Shown piece by piece: positions 1 to 64,000 of a stretch of 64,000 nt of DNA. The stretch's first letter is position 1. Each line of letters begins with the position of its first letter. Both the position numbers and the translations under genes were made by a program. This DNA is from Hyunsoonleella jejuensis (GTDB lineage Bacteria; Bacteroidota; Bacteroidia; Flavobacteriales; Flavobacteriaceae): contig NZ_FOFN01000003.1 in NCBI RefSeq assembly GCF_900111025.1, positions 124,001 through 188,000 of the forward strand, given 5' to 3'. The notes below the pieces were generated by a model. That model made no database searches and was not told the origin of the DNA. It saw only the letters and a list, made by a program, of their open reading frames with translations.

Positions 1-110
1 AGTTTAACAATCAGAAAAAGATTGATGTTATTCTAGATAAGATAAGTAAAAGCGGTTACGACAGTTTAACAGCCGAAGAAAAAGATTTCCTTTTTAGAGC
101 AGGGAAGTAA
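1..110 (+). CDS. Rhomboid-family intramembrane protease, C-terminal end (partial)
   Basis: An open frame runs from the window edge (codons in phase from base 3) to a TAA at 108-110 and encodes the last 35 residues of a protein. The tail reads ILDKISKSGYDSL, then TAEEKDFLFRAGK. I recall this acidic tail from the C-termini of flavobacterial rhomboid proteases, which often precede the phosphatase-family gene that follows here. The membrane domain and catalytic Ser/His lie outside the window, so the assignment rests on the tail and on context only. The downstream ATG is 5 bases away, which suggests co-transcription. Confidence 0.55.
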   Translation, partial: FNNQKKIDVILDKISKSGYDSLTAEEKDFLFRAGK

Positions 111-115
111 AACGT

Positions 116-1141
116 ATGAAAAAAGCAAGTTTTATTGATAAGGTGTTGTGGTTCATCAATAGACTAATAGCTGCTATTTTATTGCTCTCTTATGTGCTTC
201 CTTTTTTACCTCCCAAAACATTTTCGGTACTTTCTGTTTTAAGTTTAGGAGTTGCATTGTTAATCCTTATCAACGTTTTGTTTTTTTTATATTGGTTAAT
301 AAAGCTTAAAAGGCAATTTTTATTGTCTTTTGTTGTTTTGGCTATTGGATACTTTTCATTCGGGTCGCTCTACAAGTTTTCGTCTTCAAAGAGTATTGAT
401 GCGCCAAATAATTTTAAAGTAATGAACTACAATGTGCGGTTGTTCAATTTGTATAAATGGATTCCAGAGGATCGTATTGAAACTAAAATTGTAGACTTAA
501 TTAAAACAGAAGCTCCGGATATTTTAAGTTTACAAGAGTACCATCCACATAAGAATGTTGATTTATCTTTTTTCAAGTATAAATATGAAAAGCTATCCGG
601 AAAAAAAACAAAATACGGACAAGCGATATTCTCGAATTTTCCAATAGTGAATTCCGGTTCGGTAGAGTTTCCTCAAACATCAAATAATGCCATTTACGCA
701 GATGTGATTATTAAAGCTGACACTGTAAGGGTTTACAATATTCATTTGGAGTCAATGCGCATTGATACAAAAGCAGAGAATTTAAAAAAGGAAAACTCTG
801 AACGTTTGTTTAAACGTGTTGGTAATGCGTTTAAAATGCAGCAATTTCAATCTGAACTTTTTTTAATTCATAAACAACAATGCAAGTATAAAATGATTAT
901 TAGTGGAGACTTTAACAATACGGCATTCTCTTATGTTTACAGAGCCATTAAAGGCGATTTAAATGATACGTTTAAAGAAGCGGGCAATGGTTTTGGGAGA
1001 ACTTACGACTTCAAGTTTTTTCCAGTTCGAATTGATTTTATTTTTTCAGATGATACGTTTGAAGTGAATCGTTTTAAGGCGTACAACGAACATTATTCTG
1101 ACCATTATCCGATTATGACAACACTTAATATTAAGGAGTAG
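116..1141 (+). CDS. Membrane-anchored endonuclease/exonuclease/phosphatase family protein
   Basis: This 341-residue protein has about three N-terminal hydrophobic segments (residues 10-95) followed by a DNase I-like (EEP) fold. The fold's signature residues are visible: N106 in MNYNVR, E141 in LQEY, the HLES segment, D265 and N267 in SGDFNN, and D329-H330 in SDHYP. The family hydrolyses phosphodiester or phosphomonoester bonds with a divalent metal; the substrate of this member is unknown. The topology places the catalytic domain next to the inner membrane, probably on the periplasmic side. It starts 5 bases after the rhomboid stop. It ends 9 bases from the convergent DUF6122 gene, with no obvious hairpin between them. 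Confidence 0.85.
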   Translation: MKKASFIDKVLWFINRLIAAILLLSYVLPFLPPKTFSVLSVLSLGVALLILINVLFFLYWLIKLKRQFLLSFVVLAIGYFSFGSLYKFSSSKSIDAPNNFKVMNYNVRLFNLYKWIPEDRIETKIVDLIKTEAPDILSLQEYHPHKNVDLSFFKYKYEKLSGKKTKYGQAIFSNFPIVNSGSVEFPQTSNNAIYADVIIKADTVRVYNIHLESMRIDTKAENLKKENSERLFKRVGNAFKMQQFQSELFLIHKQQCKYKMIISGDFNNTAFSYVYRAIKGDLNDTFKEAGNGFGRTYDFKFFPVRIDFIFSDDTFEVNRFKAYNEHYSDHYPIMTTLNIKE

Positions 1142-1150
1142 GGTACTCTT

Positions 1151-1459
1151 TTACATTAAAGCACAATCTACCGAGTCAGAGATAATGTGTATAACCAATC
1201 CTAGGCCTACAAGTCTGGATTTCTTCGGAAAACATAAAAAAATATAAAACAAAATAGGAAACGAGGAATGCAACGGATGAAATCCAATGCTGCATCTGTT
1301 CGGATCAAAAACAGGTGTTGCTAATACATGATCAATATCTATTAATAAACCTGCTAGCATTATAAAATAAGCTACTTTCCAATTTGATTTAAAAAACAGA
1401 AGTGCTACTGCCAAAGGCAAAAGAAAGTGAGAGCCATAATGAGCTAGTGATTGTATCAT
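1151..1459 (-). CDS. DUF6122-like small membrane protein
   Basis: This 102-residue protein is mostly hydrophobic, with three to four membrane segments. Charged or His-containing turns, including LIDIDHVLATP and FHPLHSS, separate the segments. The DHxLA and HPLHS motifs match what I recall of DUF6122, a small flavobacterial family resembling metal-dependent membrane hydrolases. No function is established. Its ATG overlaps the stop of the upstream wbqC-like gene by one base (TAATG at 1457-1461), so the two are translationally coupled. Confidence 0.7.
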   Translation of the reverse strand: MIQSLAHYGSHFLLPLAVALLFFKSNWKVAYFIMLAGLLIDIDHVLATPVFDPNRCSIGFHPLHSSFPILFYIFLCFPKKSRLVGLGLVIHIISDSVDCALM

Positions 1460-2085
1460 TAAGCTAGAATTATGGATTGAGATTCTAAATAATTTAAGGT
1501 GTTGGATCCCTCATTAAATAGCAAGTCCAAAATACTTAAATTAGGAATAAATCCATGTTTGTTTGCAAACACTTGGGTGTAGGCATCAAAGTTTTGAGAC
1601 GTTTCTTTTTTAGCGTTTACAAGATGTCTTAAATCTAATGTATCGTTTATTTCTTTTTCGAATGATGATGTTTTAGAAACAGATACACCTAATTGCAAAC
1701 AATCACAAACAATCTCAAAGCATTTTAAATTAAAATCCATAAGATACTCTGTTTCTTCAAAAAATAAAGGCTTTAAGTCGTCTTCATAATATTCAAAAAA
1801 GGGTGAGGTATGGTAAGCAGACAGCAATGATTTCCAATGATGTAACTGCCACTTTTCTTCATTAAAAATTTTAACGTCTTTATATTTTTGTCTGTTTTTT
1901 TGGGAATAAATAACGGGGATATTCAAAAGCATTTTTCCATTCGCGCCATAAATATAAGTGCGATTGCGATACGTCTGTTTTACAAAATTGTCTTCCATTT
2001 CCCAAACGAGATGACTCGCTTGAGCTATGGCTGCAAAATTTGCAATATTTGGGAAGTATGTGGGGTGAAGCACAATATTTTCCAT
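1459..2085 (-). CDS. WbqC family protein
   Basis: This 208-residue protein begins with the family's HPTYFPNIANF segment (usually QPxYLPxxxYF) and contains KQTYRNRTYI and a WQLHHWKSLLSAYHTSPFFEYY block, all typical of the WbqC-like family (PF08889). Members occur in O-antigen gene clusters and, in flavobacteria, as a conserved neighbour of lepB; the biochemical role is not settled. No signal peptide is seen, so it should be cytoplasmic. It is separated from lepB by 84 bases and by the lepB hairpin, so it probably has its own promoter. It is coupled to the DUF6122 gene downstream. Confidence 0.85.
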   Translation of the reverse strand: MENIVLHPTYFPNIANFAAIAQASHLVWEMEDNFVKQTYRNRTYIYGANGKMLLNIPVIYSQKNRQKYKDVKIFNEEKWQLHHWKSLLSAYHTSPFFEYYEDDLKPLFFEETEYLMDFNLKCFEIVCDCLQLGVSVSKTSSFEKEINDTLDLRHLVNAKKETSQNFDAYTQVFANKHGFIPNLSILDLLFNEGSNTLNYLESQSIILA

Positions 2086-2154
2086 GGTGATTCTTTTATT
2101 CCTTCGAAAGTTGGTACTTCAAAAAATAGAAGCTTTTAGATGTTAGTACTTAAA

Positions 2155-2179
2155 CTTAAAAAAAAAGCCTTAGGCTTTT
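2155..2179 (-). terminator. Rho-independent terminator of the parA-lepB operon
   Basis: A 7-bp stem (AAAAGCC at 2163-2169, GGCTTTT at 2173-2179) closes a 3-base loop and is followed on the minus strand by a run of T. The loop is the lepB stop codon itself (2170-2172), so the hairpin arm is partly coding. Confidence 0.75.
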
Positions 2180-3756
2180 GCCTTCTTGCGTTTACGCCAC
2201 TGGCTGTAACCTATCCATCCAATCAAAAGCACTAAAAACGGAACAAAGTATGATGTTGCTTTGCCTTTACCGTGCACAGTAGTAAAAAAGCGTTCCCATC
2301 TTGGGTTTTTTATGCCATCCCAACTCATCCAAATAAACACAGCTTTACCAAACACATGGTTATAAGGCACAAAGCCCCATCGTCTTGCATCTACTGAGTT
2401 GTGGCGGTTATCACCCATCATCCAATAGTAATCTTGTTTAAAAGTATAGGTATTTGCAACCTCTCCATTAATTAAAATTTGATTGCCTTGTACTTTTAAT
2501 GTATTGCCTTCGTATTCTGTAATTACACGTTTATATAGAGGTAAAACCTCCAAATTAATATCAACTGTGGCGTCTTTTTTTGGAATGAGTAATGGGCCGA
2601 AAAAGTCTATATTCCAATGATAATTAGGATGATGTGGAAAGATATCAGGGTCTCTAACACCTTTTTCTTGCTTGTTTACGGTGATATCAACAACATTAGG
2701 ATGATTTTTAAATTTTTCTAAAGCCTCATCCGATACTGCCGGAAAATAATAGTTAGAAAACTGTCTATTTGTTGGGTAAGCACCATCTGTTATATCATAT
2801 CTTTCCGCTAACCAATTTGGATTAAATTGATGTGTTTTTGGTGTTACATTATAGCTAAATTGAAGTTTAGCCCTATCTGGTAATTCGTTTTGTTTGCCAT
2901 TAATAAATACATAGCCATTGCGCACTTCTAAAGAATCTCCAGGCAAGCCAACACAACGCTTTACTAAATTGGTTTTTTTATCAATGGGTTTGTAGTAGTT
3001 TCTATCTGGTTTAAAGATATTCATATCTCGTAATGTATCCGCAGGTTGATTAAACACCACGATATCGTTACGTTTTATCTTTTGAAACCCAGGAAGGCGC
3101 ATATAAGGTAATTGCAACTTATTGATCCAAGATGTTTTGCGTTTTTCAAAATTGTCGTTAAACGCATACGATTTTACATCTAATAAAGGGATAGTATCGT
3201 GCACCATTGGTGCAGCTACTGTAGTCATGGGTACGCGCGCTCCGTAATGAAATTTACTTACAAATAAGAAATCACCAACCAATAACGATTTTTCTAATGA
3301 TGAGGAAGGAATAGTAAAGGGTTGCATAAAATAAGTATGCACTATAGTTGCTGCAACGATGGCAAATAAAATAGAGCTCGTCCATTCCCCTGAGCCAGAT
3401 TTTGGCATTAAATTTCTATCCTCAACATAGGTAACATCGGCTACATAGTTCAAGTAATAATTATAAAATCCCAAACTTACAACGGCTAAAAACGTATCTA
3501 AGTAGGTGTTTTTCCCAAAACTTCTAGCGGTTTCTACCCAAACAACCATAAGCATTATAAGGTTCACTATTGGTAGAAACAATAAAATAATCCACCACCA
3601 AGGACGATTGATGATTTTCATTAAAACTACACCGTTATACACAGGTACGAAGGCTTCCCAAGCCTGTCTACCTGCTTTTTGGTATAATTTCCATGTACCT
3701 AATCCATGTATAATCTGAATAATCAGCAAAAAAATGAGCCACTGCGTATTAGTCAT
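2170..3756 (-). CDS. lepB: Signal peptidase I
   Basis: This 528-residue protein removes signal peptides from exported proteins at the inner membrane. The N-terminal 100 residues hold several hydrophobic segments, including a Trp-rich one (RPWWWIILLFLPIV), ahead of the peptidase anchor near 130-145. The box PSSSLE places the likely nucleophile at S153. The KRCVGLPGD box gives the likely general-base lysine K266. A GDNRHNSVDARRWG segment is the conserved box E. A long insertion separates the boxes and a C-terminal membrane segment follows. The length is far above the 250-320 of E. coli-like enzymes, but I recall about 500-560 as usual in Bacteroidota. It ends a minus-strand operon that starts at parA. 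Confidence 0.95.
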   Translation of the reverse strand: MTNTQWLIFLLIIQIIHGLGTWKLYQKAGRQAWEAFVPVYNGVVLMKIINRPWWWIILLFLPIVNLIMLMVVWVETARSFGKNTYLDTFLAVVSLGFYNYYLNYVADVTYVEDRNLMPKSGSGEWTSSILFAIVAATIVHTYFMQPFTIPSSSLEKSLLVGDFLFVSKFHYGARVPMTTVAAPMVHDTIPLLDVKSYAFNDNFEKRKTSWINKLQLPYMRLPGFQKIKRNDIVVFNQPADTLRDMNIFKPDRNYYKPIDKKTNLVKRCVGLPGDSLEVRNGYVFINGKQNELPDRAKLQFSYNVTPKTHQFNPNWLAERYDITDGAYPTNRQFSNYYFPAVSDEALEKFKNHPNVVDITVNKQEKGVRDPDIFPHHPNYHWNIDFFGPLLIPKKDATVDINLEVLPLYKRVITEYEGNTLKVQGNQILINGEVANTYTFKQDYYWMMGDNRHNSVDARRWGFVPYNHVFGKAVFIWMSWDGIKNPRWERFFTTVHGKGKATSYFVPFLVLLIGWIGYSQWRKRKKAKA

Positions 3757-3824
3757 TGTTCGTATTTTATTTTAAAGCCAGTTAGAACCTAAAGCTTCAG
3801 TTTTGTTACATTTTTATGTAGGTA

Positions 3825-4529
3825 TTAACCAATATTTAACACATCATTCATCGAGAAAACACCTGTTCTGCCAACAAGCCATTCTGCTGCTACAACAGCA
3901 CCTAATGCAAATCCTTGTCGGTTGTGGGCAATATGTTCTATACTAATACTATCCACTTCGCTTTCATATGTCACGGTATGTGTTCCAGGCACATCTTCAA
4001 TACGTTTTGCTACAATTGGTATCGTTTTATCTTCATCGCTACCAAGCTTCCAGTCATCATAATTCACATTGTTTTCGATAACACCTTCCGCCAGTGTAAT
4101 AGCCGTACCACTAGGGGCGTCTAATTTTTTGGTATGGTGGATTTCCTCCATGGTAACATTATATTGCCCCAAATTACTCATCATTTTAGCCAAGGTTTTA
4201 TTCAATTCAAAAAAGATATTAACGCCTAGGCTAAAATTTGAAGCATAGATAAATGCACCATTTTTTTCTTTACAAAGTGAAAGGGCTTTATCGTAATCTT
4301 CTAGCCAACCTGTTGTACCAGAAACCACAGGCACATTGTTGTTTAAGCAGTTTGATATATTGCCAAATGCCACAGAAGGAATACTGAAATCTATGGCCAC
4401 ATCTGCTTTGGTAATATCGTAATCTTTATCATCTTTATCTACTTTAAGAACGATATTGTGACCACGTTTTATGGCTATTTTTTCAATGGTTTGGCCCATT
4501 CTACCATATCCAAGTAAAGCTATATTCAT
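3825..4529 (-). CDS. dapB: 4-hydroxy-tetrahydrodipicolinate reductase
   Basis: This 234-residue protein reduces 4-hydroxy-tetrahydrodipicolinate with NAD(P)H in the lysine and diaminopimelate pathway. It shows the N-terminal Rossmann motif (LGYGRMG, residues 6-12), the GTTGW segment and the active-site block EIHHTKKLDAPSGTA with the conserved His pair and Lys. The length matches the short DapB version common in Bacteroidota. It lies 68 bases upstream of lepB and 32 bases after the DUF5683 gene, within the parA-lepB transcription unit. Confidence 0.95.
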   Translation of the reverse strand: MNIALLGYGRMGQTIEKIAIKRGHNIVLKVDKDDKDYDITKADVAIDFSIPSVAFGNISNCLNNNVPVVSGTTGWLEDYDKALSLCKEKNGAFIYASNFSLGVNIFFELNKTLAKMMSNLGQYNVTMEEIHHTKKLDAPSGTAITLAEGVIENNVNYDDWKLGSDEDKTIPIVAKRIEDVPGTHTVTYESEVDSISIEHIAHNRQGFALGAVVAAEWLVGRTGVFSMNDVLNIG

Positions 4530-4561
4530 ATACTATTGTTTTGCCTAATGCCCAATATGGG

Positions 4562-5179
4562 CTAAAATTTCCAATTTAAACTTAAACCAACGGTACTACT
4601 TCTGTCTATATCGTTAAGCTCATAATGCGGCGCTAAGGTAAGATTTTCATCAACATTATACTGCAACAAATGGGCATCAACATTTGCATCAATAATATTT
4701 AGTGCATATAAACCAATGGTTACTAAAAGCGAAATCTCTTTATTCCGCCTAAATAAACGTTGAGCACGTCTTAAACCATCTTCGGTAACCCGCTCAGATA
4801 TAACATTTCCGTTTTCATCTAAATTTAAAAATTCATCATCCTGGAATCCTGCTAATCGTCTTCTGTAGGCGTCTCTGTAACGGCGATATTGCTCATCGTT
4901 TGTTAGATAAAAATACATGCCGGTTCCTAAAGCACCATAAACAATCGGGATTTTCCAATATTTTTTGTTGTAAGCTTGTCCTAACCCAGGTAAAACTGCC
5001 GACAAAAACGCTGCTTTTGCAGGTCGAAGCGGGTCAATAGTTTTAGATTTAATAATTGTATCAGCAACTATTATAGGTGCAGGGATGCTATCTTGGGATG
5101 TTTTATCATTTTCTTGTGAAAAGGACAAAAAACAACCAACTATAGCAAAAACAAGTGCTATTAAAAGTTTATTCGGCAC
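4562..5179 (-). CDS. DUF5683 domain-containing envelope protein
   Basis: This 205-residue protein has an N-terminal signal peptide (hydrophobic residues 4-20, cleavage near FSQEN) and a DUF5683-type core. That core has the PxKAAFLSAVLPGLGQAYNKKYWK segment, with a short hydrophobic stretch, and a second hydrophobic stretch (LLVTIGLYALNIIDANVDAHL). This organisation is a conserved companion of parB and dapB in flavobacteria, but no function is known. Its start overlaps the end of parB by 11 bases (5169-5179), which indicates coupled translation. Confidence 0.85.
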   Translation of the reverse strand: MPNKLLIALVFAIVGCFLSFSQENDKTSQDSIPAPIIVADTIIKSKTIDPLRPAKAAFLSAVLPGLGQAYNKKYWKIPIVYGALGTGMYFYLTNDEQYRRYRDAYRRRLAGFQDDEFLNLDENGNVISERVTEDGLRRAQRLFRRNKEISLLVTIGLYALNIIDANVDAHLLQYNVDENLTLAPHYELNDIDRSSTVGLSLNWKF

Positions 5180-6086
5180 GTTGCACTAATTTTTTAATTC
5201 GGTTAAAATCTTCTTCAGAATGAAATGGAATAATGATTTTTCCTTTTCCGTTTTTAGAGACTTTAACGTCAATTTTATGTCCAAAGTATTCTGAAAAATC
5301 TTTTATGCCTTTTTTAACATGCTTTGGGATATCATCAGAACTACTTTGTTTTGAAGTGCTTGTAGAACCTTTAGTCTCAGAGTTATTATGCTGTCTTACC
5401 AATTCTTCAGTTTCCCTAACAGAAAGCTTTTTTGAAAGAATGTCTTCGTAAATATCCAATTGTTCACTTTGATCTTCAATTGCTATTAGGGCTCTACCGT
5501 GCCCCATAGAAATAAATCCATCACGCATTCCTGTTTGAATGATAGGATCGAGTTTTAAAAGACGCAAATAATTGGCAATAGTAGAACGTTTTTTACCAAC
5601 ACGCTCGCTCATCTGCTCTTGCGTGAGGTTTATTTCATCAATTAAACGCTGATAGGACAGCGCAATTTCAATTGGATCTAAATCTTGTCGTTGAATGTTT
5701 TCAACCAAGGCCATTTCTAGCGATTCTTGGTCGTTTGCAATCCTAATGTATGCGGGAATAGTTTCTAAGCCTACCAGTTTTGATGCGCGATATCGACGCT
5801 CTCCTGATACCAATTGGTATTTGTTAAACTCTATCTTTCTTACCGTAATGGGTTGAATGATACCAAGTTCCTTTATGGATGAAGCAAGTTCACGAAGCGA
5901 TTCTTGGCTAAAACTTGTGCGAGGCTGAAACGGATTAACCTCTATAGCATCGATATCTAGCTCCACAATATTGCCGATAACTTTGTCAGCATCCTTGTCC
6001 TGAACAGATTTAATATCGTTACTTGGGTCTTTTAAAAGTGCCGATAAACCTCTGCCTAAAGCCTGTTTCTTAGTTGCCTTCGCCAT
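5169..6086 (-). CDS. parB: Chromosome-partitioning protein ParB
   Basis: This 305-residue protein is the centromere-binding CTPase of the ParABS system. It starts with the family's GRGLSALL segment. It then shows the NPFQPRTSF and GERRYRASKL boxes of the ParB/sulfiredoxin nucleotide-binding domain, and a helix-turn-helix (LTQEQMSERVGKKRSTIANYL) near residues 155-177. The C-terminal dimerisation part follows a low-complexity Ser/Thr linker. It lies 3 bases after parA. I did not find a canonical parS palindrome in the window. Confidence 0.96.
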   Translation of the reverse strand: MAKATKKQALGRGLSALLKDPSNDIKSVQDKDADKVIGNIVELDIDAIEVNPFQPRTSFSQESLRELASSIKELGIIQPITVRKIEFNKYQLVSGERRYRASKLVGLETIPAYIRIANDQESLEMALVENIQRQDLDPIEIALSYQRLIDEINLTQEQMSERVGKKRSTIANYLRLLKLDPIIQTGMRDGFISMGHGRALIAIEDQSEQLDIYEDILSKKLSVRETEELVRQHNNSETKGSTSTSKQSSSDDIPKHVKKGIKDFSEYFGHKIDVKVSKNGKGKIIIPFHSEEDFNRIKKLVQRAE

Positions 6087-6089
6087 AAT

Positions 6090-6854
6090 TTAGGAGTTTT
6101 TAGTAATAATTTCTTCAGCTAAACTTAAATAATTACTGGCACCTTTACTACCTGCATCGTAATTAATTATACTTTCACCATAACTTGGAGCTTCACTTAA
6201 ACGCACATTTCTTTGAATTATCGTACTAAATACCATGTCGTTAAAATGCTTTTGTACTTCCTCTACTACCTGATTGGATAACCTAAGTCGCGAATCGTAC
6301 ATCGTTAGCAGTAAACCTTCGTAATCCAAATTTGGGTTGTGAACTTTCTGTACGCTTTTTATAGTGTTTAATAGTTTTCCTAAGCCTTCCAAAGCAAAAT
6401 ATTCGCATTGAATGGGGATTAAAACCGAATCTGCAGCTGTTAAAGCATTCAATGTTAATAAACCGAGAGATGGTGCGCAATCAATTAAAATAAAATCGTA
6501 ATCATCTTTAATATCTACCAATGCCTTTTTTAGCATATACTCGCGTTCATCTTTGTCTACCAATTCTATTTCAATGGCTACCAAATCTATATGTGCAGGT
6601 ATAATATCTAGATTTGGGGTTTCTGTTGAGATTATAGATTCTTTAGCAGTATTGGAGTGTTCTAAAAGTTGATACGTACCAATTTCTACACTTTCAACAT
6701 CAACACCTAGCCCAGAGCTAGCATTGGCCTGAGGGTCAGCATCTATTAATAGTACTTTTTTCTCTAAAACACCTAAGGAAGCCGCTAAGTTTACTGAAGT
6801 AGTAGTTTTGCCTACACCTCCTTTTTGGTTAGCAATTGCAATGATTTTGCCCAT
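6090..6854 (-). CDS. parA: Chromosome-partitioning ATPase ParA (Soj-type)
   Basis: This 254-residue ATPase carries the deviant Walker A motif KGGVGKT at residues 11-17, the LLIDADPQANAS box and the DFILIDCAPSLG Walker B region. It lacks an N-terminal DNA-binding extension, so it is the chromosomal Soj type, not a plasmid type with a helix-turn-helix. It works with ParB to segregate replication origins. It is the first gene of the minus-strand operon, divergent from the M16 peptidase across a 185-base gap. Confidence 0.96.
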   Translation of the reverse strand: MGKIIAIANQKGGVGKTTTSVNLAASLGVLEKKVLLIDADPQANASSGLGVDVESVEIGTYQLLEHSNTAKESIISTETPNLDIIPAHIDLVAIEIELVDKDEREYMLKKALVDIKDDYDFILIDCAPSLGLLTLNALTAADSVLIPIQCEYFALEGLGKLLNTIKSVQKVHNPNLDYEGLLLTMYDSRLRLSNQVVEEVQKHFNDMVFSTIIQRNVRLSEAPSYGESIINYDAGSKGASNYLSLAEEIITKNS

Positions 6855-7039
6855 TGATCGATTTGGATTTTTAATGCGTAAAAATACAATTATTTGCGAG
6901 TAATAAAAACCTAACTTGTTAACAGAGGTTGAATAACTTTAGGTTATTACAGAAACTTACATGTATTTAAATTTTAACATTTTATTGTGAGAAATTATAT
7001 CATCGAAATGGGAAATTTGATAAAATTAAAAACTAAGTC

Positions 7040-9808
7040 ATGAAAAGCTATTATTCTTCTATTCAAACGGTGATGATTTTATTACTCGCCACAACATTAT
7101 CACTTCAAATTAATGCCCAGATAAAAAAAACGGCTGAAGTTGAAGGTATTTCAGAATATGTTCTAGACAATGGCCTAAAAGTGCTATTGTTTAAAGACAA
7201 TTCGGCACAAACCATAACTGTAAACATTACCTACTTAGTTGGGTCTAGACATGAAGGTTACGGTGAAAAAGGAATGGCTCACCTTTTAGAGCATATGGTG
7301 TTTAAAGGCACGCCTAATCACCCCGACATTCCTAAGGAATTAACAGAAAGGGGGGCGAGACCAAACGGCACAACCTATTTTGATAGAACAAATTATTTTG
7401 AAACATTCAACGCTACCGATGATAATCTTGAATGGGCTCTCGATTTGGAGGCAGATAGGATGTTGAATTCCTATATTGCCAATGATGATTTACAATCTGA
7501 GTTTTCTGTGGTTAGAAATGAATTTGAAAGAGGTGAAAACTCTCCAAGTAATGTTTTAAGGCTTAAAGTTATTAATACGGCTTACCTATGGCATAACTAT
7601 GGAAATGCTACTATTGGAAACCGTTCTGACATTGAGCGTGTACCAATAAAGAATTTACAAGCATTTTACAAAAAGTATTATAGACCAGATAACGCCATAT
7701 TAATGGTAACCGGTAAGTTTGATACTGACAAAACTCTAGAACTTATTGAGGAAAAATTTGGAGATTTAGAAAACCCCGAAACGCCATTAAACGATGTGCC
7801 AACAATAGAGCCAGCACAGGATGGTGAAAGACGTGTAACTCTAAGTAGAGTTGGAGATTTACAAATAGTATCTGCACTTTATCACATTCCGGCAGGTTCA
7901 CATGAAGAATATGCTGCAATGGCAATAGCAGAGGAGATTTTAACCGATAATCCTTCAGGACGTTTGTATAAAGCCCTTGTAGATGGCCAAAAAGCAGCAA
8001 GTTTGTTTTCTTATTCGCCTTTTACAAAGGAACCGTCCTTTCTTTATATTAATGTAAATGTGCCTTCAGATAAGTCTTTAACAGAAGCAGAAAGTACGAT
8101 GTTAAATCTTATTGATGGTTTGAAGGATAATCCTATTACTGAAGAAGAAGTTAATCGCGCAAAGGCGAATATTTTAAAGCAATATGACCAAATAAGTAGA
8201 AACTCTGCGTATTTAGGAACGTTTATGAGTGAATTTATTGGTGCTGGAGATTGGAGATTATCTTTTATCCAAAGAGATAGAGTTGAAGCAATGACTGCTG
8301 AAAAAGTTAATGCAGCCATCCAGCGCTATTTAATTCCTACCAACAGAACTGTAGGTAGTTTTGTGCCTGCAGACAAGCCAATTCGTGTTGAGATTGAGCA
8401 TACCGAAGGATTAGAAGAGTTGGTGACAAATTATAAAGGAAAAGAGGGTCTTGGCGAAGGTGAAGCATTTGATGTGTCTTATGAAAACATTCAAAATAGG
8501 TTGAATTCCGGAGAACTTGAAAAATCACCTATTGAGTACGGATTTATTAAGAAAAACAATCGTGGTAATACAGTGAATCTGTCTTTTATTATCAGAAATG
8601 GTAGCCTTAACGATTTTATGAATAAAGGAAAGTTGGCAAGCTATACAGCACAAATGCTAAATAAAGGAACAACCAATAATTCTAGACAAGATATTGAGGA
8701 TAAATTGAGTGCTTTAAAATCATCTATTCGTTTTTATGGTTCTAATGGAAGAATTTCAGCAAACATCAATACAACTGAAGAGCATTTAATGGAAACCCTA
8801 GCGCTAATGACAGATATGTTGAAGAATCCATCGTTTGACAAAGCCGAGTTAGAAAAATTAAAAACACAGGAACTTGCAAATATTGAAAGTAATAAAACAG
8901 AACCTCAGTATTTAGCAGGTAAAGAATTGGGTAGATTAAATCAACGTTATGAGAAAGGACATCCGCGTTATGCAACTTCAATTGAAGAGGATATTGAATA
9001 TATTAATGCGGTGACCGTCGATGCGCTTAAAGCATATCACAAAGAATTTTACGGTATTTCAAACAGTGCATCGTTGGTTGCAATTGGGAATATAGACGAA
9101 CAAGCCCTAAAAGATTATTTTAATAGTGCTTTTGCTGATTTTAGAGTAAACAAGCCATACAACCCTATTTACGATCCATTCAAGGTCAATAATGCTGTAA
9201 ATGAACAAATTAAAACTCCAGATAAGAAAAACGCAATTAGTATAGGAGTTATGACTTTTGAGGGTAGTCAAGTAGATGAGGATTATGCTGCACTTCAAGT
9301 AGCTAGTTCTATTTTTGGAGGTGGCGTTTTAAGTTCTAGAATTACCACGCGATTACGCCAAAAAGATGGAGTGAGCTATGGAGCGGGAGGAAGTGTAAAT
9401 GTTGATAGCGACCCAAAAGATGCTAATTCTTCAATTTTTGTGTATGCTATTTATGCTCCTGAAAACGCAGCCAAAGTTCAAAAAGGCTTTCGTGAGGAAA
9501 TAGAACGCTTCATTTCCGATGGTATAACAGAAGAAGAATTAAAGGTAGCTGTAACTAGTTGGGTGCAAGGGGAAAGTGTATCTAGGGCAAAAGACGCTGA
9601 ATTGTCTAATACTATAAACGACAACCTTTATTTTGACAGGGATATGATGTTTTATAAAGCTATAGAGGATAAGGTTACATCCTTAACCGTTGAAGATGTG
9701 AATAAAGTAATTAAAAAGTATTTTAAGCCTTTTGAAGAGTGGACTGTTGTAAGCGCTGGGGATTTTGAAAAACAGCCTGAGATAAAGAGTGATAAAAAAG
9801 TGGATTAA
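7040..9808 (+). CDS. M16 family zinc metallopeptidase, two-domain secreted protein
   Basis: This 922-residue protein begins with a signal peptide (hydrophobic residues 10-25, ending LQINAQ) and contains two M16 halves. The first half has the inverted zinc motif HLLEH (H81, E84, H85) and the third ligand E161, 76 residues later, in the NEFERGENSPSN block, so it is predicted to be active. The second half (about 500-900) lacks the motif but has the R/Y-type GGGVLSSRITTRLRQKDGVSYG block that closes the substrate chamber. M16 pitrilysin-like enzymes degrade peptides; location is periplasmic or outer membrane-associated. It stands alone, with a strong hairpin downstream. Confidence 0.92.
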   Translation: MKSYYSSIQTVMILLLATTLSLQINAQIKKTAEVEGISEYVLDNGLKVLLFKDNSAQTITVNITYLVGSRHEGYGEKGMAHLLEHMVFKGTPNHPDIPKELTERGARPNGTTYFDRTNYFETFNATDDNLEWALDLEADRMLNSYIANDDLQSEFSVVRNEFERGENSPSNVLRLKVINTAYLWHNYGNATIGNRSDIERVPIKNLQAFYKKYYRPDNAILMVTGKFDTDKTLELIEEKFGDLENPETPLNDVPTIEPAQDGERRVTLSRVGDLQIVSALYHIPAGSHEEYAAMAIAEEILTDNPSGRLYKALVDGQKAASLFSYSPFTKEPSFLYINVNVPSDKSLTEAESTMLNLIDGLKDNPITEEEVNRAKANILKQYDQISRNSAYLGTFMSEFIGAGDWRLSFIQRDRVEAMTAEKVNAAIQRYLIPTNRTVGSFVPADKPIRVEIEHTEGLEELVTNYKGKEGLGEGEAFDVSYENIQNRLNSGELEKSPIEYGFIKKNNRGNTVNLSFIIRNGSLNDFMNKGKLASYTAQMLNKGTTNNSRQDIEDKLSALKSSIRFYGSNGRISANINTTEEHLMETLALMTDMLKNPSFDKAELEKLKTQELANIESNKTEPQYLAGKELGRLNQRYEKGHPRYATSIEEDIEYINAVTVDALKAYHKEFYGISNSASLVAIGNIDEQALKDYFNSAFADFRVNKPYNPIYDPFKVNNAVNEQIKTPDKKNAISIGVMTFEGSQVDEDYAALQVASSIFGGGVLSSRITTRLRQKDGVSYGAGGSVNVDSDPKDANSSIFVYAIYAPENAAKVQKGFREEIERFISDGITEEELKVAVTSWVQGESVSRAKDAELSNTINDNLYFDRDMMFYKAIEDKVTSLTVEDVNKVIKKYFKPFEEWTVVSAGDFEKQPEIKSDKKVD

Positions 9809-9830
9809 ATATCTTTTTTAGAGTAATTTA

Positions 9831-9868
9831 AAAAGCCAAATCATGTATTTATGATTTGGCTTTTTTTT
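9831..9868. terminator. Bidirectional terminator between the M16 peptidase and mutB
   Basis: A perfect 13-bp stem (9832-9844 with 9851-9863) has a 6-base loop, with A-rich sequence on the left and a T run on the right. It can stop both the rightward peptidase transcript and the leftward methylmalonyl-CoA mutase operon. Confidence 0.85.
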
Positions 9869-9888
9869 GTTCGACTTATTGATTGGTA

Positions 9889-12009
9889 TTAATAATCAAT
9901 CAAAATCTCTAAAATCTTAATAGCAGCTTCGCTAATTTTTGTACCAGGCCCGAAAACGGCAACTGCTCCGGCATCAAACAAAAATTGATAATCTTGTTTT
10001 GGTATAACGCCGCCTACAATCACCATGATATCGTCGCGCCCATAGTTTTTAAGTTCTTCAATAACTTGAGGTACCAATGTTTTGTGTCCTGCTGCCAGTG
10101 AAGATACGCCTAAAACATGCACATCATTTTCAACCGCTTGTTTAGCAGCTTCTTTAGGTGTTTGGAATAGAGGACCAATATCTACATCAAAACCAATATC
10201 GGCATAACCTGTAGCTACTACTTTCGCGCCACGGTCATGTCCATCTTGCCCCATTTTTGCAATCATAATACGAGGTCTACGTCCATCTTGATCTGCAAAA
10301 ACATCGGCTAGTTCTTGAGCTTTTTTAAAAGAATCGTCGTTTTCTATTGCTTTACTGTACACCCCAGAGAATGATTTTATTTGTGCCTTATGTCGTCCAT
10401 ATTCAGCTTCCAGTGCGTCGCTTATTTCTCCCAAAGTGGCACGAACTCTAGCAGCTTCAACAGCTAAAGCTAATAAATTTTCTTGTCCTGTCTTGGCTGC
10501 CTTGGTTAATTTTGATAAAGCAACTGCTACTTTATTAGAATTTCTCGAAGATTTAATCTGGTGTAATCGTTCTATTTGAGCATTTCTAACAGTTTGGTTA
10601 TCCACTTCTAAGGTTGAAATGGCATCTTCTCTTTCCAACTGGAATTTATTAACACCTACTATAATGTCTTGTTCAGAATCAATTCTTGCCTGTTTTTTTG
10701 CTGCAGCCTCTTCAATTCTTAGTTTTGGAATACCGGCTTCAATGGCTTTCGTCATGCCGCCTAAATCCTCAATTTCTTGAATTAGATCCCAAGCTTTTTC
10801 TGCAATATCGTGTGTTAGTTTTTCAACATAATAGCTACCGGCCCATGGGTCTACCGTTTTAGTAATTTTGGTTTCTTCTTGTAAATATATCTGCGTGTTT
10901 CTTGCTATTCTAGCAGAAAAGTCGGTTGGTAGTGCAATAGCTTCATCCAGTGCATTGGTATGCAAACTTTGTGTGCCACCAAATGCAGCCGCGGCTGCTT
11001 CTATTGTTGTTCTTGCTACGTTATTAAATGGATCTTGCTCCGTTAAACTCCAACCAGAAGTCTGGCAATGTGTTCTTAAAGCTAAGGACTTTGCGTTTTT
11101 AGGGTTGAATTGCTTAACGAGTTTGGCCCATAGCATTCTGGCAGCGCGCATTTTGGCAATTTCCATAAAATGATTCATACCAATTGCCCAAAAGAAGGAC
11201 AGGCGAGGGGCAAAGGTGTCAATATCCATACCTGCCTTAATACCCGTTCTTAGATATTCTAATCCATCGGCTAAGGTGTATGCCAATTCAATATCACAGG
11301 TAGCACCAGCTTCTTGCATATGGTATCCCGAAATACTGATACTATTAAATTTAGGCATGTTCTTGCTTGTAAATTCAAAAATATCTGAAATAATTTTCAT
11401 GGAAGGCGTTGGCGGATAAATATAAGTGTTACGCACCATAAACTCTTTTAAAATATCATTTTGAATGGTGCCAGAGAGCTGTTCTAGCTTTACACCTTGC
11501 TCTTCCGCTGCTACGATATAAAATGCCATAATTGGCAACACCGCACCGTTCATGGTCATGGAAACCGACATTTTATCGAGCGGAATTTGGTCAAAAAGGA
11601 TTTTCATATCGGCAACAGAGTCGATGGCAACACCTGCTTTTCCAACATCACCAACCACGCGTTCATGATCAGAGTCATAGCCACGATGTGTTGCTAAATC
11701 AAAAGCTACAGATAACCCTTTTTGTCCTGCCGCTAAGTTTCTCCTGTAAAACGAGTTACTCTCTTCGGCAGTACTAAAACCAGCATATTGCCGTATGGTC
11801 CATGGACGTCTTACATACATAGTGCTGTAAGGTCCACGTAAATAAGGGGGAATCCCTGCAGCAAAGTTCAGATGCTCAAGATTTTCAATATCTGTTTTTG
11901 AATATTGAGACTTAATTTGAATGCCTTCAGCGGTATTTAGGTACTTTAATTTTGGCTTAGGTATTCCATCATTAGTTTTTAATGCAATATGTTGTATGTC
12001 CTTTCTCAA
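9889..12009 (-). CDS. mutB: Methylmalonyl-CoA mutase large (catalytic) subunit
   Basis: This 706-residue protein interconverts (R)-methylmalonyl-CoA and succinyl-CoA using adenosylcobalamin. The N-terminal TIM barrel has the [18 protein letters not shown] block and the conserved [15 protein letters not shown] segment. The C-terminal cobalamin domain carries the base-off motif DGHDRG (D589, H591) and the GVSSLAAGH segment. The length is typical of the catalytic subunit. It lies 5 bases after the small lipoprotein gene and is the last gene of the operon. Propionyl-CoA and odd-chain or branched-chain carbon would enter the TCA cycle through it. Confidence 0.96.
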
Positions 12010-12014
12010 ATCAA

Positions 12015-12683
12015 TTAATGGTTATGTCCAGCATGTGGGTCATTTTGTGGTGTTGGCGGCGGTACCTTATTAAAATCTACTGGTGGTTCTGGTTTTTCAG
12101 AAACTTGTGATAAATCTACATCAAATAATTTTCCATAGTAAAACTCCAAGGCTACGTAAGCCGACAAATACTTATCTCTAATGGCTGCACCATAATTAGA
12201 TTGTAATGCAGGACCATATAATTTTGGGCTCATGCTATTTGTTTCGATTAATGCATCAAATGTGGTTTTTAAACTTTTATCCAGCATATTATTTGATATA
12301 CATTCAATAACAGAGCTATTATAATTTAACTTAGTACTTGGATTATCAACTGACCATAATTCTGACCTAGATTTTAATACTTCAAAAATTTGAGCCGAAT
12401 GTGGAGACACAACATCAGCATATTTTACACGACCATATATTGCATTTCGTACAAATTGCGAATAGGCGCGGGTTAGGTTAGGGTTGTTTTGTCCGTAGGC
12501 TTTCAATATGTCATCTTCAAAAGAAAAAAGCGCCTCGTTAAGCAATTTTAAATCAAATTTATCGCAGTTTAAAACAATTCCTTTATCAGCATACTTATAA
12601 GTTTCTAAAGTTTTTTCTTCAGCTTGTTTTTTACAACTAAATAAAGTGATGACCACTAAAAATGTAATAAATTTAAGTTTCAT
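12015..12683 (-). CDS. Uncharacterised lipoprotein inside the methylmalonyl-CoA mutase operon
   Basis: I do not recognise this 222-residue protein. It has a lipoprotein signal peptide with the predicted lipidated Cys at 17 (LFSCKK). The mature part looks mainly helical, and the C-terminus is Pro/His-rich ([16 protein letters not shown]), a composition that could bind a metal. It lies between the mutase small-subunit gene (5 bases away) and the large-subunit gene (5 bases away), so it must be co-transcribed with them. Whether it has any part in mutase function is unknown; an envelope lipoprotein cannot act directly on a cytoplasmic enzyme. Confidence 0.75.
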
Positions 12684-12688
12684 AATGA

Positions 12689-14056
12689 TTATTCGGTTTT
12701 TAATCGTTTTTGTTCTAATGTTTCTGTTACACGTTTTTCTATGATGGGTTCTATTAAAGTTTTTCTCTTTTTGGTTTTAAGGAACGGGTAAATTTCTAAG
12801 TTATCCTTCATTTTATCAGTAGTGTTTGGGTGCTTGTTGCTGCCCAAAATTACTTCACTGGCCGCATTAAACTGTTCTTGTTCTTTCGTGGCACTTTCCT
12901 TTATTTTTCTTTGAATTGTGCCGTCTTTTAGCTGTTTTAAAAAGCCACCTGTTGCTTCAATGTCCTTAAACAAAGCTAATGCTTTATCGGCCATTTGTTG
13001 CGTAAGCGCTTCTATGTAATAAGCCCCATCAGAAGGATTATCAACTGCACCAAAATAGCTTTCGTGTTTTAAAACAAGCAACTGGTTTTTTGCAATTCTT
13101 CTACCAAAATCATTTTCCTTATGGAATATGGCATCATACGGTAAATTACAAACGGTATCGGCACCTCCCAAAATGGCACTCATGCATTCTGTGGTAGTGC
13201 GCAACATGTTTGTATTGTAATCGTAAATGGCTTTGTTCCGTTTTGTTGGTATTGCAGCTATTTTACAGTTATAATTTATAGTATATTCAGTTTCAAGTGT
13301 GTTAAAGAGTAGCCTTAATGCTCTTAGCTTTGCAATTTCAAAGAAATAATTGGAGCCAACAGCCACATTAAAAATAACATCAATAGTTGGAGTTTTTTCT
13401 TTTGAAGTGTTTTCTAAGTGATTAAAATACTCATTAATATGTGCCATGGCATACGCCAATTGCTGTACTATATTAGCACCTGCGTTTTGATATAACGCAA
13501 TATCTACAGTAAAAGCATTGGAATAGTTAACGCCACCTTCAAATTTTAAAAAATCTTCGCTGAAGCTTGAAAACCAATTACCACTTTTTGCAAGATTTCC
13601 AATGATGTCTGTAGTAATATAAATGTTGGATTTTGAGTTTTTTGAAATAGATTTTTTAATGGTATCTACTGATAGAAAGTGAAACTCAAAATGTACTGGA
13701 ATTGCATCAAGATTTATGTTATCCAATAACACATCAAAGTCTATATCTTCTGAAGGAATAATAAATTTAAGGCTTTCTACACCATCATTAACTGCTGAAA
13801 GGGCTAATGCATTTGCCTTTTTGGCATCTGAAGCAAATATAATTTCGCCAATTTTGAAGTTGCTCGCGCTAGTCTTAGTAGTTTTAAAAGCTTCATTAAA
13901 ATCATCGGTATGGTAAAATGGCTTTACTTGTATGCCTTCGTTGCTGGTCCAAATCAAAGTATCGTTATAATCTGCCCCTTTTAAATCGGCTTGTATTTTT
14001 TGTTTCCATTGTTTAGCGGAAACGGGATCAAATTCATTAAATAACGTATCACTCAT
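12689..14056 (-). CDS. mutA: Methylmalonyl-CoA mutase small subunit
   Basis: This 455-residue protein is the non-catalytic partner of MutB. It keeps the barrel-domain signatures (KQWKQKIQADLKGADYNDTL near the start, LGGADTVCNLPYDA, and a GAYYIEALTQQMADKA block). It lacks the DxHxxG cobalamin motif, as is normal for the small subunit, and is shorter than many (about 600) because the C-terminal B12-like domain is missing. Its start overlaps the DivIC-like gene by 8 bases, so translation is coupled to a cell-division gene. Confidence 0.92.
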   Translation of the reverse strand: MSDTLFNEFDPVSAKQWKQKIQADLKGADYNDTLIWTSNEGIQVKPFYHTDDFNEAFKTTKTSASNFKIGEIIFASDAKKANALALSAVNDGVESLKFIIPSEDIDFDVLLDNINLDAIPVHFEFHFLSVDTIKKSISKNSKSNIYITTDIIGNLAKSGNWFSSFSEDFLKFEGGVNYSNAFTVDIALYQNAGANIVQQLAYAMAHINEYFNHLENTSKEKTPTIDVIFNVAVGSNYFFEIAKLRALRLLFNTLETEYTINYNCKIAAIPTKRNKAIYDYNTNMLRTTTECMSAILGGADTVCNLPYDAIFHKENDFGRRIAKNQLLVLKHESYFGAVDNPSDGAYYIEALTQQMADKALALFKDIEATGGFLKQLKDGTIQRKIKESATKEQEQFNAASEVILGSNKHPNTTDKMKDNLEIYPFLKTKKRKTLIEPIIEKRVTETLEQKRLKTE

Positions 14057-14378
14057 TGTCCTTAGTTTTTAAGCTATCCTCATACTCAATAATAAAAATT
14101 TCTTCGTTTTCCCGTTTCATGTAGTATTCTTCGCGAGCAAATTTCTCTAAACCTTTTTGAGAGCTTAATTTTTTGAACTCTTTATCATCTTTTTCCTTAT
14201 TCTTTTTATAGTATTCTTTTTCGGTTTCTAAATCTCTAATTTCAGTATTTAGTTCATTGTGTATAAAATAAGAATTACTATCGAAAAAAATCATCCAAAC
14301 CACAAAAACTACCAAAATAAGAATATAGATATTCTTGAATGGTTTTAAAAAACGGTGATTTAAATTAATTTTTTTCAT
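14049..14378 (-). CDS. Septum formation initiator family protein (FtsB/DivIC-like)
   Basis: This 109-residue protein has one membrane segment (about residues 15-32), a coiled-coil stretch (residues 40-75, rich in E/K) and the C-terminal FAREEYYMKRENEEIFIIEY block typical of FtsB/DivIC proteins. These proteins join FtsL and FtsQ in the divisome. It lies directly after udk (adjacent stop and start codons) and overlaps mutA by 8 bases. Confidence 0.88.
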   Translation of the reverse strand: MKKINLNHRFLKPFKNIYILILVVFVVWMIFFDSNSYFIHNELNTEIRDLETEKEYYKKNKEKDDKEFKKLSSQKGLEKFAREEYYMKRENEEIFIIEYEDSLKTKDNE

Positions 14379-14984
14379 TTATAGTTTTTCATTAATTATG
14401 GTGCGCACAATATCTATCGCCACAGTATTGTAGTGATTATTTGGAATGATAATATCAGCATACTCTTTCATAGGCTCTATAAATTGATCGTGCATGGGTT
14501 TTAGTGTGGTTTTATAACGCGTTAACACTTCGTCTAAATCTCTGCCACGTTCTGAAATATCACGTTTTAAACGGCGTATTAAACGTTCGTCGCTATCGGC
14601 ATGCACAAATATTTTAATATCAAACATCTCTCTAAGTTCAGGATTTGTAAGGATTAAAATACCCTCAACTATCATTACTTTTCTGGGATGCGTTAAAATG
14701 GTATCACCAGTTCTATTATGTTTAACGAAAGAATACACAGGTTGGTGTACGGGTTCGTTTTGTTTTAATGCTTTAAGGTGTTTCGTTAATAAATCAAAAT
14801 CGATACTTCTGGGATGATCGAAATTAATTTTCACACGTTCATCATAACTCAAATGCGAAGTGTCCTTGTAATATGAATCTTGAGAAATAACCCCAACTTC
14901 TCCTTCGGGTAATTCTTTTAAAAGCTGATTTACAACTGTAGTTTTTCCGCATCCGGTACCTCCAGCAATTCCTATTACCAACAT
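14379..14984 (-). CDS. udk: Uridine kinase
   Basis: This 201-residue protein phosphorylates uridine and cytidine in pyrimidine salvage. It shows the P-loop GGTGCGKTT (residues 8-16), the QDSYYKD substrate loop, the NFDHPRSIDFDLL block and the lid-region RRLKRDISERGRD segment. The length matches the bacterial enzyme. It is the first gene of the udk-divIC-mutA-lipoprotein-mutB unit. Confidence 0.95.
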   Translation of the reverse strand: MLVIGIAGGTGCGKTTVVNQLLKELPEGEVGVISQDSYYKDTSHLSYDERVKINFDHPRSIDFDLLTKHLKALKQNEPVHQPVYSFVKHNRTGDTILTHPRKVMIVEGILILTNPELREMFDIKIFVHADSDERLIRRLKRDISERGRDLDEVLTRYKTTLKPMHDQFIEPMKEYADIIIPNNHYNTVAIDIVRTIINEKL

Positions 14985-15052
14985 ATCGTTTTTGAGATTT
15001 TTAAGGTAAAAACAAAGTTAGCAAATGTATCAGTATTAGGATGAAATTCACA

Positions 15053-15457
15053 TCATTTTTTTATGGCCGTAACCTGTTCTTCCGTAACCATACCCTTGAT
15101 GGAATTACCCCAACTATTATTAATAAAATTCATAACATCGGCAACTTCATCATCACTTAAACCCATAGGCGCCATATTACCATTATAAGTAACGCCATTT
15201 ACAGTTATTTCCCCTTTTTGCCCATATTTTATACCTCTGATACTGGCTTCTTGATTGTTTTTTAGATAATCAGAATTTGCTAGTGGCGGAAACGTGTTTT
15301 CAACGCCTTCTCCATTAGCCATATGGCAGTTTATACAAAAATCTGTGTAAATCTCTTGCCCTCTAGAAATACTTTCTTGTAGTTCATCCTGCTGAGAAAA
15401 AGTTATAGCTCCAAAAGTCATTAGGCCACTTAAAACAATAAATAAAAATACTTTCAT
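15053..15457 (-). CDS. Small c-type cytochrome
   Basis: This 134-residue protein has a signal peptide (residues 1-21), one haem-attachment motif CINCH (C41, C44, H45) and a likely axial Met in NMAPMGLSDDEV. It is a class I monohaem cytochrome c of the periplasm. It lies 9 bases downstream of the PQQ-type sugar dehydrogenase gene on the same strand, so it is a plausible electron acceptor for that enzyme (inferred from position). Confidence 0.9.
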   Translation of the reverse strand: MKVFLFIVLSGLMTFGAITFSQQDELQESISRGQEIYTDFCINCHMANGEGVENTFPPLANSDYLKNNQEASIRGIKYGQKGEITVNGVTYNGNMAPMGLSDDEVADVMNFINNSWGNSIKGMVTEEQVTAIKK

Positions 15458-15466
15458 AATGTGAGT

Positions 15467-16600
15467 TTAAAATGAATCTGGAATAATCTTAACGATGCCA
15501 ACGCCTTCAACTCCTGCATATAAATAACCATCAGGAGCTTGTTTGATATTTCTAAACCTACCTAAACCTTCAAATAGCTTTTCGCGTTTGGAGACTTTAT
15601 TATCCTTAATCACTAAACGTTCTAGATATAGAAATTTTAATGAACCAACCAATACGCTGTCTTTCCAATCCGGATAATTACTTGAAGTTACAAAAGCCAT
15701 TCCGCTTGGGGCAATAGAAGGTACCCAGTAAAACAAAGGTTGTTCCATGCCTTCTTTTTCGGTAATTTCGGTAAACTTAGTGCCACTATAATTTATACCA
15801 TAAGAAATCACTGGCCATCCGTAGTTGTTGCCTTTTTCAACAACATTTATTTCATCCCCGCCTTTTGGTCCGTGTTCATTAACCCAAATTTTTCCAGTTT
15901 CGGGATGCATTGCCATACCTTGAGGATTGCGATGACCGAAGCTAAAAATAGCTTTTTTAGCATCAGCATTATCAACAAAAGGGTTGTCATTTGGAATAGT
16001 GCCATCTGCATGTAACCTATAAATTTTACCGCCATCTCGAGTAATATCTTGCGGGTTAACGTCGCGATTGCCTCTATCTCCAATTGAGAAATACAAATAG
16101 CCCTCTTTGTCAAATTCTATGCGAGAGCCCCAATGTTGTCCTTTTTTGGTGTTAGGCACACCTTTGTAAAGGTGTTCCACATCAGCAAGTATATTCCCGT
16201 TTAGTTTCGCACGAATAATAGCGGTATTACCACCCTCGTCCTCGCCTTCAGGAGAGCCGTATGAAAAGTATATCCAGCCATTATTTTCATAATCAGGATG
16301 TAGTTTTATATCCATTAAACCTCCTTGACCTCGTACGTAAACTTCAGGCAAGCCTTCAATAGTAGTTTTTACGCCATCTTTAAAATGTATAAGTGTTCCT
16401 GTTTTTTCGGTAATTAGGATGCTGCCGTCAGGTAAAAATTCCATACCCCATGGAATATTCAATTCAGGCACAATAACCTCAGTAACATAATTTATTTTTA
16501 GAGGTGTTTCTGCTGAAATTTCTGAAGGTTCTTGCTGTGCGCAAGAGTAGAAAGAAATTAGTAGAACTGCTAGAAGCAAAGTGAACTGTTTCATTTTCAT
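15467..16600 (-). CDS. PQQ-dependent sugar dehydrogenase (GSDH family), lipoprotein
   Basis: The glucose/sorbosone dehydrogenase beta-propeller is recognised by LNIPWGMEFLPDGSILITEK, QGGLMDIKLHPDY, HWGSRIEFDKEGYLYFSIGDRG and FGHRNPQGMAMHPETGKIWVNEHGPKGGDE. The His, Arg and Glu of these blocks line the PQQ site in the family. I chose the ATG at 16600 (377 residues), which gives a clean lipoprotein signal with Cys20 (FYSCAQQ). An in-frame ATG at 16624 overlaps the upstream TonB-receptor stop (TAATG) and would add 8 residues. The enzyme oxidises aldoses in the periplasm and passes electrons to quinone or cytochrome c; the substrate here is unknown. Confidence 0.9.
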   Translation of the reverse strand: MKMKQFTLLLAVLLISFYSCAQQEPSEISAETPLKINYVTEVIVPELNIPWGMEFLPDGSILITEKTGTLIHFKDGVKTTIEGLPEVYVRGQGGLMDIKLHPDYENNGWIYFSYGSPEGEDEGGNTAIIRAKLNGNILADVEHLYKGVPNTKKGQHWGSRIEFDKEGYLYFSIGDRGNRDVNPQDITRDGGKIYRLHADGTIPNDNPFVDNADAKKAIFSFGHRNPQGMAMHPETGKIWVNEHGPKGGDEINVVEKGNNYGWPVISYGINYSGTKFTEITEKEGMEQPLFYWVPSIAPSGMAFVTSSNYPDWKDSVLVGSLKFLYLERLVIKDNKVSKREKLFEGLGRFRNIKQAPDGYLYAGVEGVGIVKIIPDSF

Positions 16601-16623
16601 TGATTTATTGGTATAAAGATACA

Positions 16624-18771
16624 TTAAAAAGAATAATTTAAGGAGGCACCTGAATAATAATTTAAAGGATTGCCTGGGTAAAAATATCGTGGTGCATTAC
16701 CACCAAAACTACTAGCATTTATTAAAATTTGAGAGGCATAAGCCATATTAAATATATTGTTGATACCCAAAAAGATATTGAGTCTTAATCTAGGAGTTAA
16801 TGTGTTTTGATATCCAAATTTTGCATTTGAAATATTATAGTTTTCACTGTATAAGCTATTGCTGTCCGTTATTGGCATTTTACCAACATATTGAAAGTTG
16901 AGGTTACCATAAAAACCTGACTTAGAGTTGAAATCAAACCCTAAATTTAAAATATTGGATGGCACGCCAGTAACGTCATTGCCCGAGTAATCTTTATCTT
17001 CATCAACAAAATCTTTGAATTTATATAAGTTTAACGAGTAGCTCCCAAAGGTGGAAATTTGCAGTTGCTCGGAATTAAAGATTGCATACGTCCAATCCAT
17101 TTCTAAACCGTCATGGTTTGTTCTTCCTGCGTTTATACCAATAAATTCATCTTCAGCTGTACGTCTAGCTACCAAAAGATTTTTTATAGCCAAACGGTAA
17201 ATAGAAACATTGTATTGCAATCTGTTAGTAATGCCTGTACCTTTCACGCCAATTTCAAAATTCCAACCTGTTTCCGGGTTTAAGTTGGTGTTTATTTGGC
17301 CATCAGGCCTCAAGGTTTCTTCTAAGGATAGTGGTGAAAAGCCATGGCTAATATTTGCATAGAGATTAGAAGTACTGCTCACACGCTGCAAAATTCCAAT
17401 TTTTGGAGACAATACCCCATCATATTTAAAGTTCCCAGATTCGTCAATATTTGAATTTGAAACAGGAAATCTATCCTCAAGATCATAGGATGTTCGGTTG
17501 TAATTTATACCTAAAACAATATCAGTTTTAGTAGAAATATTATATCTACTTTCAAAAAATAGATTATAATACTGTCTTTTTTCTTTGAAGTTAGTCAATG
17601 CATCACCTTGAACACTGCCATTTCCATCTGAAAAATTCTGATATAGATTTTCGAAGGTTTCATGTTTATAAGTGTCCTTAAAAACTTCTAATCCACCTAT
17701 CCAATTTAATATTTTGTTGTTAATTTTAATATTGCCAACAACGCGATGCCTAAAGCCATAGCCAAATACGGATTCATCTAAAATATTAAATGGTCGTGGC
17801 TCGTATGAATTTCTGAAAGACATAAAAATACTGGTGTTTTGAGAAACATTTTCATTGAAATTGTGTTGTAGAGTAATGCCTAATACACCTCGTTTAGTAT
17901 CTTCAAACCCCCGTGAAGCTTTCCACGCAAATGCAGCCGACTCTGGATTGTTTCTAAAGTCAGTTTCGTTTAAAGAACTTGGAATAAAAGCTTTTAAATC
18001 TGAAAAAACACCGAGAATAGAAAGCTCGTTTTTTGCGTCTAATTTATGATTAGAATTAAGCGTTAGTGCATCTCTTTTGTAGTTGTTATTGGCTCTAAAT
18101 CCATCACTTTGTGTAGAACTGAAAACTAGTTTTAGGTTGTTTCTTGAAGTTCCGTAATTCAACTGAGACAAATTTTTGAATAACCCAAAAGAGCCTATGG
18201 TAGTTTCGTTTTGAACATTTGCATTATTGAAATTAGAAGTTTTAGGTAATAGTTGAATTACGCCTCCCAGTCCTGCTCCATAAATGCTAGATGTAGCACC
18301 TTTGGTAATTTCTATTCTAGATATCGCACCTAGTTCAAAATCTTCCAAACTTGTTTCACCACTGCCATTAGTAAGTGGAATATCTTTAAAATATGCTCTT
18401 ATTTTAGAGGTCCCAAATAAATTTCTTGAGCCCACACCACGTATTGTAATACGATTAGTATTTAGCGCTCCAGTTTGCATAAACACTCCTGAAACTCTGT
18501 TCAATGCTTCGTTTATATTGATGTTATTGCCACGTTCAATAGCTTTGGTAGAGATAAGTGCAGTGCTTGAAGTAGATGCTTTTAATTGTGTTGGTAAATG
18601 GTTGGCGTTAACAATAACCTCTTTTAAAATTGAGGGCTTTTTTTGAAGTAGTTTAGTGTTTTTTTTAGAACCAATACTATCATTTATGGTATTTATTCCC
18701 TTGTTTTGAGAATAGTGCATTTGCGTATTTAGTGCTGAAAATACCAAGAAGATAAATAGTTTCTTTTTCAC
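16624..18771 (-). CDS. TonB-dependent outer-membrane receptor (siderophore/cofactor type)
   Basis: This 715-residue receptor has a signal peptide, a possible TonB box (SILKEVIVNANHLP, residues 47-60), a plug domain (ALNRVSGVFMQTGALNTNRITIRGVGSRN and RIEITKGATSSIYGAGLGGVIQLL), and a C-terminal barrel ending in an aromatic residue (SLNYSF). It is shorter than SusC proteins and lacks their CarboxypepD_reg domain, so it resembles metal-complex or vitamin receptors. It is the first gene of a unit with the sugar dehydrogenase and cytochrome c. PQQ uptake is one possibility suggested by this neighbourhood, but the sequence alone does not show the ligand. Confidence 0.88.
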   Translation of the reverse strand: MKKKLFIFLVFSALNTQMHYSQNKGINTINDSIGSKKNTKLLQKKPSILKEVIVNANHLPTQLKASTSSTALISTKAIERGNNININEALNRVSGVFMQTGALNTNRITIRGVGSRNLFGTSKIRAYFKDIPLTNGSGETSLEDFELGAISRIEITKGATSSIYGAGLGGVIQLLPKTSNFNNANVQNETTIGSFGLFKNLSQLNYGTSRNNLKLVFSSTQSDGFRANNNYKRDALTLNSNHKLDAKNELSILGVFSDLKAFIPSSLNETDFRNNPESAAFAWKASRGFEDTKRGVLGITLQHNFNENVSQNTSIFMSFRNSYEPRPFNILDESVFGYGFRHRVVGNIKINNKILNWIGGLEVFKDTYKHETFENLYQNFSDGNGSVQGDALTNFKEKRQYYNLFFESRYNISTKTDIVLGINYNRTSYDLEDRFPVSNSNIDESGNFKYDGVLSPKIGILQRVSSTSNLYANISHGFSPLSLEETLRPDGQINTNLNPETGWNFEIGVKGTGITNRLQYNVSIYRLAIKNLLVARRTAEDEFIGINAGRTNHDGLEMDWTYAIFNSEQLQISTFGSYSLNLYKFKDFVDEDKDYSGNDVTGVPSNILNLGFDFNSKSGFYGNLNFQYVGKMPITDSNSLYSENYNISNAKFGYQNTLTPRLRLNIFLGINNIFNMAYASQILINASSFGGNAPRYFYPGNPLNYYSGASLNYSF

Positions 18772-18861
18772 CCATGCAAAGTAGATGTTTTGTTAAAAAC
18801 CCAAAAGTTTTGTATCCCTAAATTTTTCTTAAAAAATTATTTAAGAACTGATTAAAAGAAG

Positions 18862-18869
18862 TATATTTG
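18862..18869 (+). promoter_or_regulatory. Bacteroidota -7 box of the tRNA-Pro(TGG) promoter
   Basis: TATATTTG matches the TAnnTTTG consensus of Bacteroidota sigma-A promoters and ends 21 bases before the mature tRNA. A clear TTTG -33 box is not visible. Confidence 0.55.
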
Positions 18870-18890
18870 CATCCGCTTAGATAAGCAATT

Positions 18891-18965
18891 CGGGGTGTAG
18901 CGTAGCCCGGTTATCGCGCCGCGTTTGGGACGCGGAGGTCGCAGGTTCGAATCCTGCCACCCCGA
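18891..18965 (+). tRNA. tRNA-Pro (anticodon TGG)
   Basis: A full cloverleaf is visible: acceptor arms CGGGGTG and CACCCCG plus discriminator A, anticodon stem CCGCG/CGCGG with loop TTTGGGA (anticodon TGG), and T-arm GCAGG-TTCGAAT-CCTGC. The 3' CCA is not encoded. A hairpin terminator follows directly. Confidence 0.97.
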
Positions 18966-18966
18966 C

Positions 18967-18998
18967 AAAAGACTTTTCATGAAATGAAAAGTCTTTTT
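18967..18998. terminator. Bidirectional terminator after tRNA-Pro(TGG)
   Basis: A perfect 14-bp stem (18967-18980 with 18984-18997) with a GAA loop and a T run lies between the tRNA and the convergent hydroxyacid dehydrogenase gene, and abuts the stop codon of the latter. Confidence 0.85.
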
Positions 18999-19960
18999 TA
19001 GTTTACAATATTTTGTGGGTTACCCTCCAAAAATGCTTTCAAGTTTTCTATTGTTATATCCATCAAACGTTGACGTGCTTCCTTAGGCGCCCAAGCTATA
19101 TGTGGCGTAATAATACAATTTTGAGCATTGAGTAATGGGTTGCCTTCTTTCATTGGTTCTTCAGAAATCACATCAACTGCAGCGCCAGCAAGCTTTTTAT
19201 TATTTAGAGCTTCGGCTAAATCCTTTTCAACTATTAATGGCCCTCTTGATGTGTTGATTAAGAACGCACTAGTTTTCATTATATCAAGGGAGGACTTATT
19301 AATCAAACCCTCGGTTTTTGACGTTAATGGACAATGTAAACTAATAAAATCAGAATTTTTGAATACATCTTCTAGCTCTACAAACTTCAAACTGTCATTT
19401 TCAAAATCGGTATACGTAGTTCTATTATACACTAATATTTTCATTCCGAAAGCTTGTGCTAATTTCGCAGTAGCTTTACCAATTTTACCAAAGCCTATTA
19501 TACCTAATTTTTTTTCAGCTAGTTCAATCAATGGATAATTCCAAAATGAAAAATCATTACTTTTTATCCAATCACCCTGCCTTACAGCTTGATGGTGAGC
19601 ACCTATATGATGACATAATTCTAAAATTAATGCCATTGTAAATTGCGCCACAGATTTAGAGCTGTAATCTGGTACGTTCGTTACCGTTATACCATTATTC
19701 TTTGCAGCTTCAATATCTACAATATTGTATCCTGTAGCTAATACGCCAATATATCTTAAGGAAGGCGTGCTACTGAGAATTTCTTTATTTATAGGTGTTT
19801 TATTTGTAAAAACAACTTCCGCATCAGCAATATGCGCAATAATATCCTTGTTGTTATATGGGGTTCTATCGTAAACCGTAATATCTCCAAAATGTTGCAG
19901 CCCCTCCCAGTTCAAATCACCTGGGTTTAAGGTATGGCCATCTAAAACTACAATCTTCAT
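18998..19960 (-). CDS. D-2-hydroxyacid dehydrogenase (glycerate dehydrogenase-like)
   Basis: This 320-residue NAD(P)-dependent enzyme interconverts 2-ketoacids and D-2-hydroxyacids. It has the Rossmann motif GFGKIG (about residues 155-160), the catalytic Arg in NTSRGPLI, the Glu in SEEPM and the His in TPHIAWAPKEAR. The overall sequence is closest to hydroxypyruvate reductase/glycerate dehydrogenase (HprA-like), but the substrate cannot be fixed from sequence. It stands alone, convergent with the tRNA-Pro gene. Confidence 0.9.
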   Translation of the reverse strand: MKIVVLDGHTLNPGDLNWEGLQHFGDITVYDRTPYNNKDIIAHIADAEVVFTNKTPINKEILSSTPSLRYIGVLATGYNIVDIEAAKNNGITVTNVPDYSSKSVAQFTMALILELCHHIGAHHQAVRQGDWIKSNDFSFWNYPLIELAEKKLGIIGFGKIGKATAKLAQAFGMKILVYNRTTYTDFENDSLKFVELEDVFKNSDFISLHCPLTSKTEGLINKSSLDIMKTSAFLINTSRGPLIVEKDLAEALNNKKLAGAAVDVISEEPMKEGNPLLNAQNCIITPHIAWAPKEARQRLMDITIENLKAFLEGNPQNIVN

Positions 19961-20019
19961 ATTGTTTTAATTTCAAACATAAAGATACTATTTAAGAAGC
20001 AAAAAAATGTATTCAAACC

Positions 20020-20496
20020 TTATTCTATTCGAACATAATTCTCAGCAAATAAAGGATGTCCTTCAGAGTCTATCATAATTTGACTGTATTTATTATCCTC
20101 TAAATCATAATGAAAAACAAATGCGGGGTTTTTAGAAATATATTTGCTCATTTCTAAAGAGCCGTATTCTAAAGTTTCAGTTAAAAGGCTATCTGTTAAC
20201 GTGTAGTTGCCATAGCCAAACCATTCCGTAGAGTCGGTAGATATGTTTCTGCACCACATTACTTTTGTAGGCGTAAATATTTTAATGTGCCTATTGGTTT
20301 CGTTAGAGGCAAAACTATCCACAACTTTTCCGTTCTCATCATAATTATAAAAACTCGTGCGCTCCCATACACCAATAATTGGCGATATGTTTTCTTGTTC
20401 TTCTTCAAGGGTTACAGTGGTTGTTTTGGGATTTGACTTGTTGCATGCAGTAAAAACAATGAGCAACATTAGCGTAAAGTAAGCATTTGTATTCAT
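20020..20496 (-). CDS. Uncharacterised small lipoprotein
   Basis: This 158-residue protein has a lipoprotein signal (Cys18 in VFTACNK). Its beta-rich mature part begins IIGVWERTSFYNYDENGK, followed by alternating hydrophobic strands (YTLTDSLLTETLEYG). The GVWERTS start and strand pattern recall lipocalin-like domains of Bacteroidota, but the match is loose. No function is proposed. It has no operon partners. Confidence 0.65.
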   Translation of the reverse strand: MNTNAYFTLMLLIVFTACNKSNPKTTTVTLEEEQENISPIIGVWERTSFYNYDENGKVVDSFASNETNRHIKIFTPTKVMWCRNISTDSTEWFGYGNYTLTDSLLTETLEYGSLEMSKYISKNPAFVFHYDLEDNKYSQIMIDSEGHPLFAENYVRIE

Positions 20497-20608
20497 AGTA
20501 TTTAGTTATTTTGGTTTACAACAATTTACGAAAAAAAGGAATACGTTCATTTTAAAAAATGATGCAAACCTATTGATTTTTAAAATAATAGATATTTATA
20601 ACACGCAA

Positions 20609-20821
20609 TTAAGGCTGCTTTTTACTTAGGTATTTCCAATAACGTTTGGGTACATGTTTAATGTGTAAAGCTGTATTAACACGCTCTTCAATATTGGCAC
20701 TCTTAAAGAAGGCTTTCCAAAGGGCTTCGTATTGGTGTTCTTCTGGAGTAGAGCGTTGTTTAAAGAGAAGGGGTAGATTTGGAAAATCTGAATGGTTAAA
20801 GTTATAAAAATTATAAGGAGC
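20609..20821 (-). pseudogene. Remnant of a DUF4130/TIGR03915-type DNA-metabolism protein (C-terminus only)
   Basis: On the minus strand a frame open from 20821 to a TAA at 20609-20611 encodes about 70 residues with no usable ATG at the start and a stop just upstream (20822-20824). It contains FPNLPLLFKQRSTPEEHQYE, then ALWKAFFKSANIEERVNT, and ends HVPKRYWKYLSKKQP. I recognise this as the C-terminal end of the DUF4130 family (probable DNA-metabolism proteins paired with a radical-SAM protein). The N-terminal two thirds of a normal member (about 250 residues) are absent. It lies back to back with the SRAP remnant. Confidence 0.6.
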
Positions 20822-20830
20822 TTATGTTAA

Positions 20831-21313
20831 AATGAAACACAAAACACATTGCACATGGACGTAAAAGACATTAATGATTCCGATAAATATTCCTTAACCA
20901 GAAGATGCGTTATTATTGTATCAGGATTTTTTTTAACTTACCTATATAAAGGGTGAATTTATCCGTTTTACACCTATCCAAAATCTAAAAAGCCGTTTGC
21001 AATAGCAGGTATATATAATATTACCCATGATGGCTTTATAACTTGTAGTTTGCTCTTAACTACAATTAATGCTAAGGCTGCTAAACACCATAACATAAGT
21101 AATAAGATGCCCTTGGTTATTAGTCCTGAGAAATACAGAATTTGGTTATCTCACGACTATAAATCACTTTTAGCAACCGAATACGACGATTACCAAGACT
21201 TATATTTTTCATCTCATCCGGTTGTGAGAGAATTTTATAAAAAAGAAATACTATTTGAATCTTTTCAAGATCCAACCGATTATAAATCGCTGTCTATTCC
21301 ATTTTCGATTTAG
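20831..21313 (+). pseudogene. Decayed SOS-response-associated peptidase (SRAP/YedK-like)
   Basis: The plus-strand frame from about 20831 reads RRCVIIVSGFF (compare the family's RRCLxPxxGFYEW), reaches an in-frame TGA at 20954-20956, then continues in the same frame. It goes on with YPKSKKPFAIAGIYN, TCSLLTTINAKAAKHH and ISNKMPLVISPEKYRIWL to a TAG at 21311-21313. These blocks match the central and C-terminal parts of SRAP proteins, including the H-N-x-MP segment. The N-terminal MCGR start with the catalytic Cys2 is missing. The loss of the active site and the internal stop make this a pseudogene. A short in-frame ORF from 21050 should not be annotated as a gene. Confidence 0.6.
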
Positions 21314-21520
21314 CACAATATTTTAGTACAATTATTTTATCATAGAAAATTTTAAACAAGGGACTCTTGCTTGTGCAGCGAATACTATCAACAGTTTCAG
21401 AGATAGATGTATTAGCGTTTTACTTTAAGTCTCTCAACATTGTGATTTTTTTTATAGTTTAAGTTGATGAACATATAAGAACTGTTAATAACTTCTGCGT
21501 AAGGATTTCATCAAAAACTA

Positions 21521-21528
21521 TACTTTTG
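21521..21528 (+). promoter_or_regulatory. -7 box upstream of trxB
   Basis: TACTTTTG fits TAnnTTTG and lies 21 bases before the trxB ATG, which gives a very short leader. No clear -33 TTTG is seen at the expected distance. Confidence 0.45.
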
Positions 21529-21549
21529 TTCTACTAAATTAATAAGATT

Positions 21550-22530
21550 ATGGCAGAAGATATAGAAAGAGTAAAATGTTTGATTATTGGTTCTGGACCA
21601 GCGGGCTACACTGCTGCAATTTATGCGGCAAGAGCCAATATGAAGCCTATACTATACCAAGGTTCTCAACCAGGAGGGCAATTAACAACAACCAATGAAG
21701 TTGAGAATTTTCCAGGTTACCCAGATGGGGTTACAGGACCAGAAATGATGTTGCAATTACAAGCCCAAGCAGAACGTTTTGAAACAGATGTACGTAATGG
21801 TTGGATTACCAAAGTAGATTTTTCAGGCGATGTTCATAAAGTATGGGTGAATGATGAAAAAGAAATTCATGCAGATACAGTTATTATTTCAACGGGTGCA
21901 TCTGCAAAATATTTAGGATTGGATTCTGAACAAAAATATTTAAAATTAGGGGGAGGTGTTTCTGCTTGTGCTGTTTGTGATGGATTCTTTTACAGAAATC
22001 AGGAAGTTGTGATAGTTGGCGCTGGAGATTCAGCTTGTGAGGAAGCACACTACTTATCTAAGCTGTGTAAAAAAGTGACGATGTTGGTGAGGCGCGATGA
22101 GTTTAGGGCTTCAAAAATTATGGAAGCTCGTGTTAGAAATACGGAGAACATTGAGATTTTATTCAATACTGAAACTGATGAGGTTTTAGGAGACGGACAA
22201 GTGGTTACAGGAGTGCGCGTGTTTAATAATAAAACAAATGAAAAACACGAGATACCAGCTACAGGATTTTTTGTAGCTATTGGCCATAAGCCAAACACCG
22301 ATATTTTTAAAGACTATTTAGAGTTAGACCAAACAGGGTATATTGTAAACATTCCAGGAACATCAAAAACCAACGTAGAAGGTGTGTTTGTTTCAGGAGA
22401 CGCAGCAGACCATGTGTATAGGCAAGCAGTAACTGCAGCAGGAACAGGTTGTATGGCGGCCTTAGACGCAGAACGCTATTTGGCAGCTAAAGATGCCACT
22501 TTTGAAGTGTCTACATCAACTTATAATTAG
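21550..22530 (+). CDS. trxB: Thioredoxin-disulfide reductase
   Basis: This 326-residue flavoprotein transfers electrons from NADPH to thioredoxin. The FAD motif GSGPAGYTAA is at residues 14-23, the redox pair is C140-A-V-C143-D, the NADPH motif is GAGDSACEEA, and the C-terminal FAD block is GVFVSGDAADHVYRQA. The length and order of domains are standard. It is monocistronic, with its own promoter box and a hairpin terminator. Confidence 0.97.
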   Translation: MAEDIERVKCLIIGSGPAGYTAAIYAARANMKPILYQGSQPGGQLTTTNEVENFPGYPDGVTGPEMMLQLQAQAERFETDVRNGWITKVDFSGDVHKVWVNDEKEIHADTVIISTGASAKYLGLDSEQKYLKLGGGVSACAVCDGFFYRNQEVVIVGAGDSACEEAHYLSKLCKKVTMLVRRDEFRASKIMEARVRNTENIEILFNTETDEVLGDGQVVTGVRVFNNKTNEKHEIPATGFFVAIGHKPNTDIFKDYLELDQTGYIVNIPGTSKTNVEGVFVSGDAADHVYRQAVTAAGTGCMAALDAERYLAAKDATFEVSTSTYN

Positions 22531-22553
22531 TAGTTGAATAGCATATAATACGT

Positions 22554-22581
22554 AAGCCAAAGTTTTATGTCTTTGGCTTTT
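22554..22581 (+). terminator. trxB terminator
   Basis: A 9-bp stem AAGCCAAAG (22554-22562) / CTTTGGCTT (22571-22579) with an 8-base loop and a short T run lies 24 bases after the trxB stop. Confidence 0.75.
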
Positions 22582-22624
22582 GTATTTTATTAAAATATGT
22601 TTTCTTTGAAAACTATTTCTTAAA

Positions 22625-22699
22625 CGGGATGTGGCGCAGTCCGGTTAGCGTACACGGCTGGGGGCCGTGTGGTCGCAGGTTCAAATCCTGTCATCCCGA
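22625..22699 (+). tRNA. tRNA-Pro (anticodon GGG)
   Basis: The acceptor arms CGGGATG/CATCCCG plus discriminator A, anticodon stem CACGG/CCGTG with loop CTGGGGG (anticodon GGG), and T-arm GCAGG-TTCAAAT-CCTGT (one G-T pair) form a full cloverleaf of 75 bases. CCA is not encoded. It marks the left edge of the carbohydrate locus. Confidence 0.96.
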
Positions 22700-22741
22700 C
22701 AGCTAGGATGTTAAAAGAAACTTTTAATATGTAAACTGATG

Positions 22742-22776
22742 AAAACCAGTAAAATGTTATTTTACTGGTTTTTTTG
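22742..22776 (+). terminator. Terminator after tRNA-Pro(GGG)
   Basis: A perfect 14-bp stem (22742-22755 with 22759-22772) with loop GTT and a run of seven T lies 43 bases beyond the tRNA. Confidence 0.85.
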
Positions 22777-23275
22777 TACTCATCAAGGAGCATATTCACT
22801 AGGAACTTCCAATATGAAATAAATTTCTAAATTAAAGAGTGCTTTTAGAAGTTAATAACGTTATCTTTAGAATATAGATATAAAGCAACCTTTTTTTCGT
22901 TACCAGTGGGGATTTGAAAAGTTCAATAGTCCTTTCTTTAAGGAATTAGAAATAGATCACATAAAAATCACTGGACATAAGTCTCAGTGATTTAAAATTA
23001 ACAGTGAATATTTTTATATAATAGATTATACTGTTTAGAAGCAAAGAAACTTAATGCGAAAGGTATAGTTGTTCGAAAAAATGGAGAACAACGCATTTTT
23101 CTAGGCAAGTTTTAGATAAATAACTTTAGACGAAATACCTATTAATTTTGCGAATTACTAATTAAAATTTTAAGATACCTTCGCTTCCTATTAATTGATG
23201 TAAAGCATAGATATCATTTTACTATGAATACTTATGGCATTAATTATTAAAAACCATAATGTTTATAGTTCAGAA

Positions 23276-23285
23276 AGTACAGGAT
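23276..23285 (+). promoter_or_regulatory. AGTACAGGAT motif, copy 1 (upstream of gntR-like gene 1)
   Basis: The core AGTACAGGAT, within CAGAAAGTACAGGATAC (23271-23287), recurs at 38501 and 53570. All three copies are in intergenic DNA, in the same orientation as the gene that follows. This copy is 105 bases before the regulator start. Confidence 0.5.
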
Positions 23286-23332
23286 ACACATTTCTTTATT
23301 TTTCTTTTTTTTTGAAAAAGTGGTTCAATACA

Positions 23333-23351
23333 GTATAGCATTAAACTATAC
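23333..23351 (+). promoter_or_regulatory. Inverted repeat GTATAG-N7-CTATAC, putative operator
   Basis: Two perfect 6-base arms are separated by 7 bases, 39 bases upstream of the regulator ATG. The size and symmetry suit a dimeric winged-helix regulator, so autoregulation is plausible. The left arm (CAGTATAG) also occurs at the start of the motif copy at 53564. Confidence 0.5.
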
Positions 23352-23390
23352 AATTGATATTGAAGATTGTTATATTAACATTTTCTAAAA

Positions 23391-24392
23391 ATGGTAGATG
23401 AAAGAATTATTTTGCGAGATATCGATGGTAATAACATTCCTAAATACCAAAAGATTGTAAATGCATTTAAAGAGTCAATCGAGATAAACGCATATAAATC
23501 AGGTGATAGTTTACCTTCTATAAATAACTTTAGCAAAGACTACAAAATATCTCGAGACACCGTTTTCAAGGCTTACACTTTACTCAAAAAGCAGGGATAT
23601 ATAAATGCTACACCCAACAAGGGCTACTATATTCGTGAGAGCAAGAAGAAAATACTATTATTAATTAGCACGTTTAAGGCGTATAAAGAGGTGTTTTATC
23701 ATAGTTTTATGAGTTATATGCCAGATAATGTAATAGTAGATTTGCAGTTTCATCATTATAATATAAAGAGCTTCAAAGCGATGTTGGATAATGAAAATGG
23801 GAAGTATTACAAATATATAGTAATGGGTTTTGAGCACCCTGAGGTTAAGCGAGTTCTATCAAAAATAGACGCGGACAAATTGATGCTAATTGATTGGCAA
23901 GCGGATTTGAAGATTTCAAGAAATTTTGTTTTTCAAGATTTTGGGAAAGCCTTTTACTCTTGTCTTCAGGATGCCAAATCAGCACTTAGAAAGTATAAGA
24001 AACTTGTATTTGTATATCCTGAATTTACCTATCATCCATATGAAAGTGTAGATTATTTTAATAAGTTTTGTATAGAAAACTCCTTCAATCATGCAGTTTG
24101 TAGAAACTCTTCAAAACTAGATATTGAAAAACAAACGGCATATATAAGTGTAAATGATCGTATATTGAATACACTTCTAGAGCAATGCAATTTGAAAAAC
24201 TTAGAATTAGGAAAGGACATCGGTGTGTTGTCATATAACGATACGCCTTTAAAGCGATTTACATATAAAGGCATTTCTGTTATTTCGATAGATTTCAAGG
24301 ATTTTGGTGCAAAAGTAGCGCAATTCATTTCTTCGAATGAACCAATACAAATTTACTTGACTACTAGTCTAGTATTAAGAGAATCATTGTAG
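23391..24392 (+). CDS. GntR-type transcriptional regulator with LacI-like sensor domain (paralogue 1)
   Basis: This 333-residue protein has an N-terminal GntR winged helix (about residues 15-85; SGDSLPSINNFSKDYKISRD, then TVFKAYTLLKKQGYI). The C-terminal domain resembles the periplasmic-binding-protein sensors of LacI regulators (LISTFKAYKEVFYHSFM, SVNDRILNTLLEQC, YKGISVISIDF). It shares many blocks with the regulator at 40252-41244 (FKAYKE-YHSF, FHHYN, FQDFGKAF, RKYKKLVF-YP-FTYHP, YKGISVIS). It precedes the uronate genes by 259 bases in the same direction and probably controls them in response to a sugar ligand. The ligand cannot be read from sequence. Confidence 0.88.
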   Translation: MVDERIILRDIDGNNIPKYQKIVNAFKESIEINAYKSGDSLPSINNFSKDYKISRDTVFKAYTLLKKQGYINATPNKGYYIRESKKKILLLISTFKAYKEVFYHSFMSYMPDNVIVDLQFHHYNIKSFKAMLDNENGKYYKYIVMGFEHPEVKRVLSKIDADKLMLIDWQADLKISRNFVFQDFGKAFYSCLQDAKSALRKYKKLVFVYPEFTYHPYESVDYFNKFCIENSFNHAVCRNSSKLDIEKQTAYISVNDRILNTLLEQCNLKNLELGKDIGVLSYNDTPLKRFTYKGISVISIDFKDFGAKVAQFISSNEPIQIYLTTSLVLRESL

Positions 24393-24460
24393 TTTTATTT
24401 TTAAAGATTTTGCGTATTTTAATCAGGATGGAGCAGGACAGATTCGATTGTCTTCATCAC

Positions 24461-24468
24461 TATATTTG
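24461..24468 (+). promoter_or_regulatory. Possible -7 box for the uronate operon
   Basis: TATATTTG matches TAnnTTTG, 183 bases before uxuB. No good -33 partner is seen, and the implied leader is long. A tandem direct repeat, TTGTAGAGAAATTG (24518-24531) and TTGTAGAAAATTG (24533-24545), lies downstream of it. Confidence 0.3.
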
Positions 24469-24651
24469 TTTTGTTAAAAATTTTTATCAAAAATGCTTAA
24501 TTAGCTTTTCTCAATTCTTGTAGAGAAATTGTTTGTAGAAAATTGTAATTTAAATTATAGTAAATTTTCTGTTTTCAAATTTTTAATTTATCTAGCATGT
24601 AATTGAATAAAGTTTTAAACGAAATATATCGTTAATAACCAAACCAAAATT

Positions 24652-25479
24652 ATGAGTAAAACAATTGTAGTGACTGGTGCAGGAGGCGTGCTTTGTAGCA
24701 CTATAGCTGAAGCCCTAGCTAAAGAAGGAAATAAAATAGCCTTACTAGATTTAAACAAAGAGGCAGCCGCTAAGGTTGCTGAAAAAATTAATAGTTCTGG
24801 AGGTGCAGCTATAGGGGTTAAAGCCAATGTTTTAGAAAAGGAATCCTTAGTGTTAGCAAAAGAAACAGTAAATAAAGCTTTTGGGGAATGTGATATTTTA
24901 ATAAATGGAGCAGGTGGTAATCACCCTTTAGGAACTACAAGTAACCCCTTTTTACAAGCAGAAGATTTGCTAAATAAAACCGAAGGGTTTAAAACATTTT
25001 TTGATTTAGACGCTAGTGGTATTCAGTTTGTATTTAACTTGAATTTTATTGGAACACTTTTGCCAACACAAATTTTTGCTCAAGATATGGTTGGTAGAGA
25101 GGGCTGCAGTATTTTAAATGTTTCCTCAATGAATGCGTTTACACCTTTAACAAAAATACCGGCCTACAGTGGCGCGAAAGCGGCAGTATCAAACTTTACG
25201 CAATGGTTAGCTGTTCATTTTTCAAAAGTTGGTATCCGAGTAAATGCATTAGCCCCAGGGTTTTTCTTAACCGAGCAAAATAGGGCATTATTAACTAATG
25301 AAGATGGAAGTTTAACGCCAAGGGGAAATCAAATTATAGAACAAACGCCAATGGGTAAATTTGGTGAGCCAGAGCATTTAGTAGGAACAACATTGTGGTT
25401 GTGTGGTGAAGGTGCTTCTTTTGTAACAGGAGTAGTTGTGCCAATAGATGGTGGATTTAGTGCTTACAGTGGCGTATAA
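24652..25479 (+). CDS. uxuB: SDR-type D-mannonate oxidoreductase (fructuronate reductase)
   Basis: This 275-residue short-chain dehydrogenase has the cofactor motif TGAGGVLCS (residues 8-16), the NGAGG segment, a catalytic Ser in NVSSMNAF and the Tyr/Lys pair in PAYSGAKAA. The inserted block around NHPLGTTSNPFLQAEDLL and the GFFLTEQNRALL segment resemble the SDR form of UxuB known from Bacillus, not the longer mannitol-dehydrogenase form of E. coli. It would reduce D-fructuronate to D-mannonate. It is the first gene of the operon, 18 bases before uxuA, its pathway partner. Confidence 0.85.
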   Translation: MSKTIVVTGAGGVLCSTIAEALAKEGNKIALLDLNKEAAAKVAEKINSSGGAAIGVKANVLEKESLVLAKETVNKAFGECDILINGAGGNHPLGTTSNPFLQAEDLLNKTEGFKTFFDLDASGIQFVFNLNFIGTLLPTQIFAQDMVGREGCSILNVSSMNAFTPLTKIPAYSGAKAAVSNFTQWLAVHFSKVGIRVNALAPGFFLTEQNRALLTNEDGSLTPRGNQIIEQTPMGKFGEPEHLVGTTLWLCGEGASFVTGVVVPIDGGFSAYSGV

Positions 25480-25497
25480 ATTATAATATAACTTTAA

Positions 25498-26673
25498 ATG
25501 GAACAAACTTGGAGATGGTACGGACCGAACGATCCCGTATCCTTATCAGATATAAAGCAAGCAGGTGCAACAGGAATTGTATCTGCGCTACATCATATTC
25601 CCAACGGAGAAGTATGGACTATAGATGAAATTACGAAGAGGAAAGAAATTATAGAGCACGCCGGTTTAACCTGGAGTGTTGTAGAAAGTATTCCTGTTCA
25701 TGAAAATATTAAAACCCGTTCAGGGAATTTTAAAACCTATATTGAACATTACAAACAAAGCATTGAAAATCTAGCAAAATGTGGAATAAATATAGTGTGT
25801 TACAATTTTATGCCAGTACTAGATTGGACGCGAACAGATTTAAATTTTGAAGTAGAGGATGGCTCCAAAGCCTTACGTTTTGATGTGGTTGCATTTGCCG
25901 CCTTTGAGCTATTCTTATTAAAGCGCCCTGGGGCGGAAGATAGTTACAGCGATACTCAAAAAGCATCGGCCAAAGTATATTTTGAAGGACTTAAAGACGC
26001 TGAAAAAACGGAACTTGTAAATAATATTATTGCAGGTTTACCTGGCGCAGAAGAAGGCTATACGCTTGAGCAGTTTCAAACCATTTTAGATACTTATGCA
26101 GGCATTGATGCCCAAACCTTAAGAGAAAATTTAGTATCGTTTTTAAAAGAAATTATACCAGTGGCTTCACAGAATGGTGTGCTTATGTGTATTCACCCTG
26201 ATGATCCACCATATCCAATTTTAGGACTGCCAAGAGTAGTAAGCACAGAGGCGGATTATGCGTATTTATTTAATAATGTTCCAGATAGAGCTAACGGTAT
26301 TACATTCTGTACGGGCTCTTTGGGGGTAAGGGCTGATAATGATTTGGTGAAAATATTTAAGCGTTTTTCCGATCGCGTACATTTCCTGCACCTAAGAAGC
26401 ACAAAACGTGATGAGCACGGTAATTTTTATGAAGCCAATCACCTCGATGGTGATGTAGATATGTATAGCGTTGTAAAGGAAATTCTTATTGAAGAAAAGA
26501 GAAGAAAAGCAAATGGGTATACCGATTTTGCAATTCCTGTAAGACCAGATCACGGCCATCAAATGCTTGATGACTTACATAAAAAAACAAACCCTGGGTA
26601 TTCTGGTATAGGAAGACTACGCGGTTTGGCAGAATTGAGAGGGTTAGAATTTGGATTAAAACAAACGATATAA
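25498..26673 (+). CDS. uxuA: Mannonate dehydratase
   Basis: This 391-residue enzyme dehydrates D-mannonate to 2-keto-3-deoxy-D-gluconate. The start [20 protein letters not shown] and the blocks [50 protein letters not shown] and [11 protein letters not shown] are hallmarks of UxuA, and contain the metal-binding Cys/His/Asp residues. It lies 16 bases before kduI. Confidence 0.96.
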
Positions 26674-26689
26674 TAAAATTATAAAAACA

Positions 26690-27532
26690 ATGAAAACGTA
26701 TTACGAAACAAGATATGCATCAAGTCCACAAGGCGTAAAATCCTATGATACAAAGCAATTAAGAGAAGAGTTTTTAATAGATAATTTAATGCAAGAGGAT
26801 AAAATTGTTTTAGTATACTCTCATTATGACAGATTTATCTCCGGTAGTGCAGTTCCAACAAAAACTGCATTGAAATTGGAAGTTATAGATCCTTTAAAAG
26901 CCGACTATTTTTTGGAAAGAAGAGAACTAGGTATTATTAATATAGGAGCTGCTGGAACTGTTAATGTTGATGGTGTAGAATATGTTTTAGAACATAGAGA
27001 GGCATTATATGTAGGTCAAGGAAATAGAGATTTAACTTTTGCCAGTAAATCAGCCACTGATCCTGCCTTGTTTTATATTAATTCAACACCTGCTAATAAA
27101 GCATACCCTAATAAGAAAATTGGAATTAATGATGTTGAAGTTATAGAGCTAGGTGCTCCTGAAACTGCAAATGCACGTACTTTAAGAAAGTATATTGTAA
27201 ACAGTGTTGTTGATGTTTGCCAATTGCAAATGGGAATGACCACTTTAAAATCAGGTAGTTCGTGGAATACCATGCCTGCCCATGTACACGACAGACGAAT
27301 GGAAGTTTATTTTTATTTTGAAATTCCAGAAGGCCAAGCAGTATGTCATTTTATGGGGCAGCCCCAAGAAACACGACATATTTGGATGGGAAATAACCAA
27401 GCAGTAATTTCACCACCATGGTCAATTCACTCTGGTTCAGGAACAAGTAGCTATTCTTTTATATGGGGAATGGCAGGTGAAAATTTAGATTATGGCGATA
27501 TGGATGTTGCTAAAATAAATGAATTAAGATAA
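26690..27532 (+). CDS. kduI: 5-dehydro-4-deoxy-D-glucuronate isomerase
   Basis: This 280-residue cupin-type enzyme isomerises 4-deoxy-5-keto-uronate, the rearranged product of unsaturated uronates made by polysaccharide lyases. It shows MKTYYETRYASSPQGVKSYD at the start, the metal-binding HVHDRRMEVYFYFE block and the HIWMGNNQAVISPPWSIHSG block. Its presence shows that the locus receives unsaturated uronic acid as well as the saturated acids handled by UxaC. It is 3 bases before kduD. Confidence 0.96.
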   Translation: MKTYYETRYASSPQGVKSYDTKQLREEFLIDNLMQEDKIVLVYSHYDRFISGSAVPTKTALKLEVIDPLKADYFLERRELGIINIGAAGTVNVDGVEYVLEHREALYVGQGNRDLTFASKSATDPALFYINSTPANKAYPNKKIGINDVEVIELGAPETANARTLRKYIVNSVVDVCQLQMGMTTLKSGSSWNTMPAHVHDRRMEVYFYFEIPEGQAVCHFMGQPQETRHIWMGNNQAVISPPWSIHSGSGTSSYSFIWGMAGENLDYGDMDVAKINELR

Positions 27533-27535
27533 GTT

Positions 27536-28330
27536 ATGAGTCTATCATTGTTTGATGTTAAAGGGAAAAATGCCTTAGTAACAGGAAGTACACATGGTTT
27601 AGGTATGGCCATGGCCAGAGGTTTGGGTTTAGCAGGTGCTACAATTATTGTAAATGGTAATTCATCTCAAGATAAAATCGATAAGGCGGTTGCCCAATAT
27701 AAGAGTGAAGGTATTAATGCTGTGGGCTACAAGTTTAATGTCGCCAATGAAGATGAGGTTGTTGCTGCCATTTCAAAAATTCAGGAAGAGGTCGGACAAA
27801 TAGATATTTTAATAAATAATGCCGGTATTATTAAGCGTACACCACTTATTGAAATGGAGGTTGAAGACTTCAAGCAAGTTATTGATATCGATTTGGTAAG
27901 TCCGTTTATAGTATCAAAACACGTGGTGCCGGGTATGATTAAGCGTAAGTCGGGTAAAGTAATTAATATTTGCTCTATGATGAGTGAGTTGGGTCGAAAT
28001 AGTGTTGGCGCTTATGCCGCGGCTAAAGGTGGATTAAAAATGTTGACTCAAAATATGGCTACCGAATGGGCAAAACATAATATTCAAGTAAATGGTATTG
28101 GTCCGGGATACTTTGCAACTTCACAAACAGCTCCAATTCGTGTGGATGGCCATCCATTTAACGATTTTATTATAAACAGAACACCCGCTGCCAAATGGGG
28201 AGATCCAGACGATTTAGCCGGTGCAGCAATATTTTTATCATCAAAAGCTAGTGACTTTGTAAATGGTCAAGTAGTTTATGTTGATGGTGGTATTTTGGCA
28301 ACTATTGGAAAACCTTCAAACGAAGATTAA
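27536..28330 (+). CDS. kduD: 2-dehydro-3-deoxy-D-gluconate 5-dehydrogenase (KduD/gluconate 5-dehydrogenase type)
   Basis: This 264-residue SDR has the motif TGSTHGLG (residues 16-23), NNAGIIKRTP, a catalytic Ser in NICSMMSELG and Tyr/Lys in AYAAAKGG, and ends VVYVDGGILATIG. KduD and gluconate 5-dehydrogenase are close homologues; its place right after kduI favours KduD, which reduces 2,5-diketo-3-deoxygluconate to 2-keto-3-deoxygluconate. It is 2 bases before the DUF4861 gene. Confidence 0.9.
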   Translation: MSLSLFDVKGKNALVTGSTHGLGMAMARGLGLAGATIIVNGNSSQDKIDKAVAQYKSEGINAVGYKFNVANEDEVVAAISKIQEEVGQIDILINNAGIIKRTPLIEMEVEDFKQVIDIDLVSPFIVSKHVVPGMIKRKSGKVINICSMMSELGRNSVGAYAAAKGGLKMLTQNMATEWAKHNIQVNGIGPGYFATSQTAPIRVDGHPFNDFIINRTPAAKWGDPDDLAGAAIFLSSKASDFVNGQVVYVDGGILATIGKPSNED

Positions 28331-28332
28331 TT

Positions 28333-29511
28333 ATGAAAAAAGTAACTCTGTTTTCAGCCCTGAGCGTACTACTGTGTTTTTTTGGATGCGGTCAAGCAAA
28401 GGAGCATGTAATAACTATTGAGAATTCTTTAGATATAGCGCGTTCTTTTGAAACAATAGAAATCAACGCTTCTGATTTAACATTAACTGGAGGTGAAGCT
28501 TTTGAAAACTTGTCGGTAAAAGATTTAAAGACCAATACTATTGTAGTGTCTCAATTTGTAGATACCGATGAAGATGGAAAGGTAGATATGTTATTGTTTC
28601 AACCAGAAATTGAAGCCAATAGCTCGAAGCAATATGAGCTTCTCGTTGTTGATGAATCGCAAAAACCAGAAACGGTAGACTATTGTTACTCAAGATTTGT
28701 TCCGGAAAGAACCGATGATTATGCTTGGGAAAACAATAAAGTTGGATTCAGAACTTTCGGGCCAACAGCCCAAAAAATGGTAGAAGATTCAATTAAAGGT
28801 GGAACGCTTTCTAGTGGCATTGATGCTTGGTTAAAGCGTGTTGAATATCCAATAATTAATAAATGGTATGCCGAAGATCAAAAAGAAAAGGGCGCATATC
28901 ATAAAGATAAAGGAGAGGGTTTAGATAATTTTCATGTTGGTGTATCTCGTGGTGTTGGAGGTATAGCTATAAAGTCAGATTCAGTCTATCATTTTTCAAA
29001 AAATTTCACAACTTGGAAAACCATTACAACAGGGCCTATTCGAACTAGTTTTGTTTTAGAATATGCCAATTGGGATGCTAATGGCAAGACGATTTCAGAA
29101 ACCAAACATATATCTTTAGATTATGGTAATAACTTGTCAAAGTTTGAAGTAGCACTTTCTGGAAGTGAAAGCGTTCATGTGGGTTTAACACTTCACGAAA
29201 AAGATGGAGTAGATACGCAAAATCAAGACTCGGGTTGGGTGTCGTATTGGCAACCACATGAAGATTCTCAATTGGGTACAGCCATTGTAGTTCCAAAGGG
29301 AAGCTTCATATCTGCAACTTTATATGATACCCCTTTAAAAGACCGAAGTAACCTTTTTGCTGAAGTAAAAGTTAATAATGGCATAGCAACTTATTATGCT
29401 GGATTTGGTTGGGAAAAAGCAGGAGAGTTCACCTCAAAAAAGTCATGGAATACTTATTTAGAAAGTTTTTCAAAAAAATTAAATAACCCTTTAATAGTAG
29501 TCTATAATTAG
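28333..29511 (+). CDS. DUF4861 lipoprotein
   Basis: This 392-residue protein has a lipoprotein signal (Cys19 in FFGCGQ) and a beta-rich body with blocks typical of DUF4861 proteins: VGFRTFGPTAQKMVEDSIKGG, SSGIDAWLKRVEYPIINKWY, GEGLDNFHVGVSRGVGG and YYAGFGWEKAGEF. Family members accompany pectin, ulvan and other uronate-glycan loci in Bacteroidota, but I know of no assigned activity for this one. It is anchored in the envelope. It is tightly packed in the operon (2 bases after kduD, 8 bases before uxaC), so it probably acts on an uronate-containing oligosaccharide. Confidence 0.85.
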   Translation: MKKVTLFSALSVLLCFFGCGQAKEHVITIENSLDIARSFETIEINASDLTLTGGEAFENLSVKDLKTNTIVVSQFVDTDEDGKVDMLLFQPEIEANSSKQYELLVVDESQKPETVDYCYSRFVPERTDDYAWENNKVGFRTFGPTAQKMVEDSIKGGTLSSGIDAWLKRVEYPIINKWYAEDQKEKGAYHKDKGEGLDNFHVGVSRGVGGIAIKSDSVYHFSKNFTTWKTITTGPIRTSFVLEYANWDANGKTISETKHISLDYGNNLSKFEVALSGSESVHVGLTLHEKDGVDTQNQDSGWVSYWQPHEDSQLGTAIVVPKGSFISATLYDTPLKDRSNLFAEVKVNNGIATYYAGFGWEKAGEFTSKKSWNTYLESFSKKLNNPLIVVYN

Positions 29512-29519
29512 ATTAATAA

Positions 29520-30932
29520 ATGAAATCAACCAATTTTATTACTGATAATTTTGTTTTGCAGTCTGATGTGGCTGAAACCTTATATCATAAATATGCTAAA
29601 GATTTGCCTATTATAGATTATCATAATCATTTATCACCACAATTAATAGCCGAAGATCAACCTTTAAAAAATATTACAGAAGCATGGCTTAATGGCGATC
29701 ATTACAAATGGCGCGCTATGCGAGCAAACGGAATTGACGAAATATTTATAACAGGTTCGGCCACTTCTCATAAAGAGAAATTCTTAAAATGGGCCGAAAC
29801 CGTGCCGAAGACTATTAGAAATCCATTATTCCACTGGACTCATTTAGAGCTGAAACGCTATTTTGATATTGATAATTTGCTGCATCCAGATACGGCAGAG
29901 GAGATTTATGAGAAGGCCAATGCTATTTTAGAAAATAAAACACCTGCACAACTTTTAGAAGATTTAAAAGTAGAGGTAGTTTGTACTACTGATGATCCTA
30001 TAGATGATTTAAAATACCATCAAGAAATCGCCGAAAAAGGTTTTTTTACAAAAGTGTTTCCAACATTTAGGCCAGATAGCATGCTTCAGATGTTAAATGG
30101 AAACTCTTTAGTTTATATTGAAAAATTAATTGGTTGTGTTGGTTTCAAAATCAATGATTTTGAATCGTTTTTGAAGGCAATTGATAAAAGGATCGACTTT
30201 TTTCATGATAATGGTTGCAGATTATCAGATTATGGAATAAGTGGTGCCTTTACGTTTGCAGAACATACTGAAGATGAGGTTAATTCAATTTTCAACAAGT
30301 TTTTAAATGGGGAGCATTTAAATAACGTAGAAGTTGAAAAATATAAAACATATCTTTCATTATACTTAGGAAGAAAATATCATGAAAAAGGATGGGTACA
30401 GCAGTATCATTTAGGTGTAATTCGAAATAATAACACGAGATTGCAAAATATAGTTGGCTTAGATGCGGGGTGCGATTCTATTGGAGATTTTCCAATTATT
30501 GAAGGGCTTTCTAAGTTTTTAAACACGCTAAATGAATCTAATCAATTAGCAAAAACCATAACGTATAATTTAAATCCTGCTCAAAATGAAACCTTTGCGA
30601 CCATGATGGGAAATTTTCAAAACGCCCAATATCCTGGTAAAATGCAATGGGGCTCAGGTTGGTGGTTCTTAGATCAAAAGGATGGCATGGAAAAGCAAAT
30701 TAATTGCCTTTCTAATATGGGATTATTAAGCAGGTTTGTAGGTATGCTTACAGATAGTCGAAGCTTTTTATCGTTTCCGCGTCACGAATATTTTAGGCGC
30801 ATTTTATGTAATCTTTTAGGTGAAGATGTGAAGCAAGGACTCATACCGAACGACATCGAGTTTTTAGGTAAAATGGTTCAAGATATCTGCTACTATAATG
30901 CTAAAAACTATTTTAGTTTTAAAACAAAATAA
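29520..30932 (+). CDS. uxaC: Glucuronate isomerase
   Basis: This 470-residue enzyme isomerises D-glucuronate to D-fructuronate (and galacturonate to tagaturonate). It is recognised by the N-terminal IIDYHNHLSPQLIAEDQPLKN block with metal-binding HxH, the TTDDPIDDLKYH block, SGAFTFAEHTEDE, and the C-terminal MLTDSRSFLSFPRHEYFRRILCNLLG. No UxaA or UxaB partner for galacturonate is present in the window, whereas UxuA and UxuB are, so glucuronate is the likely substrate. It is 2 bases before the TRAP binding protein. Confidence 0.97.
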   Translation: MKSTNFITDNFVLQSDVAETLYHKYAKDLPIIDYHNHLSPQLIAEDQPLKNITEAWLNGDHYKWRAMRANGIDEIFITGSATSHKEKFLKWAETVPKTIRNPLFHWTHLELKRYFDIDNLLHPDTAEEIYEKANAILENKTPAQLLEDLKVEVVCTTDDPIDDLKYHQEIAEKGFFTKVFPTFRPDSMLQMLNGNSLVYIEKLIGCVGFKINDFESFLKAIDKRIDFFHDNGCRLSDYGISGAFTFAEHTEDEVNSIFNKFLNGEHLNNVEVEKYKTYLSLYLGRKYHEKGWVQQYHLGVIRNNNTRLQNIVGLDAGCDSIGDFPIIEGLSKFLNTLNESNQLAKTITYNLNPAQNETFATMMGNFQNAQYPGKMQWGSGWWFLDQKDGMEKQINCLSNMGLLSRFVGMLTDSRSFLSFPRHEYFRRILCNLLGEDVKQGLIPNDIEFLGKMVQDICYYNAKNYFSFKTK

Positions 30933-30934
30933 TT

Positions 30935-31906
30935 ATGAAACAATTTATTTTAGTCTGTATTATAGCTTTTGCATTTATGTCATGTGAAAAGAAATCGGAT
31001 ACACAAACTCTATATCTAGCACACACTTTGCCTCAAGGACACCCTGTTCATAAGGGTATTTTAGAGTTTAAGAAAGCACTAAAGGAAAAGTCTGGTGGTA
31101 AAATGAATGTTAAGATATTTCCCGATGGGCAGTTAGGTTCAGAGCGTGAAGTTCTTGAACTTCTGCAAATCGGAAGTGTAGCTATTACTAAAGTTAGTGC
31201 GGCTACGCTATCTAATTTTGTGCCTGAATATCATGTGTTGGGGATACCTTATTTGTTTAGAGATAAACAACATCAGTTTGATGTTTTAGAAGGCGAAGTG
31301 GGAAAATCTATTTTAGAAAAAGGAAGTAAATTTTGGTTAAGAGGGTTAGGGTATTATGATGCAGGGAGCAGAAGCTTTTATACATCTAACAAAGCAATAA
31401 GAACTCCAGAAGATTTAAAAGGCTTAAAGATTAGAGTAATGAATAATCAAATGGCTATTAATATGGTGAATGCTATGGGAGGATCGGCAACTCCAATGGC
31501 CTACGGAGAATTATACACCGCTATACAACAAGGCGTGGTGGATGGTGCAGAGAATAACCCGCCTTCTTTCGTGTCATCAAATCATTATGAAGTTAGTAAG
31601 TATTATACCTTGGATCAACATTCTTCCGTACCCGATGTTTTGTTAATTGGAACCAAATATTGGGATAAACTTACAGAAGAGGAGAAGCAATGGGTTCAAG
31701 AAGCTATGGACGAATCTGTGCAAGCTCAAAAAAGGTTCTGGAATGAATCTGTGGAAGAATCTATGGCAATAGCAAAAAAAGCAGGTGTAGAGATAATCAT
31801 ACCTGATAAATCATTATTTCAAGAACAATCAAAATCTGTTTTAGAATCCTTTATGGAAGAGCATCCAGAAATGATTGATTTGATTAATAGAATCAAAAAT
31901 CAATAA
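30935..31906 (+). CDS. dctP: TRAP transporter substrate-binding protein (DctP family)
   Basis: This 323-residue protein has a lipoprotein-type signal (Cys17 in FMSCEKK), which is a common arrangement for Bacteroidota. It has the DctP body: LPQGHPVHKGILEFKKAL, FPDGQLGSEREVLELLQIG, RGLGYYDAGSRSFYT and GGSATPMAYGELYTAIQQGVVDGAENN. The conserved Arg in LKGLKIRVMNN would bind the ligand carboxylate. With DctQ and DctM it forms a Na+-driven transporter for an acid sugar, most likely glucuronate or its unsaturated form, judged from the flanking genes. Confidence 0.94.
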   Translation: MKQFILVCIIAFAFMSCEKKSDTQTLYLAHTLPQGHPVHKGILEFKKALKEKSGGKMNVKIFPDGQLGSEREVLELLQIGSVAITKVSAATLSNFVPEYHVLGIPYLFRDKQHQFDVLEGEVGKSILEKGSKFWLRGLGYYDAGSRSFYTSNKAIRTPEDLKGLKIRVMNNQMAINMVNAMGGSATPMAYGELYTAIQQGVVDGAENNPPSFVSSNHYEVSKYYTLDQHSSVPDVLLIGTKYWDKLTEEEKQWVQEAMDESVQAQKRFWNESVEESMAIAKKAGVEIIIPDKSLFQEQSKSVLESFMEEHPEMIDLINRIKNQ

Positions 31907-31908
31907 TT

Positions 31909-32400
31909 ATGAAAATAGCAGATATTATTTTTAATAAAGCCTGTAGAATCATGGAGATTTTCTTGGTTTTTATTTTTGGGCTTTTGGTTATTGATGTTTT
32001 GGGGCAAGTATTTTCCAGATACATTTTAAATACTTCATTTGCGTTTACTGAAGAATTAGCGCGCTTTTCTTTAATATGGATGTCAATTTTAGGCGCAGCG
32101 TATTTAAACGCCAAACGCCTGCATTTATCAATGGATTTTTTGTATCAAAAATTCTCTCCTAAAACTAGAATAAAAGTGTTGATTTTTATTGAAATATGTG
32201 TTTTTGCGTTTGCACTAATTGTTATGGTTATAGGAGGGTTTAACCTTGTTTATACAACCTTGCATTTAGGTCAGCTATCTGGAACACTTCGTATTCCTTT
32301 AGGATATATTTATATCATTTTACCCATAAGTGGATTATTGATTATGTGGTTCTCAGTATATCACATGTTTAAAATAAAAGCTAACGAAATAACCGAATAA
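31909..32400 (+). CDS. dctQ: TRAP transporter small permease (DctQ family)
   Basis: This 163-residue protein has four membrane segments and the family block FAFTEELARFSLIWMSILGAAYLNAKRLHLSMDF near residues 45-80. It assists the large permease. It is separated by 2 bases from dctP and by 2 from dctM, in the standard P-Q-M order. Confidence 0.93.
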   Translation: MKIADIIFNKACRIMEIFLVFIFGLLVIDVLGQVFSRYILNTSFAFTEELARFSLIWMSILGAAYLNAKRLHLSMDFLYQKFSPKTRIKVLIFIEICVFAFALIVMVIGGFNLVYTTLHLGQLSGTLRIPLGYIYIILPISGLLIMWFSVYHMFKIKANEITE

Positions 32401-32402
32401 TC

Positions 32403-33707
32403 ATGAGTATAGAAGTAATTAGTATTATTGTATTATTTGCAAGTTTTTTCACGCTGTTAATGCTTAAAGTTCCAGTAGCGTATAGTATTGGCATATCAAC
32501 AACCATAAGTTTATTGTTGAATATTGATAAAATGCCAGGATTAACTACAATAGCCCAACGAATGACAACAGGGATTGATAGTTTCGCATTGTTGGCGATA
32601 CCATTTTTTGTATTGGCTGGAGAAATTATGAAACGTGGAGGTATAGCAAATCGACTCATAAATTTTGCAAAGTCTTTAGTAGCAAGTTTACCCGGAGGAC
32701 TAGCGTATGTAAATGTATTAGCTTCGATGTTATTCGGAGCTATATCTGGTTCTGCAATTGCCGCAACATCTGCCATTGGGAGTATCATGACTGATAGAAT
32801 GGAGGAAGAAGGCTATCCAAGAGAATTTTGTGCTTCTGTTAATATCACATCATCTACAACGGGGTTATTAATTCCACCAAGTAATATTTTAATCGTTTAC
32901 GCTTTAGCAAGTGGCGGTGCTGCTTCCGTTGCGGCATTATTTATTGCGGGGTATTTACCAGGTATTTTACTAGGAATTGCTATTATGGGTTATATAGCAT
33001 TTGTGGCCATAACTAGAAAATTTGCTAAAGGAAGTCGTGTGCCATTATCATTAATTTGGACATATTTTAGAAAAGCATTTTTTAGTCTCTTATTGTTAGT
33101 TATTGTAGTAGGAGGTATAGTAGCAGGTATTTTTACCGCTACTGAAGCGTCAGCTATAGCGGTCTTATATGCTGCAGTTTTAGCCTTGGTTTATGGCGAT
33201 ATAACTACTAAAGATTTTCCAGATATTTTATTAACAAGTGCAAAAACGACTGCTGTTGTGATGTTTTTAATATGTACATCTATGGCAATGTCTTGGTTGT
33301 TTTCTTTTGAGGGTATCCCAGAGCTAATTAGTGGGTTTTTGTTGGAGCAATTCAGTAATAAAATCGTAATATTTCTAGTGATTAATTTGGTGTTATTAAT
33401 TATAGGAACCTTTATGGATATGACGCCTGCAGTATTAATATTTACACCTATTTTTTTACCGGTTGTAGTTGCTTTGGGTATGCATCCAGTACATTTTGGC
33501 ATCGTTTTAGTACTAAATTTATGTATTGGTTTATGTACGCCACCAGTAGGGACGATTTTATTCGTTGGTAGTGGAATCGCCAATGTTTCAGTATCGCAAG
33601 TTGTAAAACCATTATTACCATTTTTACTAATTATGGTGCTTGTTCTATTACTTATAACCTATATTCCAGAGATTTCTATGTATTTACCAAGATTATTTGA
33701 TTTGTAA
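32403..33707 (+). CDS. dctM: TRAP transporter large permease (DctM family)
   Basis: This 434-residue membrane protein has about 12 hydrophobic segments and the DctM signatures FALLAIPFFVLAGEIMKRGG, GAISGSAIAATSAIGSIM, SSTTGLLIPPSNILIVYA and LCIGLCTPPVGTILFVG. It forms the Na+-coupled translocation pathway. A 66-base gap separates it from the GH2 gene downstream. Confidence 0.95.
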   Translation: MSIEVISIIVLFASFFTLLMLKVPVAYSIGISTTISLLLNIDKMPGLTTIAQRMTTGIDSFALLAIPFFVLAGEIMKRGGIANRLINFAKSLVASLPGGLAYVNVLASMLFGAISGSAIAATSAIGSIMTDRMEEEGYPREFCASVNITSSTTGLLIPPSNILIVYALASGGAASVAALFIAGYLPGILLGIAIMGYIAFVAITRKFAKGSRVPLSLIWTYFRKAFFSLLLLVIVVGGIVAGIFTATEASAIAVLYAAVLALVYGDITTKDFPDILLTSAKTTAVVMFLICTSMAMSWLFSFEGIPELISGFLLEQFSNKIVIFLVINLVLLIIGTFMDMTPAVLIFTPIFLPVVVALGMHPVHFGIVLVLNLCIGLCTPPVGTILFVGSGIANVSVSQVVKPLLPFLLIMVLVLLLITYIPEISMYLPRLFDL

Positions 33708-33773
33708 TCTGAAATACTTAGCCGTAGAATGCTCTTTAAGGAATCTTTGTAATTTTAAATATACCGCATTAAC

Positions 33774-36185
33774 ATGTCTAATAGATCAGAAGTTTTATTA
33801 ATGATTGTATTGACAATTCTATTTTTTACCTCTTGTAATAAATTAGAAATAGATGCGGCAGAGCGTAGCAAGGAAAATATAAATAAGGGTTGGCTCTATT
33901 TAGAAAATAACACTTCGGATATTAATGAGGCTTTAAAACAAGATAATTGGCAAAGTATCAATTTGCCTCATACTTGGAACGCTTTGGATGCTACGGATAT
34001 TACTCCAGGTTATAGACGAACTGGGAGTTGGTATAAAAAAGAATTAGAAATTTCAACAATTGTAGCCAATCAAATTTATCAACTGTACTTTGAAGGTGTA
34101 AATATTACAAGTGAAGTCTATGTTAACGGTTCAAAAGTTGGGGGACATATTGGAGGCTATATAGGTTTTAATGTAGATATCACCGATGCTATTTCTACTG
34201 GAACTAATGAAATATTGGTAAGGGTTGACAATAGTTACAATCCAGAAGTAATACCATCCCAAAAAAGTGATTTTTTTATTTTCGGAGGTATAACAAGGGA
34301 TGTTTGGTTAGAAACATTTCCCATACGACACTTGGCTAATTTAAAAATTACCACACCTAATATTTCAAAAGAAAATGCCAATTTAAATGCTACTTTCGAA
34401 ATCATCAATTCCGATGATATAGCTTCGGTGAAAGCAATTTTATTGGATTCAAATGGAACAGAAATTCAATCACAAACAAAAGAGTTCGCTAATTCTGATT
34501 TAGAATTTAGCTTCAACGAATTAAAAGATATTGAGTTATGGGATACCGAAAATCCGAATCTTTACACGTTTAAATTACAGTTATTGCAAAATGAGAAAGT
34601 ACTTGACGAAATTTCAGAACAAGTAGGGTTTCGTTGGTTCGAGTTTAAGGATTATGGGGCATTTTATTTAAATGGCAAACGCTTGCTGCTAAGAGGAACG
34701 CATAGGCACGAGGAACACGCTGGTGTTGGTGCGGCTATGAGTAATGAACAGCATAGAGCAGATATGGAACTCATAAAAGAAATGGGGGCTAATTTTGTAC
34801 GTTTAGCACACTATCCTCAAGATCCTGAGATTTATAAGGCTTGTGATGAACTTGGTTTATTGGTTTGGGACGAACTTCCATGGTGCCGTGGTGGTTTAGG
34901 TAATGATATTTGGAAAACTAATACCAAAACTATGCTTAAAGAAATTATTGAACAGAATTACAATCATCCCAGTATAATCTTATGGTCTCTAGGAAATGAA
35001 ATTTATTGGTTGCCAGATTTTGAAGGTGGAGATAACCCTGAAAAAATTAACGCATTTTTAAAAGAGTTTCATGATTACGCACATGAATTAGACCCAACAA
35101 GGAAAACGGCCATTAGAAAGTATTATGAGGGCGCCGATATTGTGGATGTGTTTTCGCCTTCCATTTGGTCAGGATGGTATTCAGGCAGCTATAAAAGTTA
35201 CCAAAAAGCTATAGATCAATATAAAAAGGAATACCCACATTTTTTACATGCAGAATATGGAGGGTCAAGCCATTTAGGAAGACATACAGAAAATCCAATA
35301 ACTGGTGAGGGCAAAATTCAATCTGATGGATGGGAGGAAGCTATAGTTCAAACCGATGTGGCTAACATAGCCCAAATAGGAGATTGGAGTGAAAATTACA
35401 TAGTGGATTTATTCGATTGGCATTTGCGTATCTCAGAGAGCGATTCCACATTTGTTGGTAACATACAATGGGCATTTAAAGATTTTGGCACACCATTACG
35501 TCCAGAAAATGCCATCCCATATATGAATCAGAAAGGCTTGGTAGATAGAACAGGAAAACCTAAAGATGCTTTTTATGTTTTTAAGAGTTACTGGAGTGAT
35601 AAGCCATTTACTTATATTGAGTCGCATACTTGGACTGAGCGTCAAGGTCCTAAAGGTAAATCTCGAGAATTAAGCGTTTATAGTAATTGCCCTGAGGTGG
35701 AATTGTTTTTAAATGGAACAAGTTTAGGAACTAAAAAGCGAAATACTTTAAAATTTCCTGCAGCTGGTTTAAATTGGAATTTGAATTTTTATGAAGGAGA
35801 AAACACATTAAAAGCCATAGGTAAGACGAAAGAGGGTAATGAAGTTGAAGATGTACTTACTGTGAATTATAGATATGTAAAAAACGGAAAGGCAAGAGCT
35901 TTAAAACTAGAATATGAAGAGTTAGATAACGGTAATTATCTAATCACAGCTACAGCTATAGACAGCAAAGGACTTAGATGTTTAGATTATGAAAAAAGGG
36001 TCTACTTCCAATGTTTAAGTGGAGGAGAAGCAATAGTTAGTCAAGGTACACCTAGAGGTAGTGAAATTATTGAAATGGCTAATGGTCAAGCCTCAATTGA
36101 AGTAAAACGATATTCTAAATCAGAGTTGCTACAAGTTATGGTACTCAATCAAAGCTTCAAAGGGACATATTTAAATATAGATTAG
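33774..36185 (+). CDS. Glycoside hydrolase family 2 lipoprotein (beta-glucuronidase or beta-galactosidase type)
   Basis: This 803-residue protein has a lipoprotein signal (Cys21 in FFTSCNK). The GH2 domains follow in order: sugar-binding jelly roll (about 35-185; INLPHTWNALDA), Ig-like domain (about 190-295), TIM barrel (about 295-600) and a C-terminal extension. The acid/base is E409 in LWSLGNEIYW, and the likely nucleophile is E494 in LHAEYGG. The barrel entry RGTHRHEEHAGVGAAMS is typical. GH2 members cleave beta-galactose, beta-mannose, beta-glucuronic acid and others. The surrounding glucuronate genes favour a beta-glucuronidase, but the specificity is not proven. Confidence 0.9.
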   Translation: MSNRSEVLLMIVLTILFFTSCNKLEIDAAERSKENINKGWLYLENNTSDINEALKQDNWQSINLPHTWNALDATDITPGYRRTGSWYKKELEISTIVANQIYQLYFEGVNITSEVYVNGSKVGGHIGGYIGFNVDITDAISTGTNEILVRVDNSYNPEVIPSQKSDFFIFGGITRDVWLETFPIRHLANLKITTPNISKENANLNATFEIINSDDIASVKAILLDSNGTEIQSQTKEFANSDLEFSFNELKDIELWDTENPNLYTFKLQLLQNEKVLDEISEQVGFRWFEFKDYGAFYLNGKRLLLRGTHRHEEHAGVGAAMSNEQHRADMELIKEMGANFVRLAHYPQDPEIYKACDELGLLVWDELPWCRGGLGNDIWKTNTKTMLKEIIEQNYNHPSIILWSLGNEIYWLPDFEGGDNPEKINAFLKEFHDYAHELDPTRKTAIRKYYEGADIVDVFSPSIWSGWYSGSYKSYQKAIDQYKKEYPHFLHAEYGGSSHLGRHTENPITGEGKIQSDGWEEAIVQTDVANIAQIGDWSENYIVDLFDWHLRISESDSTFVGNIQWAFKDFGTPLRPENAIPYMNQKGLVDRTGKPKDAFYVFKSYWSDKPFTYIESHTWTERQGPKGKSRELSVYSNCPEVELFLNGTSLGTKKRNTLKFPAAGLNWNLNFYEGENTLKAIGKTKEGNEVEDVLTVNYRYVKNGKARALKLEYEELDNGNYLITATAIDSKGLRCLDYEKRVYFQCLSGGEAIVSQGTPRGSEIIEMANGQASIEVKRYSKSELLQVMVLNQSFKGTYLNID

Positions 36186-36189
36186 CTGA

Positions 36190-37356
36190 ATGAAATTAAA
36201 GTATATATACCATTTATGTTTTTTTTTGAGCCTCTCTTGTTCAAATCAACCATCAGATGTTGAATTTGTTCAAAATCAAGTAGAAGAAAAGGTTATAAAA
36301 GAGGCAGAATATTTTTTAAAACTAGAGCCAATTACTATCACAGCAGATGTTTCAACAAGAAGTGCTGGTACAATAAATGATTTTTATTCCGAAGGTGATT
36401 ATTGGTGGCCCAACCCAAAATATCCAGATAGTGCATATATAAGAAAGGACGGGTTGTCAAACCCAGATAATTTTGTGGCACATAGAAAATCTATGATAAG
36501 GTTTAGTCAAATTTCGGGAGCCTTAGCTTCAGCCTATCTTATAAATAAAGAGAACAAGTATCTTCGCCACCTTTTTAAGCATTTAAATGCATGGTTCGTT
36601 GATGAATCTACAAAAATGAATCCACATCTTTTATATGCCCAAGCAATAAAAGGAAGGGTAACAGGGAGAGGTATCGGAATTATAGATACTATTCATTTAA
36701 TAGAAGTTGCACTAGCATTTAAGGTTTTGGAAGATTCTGGGTTGTATTCTTCAAAAGAAGTAAGTGCTATAAAAGTTTGGTTTTCCCAATATTTAAAATG
36801 GCTAACGACTCATAAATATGGCATTAAGGAGAGAGACAATGGCAACAATCATAGTACATGTTGGGCATTGCAGGTAGCAGCTTTTGCTCAACTTGTTGAT
36901 AACCAAGAACAGATTGATTTTTGTAAGACGTTATTTAAGGAAAAACTTTTACCAGAACAAATGGCGGTAAATGGGAGTTTTCCAAAAGAGTTAGCGCGCA
37001 CCAAGCCCTATGGATATTCCATTTTTAACTTAGATGCTATGTGCAGTTTAGCTCAAATTTTATCTACAAAAAACGATAATTTATTTTTTTACGCCACTTA
37101 TGATGATAAGAGTTTAAAGCGTGGATTAGAATTCTTGTACCCTTACCTTGAAGATAAAAGTAAATGGCCTTATAACAAGGATGTTATGTATTGGGAAGAT
37201 TGGCCAACAAAACACCCGGCTCTCATTTTTGGTGGGTTTGCTTTAAATAACCAAGAGTATTTATTTCTTTGGCAGAAATTATCAGAAATTCCAAATAAAG
37301 CAGAAATACTTCGTAATATGCCTGTAAGATATCCGTTATTGTGGATTAAGAAATAA
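36190..37356 (+). CDS. Alginate-lyase-superfamily lipoprotein, candidate glucuronan/oligouronate lyase
   Basis: This 388-residue protein has a lipoprotein signal (Cys17 in SLSCSNQ) and an (alpha/alpha) toroid of the PF05426 alginate lyase type. The block GDYWWPNPKYPDSAYIRKDG lies near residues 67-86. The catalytic-looking NNHS has N219-N220-H221. The segment ELARTKPYGYSIFNLDAM has Y274 and Y276. In related PL5-type lyases an Asn, a His and a Tyr do the beta-elimination, so the site appears intact. Its overall pattern reminds me of PL38 more than PL5. It lies 4 bases after the GH2 gene and would make the unsaturated uronates consumed by KduI and KduD. Confidence 0.78.
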   Translation: MKLKYIYHLCFFLSLSCSNQPSDVEFVQNQVEEKVIKEAEYFLKLEPITITADVSTRSAGTINDFYSEGDYWWPNPKYPDSAYIRKDGLSNPDNFVAHRKSMIRFSQISGALASAYLINKENKYLRHLFKHLNAWFVDESTKMNPHLLYAQAIKGRVTGRGIGIIDTIHLIEVALAFKVLEDSGLYSSKEVSAIKVWFSQYLKWLTTHKYGIKERDNGNNHSTCWALQVAAFAQLVDNQEQIDFCKTLFKEKLLPEQMAVNGSFPKELARTKPYGYSIFNLDAMCSLAQILSTKNDNLFFYATYDDKSLKRGLEFLYPYLEDKSKWPYNKDVMYWEDWPTKHPALIFGGFALNNQEYLFLWQKLSEIPNKAEILRNMPVRYPLLWIKK

Positions 37357-37456
37357 CCGTTAAATTTAAGTATTTTAAATGTAATTAAATGTGGCGATAG
37401 TTAAGGTATAGGTGTTTATCCAAACCGGTAATATTTGGAATAAAAGAAATTATAAA

Positions 37457-38452
37457 ATGATATTAAAACAAAGATTAATTATATGCTGTCTTTTCATGGC
37501 AACAGAATTAATTTTCTCCCAAAATTCTTCGTTACAAGGGAAATGGGAAACAATTAGTTCTTCAAATTCACCTATTTCTCGGCATGAAAACAGTTTTGTG
37601 CGTGTAAAGCATAAATTTTATTTGCTTGGTGGCCGCGGAATTAAACCAGTTTCAATTTATAATACAAAAACAAATACCTGGAGTGAAGGCGCAAAGCCTC
37701 CGATAGAAATTCATCACTTTCAAGCAGTAGCTTACAAAGGCAATATTTATGTTTTTGGAGCTATGACTGGCAAATATCCTTATGAAATTCCGTTGTCAAA
37801 TGTTTTAATTTATAATCCAAAAAAAGATACTTGGGTTGAGGGCTTAGAAATCCCAAAAGAAAGACGTAGAGGTTCAGCAGGAGTAGTTATAAGTACGGAT
37901 AGAGCATATATAATTAGTGGTATTGTAGATGGACATAATAGCACTCATGTTCCTTGGCTAGACGTTTACAACTTTAAATCAAAAAAATGGGAAGTTCTAA
38001 AGGACGCTCCAAGATCAAGAGATCATTTTCATGCGGTTACTAAAAATAATAAAATTTATGCCGTTGGAGGACGAAACTCTTCTTACGCAACAAAGCAAAC
38101 ATTTCATTTAACAATTCCTGAAGTTGATGTTTACAATATCAAATCAAATAGTTGGTCTACCTTACCTGAGACAAGCAATGTTAAAACACCTCGAGCTGGA
38201 GCATCCTGTGCTATTCTTGGAGATGATTTGGTTTTGATTGGAGGAGAAAGTATGTTGCAAAAAGAAGCGCACAATCAGGTTGATGCCTATAATTTAGAAA
38301 CCAAAACATGGAGAAAGCTTGCCAATTTAAATAAAGGCAGACATGGGTCTCAAGCCATTGTTTATAAAAATAGTATTTATATAGTAGCAGGTAGTGGTAA
38401 TAGAGGAGGTAGACCAGAATTAAATTCTATGGAAAAATTTATAATAGAATAA
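37457..38452 (+). CDS. Secreted kelch-repeat protein
   Basis: This 331-residue protein (start at the ATG in 37457, which gives a proper signal peptide ending LIFSQ; the frame is open back to a GTG at 37412) consists of about six kelch repeats. These have the pattern hydrophobic-GG, then Tyr and Trp about six residues apart, for example KFYLLGGRGIKPVSIYNTKT, IYAVGGRNSS and DLVLIGGESM. It should fold as a six-bladed beta-propeller. Bacterial kelch propellers include sialate mutarotases and galactose oxidase-like domains. Here the role could be sugar binding or epimerisation in the envelope, but this is not shown by the sequence. Confidence 0.85.
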   Translation: MILKQRLIICCLFMATELIFSQNSSLQGKWETISSSNSPISRHENSFVRVKHKFYLLGGRGIKPVSIYNTKTNTWSEGAKPPIEIHHFQAVAYKGNIYVFGAMTGKYPYEIPLSNVLIYNPKKDTWVEGLEIPKERRRGSAGVVISTDRAYIISGIVDGHNSTHVPWLDVYNFKSKKWEVLKDAPRSRDHFHAVTKNNKIYAVGGRNSSYATKQTFHLTIPEVDVYNIKSNSWSTLPETSNVKTPRAGASCAILGDDLVLIGGESMLQKEAHNQVDAYNLETKTWRKLANLNKGRHGSQAIVYKNSIYIVAGSGNRGGRPELNSMEKFIIE

Positions 38453-38500
38453 TCAATTAGAAAGCTGTGAACTAAAAATTCCCATAAGATATATCAGCAT

Positions 38501-38510
38501 AGTACAGGAT
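38501..38510 (+). promoter_or_regulatory. AGTACAGGAT motif, copy 2 (upstream of the ThuA-DUF1080 gene)
   Basis: The copy sits within CAGCATAGTACAGGATGT (38495-38512), 47 bases before the predicted start at 38558. See copies at 23276 and 53570. Confidence 0.5.
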
Positions 38511-38557
38511 GTTATGTATTATTTAAAAACTTAACCTTGCTCATTAAAAATAATTTC

Positions 38558-40126
38558 ATGAAGCTTAAAAAATTAATTTGTTTCGTAGTATTAATACTTT
38601 CCTTCGCAGTAGTTCATTCACAACAAAAGAATGTTAATATTTTAGTATTTTCAAAAACAGGAGCTTTTCGTCATAAATCGATACCTACAGGTATTAAATT
38701 CATGACGGAATTAGCAAGCAAAAATAACTGGAGAGTTAGTTTTTCAGAAGACTCAAACGACTTTACCAATACCAATCTAGATCAATTTAACGTACTGGTT
38801 TTTTTAAATACCTCAGGAGATATTTTTAACGAAAATCAAAAACAAGCATTGCAACATTACATGGCAAATGGTAATGGATTTGTTGGAATTCACGCAGCTT
38901 CAGATACTGAAAAGGAATGGCCTTGGTTTACTAAAATGATTGGAGCGACTTTTAAGAACCATCCTAAAGTCCAGAATGCAACACTAAATATTGAAAAATC
39001 AAGTGGTCATCCTGCTATTAATCATTTAAAGGAGACCGAAGTATTTAAGGATGAATGGTATAATTTTTTAAAGCCAGTTGATAAACATGTAAACGTTTTA
39101 GCTTCATTGGATGAAGATTCTTATGAAGGTAAAAAAATGAACACAAAAAACCATCCAATTACGTGGTTTCATTATTATGACGGCGGAAGAGTTTTTTATA
39201 CGGGGATGGGGCATGTAGATGAAGCTTACAGCGACCCAAGATTCGAAAAAATGATTCATGGTGCCATACTTTGGGCCGCTAATTTGAAAGATATAAAATC
39301 ACCATCATCAAAAAAGTGGACTAATCTTTTTGAAGAAGATTTACACAAAAATTGGGACGTGTTTATTGGCGCCCCCCATGCCACGGTAAGAGATTTGGAT
39401 AATGTTGATCCGAACAGCGATGGCAAAAACGCAACACCCTTAGGATTAAATAATGATCCAAAAAATGTATTCACTTATAAAGAAGAAAATGGAGAAAATT
39501 TACTTCATATTTCAGGGGAAATTTATGGCGCCCTAACCTCAAAGCAAGCCTATGAAAATTACCATTTAAAATTGCAGTTTAAATGGGGAGAAAAGGTTTG
39601 GGAACCAAGATTATTAAGAAAACGGGATAGTGGTATTTTATACCATTGCCATGGCTCACAAACGGCTTTTTGGAACGTATGGATGGCTTCACAGGAGTTT
39701 CAGGTTCAAGAAACTGATATTGGGGATTATTATGGACTGGTAGATGTTTTAATAGATATCCCTTCGGAAAAAAAAGAAGGAGAAAAAGAATTTAATTATT
39801 TGAAAAAGGGTACTTTAAATCCATTTTCTGCTGTACAGAGGTTTCCTCCAAATCATTGCAACAAAGACTCAGATAATGAAAACCCACATGGCGAATGGAA
39901 TACACTTGAATTAATTTGCTTTGAAGGTACCAGTTTACACATTGTAAATGGAAAAGTGGTTATGGCATTATATAACTCCAAATACCAAAACCCAGATAAA
40001 GAAATTGTTCCCCTTACCAAAGGACGCATTCAAATACAATCAGAAGCAGCGGAGGTTTATTATAAAAATGTGCAAATTAAATCTATAAACAAGATTCCTA
40101 ATAAGTTTATCAAACAAACAAAATAA
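38558..40126 (+). CDS. ThuA domain-DUF1080 fusion, secreted (putative keto-glycoside processing)
   Basis: I place the start at the ATG in 38558, which gives a signal peptide ending VVHSQQ (522 residues); the frame is open to a TTG at 38537. The N-terminal half (about 25-250) is a ThuA-like glutamine-amidotransferase-fold domain (VLVFSKTGAFRHKSIPTGI, NGFVGIHAASDTEKEW, ITWFHYYDGGRVFYTGMGH). The C-terminal part (about 260-515) is DUF1080, a laminin-G/concanavalin-like fold (HISGEIYGALTSKQAYENYH, DSGILYHCHG, NGEWNTLELICFEG-like block ending in HIVNGKVV). DUF1080 proteins have been described as 3-keto-disaccharide hydrolases, and ThuA links to trehalose 3-keto metabolism. No 3-oxidising dehydrogenase is next to it. 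Confidence 0.85.
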   Translation: MKLKKLICFVVLILSFAVVHSQQKNVNILVFSKTGAFRHKSIPTGIKFMTELASKNNWRVSFSEDSNDFTNTNLDQFNVLVFLNTSGDIFNENQKQALQHYMANGNGFVGIHAASDTEKEWPWFTKMIGATFKNHPKVQNATLNIEKSSGHPAINHLKETEVFKDEWYNFLKPVDKHVNVLASLDEDSYEGKKMNTKNHPITWFHYYDGGRVFYTGMGHVDEAYSDPRFEKMIHGAILWAANLKDIKSPSSKKWTNLFEEDLHKNWDVFIGAPHATVRDLDNVDPNSDGKNATPLGLNNDPKNVFTYKEENGENLLHISGEIYGALTSKQAYENYHLKLQFKWGEKVWEPRLLRKRDSGILYHCHGSQTAFWNVWMASQEFQVQETDIGDYYGLVDVLIDIPSEKKEGEKEFNYLKKGTLNPFSAVQRFPPNHCNKDSDNENPHGEWNTLELICFEGTSLHIVNGKVVMALYNSKYQNPDKEIVPLTKGRIQIQSEAAEVYYKNVQIKSINKIPNKFIKQTK

Positions 40127-40134
40127 ATTAGGCA

Positions 40135-40168
40135 TACACAAACACTTTCTTAGTGTAAATAGGGTGTA
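40135..40168 (+). promoter_or_regulatory. Nested inverted repeats upstream of the second GntR regulator
   Basis: Outer arms TACAC (40135-40139) and GTGTA (40164-40168) enclose inner arms ACACT (40142-40146) and AGTGT (40152-40156). They lie after the ThuA-DUF1080 stop and 29 bases before the -33 box of the next promoter. They could be an operator or a weak terminator; no T run follows, which argues against a terminator. Confidence 0.4.
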
Positions 40169-40196
40169 ATAAAAAGAATATTTTAAAAATAGATAG

Positions 40197-40224
40197 TTTG
40201 GATAACTATAAATATCTATATTTG
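40197..40224 (+). promoter_or_regulatory. Promoter of the xylose module regulator
   Basis: TTTG at 40197-40200 and TATATTTG at 40217-40224, 16 bases apart, fit the Bacteroidota -33/-7 pattern (spacing slightly short). Transcription would begin near 40231, downstream of the TTG at 40198, so the coding start must be the ATG at 40252. Confidence 0.65.
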
Positions 40225-40251
40225 CAAACCAGAACAGAACAGAATGGTTTT

Positions 40252-41244
40252 ATGAGCATAAATTTTAGCATTAATATTGATAGTGAAGTGCCAAAGTATC
40301 AGCAATTGGTGAACGCTATAAACAATGAGCTTGCTAATAATAAACTCACAAGTGGTGATGCATTACCTTCTGTGAATTATATGTGCACTACATATCAGCT
40401 ATCTAGAGATACTGTTTTTAAATCTTATTCTATCCTTAAGGAGCAAGGTGTAGTTCAATCAGTTCCCAATAAGGGTTATTATATTGCAAATAATACCAGA
40501 AAAGTACTTTTAGTTTTAGATACATTTAAAGCTTATAAAGAGGTTGTCTATCATTCTTTTGTAGGTAATTTGCCTGATAACATTATTACCGATGTGCAAT
40601 TTCATCATTATAACATTGATAATTTTAAAACGATATTAAACAATAGTAAAGGCAAGTACTATAAGTATGTGGTTATGACATTTAATCATGATGATGTTCC
40701 TTTGGTAATATCAGATATTGATGACGAAAAATTATTACTTATAGATTGGAGCATACATTCTAATTCCAGTAATAATTATGTATTTCAAGATTTTGGAAAG
40801 GCTTTTTTTGAAGCTTTGAAGCCAGCAAATAAAGTTTTTAGAAAATATAAAAAATTAGTTTTTCTATATCCCACTTTTACCTATCACCCAGAGGAAACTG
40901 TTGTATACTTTAGAAAATATTGCGGATTATTTCATTTTGATTATGAAATAATAACAAACCCCAAAGCATTTAAAGTAGAAAAAGATGTCGCATATATCTC
41001 AACTAGCGATAGAATGTTAGGTCAATTTTTAGAACAATGTAAAACAGAAAATTTAGAGCCTGGTGTCGATGTAGGGTTTCTGTCCTATAATGAAACACCA
41101 ACTAAAAAATTTATATATAAAGGAATTTCGGTTATTTCAACAGATTTTGAAGCATTAGGAACTAAAGCTGCAGAATTTGTAACTCAAAATAAGCCGATGC
41201 AGTATTATGTACCTACAAAATTGATAATTAGAGACTCATTATAA
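40252..41244 (+). CDS. GntR-type transcriptional regulator with LacI-like sensor domain (paralogue 2)
   Basis: The frame is open from a TTG at 40198, but the promoter boxes and alignment with paralogue 1 place the start at 40252 (330 residues; MSINFSINIDSEVPKYQQLV). The winged helix (SGDALPSVNYMCTTYQLSRD) covers about residues 10-75, and the sensor domain follows (LVLDTFKAYKEVVYHSFVGN, STSDRMLGQFLEQC, YKGISVISTDF). Its stop codon abuts the xylB ATG (41242-41247), so regulator and xylulokinase are translationally coupled. Control of the xylose genes is likely. The architecture also resembles the xylose regulators XylR of Bacteroidota, but this match was not tested. Confidence 0.88.
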   Translation: MSINFSINIDSEVPKYQQLVNAINNELANNKLTSGDALPSVNYMCTTYQLSRDTVFKSYSILKEQGVVQSVPNKGYYIANNTRKVLLVLDTFKAYKEVVYHSFVGNLPDNIITDVQFHHYNIDNFKTILNNSKGKYYKYVVMTFNHDDVPLVISDIDDEKLLLIDWSIHSNSSNNYVFQDFGKAFFEALKPANKVFRKYKKLVFLYPTFTYHPEETVVYFRKYCGLFHFDYEIITNPKAFKVEKDVAYISTSDRMLGQFLEQCKTENLEPGVDVGFLSYNETPTKKFIYKGISVISTDFEALGTKAAEFVTQNKPMQYYVPTKLIIRDSL

Positions 41245-42732
41245 ATGAATTATTATTTAGGATTAGATATAGGAAGTTCATCTATTAAAGCCGCACTGGT
41301 AGAAATAGAAACAGGTAAAAGCTTAGGCGTTGTGCAAGAGCCAAAAGAAGAAATGGGAATGTACGCGGCAAAAAATGGATGGGCAGAACAAAGCCCTGAA
41401 GATTGGTGGCTACATATATGTAACGCCATAAAGGCTTTAAAAAAGAAGTTTGACGTAAGTAGAACTCAAATAAAAGGAATTGGTATTTCTTACCAAATGC
41501 ATGGGTTAGTTTTGGTTGATAAAGAAGGTAAACCATTGCGCAAGAGTATCATTTGGTGCGACAGTAGAGCTGTAGAAATTGGTAATTCGGCATTTAACAA
41601 CATCGGAAACGATAAATGCGCATCGCAACTTTTAAACTCTCCAGCCAACTTTACCGCTTCAAAATTAAAATGGGTAAAAGATAACGAACCAGATATTTAC
41701 AAAGAGATCTATAAATTCATGTTACCTGGAGACTATGTAGCATATAAATTTTCAAATACCATAAACAGTACTATTTCTGGATTGTCAGAAGGTATATTCT
41801 GGGATTTTAAAAATGATAATGTGGCCGATTTTCTTTTGGAGCATTACGGCATAGATGAAGCTTTGGTTCCAGATATCGTAGATACATTTGGGGTACAGTC
41901 CATAGTAGATAAAAATGGAGAAGCTGAAAGCGGTATTGCGGCAGGAACGCCTATTTATTATAGGGCAGGGGATCAGCCAAACAACGCCTTATCATTAAAC
42001 GTATTCAATCCAGGAGAAGTTGCAGCAACAGGAGGAACCTCAGGAGTAGTGTATGCTGTTACCGATAGTTTGTCTGCCAAAGAAAGTTCTAGGGTAAATA
42101 ATTTTGCACATGTAAATTATCAAAAAGGTGCAGACCCAAGAATTGGCAAATTATTATGTGTAAATGGTGCAGGTATTCAGTACCGTTGGTTACTCAATAA
42201 TTTAGCAGTAGGCTCTTATGAAGAGATGAATACGTTGGCATCAGATATTCCAGTAGGATCAGATGGTGTTTGTCTAATTCCTTTTGGGAATGGTGCAGAG
42301 CGCATGCTAAATAACAAAGAAATAGGTACACGAATAGTTAATGTGAATTTAAACAATCATCATAAAGGCCACATGTGCAGAGCGGCACTAGAAGGTATTG
42401 CGTTTTCATTCGTTTACGGTATGGAAATCATGAAATCAGATGATATTAAGCCTAGCGTAATTCGGGCTGGAAACGATAATCTATTCCGTTCAGAGATATT
42501 CGCAAATACTGTAGCTACGTTAATTGAACAAGAAATAGAAATTTATAACACAACAGGGGCCATAGGTGCGGCCCGAGCTGCAGATTTGCACAAAGGTGAT
42601 TTTGAAGGTTTCGGAAAAGTTATTATGGATAACGACCACGTCATGACATTTATGCCCTTTAAAGACAAAAAACCTTATTTGGAAGCTTATAAAAACTGGA
42701 AAAAAGAATTAGAACTGATTTTAAATAAATAA
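41245..42732 (+). CDS. xylB: Xylulokinase
   Basis: This 495-residue FGGY-family kinase phosphorylates D-xylulose. The N-terminal ATPase motif is [16 protein letters not shown] (residues 4-19). The substrate region has [15 protein letters not shown] and SIIWCDSRA. The C-terminal half has [19 protein letters not shown] and the final phosphate block [18 protein letters not shown]. Next to xylA this is confidently xylulokinase. It is followed by a 146-base gap that contains a structured element. Confidence 0.95.
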
Positions 42733-42737
42733 TATTT

Positions 42738-42823
42738 GGGCGTTACCACAAGGGTCGGGCTTTACATTCCAATCTTTTTGATCGTGCCTCACAAAAAGGA
42801 TTTTCTCTGCAATCCCTAACGCA
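42738..42823 (+). repeat. Structured intergenic element between xylB and xylA (Bacteroidota-type dispersed repeat)
   Basis: The ends pair as GCGTTA (42740-42745) with TAACGC (42817-42822). Inside, GGG (42752-42754) can pair with CCC (42814-42816). Further in, AATCTTTTTG (42771-42780) pairs with CAAAAAGGATT (42792-42802) with one bulged base. From memory, elements starting GGGCGTT, then GGGTCGGGC, and ending ATCCCTAACGC recur between genes in many Bacteroidota genomes. I saw only this copy in the window. It is more GC-rich than its surroundings. Confidence 0.6.
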
Positions 42824-42878
42824 AAGCAGAACTAAAACAAAAAAACGCTTAAACAAATACACAAATACACATTTTATT

Positions 42879-44195
42879 ATGGCAACTAAAGAGTACTTTA
42901 AAGGAATAGGAAAAATCAATTTTGAAGGAAAAGAATCAGATAATCCATTAGCATTTAAATATTATAATCCAGATCAAGTAGTGGCTGGAAAAACCATGAA
43001 GGAATGGTTTAAGTTCTCAATTGCATATTGGCACACGTTCTGTGGTCAAGGGAGCGATCCATTTGGACCAGGAACTCAAAACTTTGCTTGGGACCAATCT
43101 TCCGACCCTATTCAAGCGGCGAAAGATAAAGCCGATGCTGCTTTCGAATTTATAGGTAAAATGGGCTTTGATTATTTCTGTTTTCACGATTTCGATTTAA
43201 TACAGGAAGGCGCAACTTTTGCAGAATCGGAAGAGCGTTTGGCAACTATTACAGACTATATCAAGGGAAAACAAGCAGAAAGCGGTGTTAAATTATTGTG
43301 GGGAACTGCTAATTGTTTTTCTAATCCACGTTATATGAATGGTGCTTCAACCAATCCAGATTTTGATGTAGTGGCTAGAGCAGGAGGACAAATTAAATTG
43401 GCGTTAGATGCTACAATCAAATTAGGTGGTGAGAACTATGTATTTTGGGGTGGTCGTGAAGGTTACATGTCCTTATTGAATACAGACATGGGACGTGAGC
43501 TAGACCATATGGGACAGTTTTTAGCAATGTGTAGAGATTATGCACGTAGCCAAGGATTTAAAGGAAATTTCTTTATTGAGCCAAAACCTATGGAACCATC
43601 AAAACACCAGTATGATTTTGATACAGCAACAGCGATAGGGTTCTTGAAAGAATACGGGTTAGATAAAGATTTCAAAATAAATATTGAGGTAAACCACGCT
43701 ACGTTAGCACAACACACATTTCAACATGAAATTGAAACGGCCGCAAAAGCTGGAATGTTAGGAAGTTTAGATGCCAATAGAGGTGATTATCAAAATGGAT
43801 GGGATACAGATCAGTTCCCAAATAATATTCAAGAAACAACCGAAGCCATGTTAGTGTTCTTAAAAGCTGGAGGCTTGCAAGGAGGTGGTGTTAATTTTGA
43901 TGCCAAAATCAGAAGAAATTCAACCGATTTAGACGATGTATTCCACGCACACATTGGTGGTGCAGATACTTTTGCTCGTGCTTTATTAATTGCAGATAAA
44001 ATCATAACTTCATCGCCTTATGAAAAATTAAGAAAAGAACGTTACAGTTCGTTCGATTCAGGAAAAGGAAAAGAATTTGAAGATGGAAAATTAACTTTAG
44101 AGGATCTGTATAAAATTGCCCAAGAAAATGGAGAACTTCAACTAAGAAGCGGTAAGCAAGAGTTGTTCGAGAATATTATCAACCAATACATATAA
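42879..44195 (+). CDS. xylA: Xylose isomerase
   Basis: This 438-residue enzyme interconverts D-xylose and D-xylulose. It shows [25 protein letters not shown] with the catalytic His, the metal-binding [15 protein letters not shown] and [18 protein letters not shown] blocks, [20 protein letters not shown] and [11 protein letters not shown]. It is the long (class II) form usual in Bacteroidota. It lies 23 bases before the sugar porter gene. Confidence 0.97.
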
Positions 44196-44218
44196 TAACT
44201 AACTAAAATAAGAGTATT

Positions 44219-45637
44219 ATGGGAAAATCAGCCAATTCAAAGTATTTAATAAAACTCACATTAGTGGCTACCCTCGGGGGCTTGTTGTTTGGGTACGACA
44301 CGGGTGTAATTTCGGGGACCGTGGGTTCATTAGAAAGTTTTTTTGTACTACCAAAAGGTCTTTCAGAAACTGCGGCAAATGCATTTAAGGGGTTTTTAGT
44401 AGCTAGTGCTTTGATAGGTTGTATCGTTGGAGGTCTAATAGGGGGGATAGTAAGTAAAACATTAGGCAGAAAAAAAGGATTGATTCTTGCGGCTATATTA
44501 TTTTTAGTCTCAGCTTTGGGTTCTGCAATGCCAGAAATGTTTATCGCACCCATAGGTGAATTAGACCATACATTTTCAACCATTTTTATTATTTATAGAA
44601 TACTAGGAGGTATAGGTGTTGGTTTGGCTTCCATGTTGTCACCCCTTTACATTGCGGAAATTGCTCCTGCGGAAAGTAGGGGTAAATTGGTGTCATTCAA
44701 TCAATTGGCTATTGTTGGCGGTTTTATGGTGGTGTATTTTGTAAATTATTTTATTTCGAGAAGTGGCGGTTCAGATGAGTGGTTGAATGCTGTTGGATGG
44801 AGATGGATGTTCGCTTCAGAAGTGATACCAGCAGGATTATTCTTAGCACTATTGTTTTTTGTGCCAGACACTCCTCGTTCTTTAATGCTAAGAAATAAAC
44901 CGGAACAGGCTTTAGGAGTGCTGACGAAAGTTAATGGAAAAGAACGTGCGTTAGCAATACTGGATGAGATAAAAGCTTCAATGGTACAACATTCTGGAAA
45001 GCTTTTATCTTTCGGCTGGACGGTTATTATTATAGGAATTGCATTGTCTGTTTTCCAACAATTTGTAGGCATAAATGTGGTACTATATTACGCGCCTGAA
45101 ATTTTTAAATCTATTGATCCAAATACTGATGGTGCGTTATTGTTGACCATTATAGTGGGGATTGTGAATTTTTTATTTACGATAATAGCTATCAAGACTG
45201 TAGATAAATTTGGTAGAAAGCCTTTGATGATTATAGGTGCCTTAGGTATGTGTGTGGCAATGCTTTCCTTAGGTTTTGTGTTCTTCTCAGGAGCAACTGG
45301 TTATTTAGCGCTAGCATGTATGATGTTGTATGTAGCAAGTTTTGCGATGAGTTGGGGGCCAGTTACTTGGGTATTGCTTTCAGAAATATTCCCAAATAAA
45401 ATTCGAGGACGTGCAATGGCAATAGCTGTTGCTGCTCAATGGGTGTCCAATTACCTCGTGTCATTAACCTTTCCAATGATGGACGATAACTCCTACCTCA
45501 CTGAGCAATTCAATCATGGTTTTGCTTATTGGGTTTATGGTATAATGTCGCTTATAGCTGTTTGGTTCGTATGGAGATTTGTTCCAGAAACTAAAGGGAA
45601 AACTCTGGAAGAGATGGAAGGTCTTTGGGAAAAATAA
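44219..45637 (+). CDS. xylE: MFS sugar porter, D-xylose:H+ symporter type
   Basis: This 472-residue protein has 12 membrane segments and the sugar-porter signatures: LGGLLFGYDTGVISG in segment 1, KTLGRKKGL between 2 and 3, YIAEIAPAESRGKLVSFNQL, GRKPLMIIG, EIFPNKIRGRAMAIA and the C-terminal PETKGKTLEEME. Its position between xylA and the mutarotase gene supports xylose as substrate. Confidence 0.92.
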   Translation: MGKSANSKYLIKLTLVATLGGLLFGYDTGVISGTVGSLESFFVLPKGLSETAANAFKGFLVASALIGCIVGGLIGGIVSKTLGRKKGLILAAILFLVSALGSAMPEMFIAPIGELDHTFSTIFIIYRILGGIGVGLASMLSPLYIAEIAPAESRGKLVSFNQLAIVGGFMVVYFVNYFISRSGGSDEWLNAVGWRWMFASEVIPAGLFLALLFFVPDTPRSLMLRNKPEQALGVLTKVNGKERALAILDEIKASMVQHSGKLLSFGWTVIIIGIALSVFQQFVGINVVLYYAPEIFKSIDPNTDGALLLTIIVGIVNFLFTIIAIKTVDKFGRKPLMIIGALGMCVAMLSLGFVFFSGATGYLALACMMLYVASFAMSWGPVTWVLLSEIFPNKIRGRAMAIAVAAQWVSNYLVSLTFPMMDDNSYLTEQFNHGFAYWVYGIMSLIAVWFVWRFVPETKGKTLEEMEGLWEK

Positions 45638-45658
45638 GCTATTTTTAAAGCAAATACT

Positions 45659-46561
45659 ATGTATATCATTGAACATACTAGCTCCACCGCCAAGAATCTT
45701 AATTATATTGAAATTCAAAATAAAGAAAAAGAGTCATATGCTAAGATCTATCTAGATTTGGGTGGAAGTTTACAGGAGTTAGTTCTAAAGAATCAAACTG
45801 TTATAAAGGAGATAACTAATCTGAGTTATACCGATACATATGCTTCATCAATTTTGTTTCCATTTGCTAATAGAATAAAAGATGGTAAGTATGAGTTTAA
45901 AGGTAAAACATATCAATTTGACATCAACGAGAAAACATTAAATAATGCCATTCACGGATTGGTATATAATAAAACTTTTGAAGTTGTAGATAAAAAAACA
46001 ACCGAAACCTATGCCTCTGTAAAACTAGTATATCATGAAGAAAAAATATCTAATGGCTTTCCTTATACATATGCCATTTATTTAGAATATATTTTAGGGC
46101 AAAGGACATTAGATGTAAAGATTAAAATAGAAAATACGGATTCAAAAACCTTCCCCTTCACCATAGGTTGGCATCCTTATTTTTTTAGTAAAGATTTATT
46201 TAATAGTTCAATAGTTTTTGATTCCAATTTAAAAGTCAAACTAGATAATCGCAATATAACAGATATAATTGTATCTAATAAAGAAGGAAATGGCTTTACC
46301 GTAAATAATCGTGATTTGGATGATTGTTTTGTTTTGGATTCTAACAAAGTTTTATTCACCACACCAAATTATAATTTAACATTAAAATCTTCTGAAAAAG
46401 ATAATTTCCTGCAACTATATACACCACCAGTAGAAAATATTATCGCCATAGAACCAACTACAGGAGTATCAGACAGCTTTAATAATGGTTTAGGTTTGAA
46501 GGAGCTTGAGCCCAATGATATTTATAGTGTTAGTTGGAATCTTGAAATCGATGATTTTTAA
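45659..46561 (+). CDS. Aldose 1-epimerase (mutarotase)
   Basis: This 300-residue galactose-mutarotase-fold protein shows FPFANRIKDGKY, NAIHGLVYNKTFEV (with the substrate-binding His), the catalytic His in IGWHPYF and the catalytic Glu in AIEPTTGVSDSFNNG. It interconverts alpha and beta anomers and would speed supply of the xylose anomer used by XylA. No signal peptide is present, so it is cytoplasmic. It lies 21 bases after the porter gene. Confidence 0.92.
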   Translation: MYIIEHTSSTAKNLNYIEIQNKEKESYAKIYLDLGGSLQELVLKNQTVIKEITNLSYTDTYASSILFPFANRIKDGKYEFKGKTYQFDINEKTLNNAIHGLVYNKTFEVVDKKTTETYASVKLVYHEEKISNGFPYTYAIYLEYILGQRTLDVKIKIENTDSKTFPFTIGWHPYFFSKDLFNSSIVFDSNLKVKLDNRNITDIIVSNKEGNGFTVNNRDLDDCFVLDSNKVLFTTPNYNLTLKSSEKDNFLQLYTPPVENIIAIEPTTGVSDSFNNGLGLKELEPNDIYSVSWNLEIDDF

Positions 46562-46624
46562 ATCAGAAAGATTATTATAACATTAAAAAGATAGAATTTA
46601 AAAAAGAATATAAATTTAAAGAAT

Positions 46625-47278
46625 ATGAAATTTTTTATAGATACAGCAAACCTCAATGACATTAAAGAAGCACAAGCTTTGGGAGTTTTAGACGGTGTAA
46701 CCACAAACCCATCTTTGATGGCAAAAGAAGGTATTACCGGAACCGATAATATATTAGCACATTACAAAAAGATATGTGACATTGTAGATGGAGATGTAAG
46801 TGCAGAGGTAATTTCAACCGATTTTGAAGGAATGGTTAAGGAAGGTGAAGCTTTGGCAGCGTTGCATCCTCAAATTGTAGTAAAGTTACCAATGATTGCA
46901 GATGGCGTAAAAGCTTGTAAATATTTTTCTGATAAAGGTATAAAAACCAATGTTACCTTGGTGTTTTCACCTGGTCAAGCATTATTGGCAGCTAAAGCAG
47001 GAGCTACTTATATGTCGCCATTTTTAGGACGTTTGGATGATATTTCAACTGATGGCTTACAGCTTATAGCTGAAATTAGGCAGATTTATGATAACTACGG
47101 CTTTGAAACACAAATTTTATCAGCTTCCGTTAGAAATACCATGCACGTTATCAATTGCGCAAAAATTGGTTCGGACGTTATGACTGGGCCTTTGTCATCA
47201 ATAATGGGCTTATTAAAGCACCCATTGACTGATATTGGTTTAGCTAAGTTTTTAGAAGATTACAAAAAAGGAAATTAG
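46625..47278 (+). CDS. Small transaldolase / fructose-6-phosphate aldolase family (TalC/FSA)
   Basis: This 217-residue protein belongs to the short transaldolase family. The start [20 protein letters not shown], the [12 protein letters not shown] block, the Schiff-base Lys in [27 protein letters not shown] and [11 protein letters not shown] are all visible. In the xylose module it would act in the pentose phosphate pathway after XylB. Family members are either transaldolases or fructose-6-phosphate aldolases, and the choice cannot be made by eye. Confidence 0.92.
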
Positions 47279-47315
47279 TAGTTGATAGTTATTCCTTTCA
47301 AAGTATATTTGTTGA

Positions 47316-47355
47316 AAAGCAGTATTTAAAATTTAATTTATTTAAATACTGCTTT
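47316..47355. terminator. Convergent terminator between the xylose module and the sugar-acid operon
   Basis: A perfect 15-bp stem (47316-47330 with 47341-47355) encloses a 10-base AT loop. The right arm includes the stop codon and last codons of the convergent Gfo/Idh/MocA gene. It would act on both strands. Confidence 0.65.
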
Positions 47356-48379
47356 CCATATTTATAGGAATGTTCATCTCAGCAGATTTATAGACAGCTT
47401 CTTGTACTTTTAATGTTTTTAAATAGTTAGGTCCATTGGTTTCAAAAGTTTCACCTGAAATAAGTTTATCTATAAAATCTCTCTGAAAAATATAGCAACA
47501 GTCGCCAGCAAAACCAATATCATTGTGGGTGTATTCATGCTGTTTTTCTAACTCTCCTAATTTCTGAACGGTAATTTGTCCATCAGAATATAGACGCAAT
47601 GAGCCTTTTGAACCATCAATTAAATATTCTCCAAAGGTATATCTTGATTTTTTGAAATTGTTCTCATTAAACCTGTTGGCATCCCAAACGGCAGTTGCTT
47701 TATTTTCAAAACTTAAAATCATTAAACCTGCATCTTCGCCTTTTATAACAGGATTTAATCGTTTAAGAATGGCGTATACACTTTTAACTTCACCAGCATG
47801 ATAGCGGAACGTATCGATAAAATGTACGCCGGTTTCATATATAAGTAATTTTTTATAATCCCTAAAATAAGGTTGTCTTGCCAAATAGGCATCGTCTCCC
47901 CAACCATCGCCCATTCGGGACCTGAAATTAAGTTGAAACAAATCTCCTAAATCATCATTATCGATAATCTTTTTTATCTCGCGATGCCAGGGCTGAAACC
48001 TAAAATTCTCATGCACTACAAAACGCACACCTTTAGACTTTACGTAGTCTACAATTTTTTGAGATTCTTGGATAGTAGGCGCTAATGGTTTTTGACATAT
48101 AATGTGCACACCTTGGTCTGCAGCAAATTTACACATCTCAAAGTGTGTTTCAGGAGGTGTAATAATGTCCACAAAGTCAGGTTTTTCCTTTAAAATCATG
48201 TCCTTATAGTCGGTATAATGATTATCTATACCATAAGAATTCATAATACCTTTAGCCCTTGCCATATTAGAATTGCAAAGTGCTGTGATTTCCACCTCTG
48301 GAATACGAGTCCAAGCTTCATATTGAAATTTACTGAAGTATCCGGCGCCTATGGCGACTCCTTTTAATTTATTTTTCAT
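47342..48379 (-). CDS. Gfo/Idh/MocA family oxidoreductase
   Basis: I start this gene at the ATG in 48379 (345 residues, MKNKLKGVAIGAGYFSKFQY), which puts the Rossmann motif GAGYFS at the N-terminus; the frame is open to 48427, well inside the MFS gene. The EKP dihydrogenase-type motif appears as CQKPLAPT (Lys for cofactor and substrate). The C-terminal domain has FRFQPWHREIKK and LLIYETGVHFIDTFRYHAGE. Family members oxidise or reduce a sugar or sugar-acid hydroxyl with NAD(P). It is the last gene of the operon and overlaps the MFS gene by 11 bases. Confidence 0.88.
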   Translation of the reverse strand: MKNKLKGVAIGAGYFSKFQYEAWTRIPEVEITALCNSNMARAKGIMNSYGIDNHYTDYKDMILKEKPDFVDIITPPETHFEMCKFAADQGVHIICQKPLAPTIQESQKIVDYVKSKGVRFVVHENFRFQPWHREIKKIIDNDDLGDLFQLNFRSRMGDGWGDDAYLARQPYFRDYKKLLIYETGVHFIDTFRYHAGEVKSVYAILKRLNPVIKGEDAGLMILSFENKATAVWDANRFNENNFKKSRYTFGEYLIDGSKGSLRLYSDGQITVQKLGELEKQHEYTHNDIGFAGDCCYIFQRDFIDKLISGETFETNGPNYLKTLKVQEAVYKSAEMNIPINMESSI

Positions 48380-49634
48380 GACGAATGGCTTTAGAAGAAT
48401 CCATAAATAACCAACAAAAAATGGCAACTACGCCTAAAAAGGCGGCTACATAGAAAAATGGTTCATTCGAACCGGTCCAATCTAATAAATATGGAAACGC
48501 TAATGCCGTGGTAAAAGCCCCGATATTACCAGCCATATTCATCATTCCTGAAACTTTTCCAGAGTGTTCTTTACCAATGTCCATACAAAAGGACCAAGAA
48601 GGGCTCAACGTCATATCAGCACCAAATATGGCAACCGATAAGCATAATACAGCCCCAAGAGCTGTTTCCATAAATAAACTAGAAAGTATGCCAATAACCA
48701 CAAACACAAAGCCTATGATTGCAGGTACTTGTCTGGATAATTTCCAGTTTCCTTTTTTATAAATAGCGTCTACTGTATAACCAGAAACCCAGTTTCCAAG
48801 TGCCCCTGCAAGAAGTGGTAACATGGCATAGAATCCTGTTGTTACTAAATTCAACCCATATTTAGCTTTTATATAAGGAAATAACCATGTTAACGTAAAA
48901 AAGAAAATAAAATTACTTCCAATGTATTGAATCATAGCTAATATCACGTTTTTAGATCCTAGGATACGACTTATGGGCAGGTTAGCTTTTATTTCCTCTA
49001 CCTCCTGCTGACGGTTTTTTATTATAAATTGCTTTTCGGCATCGGAAATACCATTATGTTCTTCAGGTTTATTTCTAAAGAGCATATAAAATAGAATGGA
49101 ACATACAATCCCAATGGCACCAAAAAAGTAAAAAATATTACGCCAGCCCCAAGCATCGATTAAATAGGCAACCAGCGGCAATGCAAAAGCAGCGCCCAAT
49201 CTGGATCCTGAGAAATTAATACCTTGAAAAATACCGCGTTCCTTTAATGGTACCCATGAAAATGCCGCTCTGGAAATATTGGGGAATGCCCCAGCTTCAC
49301 CAGCTCCAAAAATAAACCTAAAAAGAACCATAGATACATAATTCCACGCCAGTCCTGTAAACGCTGTAAAAATTGACCATAAAACCATAATTGAAGTCAT
49401 TACTTTACGCACCCCATATCTATCTCCCAGTGCACCTCCAGGAACTTGAAATAGGGCATAACCTAATGCAAATGCGCTTAAAACCCATCCCATTTGAATA
49501 TCGGTAAGATTTAAGTCCCCACTTATAGCATCTTTTGCGGATGATATACAAACACGGTCTATATATAATAGTAATGTAATAAAGAAAGAGCCTGCAAAGA
49601 ACCCATATCGCCTTTTTGGAATGCTTGTATTCAT
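48369..49634 (-). CDS. MFS transporter, anion:cation symporter family (sugar acid)
   Basis: This 421-residue protein has 12 membrane segments and the ACS-family signatures LLYIDRVCISSAKDAI, QMGWVLSAFALGYALFQVPGGALGDRYGVRKV and FGAGEAGAFPNISRAAFSWVP. The family includes hexuronate (ExuT), glucarate and tartrate transporters. Beside a tartrate-type dehydrogenase and a four-carbon acid kinase, a small sugar acid is the likely cargo. It starts 2 bases after the kinase stop. Confidence 0.9.
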   Translation of the reverse strand: MNTSIPKRRYGFFAGSFFITLLLYIDRVCISSAKDAISGDLNLTDIQMGWVLSAFALGYALFQVPGGALGDRYGVRKVMTSIMVLWSIFTAFTGLAWNYVSMVLFRFIFGAGEAGAFPNISRAAFSWVPLKERGIFQGINFSGSRLGAAFALPLVAYLIDAWGWRNIFYFFGAIGIVCSILFYMLFRNKPEEHNGISDAEKQFIIKNRQQEVEEIKANLPISRILGSKNVILAMIQYIGSNFIFFFTLTWLFPYIKAKYGLNLVTTGFYAMLPLLAGALGNWVSGYTVDAIYKKGNWKLSRQVPAIIGFVFVVIGILSSLFMETALGAVLCLSVAIFGADMTLSPSWSFCMDIGKEHSGKVSGMMNMAGNIGAFTTALAFPYLLDWTGSNEPFFYVAAFLGVVAIFCWLFMDSSKAIRHEK

Positions 49635-49636
49635 AA

Positions 49637-51040
49637 TTAGTTTAGTTTTTGTATTATTTTTAGAAGGGAATTTTCATTGCCTACATTACCAGGAAATACG
49701 ATATAAAGTAAATCAGGAAACTTGGTTTCTTTGCCCATAGACCAAACAGGAATCCCAGCTTCTATCTGACCCAAGACTTTTGAACGTTTCATGCCTAAAC
49801 CTTTTGTTGCTAAATCATGAGAGGTGATACCACCCTTGGCCAGAATATACTTAGGACGGACGTTAAGGGTTTTTATCAAACTCACCAGAGTATTTGATAC
49901 TTTTGACGCGATGTTAATATTTGATGCTGTGTCTTTCCCAGAAATTAACGTTCTGCTTGTATAAACTATAACATCTTTTCCTTGTGTTAAATTCCCTTCT
50001 ATTTTAGAAATTATGGATACAACATATTCGTTTGATTGTTTGCCTAAAATGGTCTCTACGTCTATTTCAACAATACAATCTTTTGTATAATGATTTAATG
50101 CAGCATTAAGTTGAAGGGAAGACTTTTTAACATAAGACCCTACAATCGTTAAGCCCCCGCAATGATTGCTACTATTAAGTATCTCTTTGGAGCTTAATAA
50201 GCCTTTTGGTTGTTGCCCGATGTAGGAGGGAACAAAAGAACTGGAGGTTCTAAAAAATATCATTTTTCCAGATGCTTCCGCAAGTAAAATAGCATGGGTA
50301 AATTTATCTAAATCGTTATAATTTAAAGCGTTTGCAATACAAAACTGATTAGCCTTCAATGCTATTATTTGCTTGCTTAGTGATACAACATCAAATGATC
50401 GTATAGTATTTATACTAAATGAGTAAACGTTAGAAGCTATTATTTTTCCATTTGTCTTTTCTTCTATATACGCCTTTAAATTTGCATTTGAATAGGCAAA
50501 AGTATGATCCTCTGCAAACGGTGTTTCATTTACAGGAGTAAGGAAATCACTATCAGAAATATAGTGGGTATCATTAACAGATACCCGTCCGCCTTCAAAC
50601 ATAACAGGAATAAAAAAAGAAATGGCTTCCTGTACTGCAATAGTTTGCTTAATGGCTTCTATTTCAGAAAAATGGCCTCGTAGTGTCGAATCACTGCGAC
50701 TAATTATGGTAAATTCACGATTGGTAAGTTTTGAAGCTTCTGCGATGTTCTTAGATATTTCGGTATAAATTTCAGATGATTTCTCTTCGGATAAGCTTCT
50801 GGAATTCGTTAATATAAAAAATACGGGGGTTTCGTTTTTAAACTCATTAAGAATGGTTTCCTTATCCCAATTCGTTAATAGTGGAATATCATAGACTGTT
50901 TGATTGCCAGTTGGGTCGTCATCAATAACGATGCAAGTTCTATTTAATTGCTTAAAAAGGAGGTGGTTCATTCCTCTGTAATTAGAGGTATCTTCCAAAG
51001 GTAACTGTTGTGATATGTCTGATAAGGGTATGCGCATCAA
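49637..51040 (-). CDS. Four-carbon acid sugar kinase family protein (DUF1537, OtnK/DtnK-like)
   Basis: This 467-residue protein has the N-terminal domain of the DUF1537 kinases (VIDDDPTGNQTVYDIPLLTNW near residues 37-57, FFILTNSRSLSE, ISRSDSTLRGHF) and the C-terminal nucleotide-binding domain (AKGGITSHDLATKGLG, then VFPGNVGNE). Kinases of this family phosphorylate threonate, erythronate or 3-oxo-tetronates at C4. The known pathways pair the kinase with PdxA2 or an aldolase, and neither is present here. It overlaps the cyclase-family gene by 4 bases. Confidence 0.9.
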   Translation of the reverse strand: MMRIPLSDISQQLPLEDTSNYRGMNHLLFKQLNRTCIVIDDDPTGNQTVYDIPLLTNWDKETILNEFKNETPVFFILTNSRSLSEEKSSEIYTEISKNIAEASKLTNREFTIISRSDSTLRGHFSEIEAIKQTIAVQEAISFFIPVMFEGGRVSVNDTHYISDSDFLTPVNETPFAEDHTFAYSNANLKAYIEEKTNGKIIASNVYSFSINTIRSFDVVSLSKQIIALKANQFCIANALNYNDLDKFTHAILLAEASGKMIFFRTSSSFVPSYIGQQPKGLLSSKEILNSSNHCGGLTIVGSYVKKSSLQLNAALNHYTKDCIVEIDVETILGKQSNEYVVSIISKIEGNLTQGKDVIVYTSRTLISGKDTASNINIASKVSNTLVSLIKTLNVRPKYILAKGGITSHDLATKGLGMKRSKVLGQIEAGIPVWSMGKETKFPDLLYIVFPGNVGNENSLLKIIQKLN

Positions 51041-51672
51041 TATTTTTCTATGGCAATAACTCTTGCCGGAGCGCCGTCTCCGTTACTTATTTTTAAAGGT
51101 AGTGCAATAAGTTCTACACAGTTTGATTGTAAGGCATTAATATTTGTAAGGCCTTCAATGATTACAACACCTTTAAGTAAGATTTGGTGAATTTTAGTAA
51201 CTTCTTTTAAGTTATTTACATCTGCGACAGATGGAGGCTCAACACCAATCATTTTCACCTTGTTTTCAAGACACCAAAGCGCAAGCTCTTCGCTTATTCT
51301 GGGCAATTCATCTCTATACTTTGGAGTATTCACAAATTGCGACCAATCCGTCCAAAAAATAAGACTATCTCCTTTTGAAAATTTTTCTAATACGTTTTCA
51401 GGAATATGGTTTGAATATATCAATCCTTGAGAACCAACATTACGAACATCGATAACCCAGGCTTTCCCAACAAAATCGGAAACAGGAATTTTATCTATAG
51501 TTTGTTGGCTTACATTAAAATGGATAGGGGCGTCCATATGCGTGCCACAATGCGAATAAAAGGTTAATGTACTCGCATTCCATCCATCTTTTTCAATGAT
51601 TTTACTGGTTTCTTTGGAAAAACCAGTAAAATCATTTGTAAAATTTAGTGTAAGATCAACAATAGTATTCAT
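51037..51672 (-). CDS. Cyclase-family metal-dependent hydrolase
   Basis: This 211-residue protein belongs to the PF04199 family (kynurenine formamidase-like). The metal site motif is SHCGTHMDAPIHF (about residues 40-52), followed by VIDVRNVG, LIFWTDWSQ and MIGVEPPSVAD. Members hydrolyse amides, lactones or cyclic compounds. In this operon a lactone or ester of a sugar acid would be a logical substrate (inference). It lies 6 bases after the dehydrogenase gene. Confidence 0.85.
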   Translation of the reverse strand: MNTIVDLTLNFTNDFTGFSKETSKIIEKDGWNASTLTFYSHCGTHMDAPIHFNVSQQTIDKIPVSDFVGKAWVIDVRNVGSQGLIYSNHIPENVLEKFSKGDSLIFWTDWSQFVNTPKYRDELPRISEELALWCLENKVKMIGVEPPSVADVNNLKEVTKIHQILLKGVVIIEGLTNINALQSNCVELIALPLKISNGDGAPARVIAIEKY

Positions 51673-51678
51673 TTGCTA

Positions 51679-52725
51679 TTAAAGATTTCTAATAACAGCA
51701 TCAGCTACATCTGAAGTACTAGCATTTCCTCCCAAATCTATGGTTAATACACCCGAAGATGTACTTTTGTCTATAGCTTCCATAATATTATTTGCAGCCT
51801 CAGTTTCTCCTAAATGTTCCAACATAATGGCAGCAGACCAAATTTGTCCGTAAGGATTAGCTATATTTTGCCCTGCAATATCTGGAGCAGATCCATGAAT
51901 AGGTTCAAACATAGAAGGAAATTCCTTTTCTGGATTAATGTTTCCACTACCGCCAAGACCAAGACTTCCCATTACAGCACCACCTAAATCACTTAAAATA
52001 TCACCAAAAAGATTAGTCGTTAAAACCACATCAAAAATTTCTGGTTTAAGAACAAAACTAGCTGTGGAGTTATCGATATACATTTGGTCATGAACAACAT
52101 CAGGATACTGTAAAGCAACTTCTTTAATAACACGATCCCAATAGGTTAAGCTATTAATTAAGGTATTAGATTTTGTAATATGGGTTACTTTCTTTCTTCT
52201 TGTTCGAGCTAATTTAAAGGCGTAATGAGCTACACGTTCTATTCCTTTTCTAGTAAACACACTGGTATCTGTACCCATTCCGTTTGCAGAATCTGGTAGG
52301 TATTGTCCACCCATTTGCACGAACTCGCCTTCGGTATTTTCTCTAACAATTACAAAATCGATATGTTTTTCAGTTCTCAAAGGTCTTGTTACACCTGGAT
52401 AGGTCCTTACAGGTCTGTAATTAACATACTGATTAAAACTTGTACGTACCTTAAATGTGTAGTCTTTGGCAGGAAGCGTATCATCGACAGCTGGTAAACC
52501 GACTGAACCGAAATACACCGCATCAAATTCTTTTAAAGTTTCTAATCCATCTTCGGGTAAGAATTTTTTGTTTTTAAGGTAATAACCTGCACCCCAATCA
52601 AAAGTCTTTGATGAAATACTAAAGTTATGTTTTTTAGCAACAGCCTCCAATACTCTATAGCCTTCTGGAACTATTTCGTTTCCTATGCCATCTCCTGGCA
52701 CTACTGCAATATTATAGTTTTTCAC
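51679..52725 (-). CDS. Tartrate/D-malate-type decarboxylating dehydrogenase (isopropylmalate dehydrogenase family)
   Basis: This 348-residue enzyme shows VVPGDGIGNEIVPEG at the start, SFNQYVNYRPVRTYPGV with the substrate-binding Arg, FVIVRENTEGEFVQMGG, HITKSNTLINSLTYWD with the catalytic Lys, DVVLTTNLFGDILSDLGG with the metal-binding Asp, and EPIHGSAPDIAG. The NYRPVRTYPG and EGEF segments place it with tartrate dehydrogenase (TtuC) and D-malate dehydrogenase (DmlA), not LeuB. It needs a 2-hydroxy acid with a 3-carboxylate, so a malate-, tartrate- or substituted-malate-like acid is expected. It lies 12 bases downstream of the regulator gene. Confidence 0.9.
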   Translation of the reverse strand: MKNYNIAVVPGDGIGNEIVPEGYRVLEAVAKKHNFSISSKTFDWGAGYYLKNKKFLPEDGLETLKEFDAVYFGSVGLPAVDDTLPAKDYTFKVRTSFNQYVNYRPVRTYPGVTRPLRTEKHIDFVIVRENTEGEFVQMGGQYLPDSANGMGTDTSVFTRKGIERVAHYAFKLARTRRKKVTHITKSNTLINSLTYWDRVIKEVALQYPDVVHDQMYIDNSTASFVLKPEIFDVVLTTNLFGDILSDLGGAVMGSLGLGGSGNINPEKEFPSMFEPIHGSAPDIAGQNIANPYGQIWSAAIMLEHLGETEAANNIMEAIDKSTSSGVLTIDLGGNASTSDVADAVIRNL

Positions 52726-52737
52726 TTTTTTGGTTTT

Positions 52738-53361
52738 TTATTGATTTAATAATAATTCTCGAGATTTTTTTATATGTAGTCTGGCATGTTTTTCTGCCTC
52801 ATCAGCATTGCCACTGGCAATAGCATTTATAATGTTAAAATGTTCTTCTAGTGTTTCTTCTGGAGGTCTTACAAGTCCATGACCTATAACTTTATCGTGT
52901 ATTTTTCCGAAGAAGTAAATTTTATCAAGAGGCGCATTCTCTGTAAGTTTAATTAATAATGAATGAAATTTTTCATCGGCTCTTGAATAGGCCTCAATAT
53001 TAATTTTGTTCCCTGACTGAAAGGGCGTAAAACAATTTTCTAGTTGTGCTACTATCTTATTATCTTTTAAATATGCCAGTAAACGAGCAGCCATTCCTTC
53101 TATGGCTTCACGACATATATAGATATCTATAATCTCTTTTTTGTCAAACGCCTTAACATACATGCCTCTTCTTGGAACGCTTTCTACTAAATATTCATTT
53201 TCAAGGGTTAATAAAGCTTTCATGAGAGGTGTTCTACTTACACCTAGCGATTCCGCAATTTTTTCCTGAATTATTTTTTCGCCTTGTTTTAATTCGCCAT
53301 TTAAAATCATTTCCTTTAACTTTAAATAAATTGGCTGGCTTATATTTTTATGTTCAATCAT
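52738..53361 (-). CDS. GntR-family regulator, FCD (FadR) type
   Basis: This 207-residue protein has an N-terminal winged helix (residues 8-70; GELKQGEKIIQEKIAESLGV, SRTPLMKALLTLE) and a helical FCD ligand-binding domain (DIYICREAIEGMAARLLAYL, then SRADEKFHSLLIK with metal-ligand Asp/His, and HFNIINAIASGNADEAEKHARLHI). It heads the sugar-acid operon. A perfect palindrome 22-37 bases upstream of its ATG is its likely operator, so autoregulation is expected. Confidence 0.93.
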   Translation of the reverse strand: MIEHKNISQPIYLKLKEMILNGELKQGEKIIQEKIAESLGVSRTPLMKALLTLENEYLVESVPRRGMYVKAFDKKEIIDIYICREAIEGMAARLLAYLKDNKIVAQLENCFTPFQSGNKINIEAYSRADEKFHSLLIKLTENAPLDKIYFFGKIHDKVIGHGLVRPPEETLEEHFNIINAIASGNADEAEKHARLHIKKSRELLLNQ

Positions 53362-53382
53362 TCAAATAGTTCTAGCAAGTGC

Positions 53383-53398
53383 ATTTTGTATACAAAAT
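53383..53398 (-). promoter_or_regulatory. Perfect 16-bp palindrome, likely operator of the GntR/FCD regulator
   Basis: ATTTTGTATACAAAAT is identical to its own reverse complement. The GTATAC core flanked by T and A tracts is typical of sites bound by FCD-type GntR regulators. It lies 22-37 bases before the regulator start codon and overlaps the place expected for its core promoter. Confidence 0.75.
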
Positions 53399-53569
53399 AC
53401 AAAAATAGAAATATCGATTCATTTGATAATTGATTTTTTTTATTATTTTTAGATGAGCTATAGTTTCTCAATATAACTAACTGAATAGTAGTCATTAATA
53501 GGTCATTTTTGTTTGTTTGTTGATTTCGATTTTTTAAGAAAACAGAAAAATAAATGCACTAATCAGTAT

Positions 53570-53579
53570 AGTACAGGAT
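53570..53579 (+). promoter_or_regulatory. AGTACAGGAT motif, copy 3 (upstream of the first SusC gene)
   Basis: The copy lies in CAGTATAGTACAGGATAC (53564-53581), with outer GTAT and ATAC bases that are inverted repeats. It is 96 bases before the susC-like start. Confidence 0.5.
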
Positions 53580-53618
53580 ACTCTAGTTGCTTCTAATTTG
53601 TAAAATTGTTATCATCTT

Positions 53619-53630
53619 AATGGTACCATT
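53619..53630 (+). promoter_or_regulatory. Palindrome AATGGTACCATT upstream of susC-like gene 1
   Basis: This perfect 12-bp palindrome lies 45 bases before the start codon. Its right half recurs, with one change, at 53647-53655. It is a candidate regulator site; the cognate protein is unknown. Confidence 0.45.
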
Positions 53631-53675
53631 ATTTCTCAAACAATTGTACCGTTATGACCACTAAAACTAAATTAT

Positions 53676-56600
53676 ATGTTTAAACTAAAACTCAAAATGA
53701 AACACAAATTAAAGAAAAGATGTTTTGTTTCTGGATTAACCTTAATCTTAATGTTAATGTTTTCCAGTTTCACGCCAACTAGTTTATGGGCTCAAGAAAG
53801 AATTTCGGGTACTGTTACTGATGCTAGTGGCATACCGTTACCTGGCGTAAGTGTGTTGCAAAAAGGAACGCAACGCGGAGCATCTACAGATTTTGACGGT
53901 AACTATTCTCTTGAATTAACTACTGGCGAAAAAACTTTAGTATTTTCTTATCTAGGTTTTAAAACTGTAGAAATTCCAATAAATGGAAGAACTACTATTA
54001 ATGTAGGTCTAGAGGAGGACGTAGCAAGTCTTGATGAAGTAGTCGTAATAGGTTATGGAACTCAGAAAAAAGAAAGTGTAGTAGGTGCAATTACTCAAAT
54101 TAAAGGAGAGAGCTTACAAGAACTAAATGCTGGTATTACCAATGTAGAGGAGGCTTTACAAGGTAATTTACCAGGTGTTACTGCCATACAAGGTAGTGGT
54201 GTACCGGGTAGAAACGATATGCAAATTTTTATTCGTGGTCAATCTTCATGGAATGGAACCGGGCAACCATTAGTCCTTGTAGATGGTGTGCCAAGACCTA
54301 TTGATAATATCGATTTTAATGATATTGAAAATCTTTCTGTACTTAAAGATGCCTCTGCTACTGCAGTTTTTGGTGTGCAAGGTGCAAATGGTGTAATTTT
54401 AATTACCACTAAAAGAGGGCAAAAAGGTAAGGCGCAATTGTCATTACAGGCGAATACAACGCTTAAGTTTGTTTCTAAGTTGCCTGAAAAACTAGATGCG
54501 TATGATGCAATCCTAGAAGCAAATTCCTCCATAATGAGGGAGCTTGCTCAGAATGAAGATTCTTGGAATTTTATTCGTCCAATTGAAATTGCTAATAGAT
54601 TCCGTAATCCAGCGGATGAGCAGGAGAGTTTAATATATCCTAATATAAACTGGCGAGATGCGCTTTTAAAGGATATGGCGCAGGACTACCGTGTTAATTT
54701 ATCTGTTCGTGGAGGAACAAATAAAGCTAAGTATTTTGGTAGTTTAGCGTACCAAAAAGTTTCTGATATTTTTGACGGAGCTAGTTATGATAATGGTAAA
54801 GGGTATGAAAGTGAGTTTAGCTACGATAGATTTAATTTCCGTAGTAATATAGATTTTGATATCACAAGTACTACAGAATTTTCTGTAAACCTTGGGGGGT
54901 TCTTAGGTATTCAACAGACGCCTGGTAACTTAAACCTGGTTACAAATGCTATTTATGAGCTTGCGCCTAATGCTTATAACCCTGTTTTTCCTGATGGTTT
55001 CTATGGTAGAGATAATAACGATGTCTTTGCAAATACAAACCCTATTGTAACCTTAACAAACACAGGTTACCAGACTACCAATACTTTTAATATAAATACT
55101 GACTTTATTTTAAAACAAAAATTAGACTTTATTACGAGCGGTTTATCATTTCAAGGGCGTTTTTCTTTAGATAATAGATCTGAAAGTGTACAAAATTTGA
55201 ATGACCCAGGAGGTGATGGTCAAGAAAATGTTAGATATCGTGTGTATAACGAATTTTTCGAAGAGAGAATAGAGTCTCCAAACGGAGTTAATGATTTTGG
55301 TTTTGTGCCATTTCCATGGACACTTGATGCGGCAGAAATTCGGAATAACTCAATTCGTAATAATCTATTGTATGATTTTTCATTTAATTACAGTAATACC
55401 TTTGCTGAAAAGCATTCGGTTACAGGATTGCTATTATTTAGACGTCAAAATCGCAGTCAGCCTAATAACTTTCCTGTACTTCGTGAAGACTGGGTAGGAA
55501 GGGTTACTTACGACTATGATAAAAGATATTTCTTAGACATAAGTGGTGCTTACAACGGGTCGGAGAAATATGGTCCTGGATTCCGTTTCGATCTTTTTCC
55601 TGCTTTAGCAGCGGGTTGGACGGTGTCTAACGAGGCATTCATGAGTGAGGTTGATTGGGTAAATCTTCTTAAATTTAGAGGCTCTTATGGTTTAATTGGT
55701 GATGATAGCGGAGGAAATAGATTTGAGTATCAGGCAACTTGGAATATTGGAGGTGGTGCATTTATCAATCCCAATGCTTCTAACCAACGTGAGAATTATG
55801 TGTTTTACAGTGAGGCTAACGTAGGTAATAGTGCTTTGCAATGGGAAACAGCTGTAAAGTATAATATTGGTGCAGAAATAGGATTGTTTAACAATGCAAT
55901 TACTGCAGAGTTAGACTACTTTGGAGAAGATCGTAGCAATATTCTAATACCAAGTACTCAAAGAGCGGTTCCAGATTGGTTTGGTGCTAGCCCTCCAGCC
56001 TTTAATAGAGGAGAAGTAGAGGTGCGAGGATTTGAAATCGTACTTGGTGCTAATCATACCTTCGGAAACGGATTAAATATTTTTGGTAACTTTAATTTCA
56101 CCCAAGCTAAAGATTTGGTAATTGATAGAGAAGATCCAGAATTACGTCCGTTTTACCAAAAAGCAGCGGGGTATACTATTGGACAACCAAGATCTGCTAT
56201 TCCAGCTAATATACTTGGGAGTATAGATGATTTGTACAGCTCAACACCAAGGGTTAACGGACAAGGGAATATACGTACTGGATATTATAATTTACTTGAT
56301 TACGATGGAGATGGTGTTTATAATGGTGCTTTTGATAATGTGCCATTTGGTTTCCCAGTGCGTCCACAAAGAAACTGGGCTGCTACAGTTGGAGCTAAAT
56401 ACAAAGGATGGAAGTTATCTGTACAGTTCTATGGTACACAAAATGCAAATAGAGATTATACCAGTAGAACCTTTAATAATCAAATAGATACGTTTTTTAC
56501 ACACGAGTTAGGATATTGGACAAAAGATAACCCAACAGGTGTAAGAACACAACCACTGTTTAATTTCACACAAGGTGCTAGTGATCCAAGACGTAACTTT

Positions 56601-56840
56601 TGGGATGGTTCGCTAACAAGATTAAGGAGTATAGCCTTAAATTATAGTGTACCGAAAAAAACATGCGAGCAATTAGGAGTTAAAGCATTGAGTATTTTTG
56701 CTAATGGTAATAATTTGTTCTTATGGACAGATTTACCAGATGATAGGGAATTTAATAGTAGTCAAACTTCCGATTCTAGTTTTAGAGGAGATTATCCTAC
56801 TTTGGCAAGATTTAATTTCGGTTTTAATTTGGATTTTTAA
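53676..56840 (+). CDS. SusC/RagA-family TonB-linked outer-membrane transporter 1
   Basis: This 1054-residue protein (an alternative ATG lies 7 codons downstream at 53697) has a signal peptide ending LWAQ. A CarboxypepD_reg-like domain follows (ISGTVTDASGIPLPGVSVLQ, residues about 43-125). The canonical SusC link DEVVVIGYGTQKKESVVGAI comes next, then the plug domain (NLSVLKDASATAVFGVQGANGVILITT) and a 22-strand-type barrel ending in Phe. It forms the outer-membrane importer of oligosaccharides with the SusD-like lid protein encoded 11 bases downstream. Its likely substrate is inferred from the locus, not from this sequence. Confidence 0.96.
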   Translation: MFKLKLKMKHKLKKRCFVSGLTLILMLMFSSFTPTSLWAQERISGTVTDASGIPLPGVSVLQKGTQRGASTDFDGNYSLELTTGEKTLVFSYLGFKTVEIPINGRTTINVGLEEDVASLDEVVVIGYGTQKKESVVGAITQIKGESLQELNAGITNVEEALQGNLPGVTAIQGSGVPGRNDMQIFIRGQSSWNGTGQPLVLVDGVPRPIDNIDFNDIENLSVLKDASATAVFGVQGANGVILITTKRGQKGKAQLSLQANTTLKFVSKLPEKLDAYDAILEANSSIMRELAQNEDSWNFIRPIEIANRFRNPADEQESLIYPNINWRDALLKDMAQDYRVNLSVRGGTNKAKYFGSLAYQKVSDIFDGASYDNGKGYESEFSYDRFNFRSNIDFDITSTTEFSVNLGGFLGIQQTPGNLNLVTNAIYELAPNAYNPVFPDGFYGRDNNDVFANTNPIVTLTNTGYQTTNTFNINTDFILKQKLDFITSGLSFQGRFSLDNRSESVQNLNDPGGDGQENVRYRVYNEFFEERIESPNGVNDFGFVPFPWTLDAAEIRNNSIRNNLLYDFSFNYSNTFAEKHSVTGLLLFRRQNRSQPNNFPVLREDWVGRVTYDYDKRYFLDISGAYNGSEKYGPGFRFDLFPALAAGWTVSNEAFMSEVDWVNLLKFRGSYGLIGDDSGGNRFEYQATWNIGGGAFINPNASNQRENYVFYSEANVGNSALQWETAVKYNIGAEIGLFNNAITAELDYFGEDRSNILIPSTQRAVPDWFGASPPAFNRGEVEVRGFEIVLGANHTFGNGLNIFGNFNFTQAKDLVIDREDPELRPFYQKAAGYTIGQPRSAIPANILGSIDDLYSSTPRVNGQGNIRTGYYNLLDYDGDGVYNGAFDNVPFGFPVRPQRNWAATVGAKYKGWKLSVQFYGTQNANRDYTSRTFNNQIDTFFTHELGYWTKDNPTGVRTQPLFNFTQGASDPRRNFWDGSLTRLRSIALNYSVPKKTCEQLGVKALSIFANGNNLFLWTDLPDDREFNSSQTSDSSFRGDYPTLARFNFGFNLDF

Positions 56841-56851
56841 AAAAAAGAATT

Positions 56852-58753
56852 ATGAAAAATTTTAAAGTAAAAATAGTTTTATTTCTAGGGCTGCTGCTTG
56901 CATTTGCCTGCGAAGATTATTTAGACATTGCTCCAGAGGCTGAAATTGAAGCAGCCGATGTATTTGGAACCTTTGAAACATCACAAGGTTTTGTAGAAGA
57001 AATGTATAATTTGGTGGTTGACTACGGAACAAATGGTTGGTCTTTCCAAGATTACATTTATGGAGATGACGGTTACAATACCCAAGGTTTTAAATTTAGT
57101 ACTCAACTAGATAGAGGTGAATTAAATCGTTGGATCGGTAATAGCTTAAGTTATTTACATCAAAATAATAGGTTTCAAACGGGTTCTAATAATGGAACAC
57201 TAGGGAGCACCAATGAAGAACAAGGTAGAGGTAGACCAAAGGTGTGGAATGCCAGCATGCGCGGTATTCGTAAAGCTAATGTTGTGATTGCCAACGAAGA
57301 TTTAATGGTTGGTTTAACTCAGGATGAAAAAGATGTTATCCTTGGTCAAGCTTACTTTTTCAGAGCATTTTTCCATAACGAAGTGATGAAGTTTTGGGGG
57401 CGTTTTCCTCATATTCAAGAAGTATTTACAGGAGTAATTGATATTCCACGCCCAGAAACGTATAAGGAGGTGGCATTGTCAATTAACGAAGACTATAAAA
57501 AAGCTATTGAATTACTACCTGTAGATTGGGACGATGAACCTTATGGGCAGAGAACTCGTGGAAACAATGCGGGTAGGTTAACAAAAGGGGCCGCTTACGG
57601 GTTTCAAGGGAAAAACTTACTTTTTGCAGCAAGTCCACTAATGTTTTTCAACAACCAGCCAGGAATTAATACGTACACTTACGATACGGAATTAGCCGCT
57701 ATGGCTGTTGATGCTTTTGCCGAAGTACTTAAACTAGAACAAGCGGGTGAATATTCCTTAGCAACAAACATGGAGGATTACAAGAAAGTATTATGGGAAA
57801 CACCTACTAATACTTGGCCAGGTTTAGTTCCAGAGGCTAGAGAGTTAATTTTTGCCGGTTCTGCCGGATCGCACGTTGGTTCTACGCTTAGCTTTATGGC
57901 TACGGGAATGCCAAGACCTATTGCTGCTACCGGTACACAATGTACTAGTGCCACTCATAACTACATACATCAAAATTTTGGAATGGCCAATGGATTATCT
58001 ATTGAGGATGACCTAAGTGGAGTATACGGTACACCAACTTACAATCCTAATAGACCATTTGATAATCGTGATCCTCGTTTTTACGCATGGGTTTTTAAAG
58101 ATCGTGACACACTTTCAACAAGAGGAGGTGTACCTGCTGTAAATAGAACGATGAAGTTGTATTCAACCGATGAAAACGGAAATTCTGGTGCACATCGCGA
58201 CAGGAATAATTATTCTTGGTCTGGGTATATGTTTAAGAAATTTTATCCAGAAATCGATGGGCAATACCATTCCCAAAGAGGGAACAATATTCTTAGAAGA
58301 TTTACAGGTATACGCATGCATATGAGGTTAACCGATGTGTACCTAATGTATGCAGAAGCACTTCATGTATCTAGAGGCGCAACCACAGCACCTAGTTCTT
58401 TTTCTCTTACTGCAGAACAGGCAATAAATATATTAAGAGCTAGAGCAGGAATTGCTAACGTAAATCCGGCTATTGTTGCCGACAGTAATAAATTCTTAGA
58501 TGAAATAAGACGTGAAAGAGCTGTGGAATTATCTTATGAAGGGCACAGATGGGTAGATATACGCCGTTGGGGAGTTGCCCATGAAGATAAATATAGGATT
58601 AAGACAAAATTAAATTTTGATAAAGATTGGACATTCTTCGAGGAAGACGTATTGGTAGATAGAGTTTGTGAATATCCTAAACACTATTGGCTGCCATTTG
58701 AGGCGAATCAAACACAATTTTATGAAGGCTTCCCTCAAAATCCAGGATGGTAA
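56852..58753 (+). CDS. SusD/RagB-family nutrient-binding lipoprotein 1
   Basis: This 633-residue surface lipoprotein has Cys20 in LAFACEDYLD, the TPR-rich SusD fold (YFFRAFFHNEVMKFWGRFPHI, KAIELLPVDW, RLTKGAAYGFQGKNLLFAAS) and the C-terminal SusD block LDEIRRERAVELSYEGHRWVDIRRWG. It caps the preceding SusC and binds glycan. It is longer than the usual 500-570 residues because of loops near the middle, a feature seen in SusD proteins for branched glycans. Confidence 0.95.
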   Translation: MKNFKVKIVLFLGLLLAFACEDYLDIAPEAEIEAADVFGTFETSQGFVEEMYNLVVDYGTNGWSFQDYIYGDDGYNTQGFKFSTQLDRGELNRWIGNSLSYLHQNNRFQTGSNNGTLGSTNEEQGRGRPKVWNASMRGIRKANVVIANEDLMVGLTQDEKDVILGQAYFFRAFFHNEVMKFWGRFPHIQEVFTGVIDIPRPETYKEVALSINEDYKKAIELLPVDWDDEPYGQRTRGNNAGRLTKGAAYGFQGKNLLFAASPLMFFNNQPGINTYTYDTELAAMAVDAFAEVLKLEQAGEYSLATNMEDYKKVLWETPTNTWPGLVPEARELIFAGSAGSHVGSTLSFMATGMPRPIAATGTQCTSATHNYIHQNFGMANGLSIEDDLSGVYGTPTYNPNRPFDNRDPRFYAWVFKDRDTLSTRGGVPAVNRTMKLYSTDENGNSGAHRDRNNYSWSGYMFKKFYPEIDGQYHSQRGNNILRRFTGIRMHMRLTDVYLMYAEALHVSRGATTAPSSFSLTAEQAINILRARAGIANVNPAIVADSNKFLDEIRRERAVELSYEGHRWVDIRRWGVAHEDKYRIKTKLNFDKDWTFFEEDVLVDRVCEYPKHYWLPFEANQTQFYEGFPQNPGW

Positions 58754-58802
58754 ACTTTAATAAATTTGTTTTAACTAATACTAAAATACTAAACAAAAAG
58801 AA

Positions 58803-61800
58803 ATGAAGATAAATAAATTATATAGGTTTTACGGCCTCGTATGCTTAACCATGTTATGCTTTTGCACTATGGTGACAGCTCAATCTGCAGGAACAGAGGT
58901 GTCAGCAACCGTGGTTGATGAGCAAGGGAATCCTTTAAGTGGGGTGAATATTTACGGTCCTGAAGGTGCTCGGGCATCTACCGACTCCAATGGGATATTT
59001 AAAATTACCTTGCCTAGTAGCGAAGCTGCAGTTATAGAGAAGAAGGGTTACGAATCGCAACTTGTTAGTTTAACGACGCTTTCAGGTGATATTACACTTG
59101 TAAAGTCAGACTTTCTAGCGTCAGAAGATGACGAAATAAACATGGGAGTCGCAACTAGAGACAGACGTGAGATAGTAGGTTCTGTATCGTCAGTAAACAC
59201 TAAAGATCGGTTAACGTACGATAACACACAGTTTGTAAGAGATTATATTAATGGTTTAACCGTAGGGGTAAGAGGCTCATCTAATATTAGAGGTATAGGA
59301 AATGCATTGTTTGTTATCGACGGTGTTTTTGGTCGTGACCCCAATGTTTTAAACATGGAAGAGGTCGAGCAAATTACCGTACTAAAGGATGCTAATGCAG
59401 TGGCCTTATATGGTAGCCAAGGGCAAAATGGTGTAATAATTATTAACACAAAACGTGGTAAAAGAAATAAAAAGGAGGTAAACGTGAATGTACGTTCTGG
59501 TATAAGAACACCTTTAGCATTACCTAATTACTTAGACGCTGCCACTTTTATGGAACTCCGTAATGAAGCATTTGTCAACGATGGATTGGACTTGAATATA
59601 GTTGGTTTTTCTCAAGAACAAATACAAAACACAAGAAGTGGATTAAACCCTATTGAATTTCCTGATGTTAACTTGTATGATTTTGTACAACCCTTTGTAA
59701 ATACTCACAATGTAATTTCTGAGTTTTCAGGTGGTAATGATAAATCGCAATATTACGTTAATGTAGGATGGCTTTACAACGAAGATTGGGTTAATATTAA
59801 CGAGGATATCAACGCAGGAACCAATCGATTTAATGTAAGAGGTAATATAGACTTTAGAGTTAACGATTGGATTACTAGTAGCATTGATGGTGTAGCAATT
59901 ATTAATACCGCTAAAAGTTCTAGAGCAAACCTATTAAATGCGGCTACTACATTTATACCTTTTGATTATGCACCTTTACTTCCAGTAAGTGCTCTTGAAA
60001 ATGACCCTGCATTGGAAACGTTGTTAGCAGGTGCAACTATTTTTGATGGTAATTTATTAGGTACGTCACTACAACTTGGAGGAAATACACCCGCACCTGT
60101 AGCACAAGCGATTGCTGGTGGTTATCAAAATAGAGTGTTTCGTGTAACCCAGTTTAATAACGCAATAAATTTTGATCTTTCTCGAATAACTGAAGGCTTA
60201 TCGGCAAAGACGTATTTAAGTTTCGACTTTTTCGATACTTATACCACATCTATATCAAATGAGTTTAGAGCTTATACCCTTGTGGACCCAGATACAAATA
60301 ATGGAATTCGTTTAAGAGATTTTGGACAAGATAGAAGAGATTTGTCTGAGAATACTGTTTCTAATGGGTTTGTATCACGAATAGGTATGTATGCATTGGT
60401 AAATTATGAAAAAGCCTTGGCTAAAAATCACTCAATAAATACAACAGTTTTAGGGTATTATAATTCCCAGAAGAGAGCTGGTGCTCTTCAAACGGATAGA
60501 GATTCTCATTTAGGATTTCAAATGACGTACGATTTCAAGAAAAAATTATTTGTTGATTTTTCTGGAGCTTACGCGCACTCACTTAAGTTACCAGAAGGTA
60601 ATAGAGGTGGTTTTTCACCAACAGTTGGGTTGGGCTACATTATAAGCGAAGAGCCGTTTTTAAAAGATAACGATTTTGTAAACTATTTGAAATTAAAGGC
60701 TTCTGGTGGAATTATAAAGTCCGATAGAGGAATTGATGGCTACTATTTATATGACGAAAACTATTCAAGTGGGTCAAATTTTTCTTGGGCAGATGGCGTA
60801 TTCGCTAACAGCAGACAAAACATTTCGCAAGGTGCTAATCCTGACTTAGGTTTTGAAGAGCGTATAGATTTAAATATAGGTTTTGAAAGTTATTTAATGA
60901 ACTCACTTTGGTTAGAAGCTAATTACTTTAGAACAGAACTAGATAAACAATTGGTTTTCTTAGCAGATCAATATCCTTCATACTATAATGCGTTTAGACC
61001 ATTAAATAATTTTAATGGCAATTTGTATACTGGTTTTGAACTAGGACTTAATTTCAACAAAACCTTTAACGACTTTTCGATTGGTATTGGTGCGAACGTA
61101 TTATATAGCCAAACAGAGGCCTCAAAACGTTCAGAAACTAACGAGTTTGCATATCAAAACAGACAAGGCCTTGAATTATCATCAATATTTGGATTTGAAG
61201 ATTTAGGCTTTTATTCTGAATCAGACTTTACCGTTGATACAGACGGAAACTTTATACTGAACAGTGGCTTACCACAGCCAAATCTTGGAACGAATGTAAA
61301 ACCAGGAGATATTAGATATGCCGATCAAAATGGTGATAGTGTTGTAGATTTAGATGATCAAGTGGCGCTTGGGCAATCATCAAGTCCATGGACTTACGGG
61401 ATTAACCTAAATTTAAATTACAAAAGATTTAATTTATTTGTATTAGGTACTGGACAAACTGGTGCTTTGGGTAATAAGTTAACTGGTTTTAGCAATTACT
61501 ATAGCCCAAATGGGACGGATAAATACTCCGAAGTGGTATTGGGACGTTGGACGCCACAAACCGCTAACACGGCAACTTTTCCAAGATTAACATCAGGAGA
61601 TAACCAAAATAACTTTAGAACATCGTCGTTCTGGTTGTATGATAACAGTTTCTTTGAAATTAGTCGTGCACAGTTAACTTATGAGTTTACTGATGCTTTA
61701 TGTGATAAAATTGGAGTTGAAGATTTTAGTTTGAATTTTCAAGGTACCAACCTTTTAGAGGTAGCTGAAAATAAAGATATTCGTCAGTTAAGCATCGGTG

Positions 61801-61850
61801 GTAATCCACAATCTAGAACATATACGCTTGGTATAAGAATGTCGTTTTAA
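58803..61850 (+). CDS. SusC/RagA-family TonB-linked outer-membrane transporter 2
   Basis: This 1015-residue protein has a signal peptide ending VTAQ and a CarboxypepD_reg domain (SATVVDEQGNPLSGVNIYGP, residues about 33-110). The plug region (EEVEQITVLKDANAVALYGSQG, QNGVIIINTKRG) precedes a barrel ending RMSF. The usual VVIGYGTQ link is replaced by NMGVATRDRREIVGSV, and the N-terminal part of the plug is short (YINGLTVGVRGSSNIRGIGN). With the SusD-like protein that follows 24 bases later it forms a second importer, divergent from the first. Confidence 0.95.
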   Translation: MKINKLYRFYGLVCLTMLCFCTMVTAQSAGTEVSATVVDEQGNPLSGVNIYGPEGARASTDSNGIFKITLPSSEAAVIEKKGYESQLVSLTTLSGDITLVKSDFLASEDDEINMGVATRDRREIVGSVSSVNTKDRLTYDNTQFVRDYINGLTVGVRGSSNIRGIGNALFVIDGVFGRDPNVLNMEEVEQITVLKDANAVALYGSQGQNGVIIINTKRGKRNKKEVNVNVRSGIRTPLALPNYLDAATFMELRNEAFVNDGLDLNIVGFSQEQIQNTRSGLNPIEFPDVNLYDFVQPFVNTHNVISEFSGGNDKSQYYVNVGWLYNEDWVNINEDINAGTNRFNVRGNIDFRVNDWITSSIDGVAIINTAKSSRANLLNAATTFIPFDYAPLLPVSALENDPALETLLAGATIFDGNLLGTSLQLGGNTPAPVAQAIAGGYQNRVFRVTQFNNAINFDLSRITEGLSAKTYLSFDFFDTYTTSISNEFRAYTLVDPDTNNGIRLRDFGQDRRDLSENTVSNGFVSRIGMYALVNYEKALAKNHSINTTVLGYYNSQKRAGALQTDRDSHLGFQMTYDFKKKLFVDFSGAYAHSLKLPEGNRGGFSPTVGLGYIISEEPFLKDNDFVNYLKLKASGGIIKSDRGIDGYYLYDENYSSGSNFSWADGVFANSRQNISQGANPDLGFEERIDLNIGFESYLMNSLWLEANYFRTELDKQLVFLADQYPSYYNAFRPLNNFNGNLYTGFELGLNFNKTFNDFSIGIGANVLYSQTEASKRSETNEFAYQNRQGLELSSIFGFEDLGFYSESDFTVDTDGNFILNSGLPQPNLGTNVKPGDIRYADQNGDSVVDLDDQVALGQSSSPWTYGINLNLNYKRFNLFVLGTGQTGALGNKLTGFSNYYSPNGTDKYSEVVLGRWTPQTANTATFPRLTSGDNQNNFRTSSFWLYDNSFFEISRAQLTYEFTDALCDKIGVEDFSLNFQGTNLLEVAENKDIRQLSIGGNPQSRTYTLGIRMSF

Positions 61851-61874
61851 TAAATTAAAAAATTAGATATATAA

Positions 61875-63599
61875 ATGAAAAAATTAATAAAATATATAGT
61901 TATTATGTCGGTCTTTACGGGCATAATTGGCTGTGAGGCTATCTTAGACCCTATTGATGAAAACAGGTTGGACTTTGAGTTTGTTAGTAATGATCCAGCA
62001 TCTGCAGAAGGTGTGTTATTAAATGGCTATTCGCGTTTGGTAAATCAGTTTTCATTTATTGAGGCTGCAACAGATGATGCTGTAAATAACCAATTAGATA
62101 ACAATTTTAAGCGTATGGCTCTTGGTGAGTTAAATGCGCAGTTTAATCCTGCATCACGTTGGAATAATTTTGAAAGTGTATTATGGGTAAACAAATTTTT
62201 AGAGATCATTGACGCTGCCGAAATTGTATGGTCTCCAAATGAAGAGCTGAACGAATTGTTTTATCAACGTATGGAGGGTGAGGCATTAGCGTTGAGAGGT
62301 TTACATCATTTTTACGCTTTACAGGCACATGCAGGTGTAGGTACTTCTGGAGAATTGTTGGGAGTACCATACATAACAGAGTTTATAGAATCTAATGGTA
62401 ATTTTAACACGCCTCGTTTATCATTCGAAGCTACGGTGCAAGCTATTATGGCGGATTTTGATGCGGCACTTGATTTATTGCCTATGGATTATGGATTAAG
62501 TGAAGCAGATATAGATCCAAGGTATGCTAACTTTGATTTTGATAATTACGACGTAGTTAACGGTTCTTTGTATAATTTGCGAATTTCCGGTAGAATAGTA
62601 AAAGCGTTAAAAGCACGCTTAGCACTTATGGCTGCTAGTCCATCGTTTTTAAACGACCAAGCCTATTATACAATGGCGGCTGAATTTTCAAGTGAAGTAT
62701 TAAATACTATAGGAGGAGTTGCTGGTTTATCATCTAATGGTGTAGATTATTATACTACTTACGACGTGAGTACTTCTGATGAAATGATCTGGAGAGGTTC
62801 TATACCAAATGGTACAAGTTCTGGTATTGAGAGACGTATGTTTCCACCCTCTGTAAATGGTAATGGGGAAATCAATCCTACACAAAATTTCGTAGATGTA
62901 TTTCCTATGGAAAACGGATTTCCTGCAACAGCAGCCAATGGTTACGACCCACAAAATCCTTATGCGAATAGAGATCCTAGATTAGAGAAGTTTGTAGTAC
63001 TTAATGGAAGCTCTTTTGGAGGAGGTAGTATTAATACTGGTGTCGGTGGAGGCATTGATAGATTAGATTCTATTCCTGAATTTTCCACAAAAACAGGATA
63101 TTATCTTAAAAAATTATTACACCCGGGCGTACGATTAAATGATGATGGATCTGCAGTTGGTCAGAGAACGTATAGTGTTTATTTTAGATATACAGAATTG
63201 TTTCTAATATTTGCAGAAGCTGCTAATGAAATTGGTGGCCCAGATCAACAAATTAATGGTTTGACACCTCGTCAGGTTATTGGAGCTATTAGAGAAAGAG
63301 CGGGGCTTACTCAGCCAGATAATTACCTAGCGTCAATTACATCAATGGAGGCTATGCGCGATCTTATTAGAAACGAACGTCGTATAGAATTGAGTTTTGA
63401 AGGACATCGTTTTTGGGATTTAAGAAGATGGGGACTATCCTTAAATGAAACAGCTGAGGGCGCTTTCTTTGATGGAACCGATTATACACTGGGTATACCC
63501 GTTGAAACAAGGAATTATCCAACATTTGCTACGTATATGCCAATTCCAAATGCAGAAACTTTAAGATTTACTGCACTTGAACAGAATATGGGCTGGTAA
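61875..63599 (+). CDS. SusD/RagB-family nutrient-binding lipoprotein 2
   Basis: This 574-residue lipoprotein has Cys20 in GIIGCEAIL. It shows the SusD blocks EALALRGLHHFYALQAHAG, FDAALDLLPMDYG and RIVKALKARLALMAASPSF, and the C-terminal MRDLIRNERRIELSFEGHRF with WDLRRWG. It pairs with SusC 2. Mutual similarity to SusD 1 is confined to the family blocks, so the two pairs probably recognise different parts or sizes of the glycan. Confidence 0.95.
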   Translation: MKKLIKYIVIMSVFTGIIGCEAILDPIDENRLDFEFVSNDPASAEGVLLNGYSRLVNQFSFIEAATDDAVNNQLDNNFKRMALGELNAQFNPASRWNNFESVLWVNKFLEIIDAAEIVWSPNEELNELFYQRMEGEALALRGLHHFYALQAHAGVGTSGELLGVPYITEFIESNGNFNTPRLSFEATVQAIMADFDAALDLLPMDYGLSEADIDPRYANFDFDNYDVVNGSLYNLRISGRIVKALKARLALMAASPSFLNDQAYYTMAAEFSSEVLNTIGGVAGLSSNGVDYYTTYDVSTSDEMIWRGSIPNGTSSGIERRMFPPSVNGNGEINPTQNFVDVFPMENGFPATAANGYDPQNPYANRDPRLEKFVVLNGSSFGGGSINTGVGGGIDRLDSIPEFSTKTGYYLKKLLHPGVRLNDDGSAVGQRTYSVYFRYTELFLIFAEAANEIGGPDQQINGLTPRQVIGAIRERAGLTQPDNYLASITSMEAMRDLIRNERRIELSFEGHRFWDLRRWGLSLNETAEGAFFDGTDYTLGIPVETRNYPTFATYMPIPNAETLRFTALEQNMGW

Positions 63600-63636
63600 G
63601 TAATTACATACTTTAAAAGAACTAAAAATATTAAAT

Positions 63637-64000
63637 ATGAAAATTAAATTAGTAATAATATTCGCTATAGCCTTCGGTTTAATGGCTTGCGAAAATCAAG
63701 AATTCGTAGCGGAAGATTTTGGCACAACCACAGTCTATTTCCCTTATCAGTCACCCGCTAGAACCTTAGTGTTAGGTGAGTACGATTTGGGTTTTAATGA
63801 TAACGACAATAATGGTAGATTTGAAATAGGTGTTGTGATGTCCGGAGTTGTTGAAAATACGATAGATCGCAGGGTGTTTTTTGAATTGGCTCCAGAATTA
63901 ATAGATGCCAATGCATTAGGGGTAGATTCTGTAAATGTCCAAATTTTACCATCCTCTTATTATACTATAGAACAGCAAAGCCCGGTTACAATTCCTGCGG
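63637..64000 (+). CDS. DUF1735-like surface glycan-binding lipoprotein (5' end, partial)
   Basis: An ATG at 63637 opens a frame that runs off the window (121 codons visible). It has a lipoprotein signal with Cys18 (GLMACENQEF), then a beta-rich domain with TTVYFPYQSPARTLVLGEYD, GVVMSGVVEN and PSSYYTIEQQSPVTIP. The YFPYQSPARTLVLGEYD pattern matches DUF1735 (BT_3987-type) domains. Its place directly after two SusC/SusD pairs corresponds to the fifth gene of xylan utilisation (xus) clusters, a surface glycan-binding protein. Confidence 0.8.
   Translation, partial: MKIKLVIIFAIAFGLMACENQEFVAEDFGTTTVYFPYQSPARTLVLGEYDLGFNDNDNNGRFEIGVVMSGVVENTIDRRVFFELAPELIDANALGVDSVNVQILPSSYYTIEQQSPVTIPA

Follow-up and report, generated by a model that had tools for sequence, protein, structure and literature searches.

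A conserved Bacteroidota gene cassette with a TtuC-like dehydrogenase and a DUF1537 kinase, a candidate catabolic route for a small sugar acid

A 64,000-nucleotide stretch of the Hyunsoonleella jejuensis genome (the window) carries an operon of six minus-strand genes, five of which form a cassette that recurs in Bacteroidota. The order TtuC-like dehydrogenase, cyclase-family hydrolase, DUF1537 kinase, MFS transporter and Gfo/Idh/MocA oxidoreductase is common to 14 loci, namely the window and 13 further ones (L017, L019-L028, L046 and L047). Because these five enzyme and transporter genes recur in the same order at 13 other loci, the arrangement is confirmed as real, conserved and beyond chance. 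We tentatively read the cassette as a route by which a small sugar acid is catabolized. A C4-class aldonate (tetronate), or the corresponding lactol or lactone, is the likeliest substrate; the reactions and their order are, like the substrate, inferred.

Annotation with Pfam and NCBIfam profiles placed the six genes at the positions given in an earlier note on this DNA (Table 1). Their tight coupling by overlaps and short gaps, also claimed there, was borne out, with 12, 6, about −1, 2 and −11 bases between neighbors from the regulator to the Gfo gene. The last value means that the Gfo and MFS genes overlap by 11 bases, given a probable Gfo start at the ATG at 48379 rather than at a TTG at 48427.

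Table 1 Features of the operon at 47342-53361 and its putative operator (window coordinates)
Feature	Position	Strand	Evidence
Putative operator of the FCD regulator, perfect palindrome TTTTGTATACAAAA	53384..53397	none	0-mismatch match, 22 bases upstream of the FCD start
GntR/FCD transcriptional regulator	52738..53361	-	Pfam GntR + FCD
TtuC-like NAD-dependent dehydrogenase (tartrate/isopropylmalate dehydrogenase family), catalytic Tyr replaced by Phe	51679..52725	-	PF00180 Iso_dh 308 bits
Cyclase-family metal hydrolase, probable lactonase	51037..51672	-	PF04199 98 bits
DUF1537 acid-sugar kinase	49637..51040 (start 51037 or 51040)	-	PF07005 (SBD_N) 145 bits (cut-off 25) + PF17042 (NBD_C) 116 bits (cut-off 28)
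MFS transporter, anion:cation symporter type	48369..49634	-	PF07690 218 bits
Gfo/Idh/MocA oxidoreductase	47342..48379	-	PF01408 + PF22725

Distribution, neighborhoods and regulation of the cassette

The cassette hosts include, by name, three Algibacter and one Flammeovirgaceae metagenome-assembled genome (MAG); the others span several families and genera of the phylum. Among 396 genomes of the order, the set with a kinase match and the set with a Gfo match were identical, at 8 genomes (6 of 109 genera), and among 395 genomes of the phylum, the 5 with strong kinase matches were also the 5 with TtuC-like matches of at least 61% identity. At L047 the kinase is read as two overlapping frames, probably owing to a sequence error. 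Neither PdxA nor OtnC is encoded within the window operon, and neither was seen among the annotated neighbors of any of the 14 cassettes; orthologous operons with PdxA2 or OtnC, which the earlier note named as the finding that would speak against it, did not turn up.

Regulation differs among the loci. The FCD regulator is present in 5 of the 14 cassettes (window, L017, L025, L026 and L028), and a LacI-family regulator takes its place at five tested loci (L019, L020, L021, L023 and L027). The core TTGTATACAA is kept upstream of the FCD gene in all five FCD-type cassettes and is absent from the LacI-type loci, and TTTTGTATACAAAA is probably the operator of the FCD regulator. In the 3.48 Mb source genome the palindrome core TTTGTATACAAA occurs once, as does a reversed control pattern. 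The FCD (or LacI) protein would repress the operon through the palindrome adjoining its own start.

The window operon is divergent from SusC/SusD genes, with the same SusC/SusD neighbors in L025 and L026, and its locus holds a hexuronate catabolism set (UxaC, UxuA, KduI, SDRs and a TRAP transporter). Downstream lie genes for a 3-keto-disaccharide hydrolase, Gfo, GH43, GH3, GH88 and a PL28 ulvan lyase, and L027 is flanked by an ulvan-lyase-domain protein and a rhamnosidase. Such surroundings would suit a cassette dedicated to ulvan breakdown and acting on a sugar or sugar acid freed by the neighboring polysaccharide locus, which we consider very unlikely, as the cassette lies outside polysaccharide loci in L021, L028, L046 and L047, and in L024 beside sulfatases and an alginate-lyase-family gene. 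It adjoins ulvan-type genes in the Algibacter loci but not in other genera. The wider neighborhoods leave an ulvan-specific role unsupported and make the cassette a portable module with no fixed place in ulvan breakdown.

A Phe-type dehydrogenase related to tartrate dehydrogenase

The sole Pfam match of the operon dehydrogenase is Iso_dh, with no PdxA domain. On the tartrate dehydrogenase (TtuC) model TIGR02089, the window protein scores 469.2 against a cut-off of 470.4 and the L020 orthologue 473. Its closest characterized relative is the tartrate dehydrogenase 3flk; the cassette dehydrogenases branch as sister to tartrate dehydrogenase and still have the family's Arg, Lys and metal-binding Asp residues. 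The enzyme is not the organism's LeuB, an identity that the earlier note had singled out as a possible objection: the source genome (99.99% complete) contains three Iso_dh genes, and on the LeuB model TIGR00169, with its cut-off of 353.2, the pair lying beyond the window reaches 431.6 and 412, against 258.5 for the operon dehydrogenase.

The catalytic Tyr of TtuC and decarboxylating dehydrogenases was located as the residue seven positions past the third substrate Arg, which we take to correspond to IDH Tyr160 and IPMDH Tyr139. All 14 cassette proteins have Phe here (F135 in the window, codon 52321-52323), and Tyr is retained in 3flk, L055, L073, L074 and both LeuBs of the source genome. The substrate-pocket segment also differs, with LWGSLLK in 3flk becoming [KR]D[YF]T in 13 of the 14 cassette proteins. 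Judged from the residues, the Tyr-to-Phe change fits a loss of the decarboxylation/protonation half-reaction; the earlier note had allowed for oxidation or oxidative decarboxylation at this step, and because the catalytic Tyr is replaced by Phe, the latter is less certain than assumed. A search of the accessible literature on catalytic Tyr mutants found no paper, and a single-sequence structure prediction (pLDDT 36) was left unused. The dehydrogenase also keeps the Arg residues that bind the second carboxylate of malate-type substrates, which suits a diacid and counts against a tetronate.

A second, proteobacterial Iso_dh lineage, 37% identical to the cassette dehydrogenase, likewise has Phe (L049, L052, L057, L068, L069 and L072). 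Tyr is found in relatives at L058, L059 and L070 and in three tartrate dehydrogenases. Four of these six Phe-type loci carry otnK and otnC, and at L049 and L052 the adjoining Gfo gene is 38-41% identical to that of the cassette. The Sulfitobacter L049 stretch combines a Phe-type Iso_dh and a 40%-identical Gfo with a lactonase-family protein and verified OtnK and OtnC; neither LtnD nor OtnI is annotated in that stretch. The pairing of an Iso_dh-type dehydrogenase with a DUF1537 kinase is therefore not unique to the cassette, a point on which the earlier note needs correcting; the proteobacterial clusters use another Iso_dh subfamily and another kinase branch. A strict pairing of the Phe variant with an adjacent kinase was also ruled out (L052 and L069 have Phe with no kinase in the stretch), and L070 places a Tyr-type enzyme near an OiaK-like kinase. 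It is conceivable, if somewhat doubtful, that the Phe-for-Tyr enzyme belongs to a new acid-sugar pathway, in which it would oxidize a 2-hydroxy acid without decarboxylating it and so take the place of LtnD/DenD in supplying a 2-oxo-acid kinase; in that case, two Iso_dh lineages whose partners are acid-sugar kinases or related Gfo proteins would each have acquired Phe on their own.

Kinase branch, proposed route and last step

The kinase passes both DUF1537 family cut-offs. Among NCBIfam models, only NF047819 (DtnK) matched, at 60.6 against a cut-off of 450, with no match to a 3-OtnK or OiaK equivalog. A tree of 29 kinases and a comparison of motifs separated the cassette kinases from OtnK-, DtnK- and OiaK-linked kinases, and revealed the signature DDDPTGxQTV / SRxDSTLRGHF (or HY) / AKGGITS / FPGNVG. 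The same motifs occur in Bacillota kinases beside garR and GntP, and in kinases beside F_bP_aldolase genes of Deinococcus, Rhodococcus and Arthrobacter. At L034, too, a garR-linked kinase has a cyclase-family gene after it. PMC12540250, citing Guo et al. 2024, describes a three-step L-threonate pathway in Arthrobacter (LtnD, 2-OtnK and an F_bP_aldolase-type 2-OtnC), in which 2-OtnK phosphorylates 2-oxo-L-threonate and 2-OtnC yields DHAP. As the gene layout matches this description, the cassette kinase is placed with the 2-oxo-tetronate kinase (2-OtnK) branch, a link made through the layout described there and not through a characterized 2-OtnK sequence.

This placement divides the central claim of the earlier note. 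What stands is an operon, conserved in Bacteroidota, that pairs a DUF1537 kinase with a TtuC-type dehydrogenase and has neither PdxA2 nor OtnC; PdxA2/DtnK was the wrong comparison, because the kinase branch has 2-OtnK-type gene neighborhoods. It is improbable that the kinase acts first and that the TtuC-like enzyme then replaces PdxA2 in oxidizing and decarboxylating the 4-phospho acid to triose phosphate. That order would make OtnC unnecessary, would draw on the kinship of TtuC and PdxA as NAD- and metal-dependent dehydrogenases, and could use the Lys/Arg and Asp/Thr gained in the pocket segment to hold a phosphate, yet the kinase lies outside the DtnK branch, the Arg residues that would bind a free second carboxylate persist and the proton-donating Tyr is Phe.

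Upstream steps are suggested by the remaining genes. The MFS protein is probably the inner-membrane importer of the acid, to judge by its relatives: its closest NCBIfam model is the D-galactonate transporter subfamily TIGR00893 (score below cut-off) and its best solved relative the D-galactonate transporter 6e9n (E=1.5e-41). For the Gfo protein, the best solved relative is the D-apiose dehydrogenase 5uhw (E=1.4e-42); a Rhizobium apiose cluster that also holds ApnL and OiaX encodes a Gfo 82% identical to 5uhw. Since the cassette protein shares only 30% identity with 5uhw and branches as a clade of its own outside that of 5uhw (ApsD), no more than a broad aldose/lactol dehydrogenase function can be carried over to it, and a lactone-forming role is a guess by analogy. 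The cyclase-family metal motif (SHxGTHMDAPxHF-type; HxGTHxDxPxH) is kept in all 13 cassette proteins aligned. Lactone hydrolases of differing families adjoin related Gfo genes elsewhere, namely ApnL and, in L049 and L052, the N-acyl homoserine lactonase family (MBL), which makes the cyclase-family protein the probable lactonase of the cassette. Two other assignments were ruled out: kynurenine formamidase for the cyclase (TIGR03035 85.8, cut-off 223), and the D-apionate pathway proper, as there is no RuBisCO-like protein or ApnL and the Gfo lies outside the apiose clade.

In the preferred reading, the MFS transporter would import the sugar acid or its lactol or lactone, Gfo would oxidize the lactol or aldose to the lactone, and the cyclase-family enzyme would hydrolyze the lactone to give the free acid. 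Oxidation of the C2 hydroxyl with NAD+ by the TtuC-like enzyme would then give a 2-oxo acid whose terminal CH2OH would be phosphorylated by the DUF1537 kinase; the phosphorylated product would join lower glycolysis through a step that is not catalyzed by any known OtnC. TtuC-family enzymes oxidize C2 hydroxyls, which suits a 2-oxo-acid kinase. The scheme put forward in the earlier note (import, lactone opening, oxidation, phosphorylation) is partly supported, its order being kept as the best reading and the decarboxylation that it admitted made less certain by the Phe.

A tetronate-like substrate is favored, with a tartrate-like one as the main rival. If the TtuC-like enzyme instead oxidatively decarboxylated a tartrate-like or C3-substituted malate diacid, the kinase would phosphorylate the C3 product (hydroxypyruvate or glycerate). 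The relationship to 3flk, with the cassette clade as its sister sharing its Arg/Lys/Asp residues, fits this reading, as do the Bacillota kinases of the same branch beside garR, whose usual product is D-glycerate, and a diacid route would need no OtnC. We nevertheless consider it rather unlikely, given Phe for the catalytic Tyr in all members, the altered pocket in 13 of 14, and kinase neighborhoods of the 2-OtnK and not the glycerate-kinase type; it would also leave the Gfo and cyclase genes with no obvious job.

The tetronate reading is itself weakest at its last step. The cassette encodes no dedicated F_bP_aldolase-type 2-OtnC, and most of the 10 cassette genomes have none beyond the glycolytic enzyme: nine contain a single F_bP_aldolase, in most 24-30% identical to 2-OtnC-type proteins. 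No Aldolase_II protein was found in one of the ten (G370). From these counts, neither of the known OtnC types (2-OtnC and 3-OtnC) can account for the final reaction in general. Either decarboxylation does in fact fall to the TtuC-like enzyme, or a decarboxylase has gone unrecognized, or the phospho-product needs none. This lack of an OtnC-type last step is also the main support for the tartrate-type alternative.

Significance and comparison with known pathways

The cassette, compact and conserved, may represent one more DUF1537 kinase pathway, within a kinase branch on which little literature was found. Its active-site change in a textbook family predicts oxidation without decarboxylation, or altered protonation. 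If the proposal holds, it would correct the automatic labels 'tartrate dehydrogenase' and 'four-carbon acid sugar kinase' in marine Bacteroidota and add a sugar-acid carbon route in algal-polysaccharide degraders.

The four-step threonate/erythronate pathway of LtnD/DenD, OtnI, 3-OtnK and 3-OtnC, reportedly described by Zhang et al. in 2016, shares with the cassette a DUF1537 kinase, an NAD dehydrogenase and a transporter, but the cassette kinase belongs to another branch, its dehydrogenase to another superfamily, and OtnI and OtnC are missing. The D-threonate pathway couples a DUF1537 kinase (DtnK) to an NAD- and metal-dependent, PdxA-related dehydrogenase (PdxA2), whereas the cassette lacks PdxA and its kinase falls far below the DtnK cut-off. 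Tartrate utilization by TtuC/TtuB supplies the dehydrogenase most closely related to that of the cassette, and its transporter belongs to the same superfamily; the cassette differs in its Phe and in the added kinase, cyclase and Gfo genes. With the D-apiose/D-apionate pathway (ApsD, ApnL, OiaK and OiaX) it shares the logic of Gfo dehydrogenase, lactone hydrolase and DUF1537 kinase and a distant Gfo homology, but not the RuBisCO-like protein, ApnL or an OiaK-type kinase.

Closer likenesses are found in two systems. The three-step L-threonate/D-erythronate pathway (LtnD, 2-OtnK and 2-OtnC; Guo et al. 2024, as described in PMC12540250) uses the same kinase branch by gene layout, with a 2-oxo acid formed before phosphorylation, as we infer here; the cassette has a TtuC-type dehydrogenase in place of LtnD, no 2-OtnC, and additional Gfo and cyclase genes. 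In the plasmid cluster of Sulfitobacter mediterraneus (L049; Iso_dh-Gfo-GntR with TRAP, lactonase, OtnK and OtnC), the Iso_dh is only 37% identical, the kinase belongs to the 3-OtnK branch, OtnC is present and a TRAP system replaces the MFS transporter, yet the cluster draws on the same enzyme superfamilies, holds the closest non-Bacteroidota Gfo tier and carries the same Tyr-to-Phe change.

Sugar catabolism in and beside the window

The hexuronate catabolism genes of the window (UxaC, UxuA, KduI, two SDRs and DUF4861) are accompanied by a TRAP transporter (DctP, DctM), which is unusual company for a polysaccharide locus. In the polysaccharide locus downstream, the joint presence of a 3-keto-disaccharide hydrolase, three Gfo/Idh/MocA proteins, GH43, GH3 and GH88 suggests a 3-keto-glycoside route next to ulvan breakdown.

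Coordinates of the features discussed
Feature	Location	Position	Source
Hexuronate catabolism genes and TRAP transporter	window	24652-33707	
Polysaccharide locus, downstream	L013 (G000:C7:188001-208000)	1001-4965 and 10802-16551	
TTGTATACAA core	L041	6915-6924	Niallia taxi plasmid
Split kinase	L047	9136-10490	MAG contig

Operator core and interrupted frames

The TTGTATACAA core of the probable FCD operator also lies between garR and a divergent FCD regulator in a Bacillota garR-kinase operon. The cassette kinase of L047 consists of two overlapping frames, probably a sequencing or assembly error; the search of genome G391 showed one in-frame TAA inside its Gfo match (G391:C8:391965-392984, L085).

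Gene company of cassette homologues

The nearest non-Bacteroidota Gfo tier is also found in clusters (L048, L050, L051) that carry genes for a TPP-binding protein, a sugar-phosphate isomerase and a cupin, an inositol-like context. Three rhizobial plasmids (L057, L068, L072) share a conserved cluster of LtnD-like dehydrogenase, FCD regulator, Phe-type Iso_dh, aldehyde dehydrogenase, otnK and otnC, joined in the annotated L057 and L068 by an ABC transporter, a quinol-monooxygenase-like protein and a HAD protein; this acid-sugar route is apparently undescribed.
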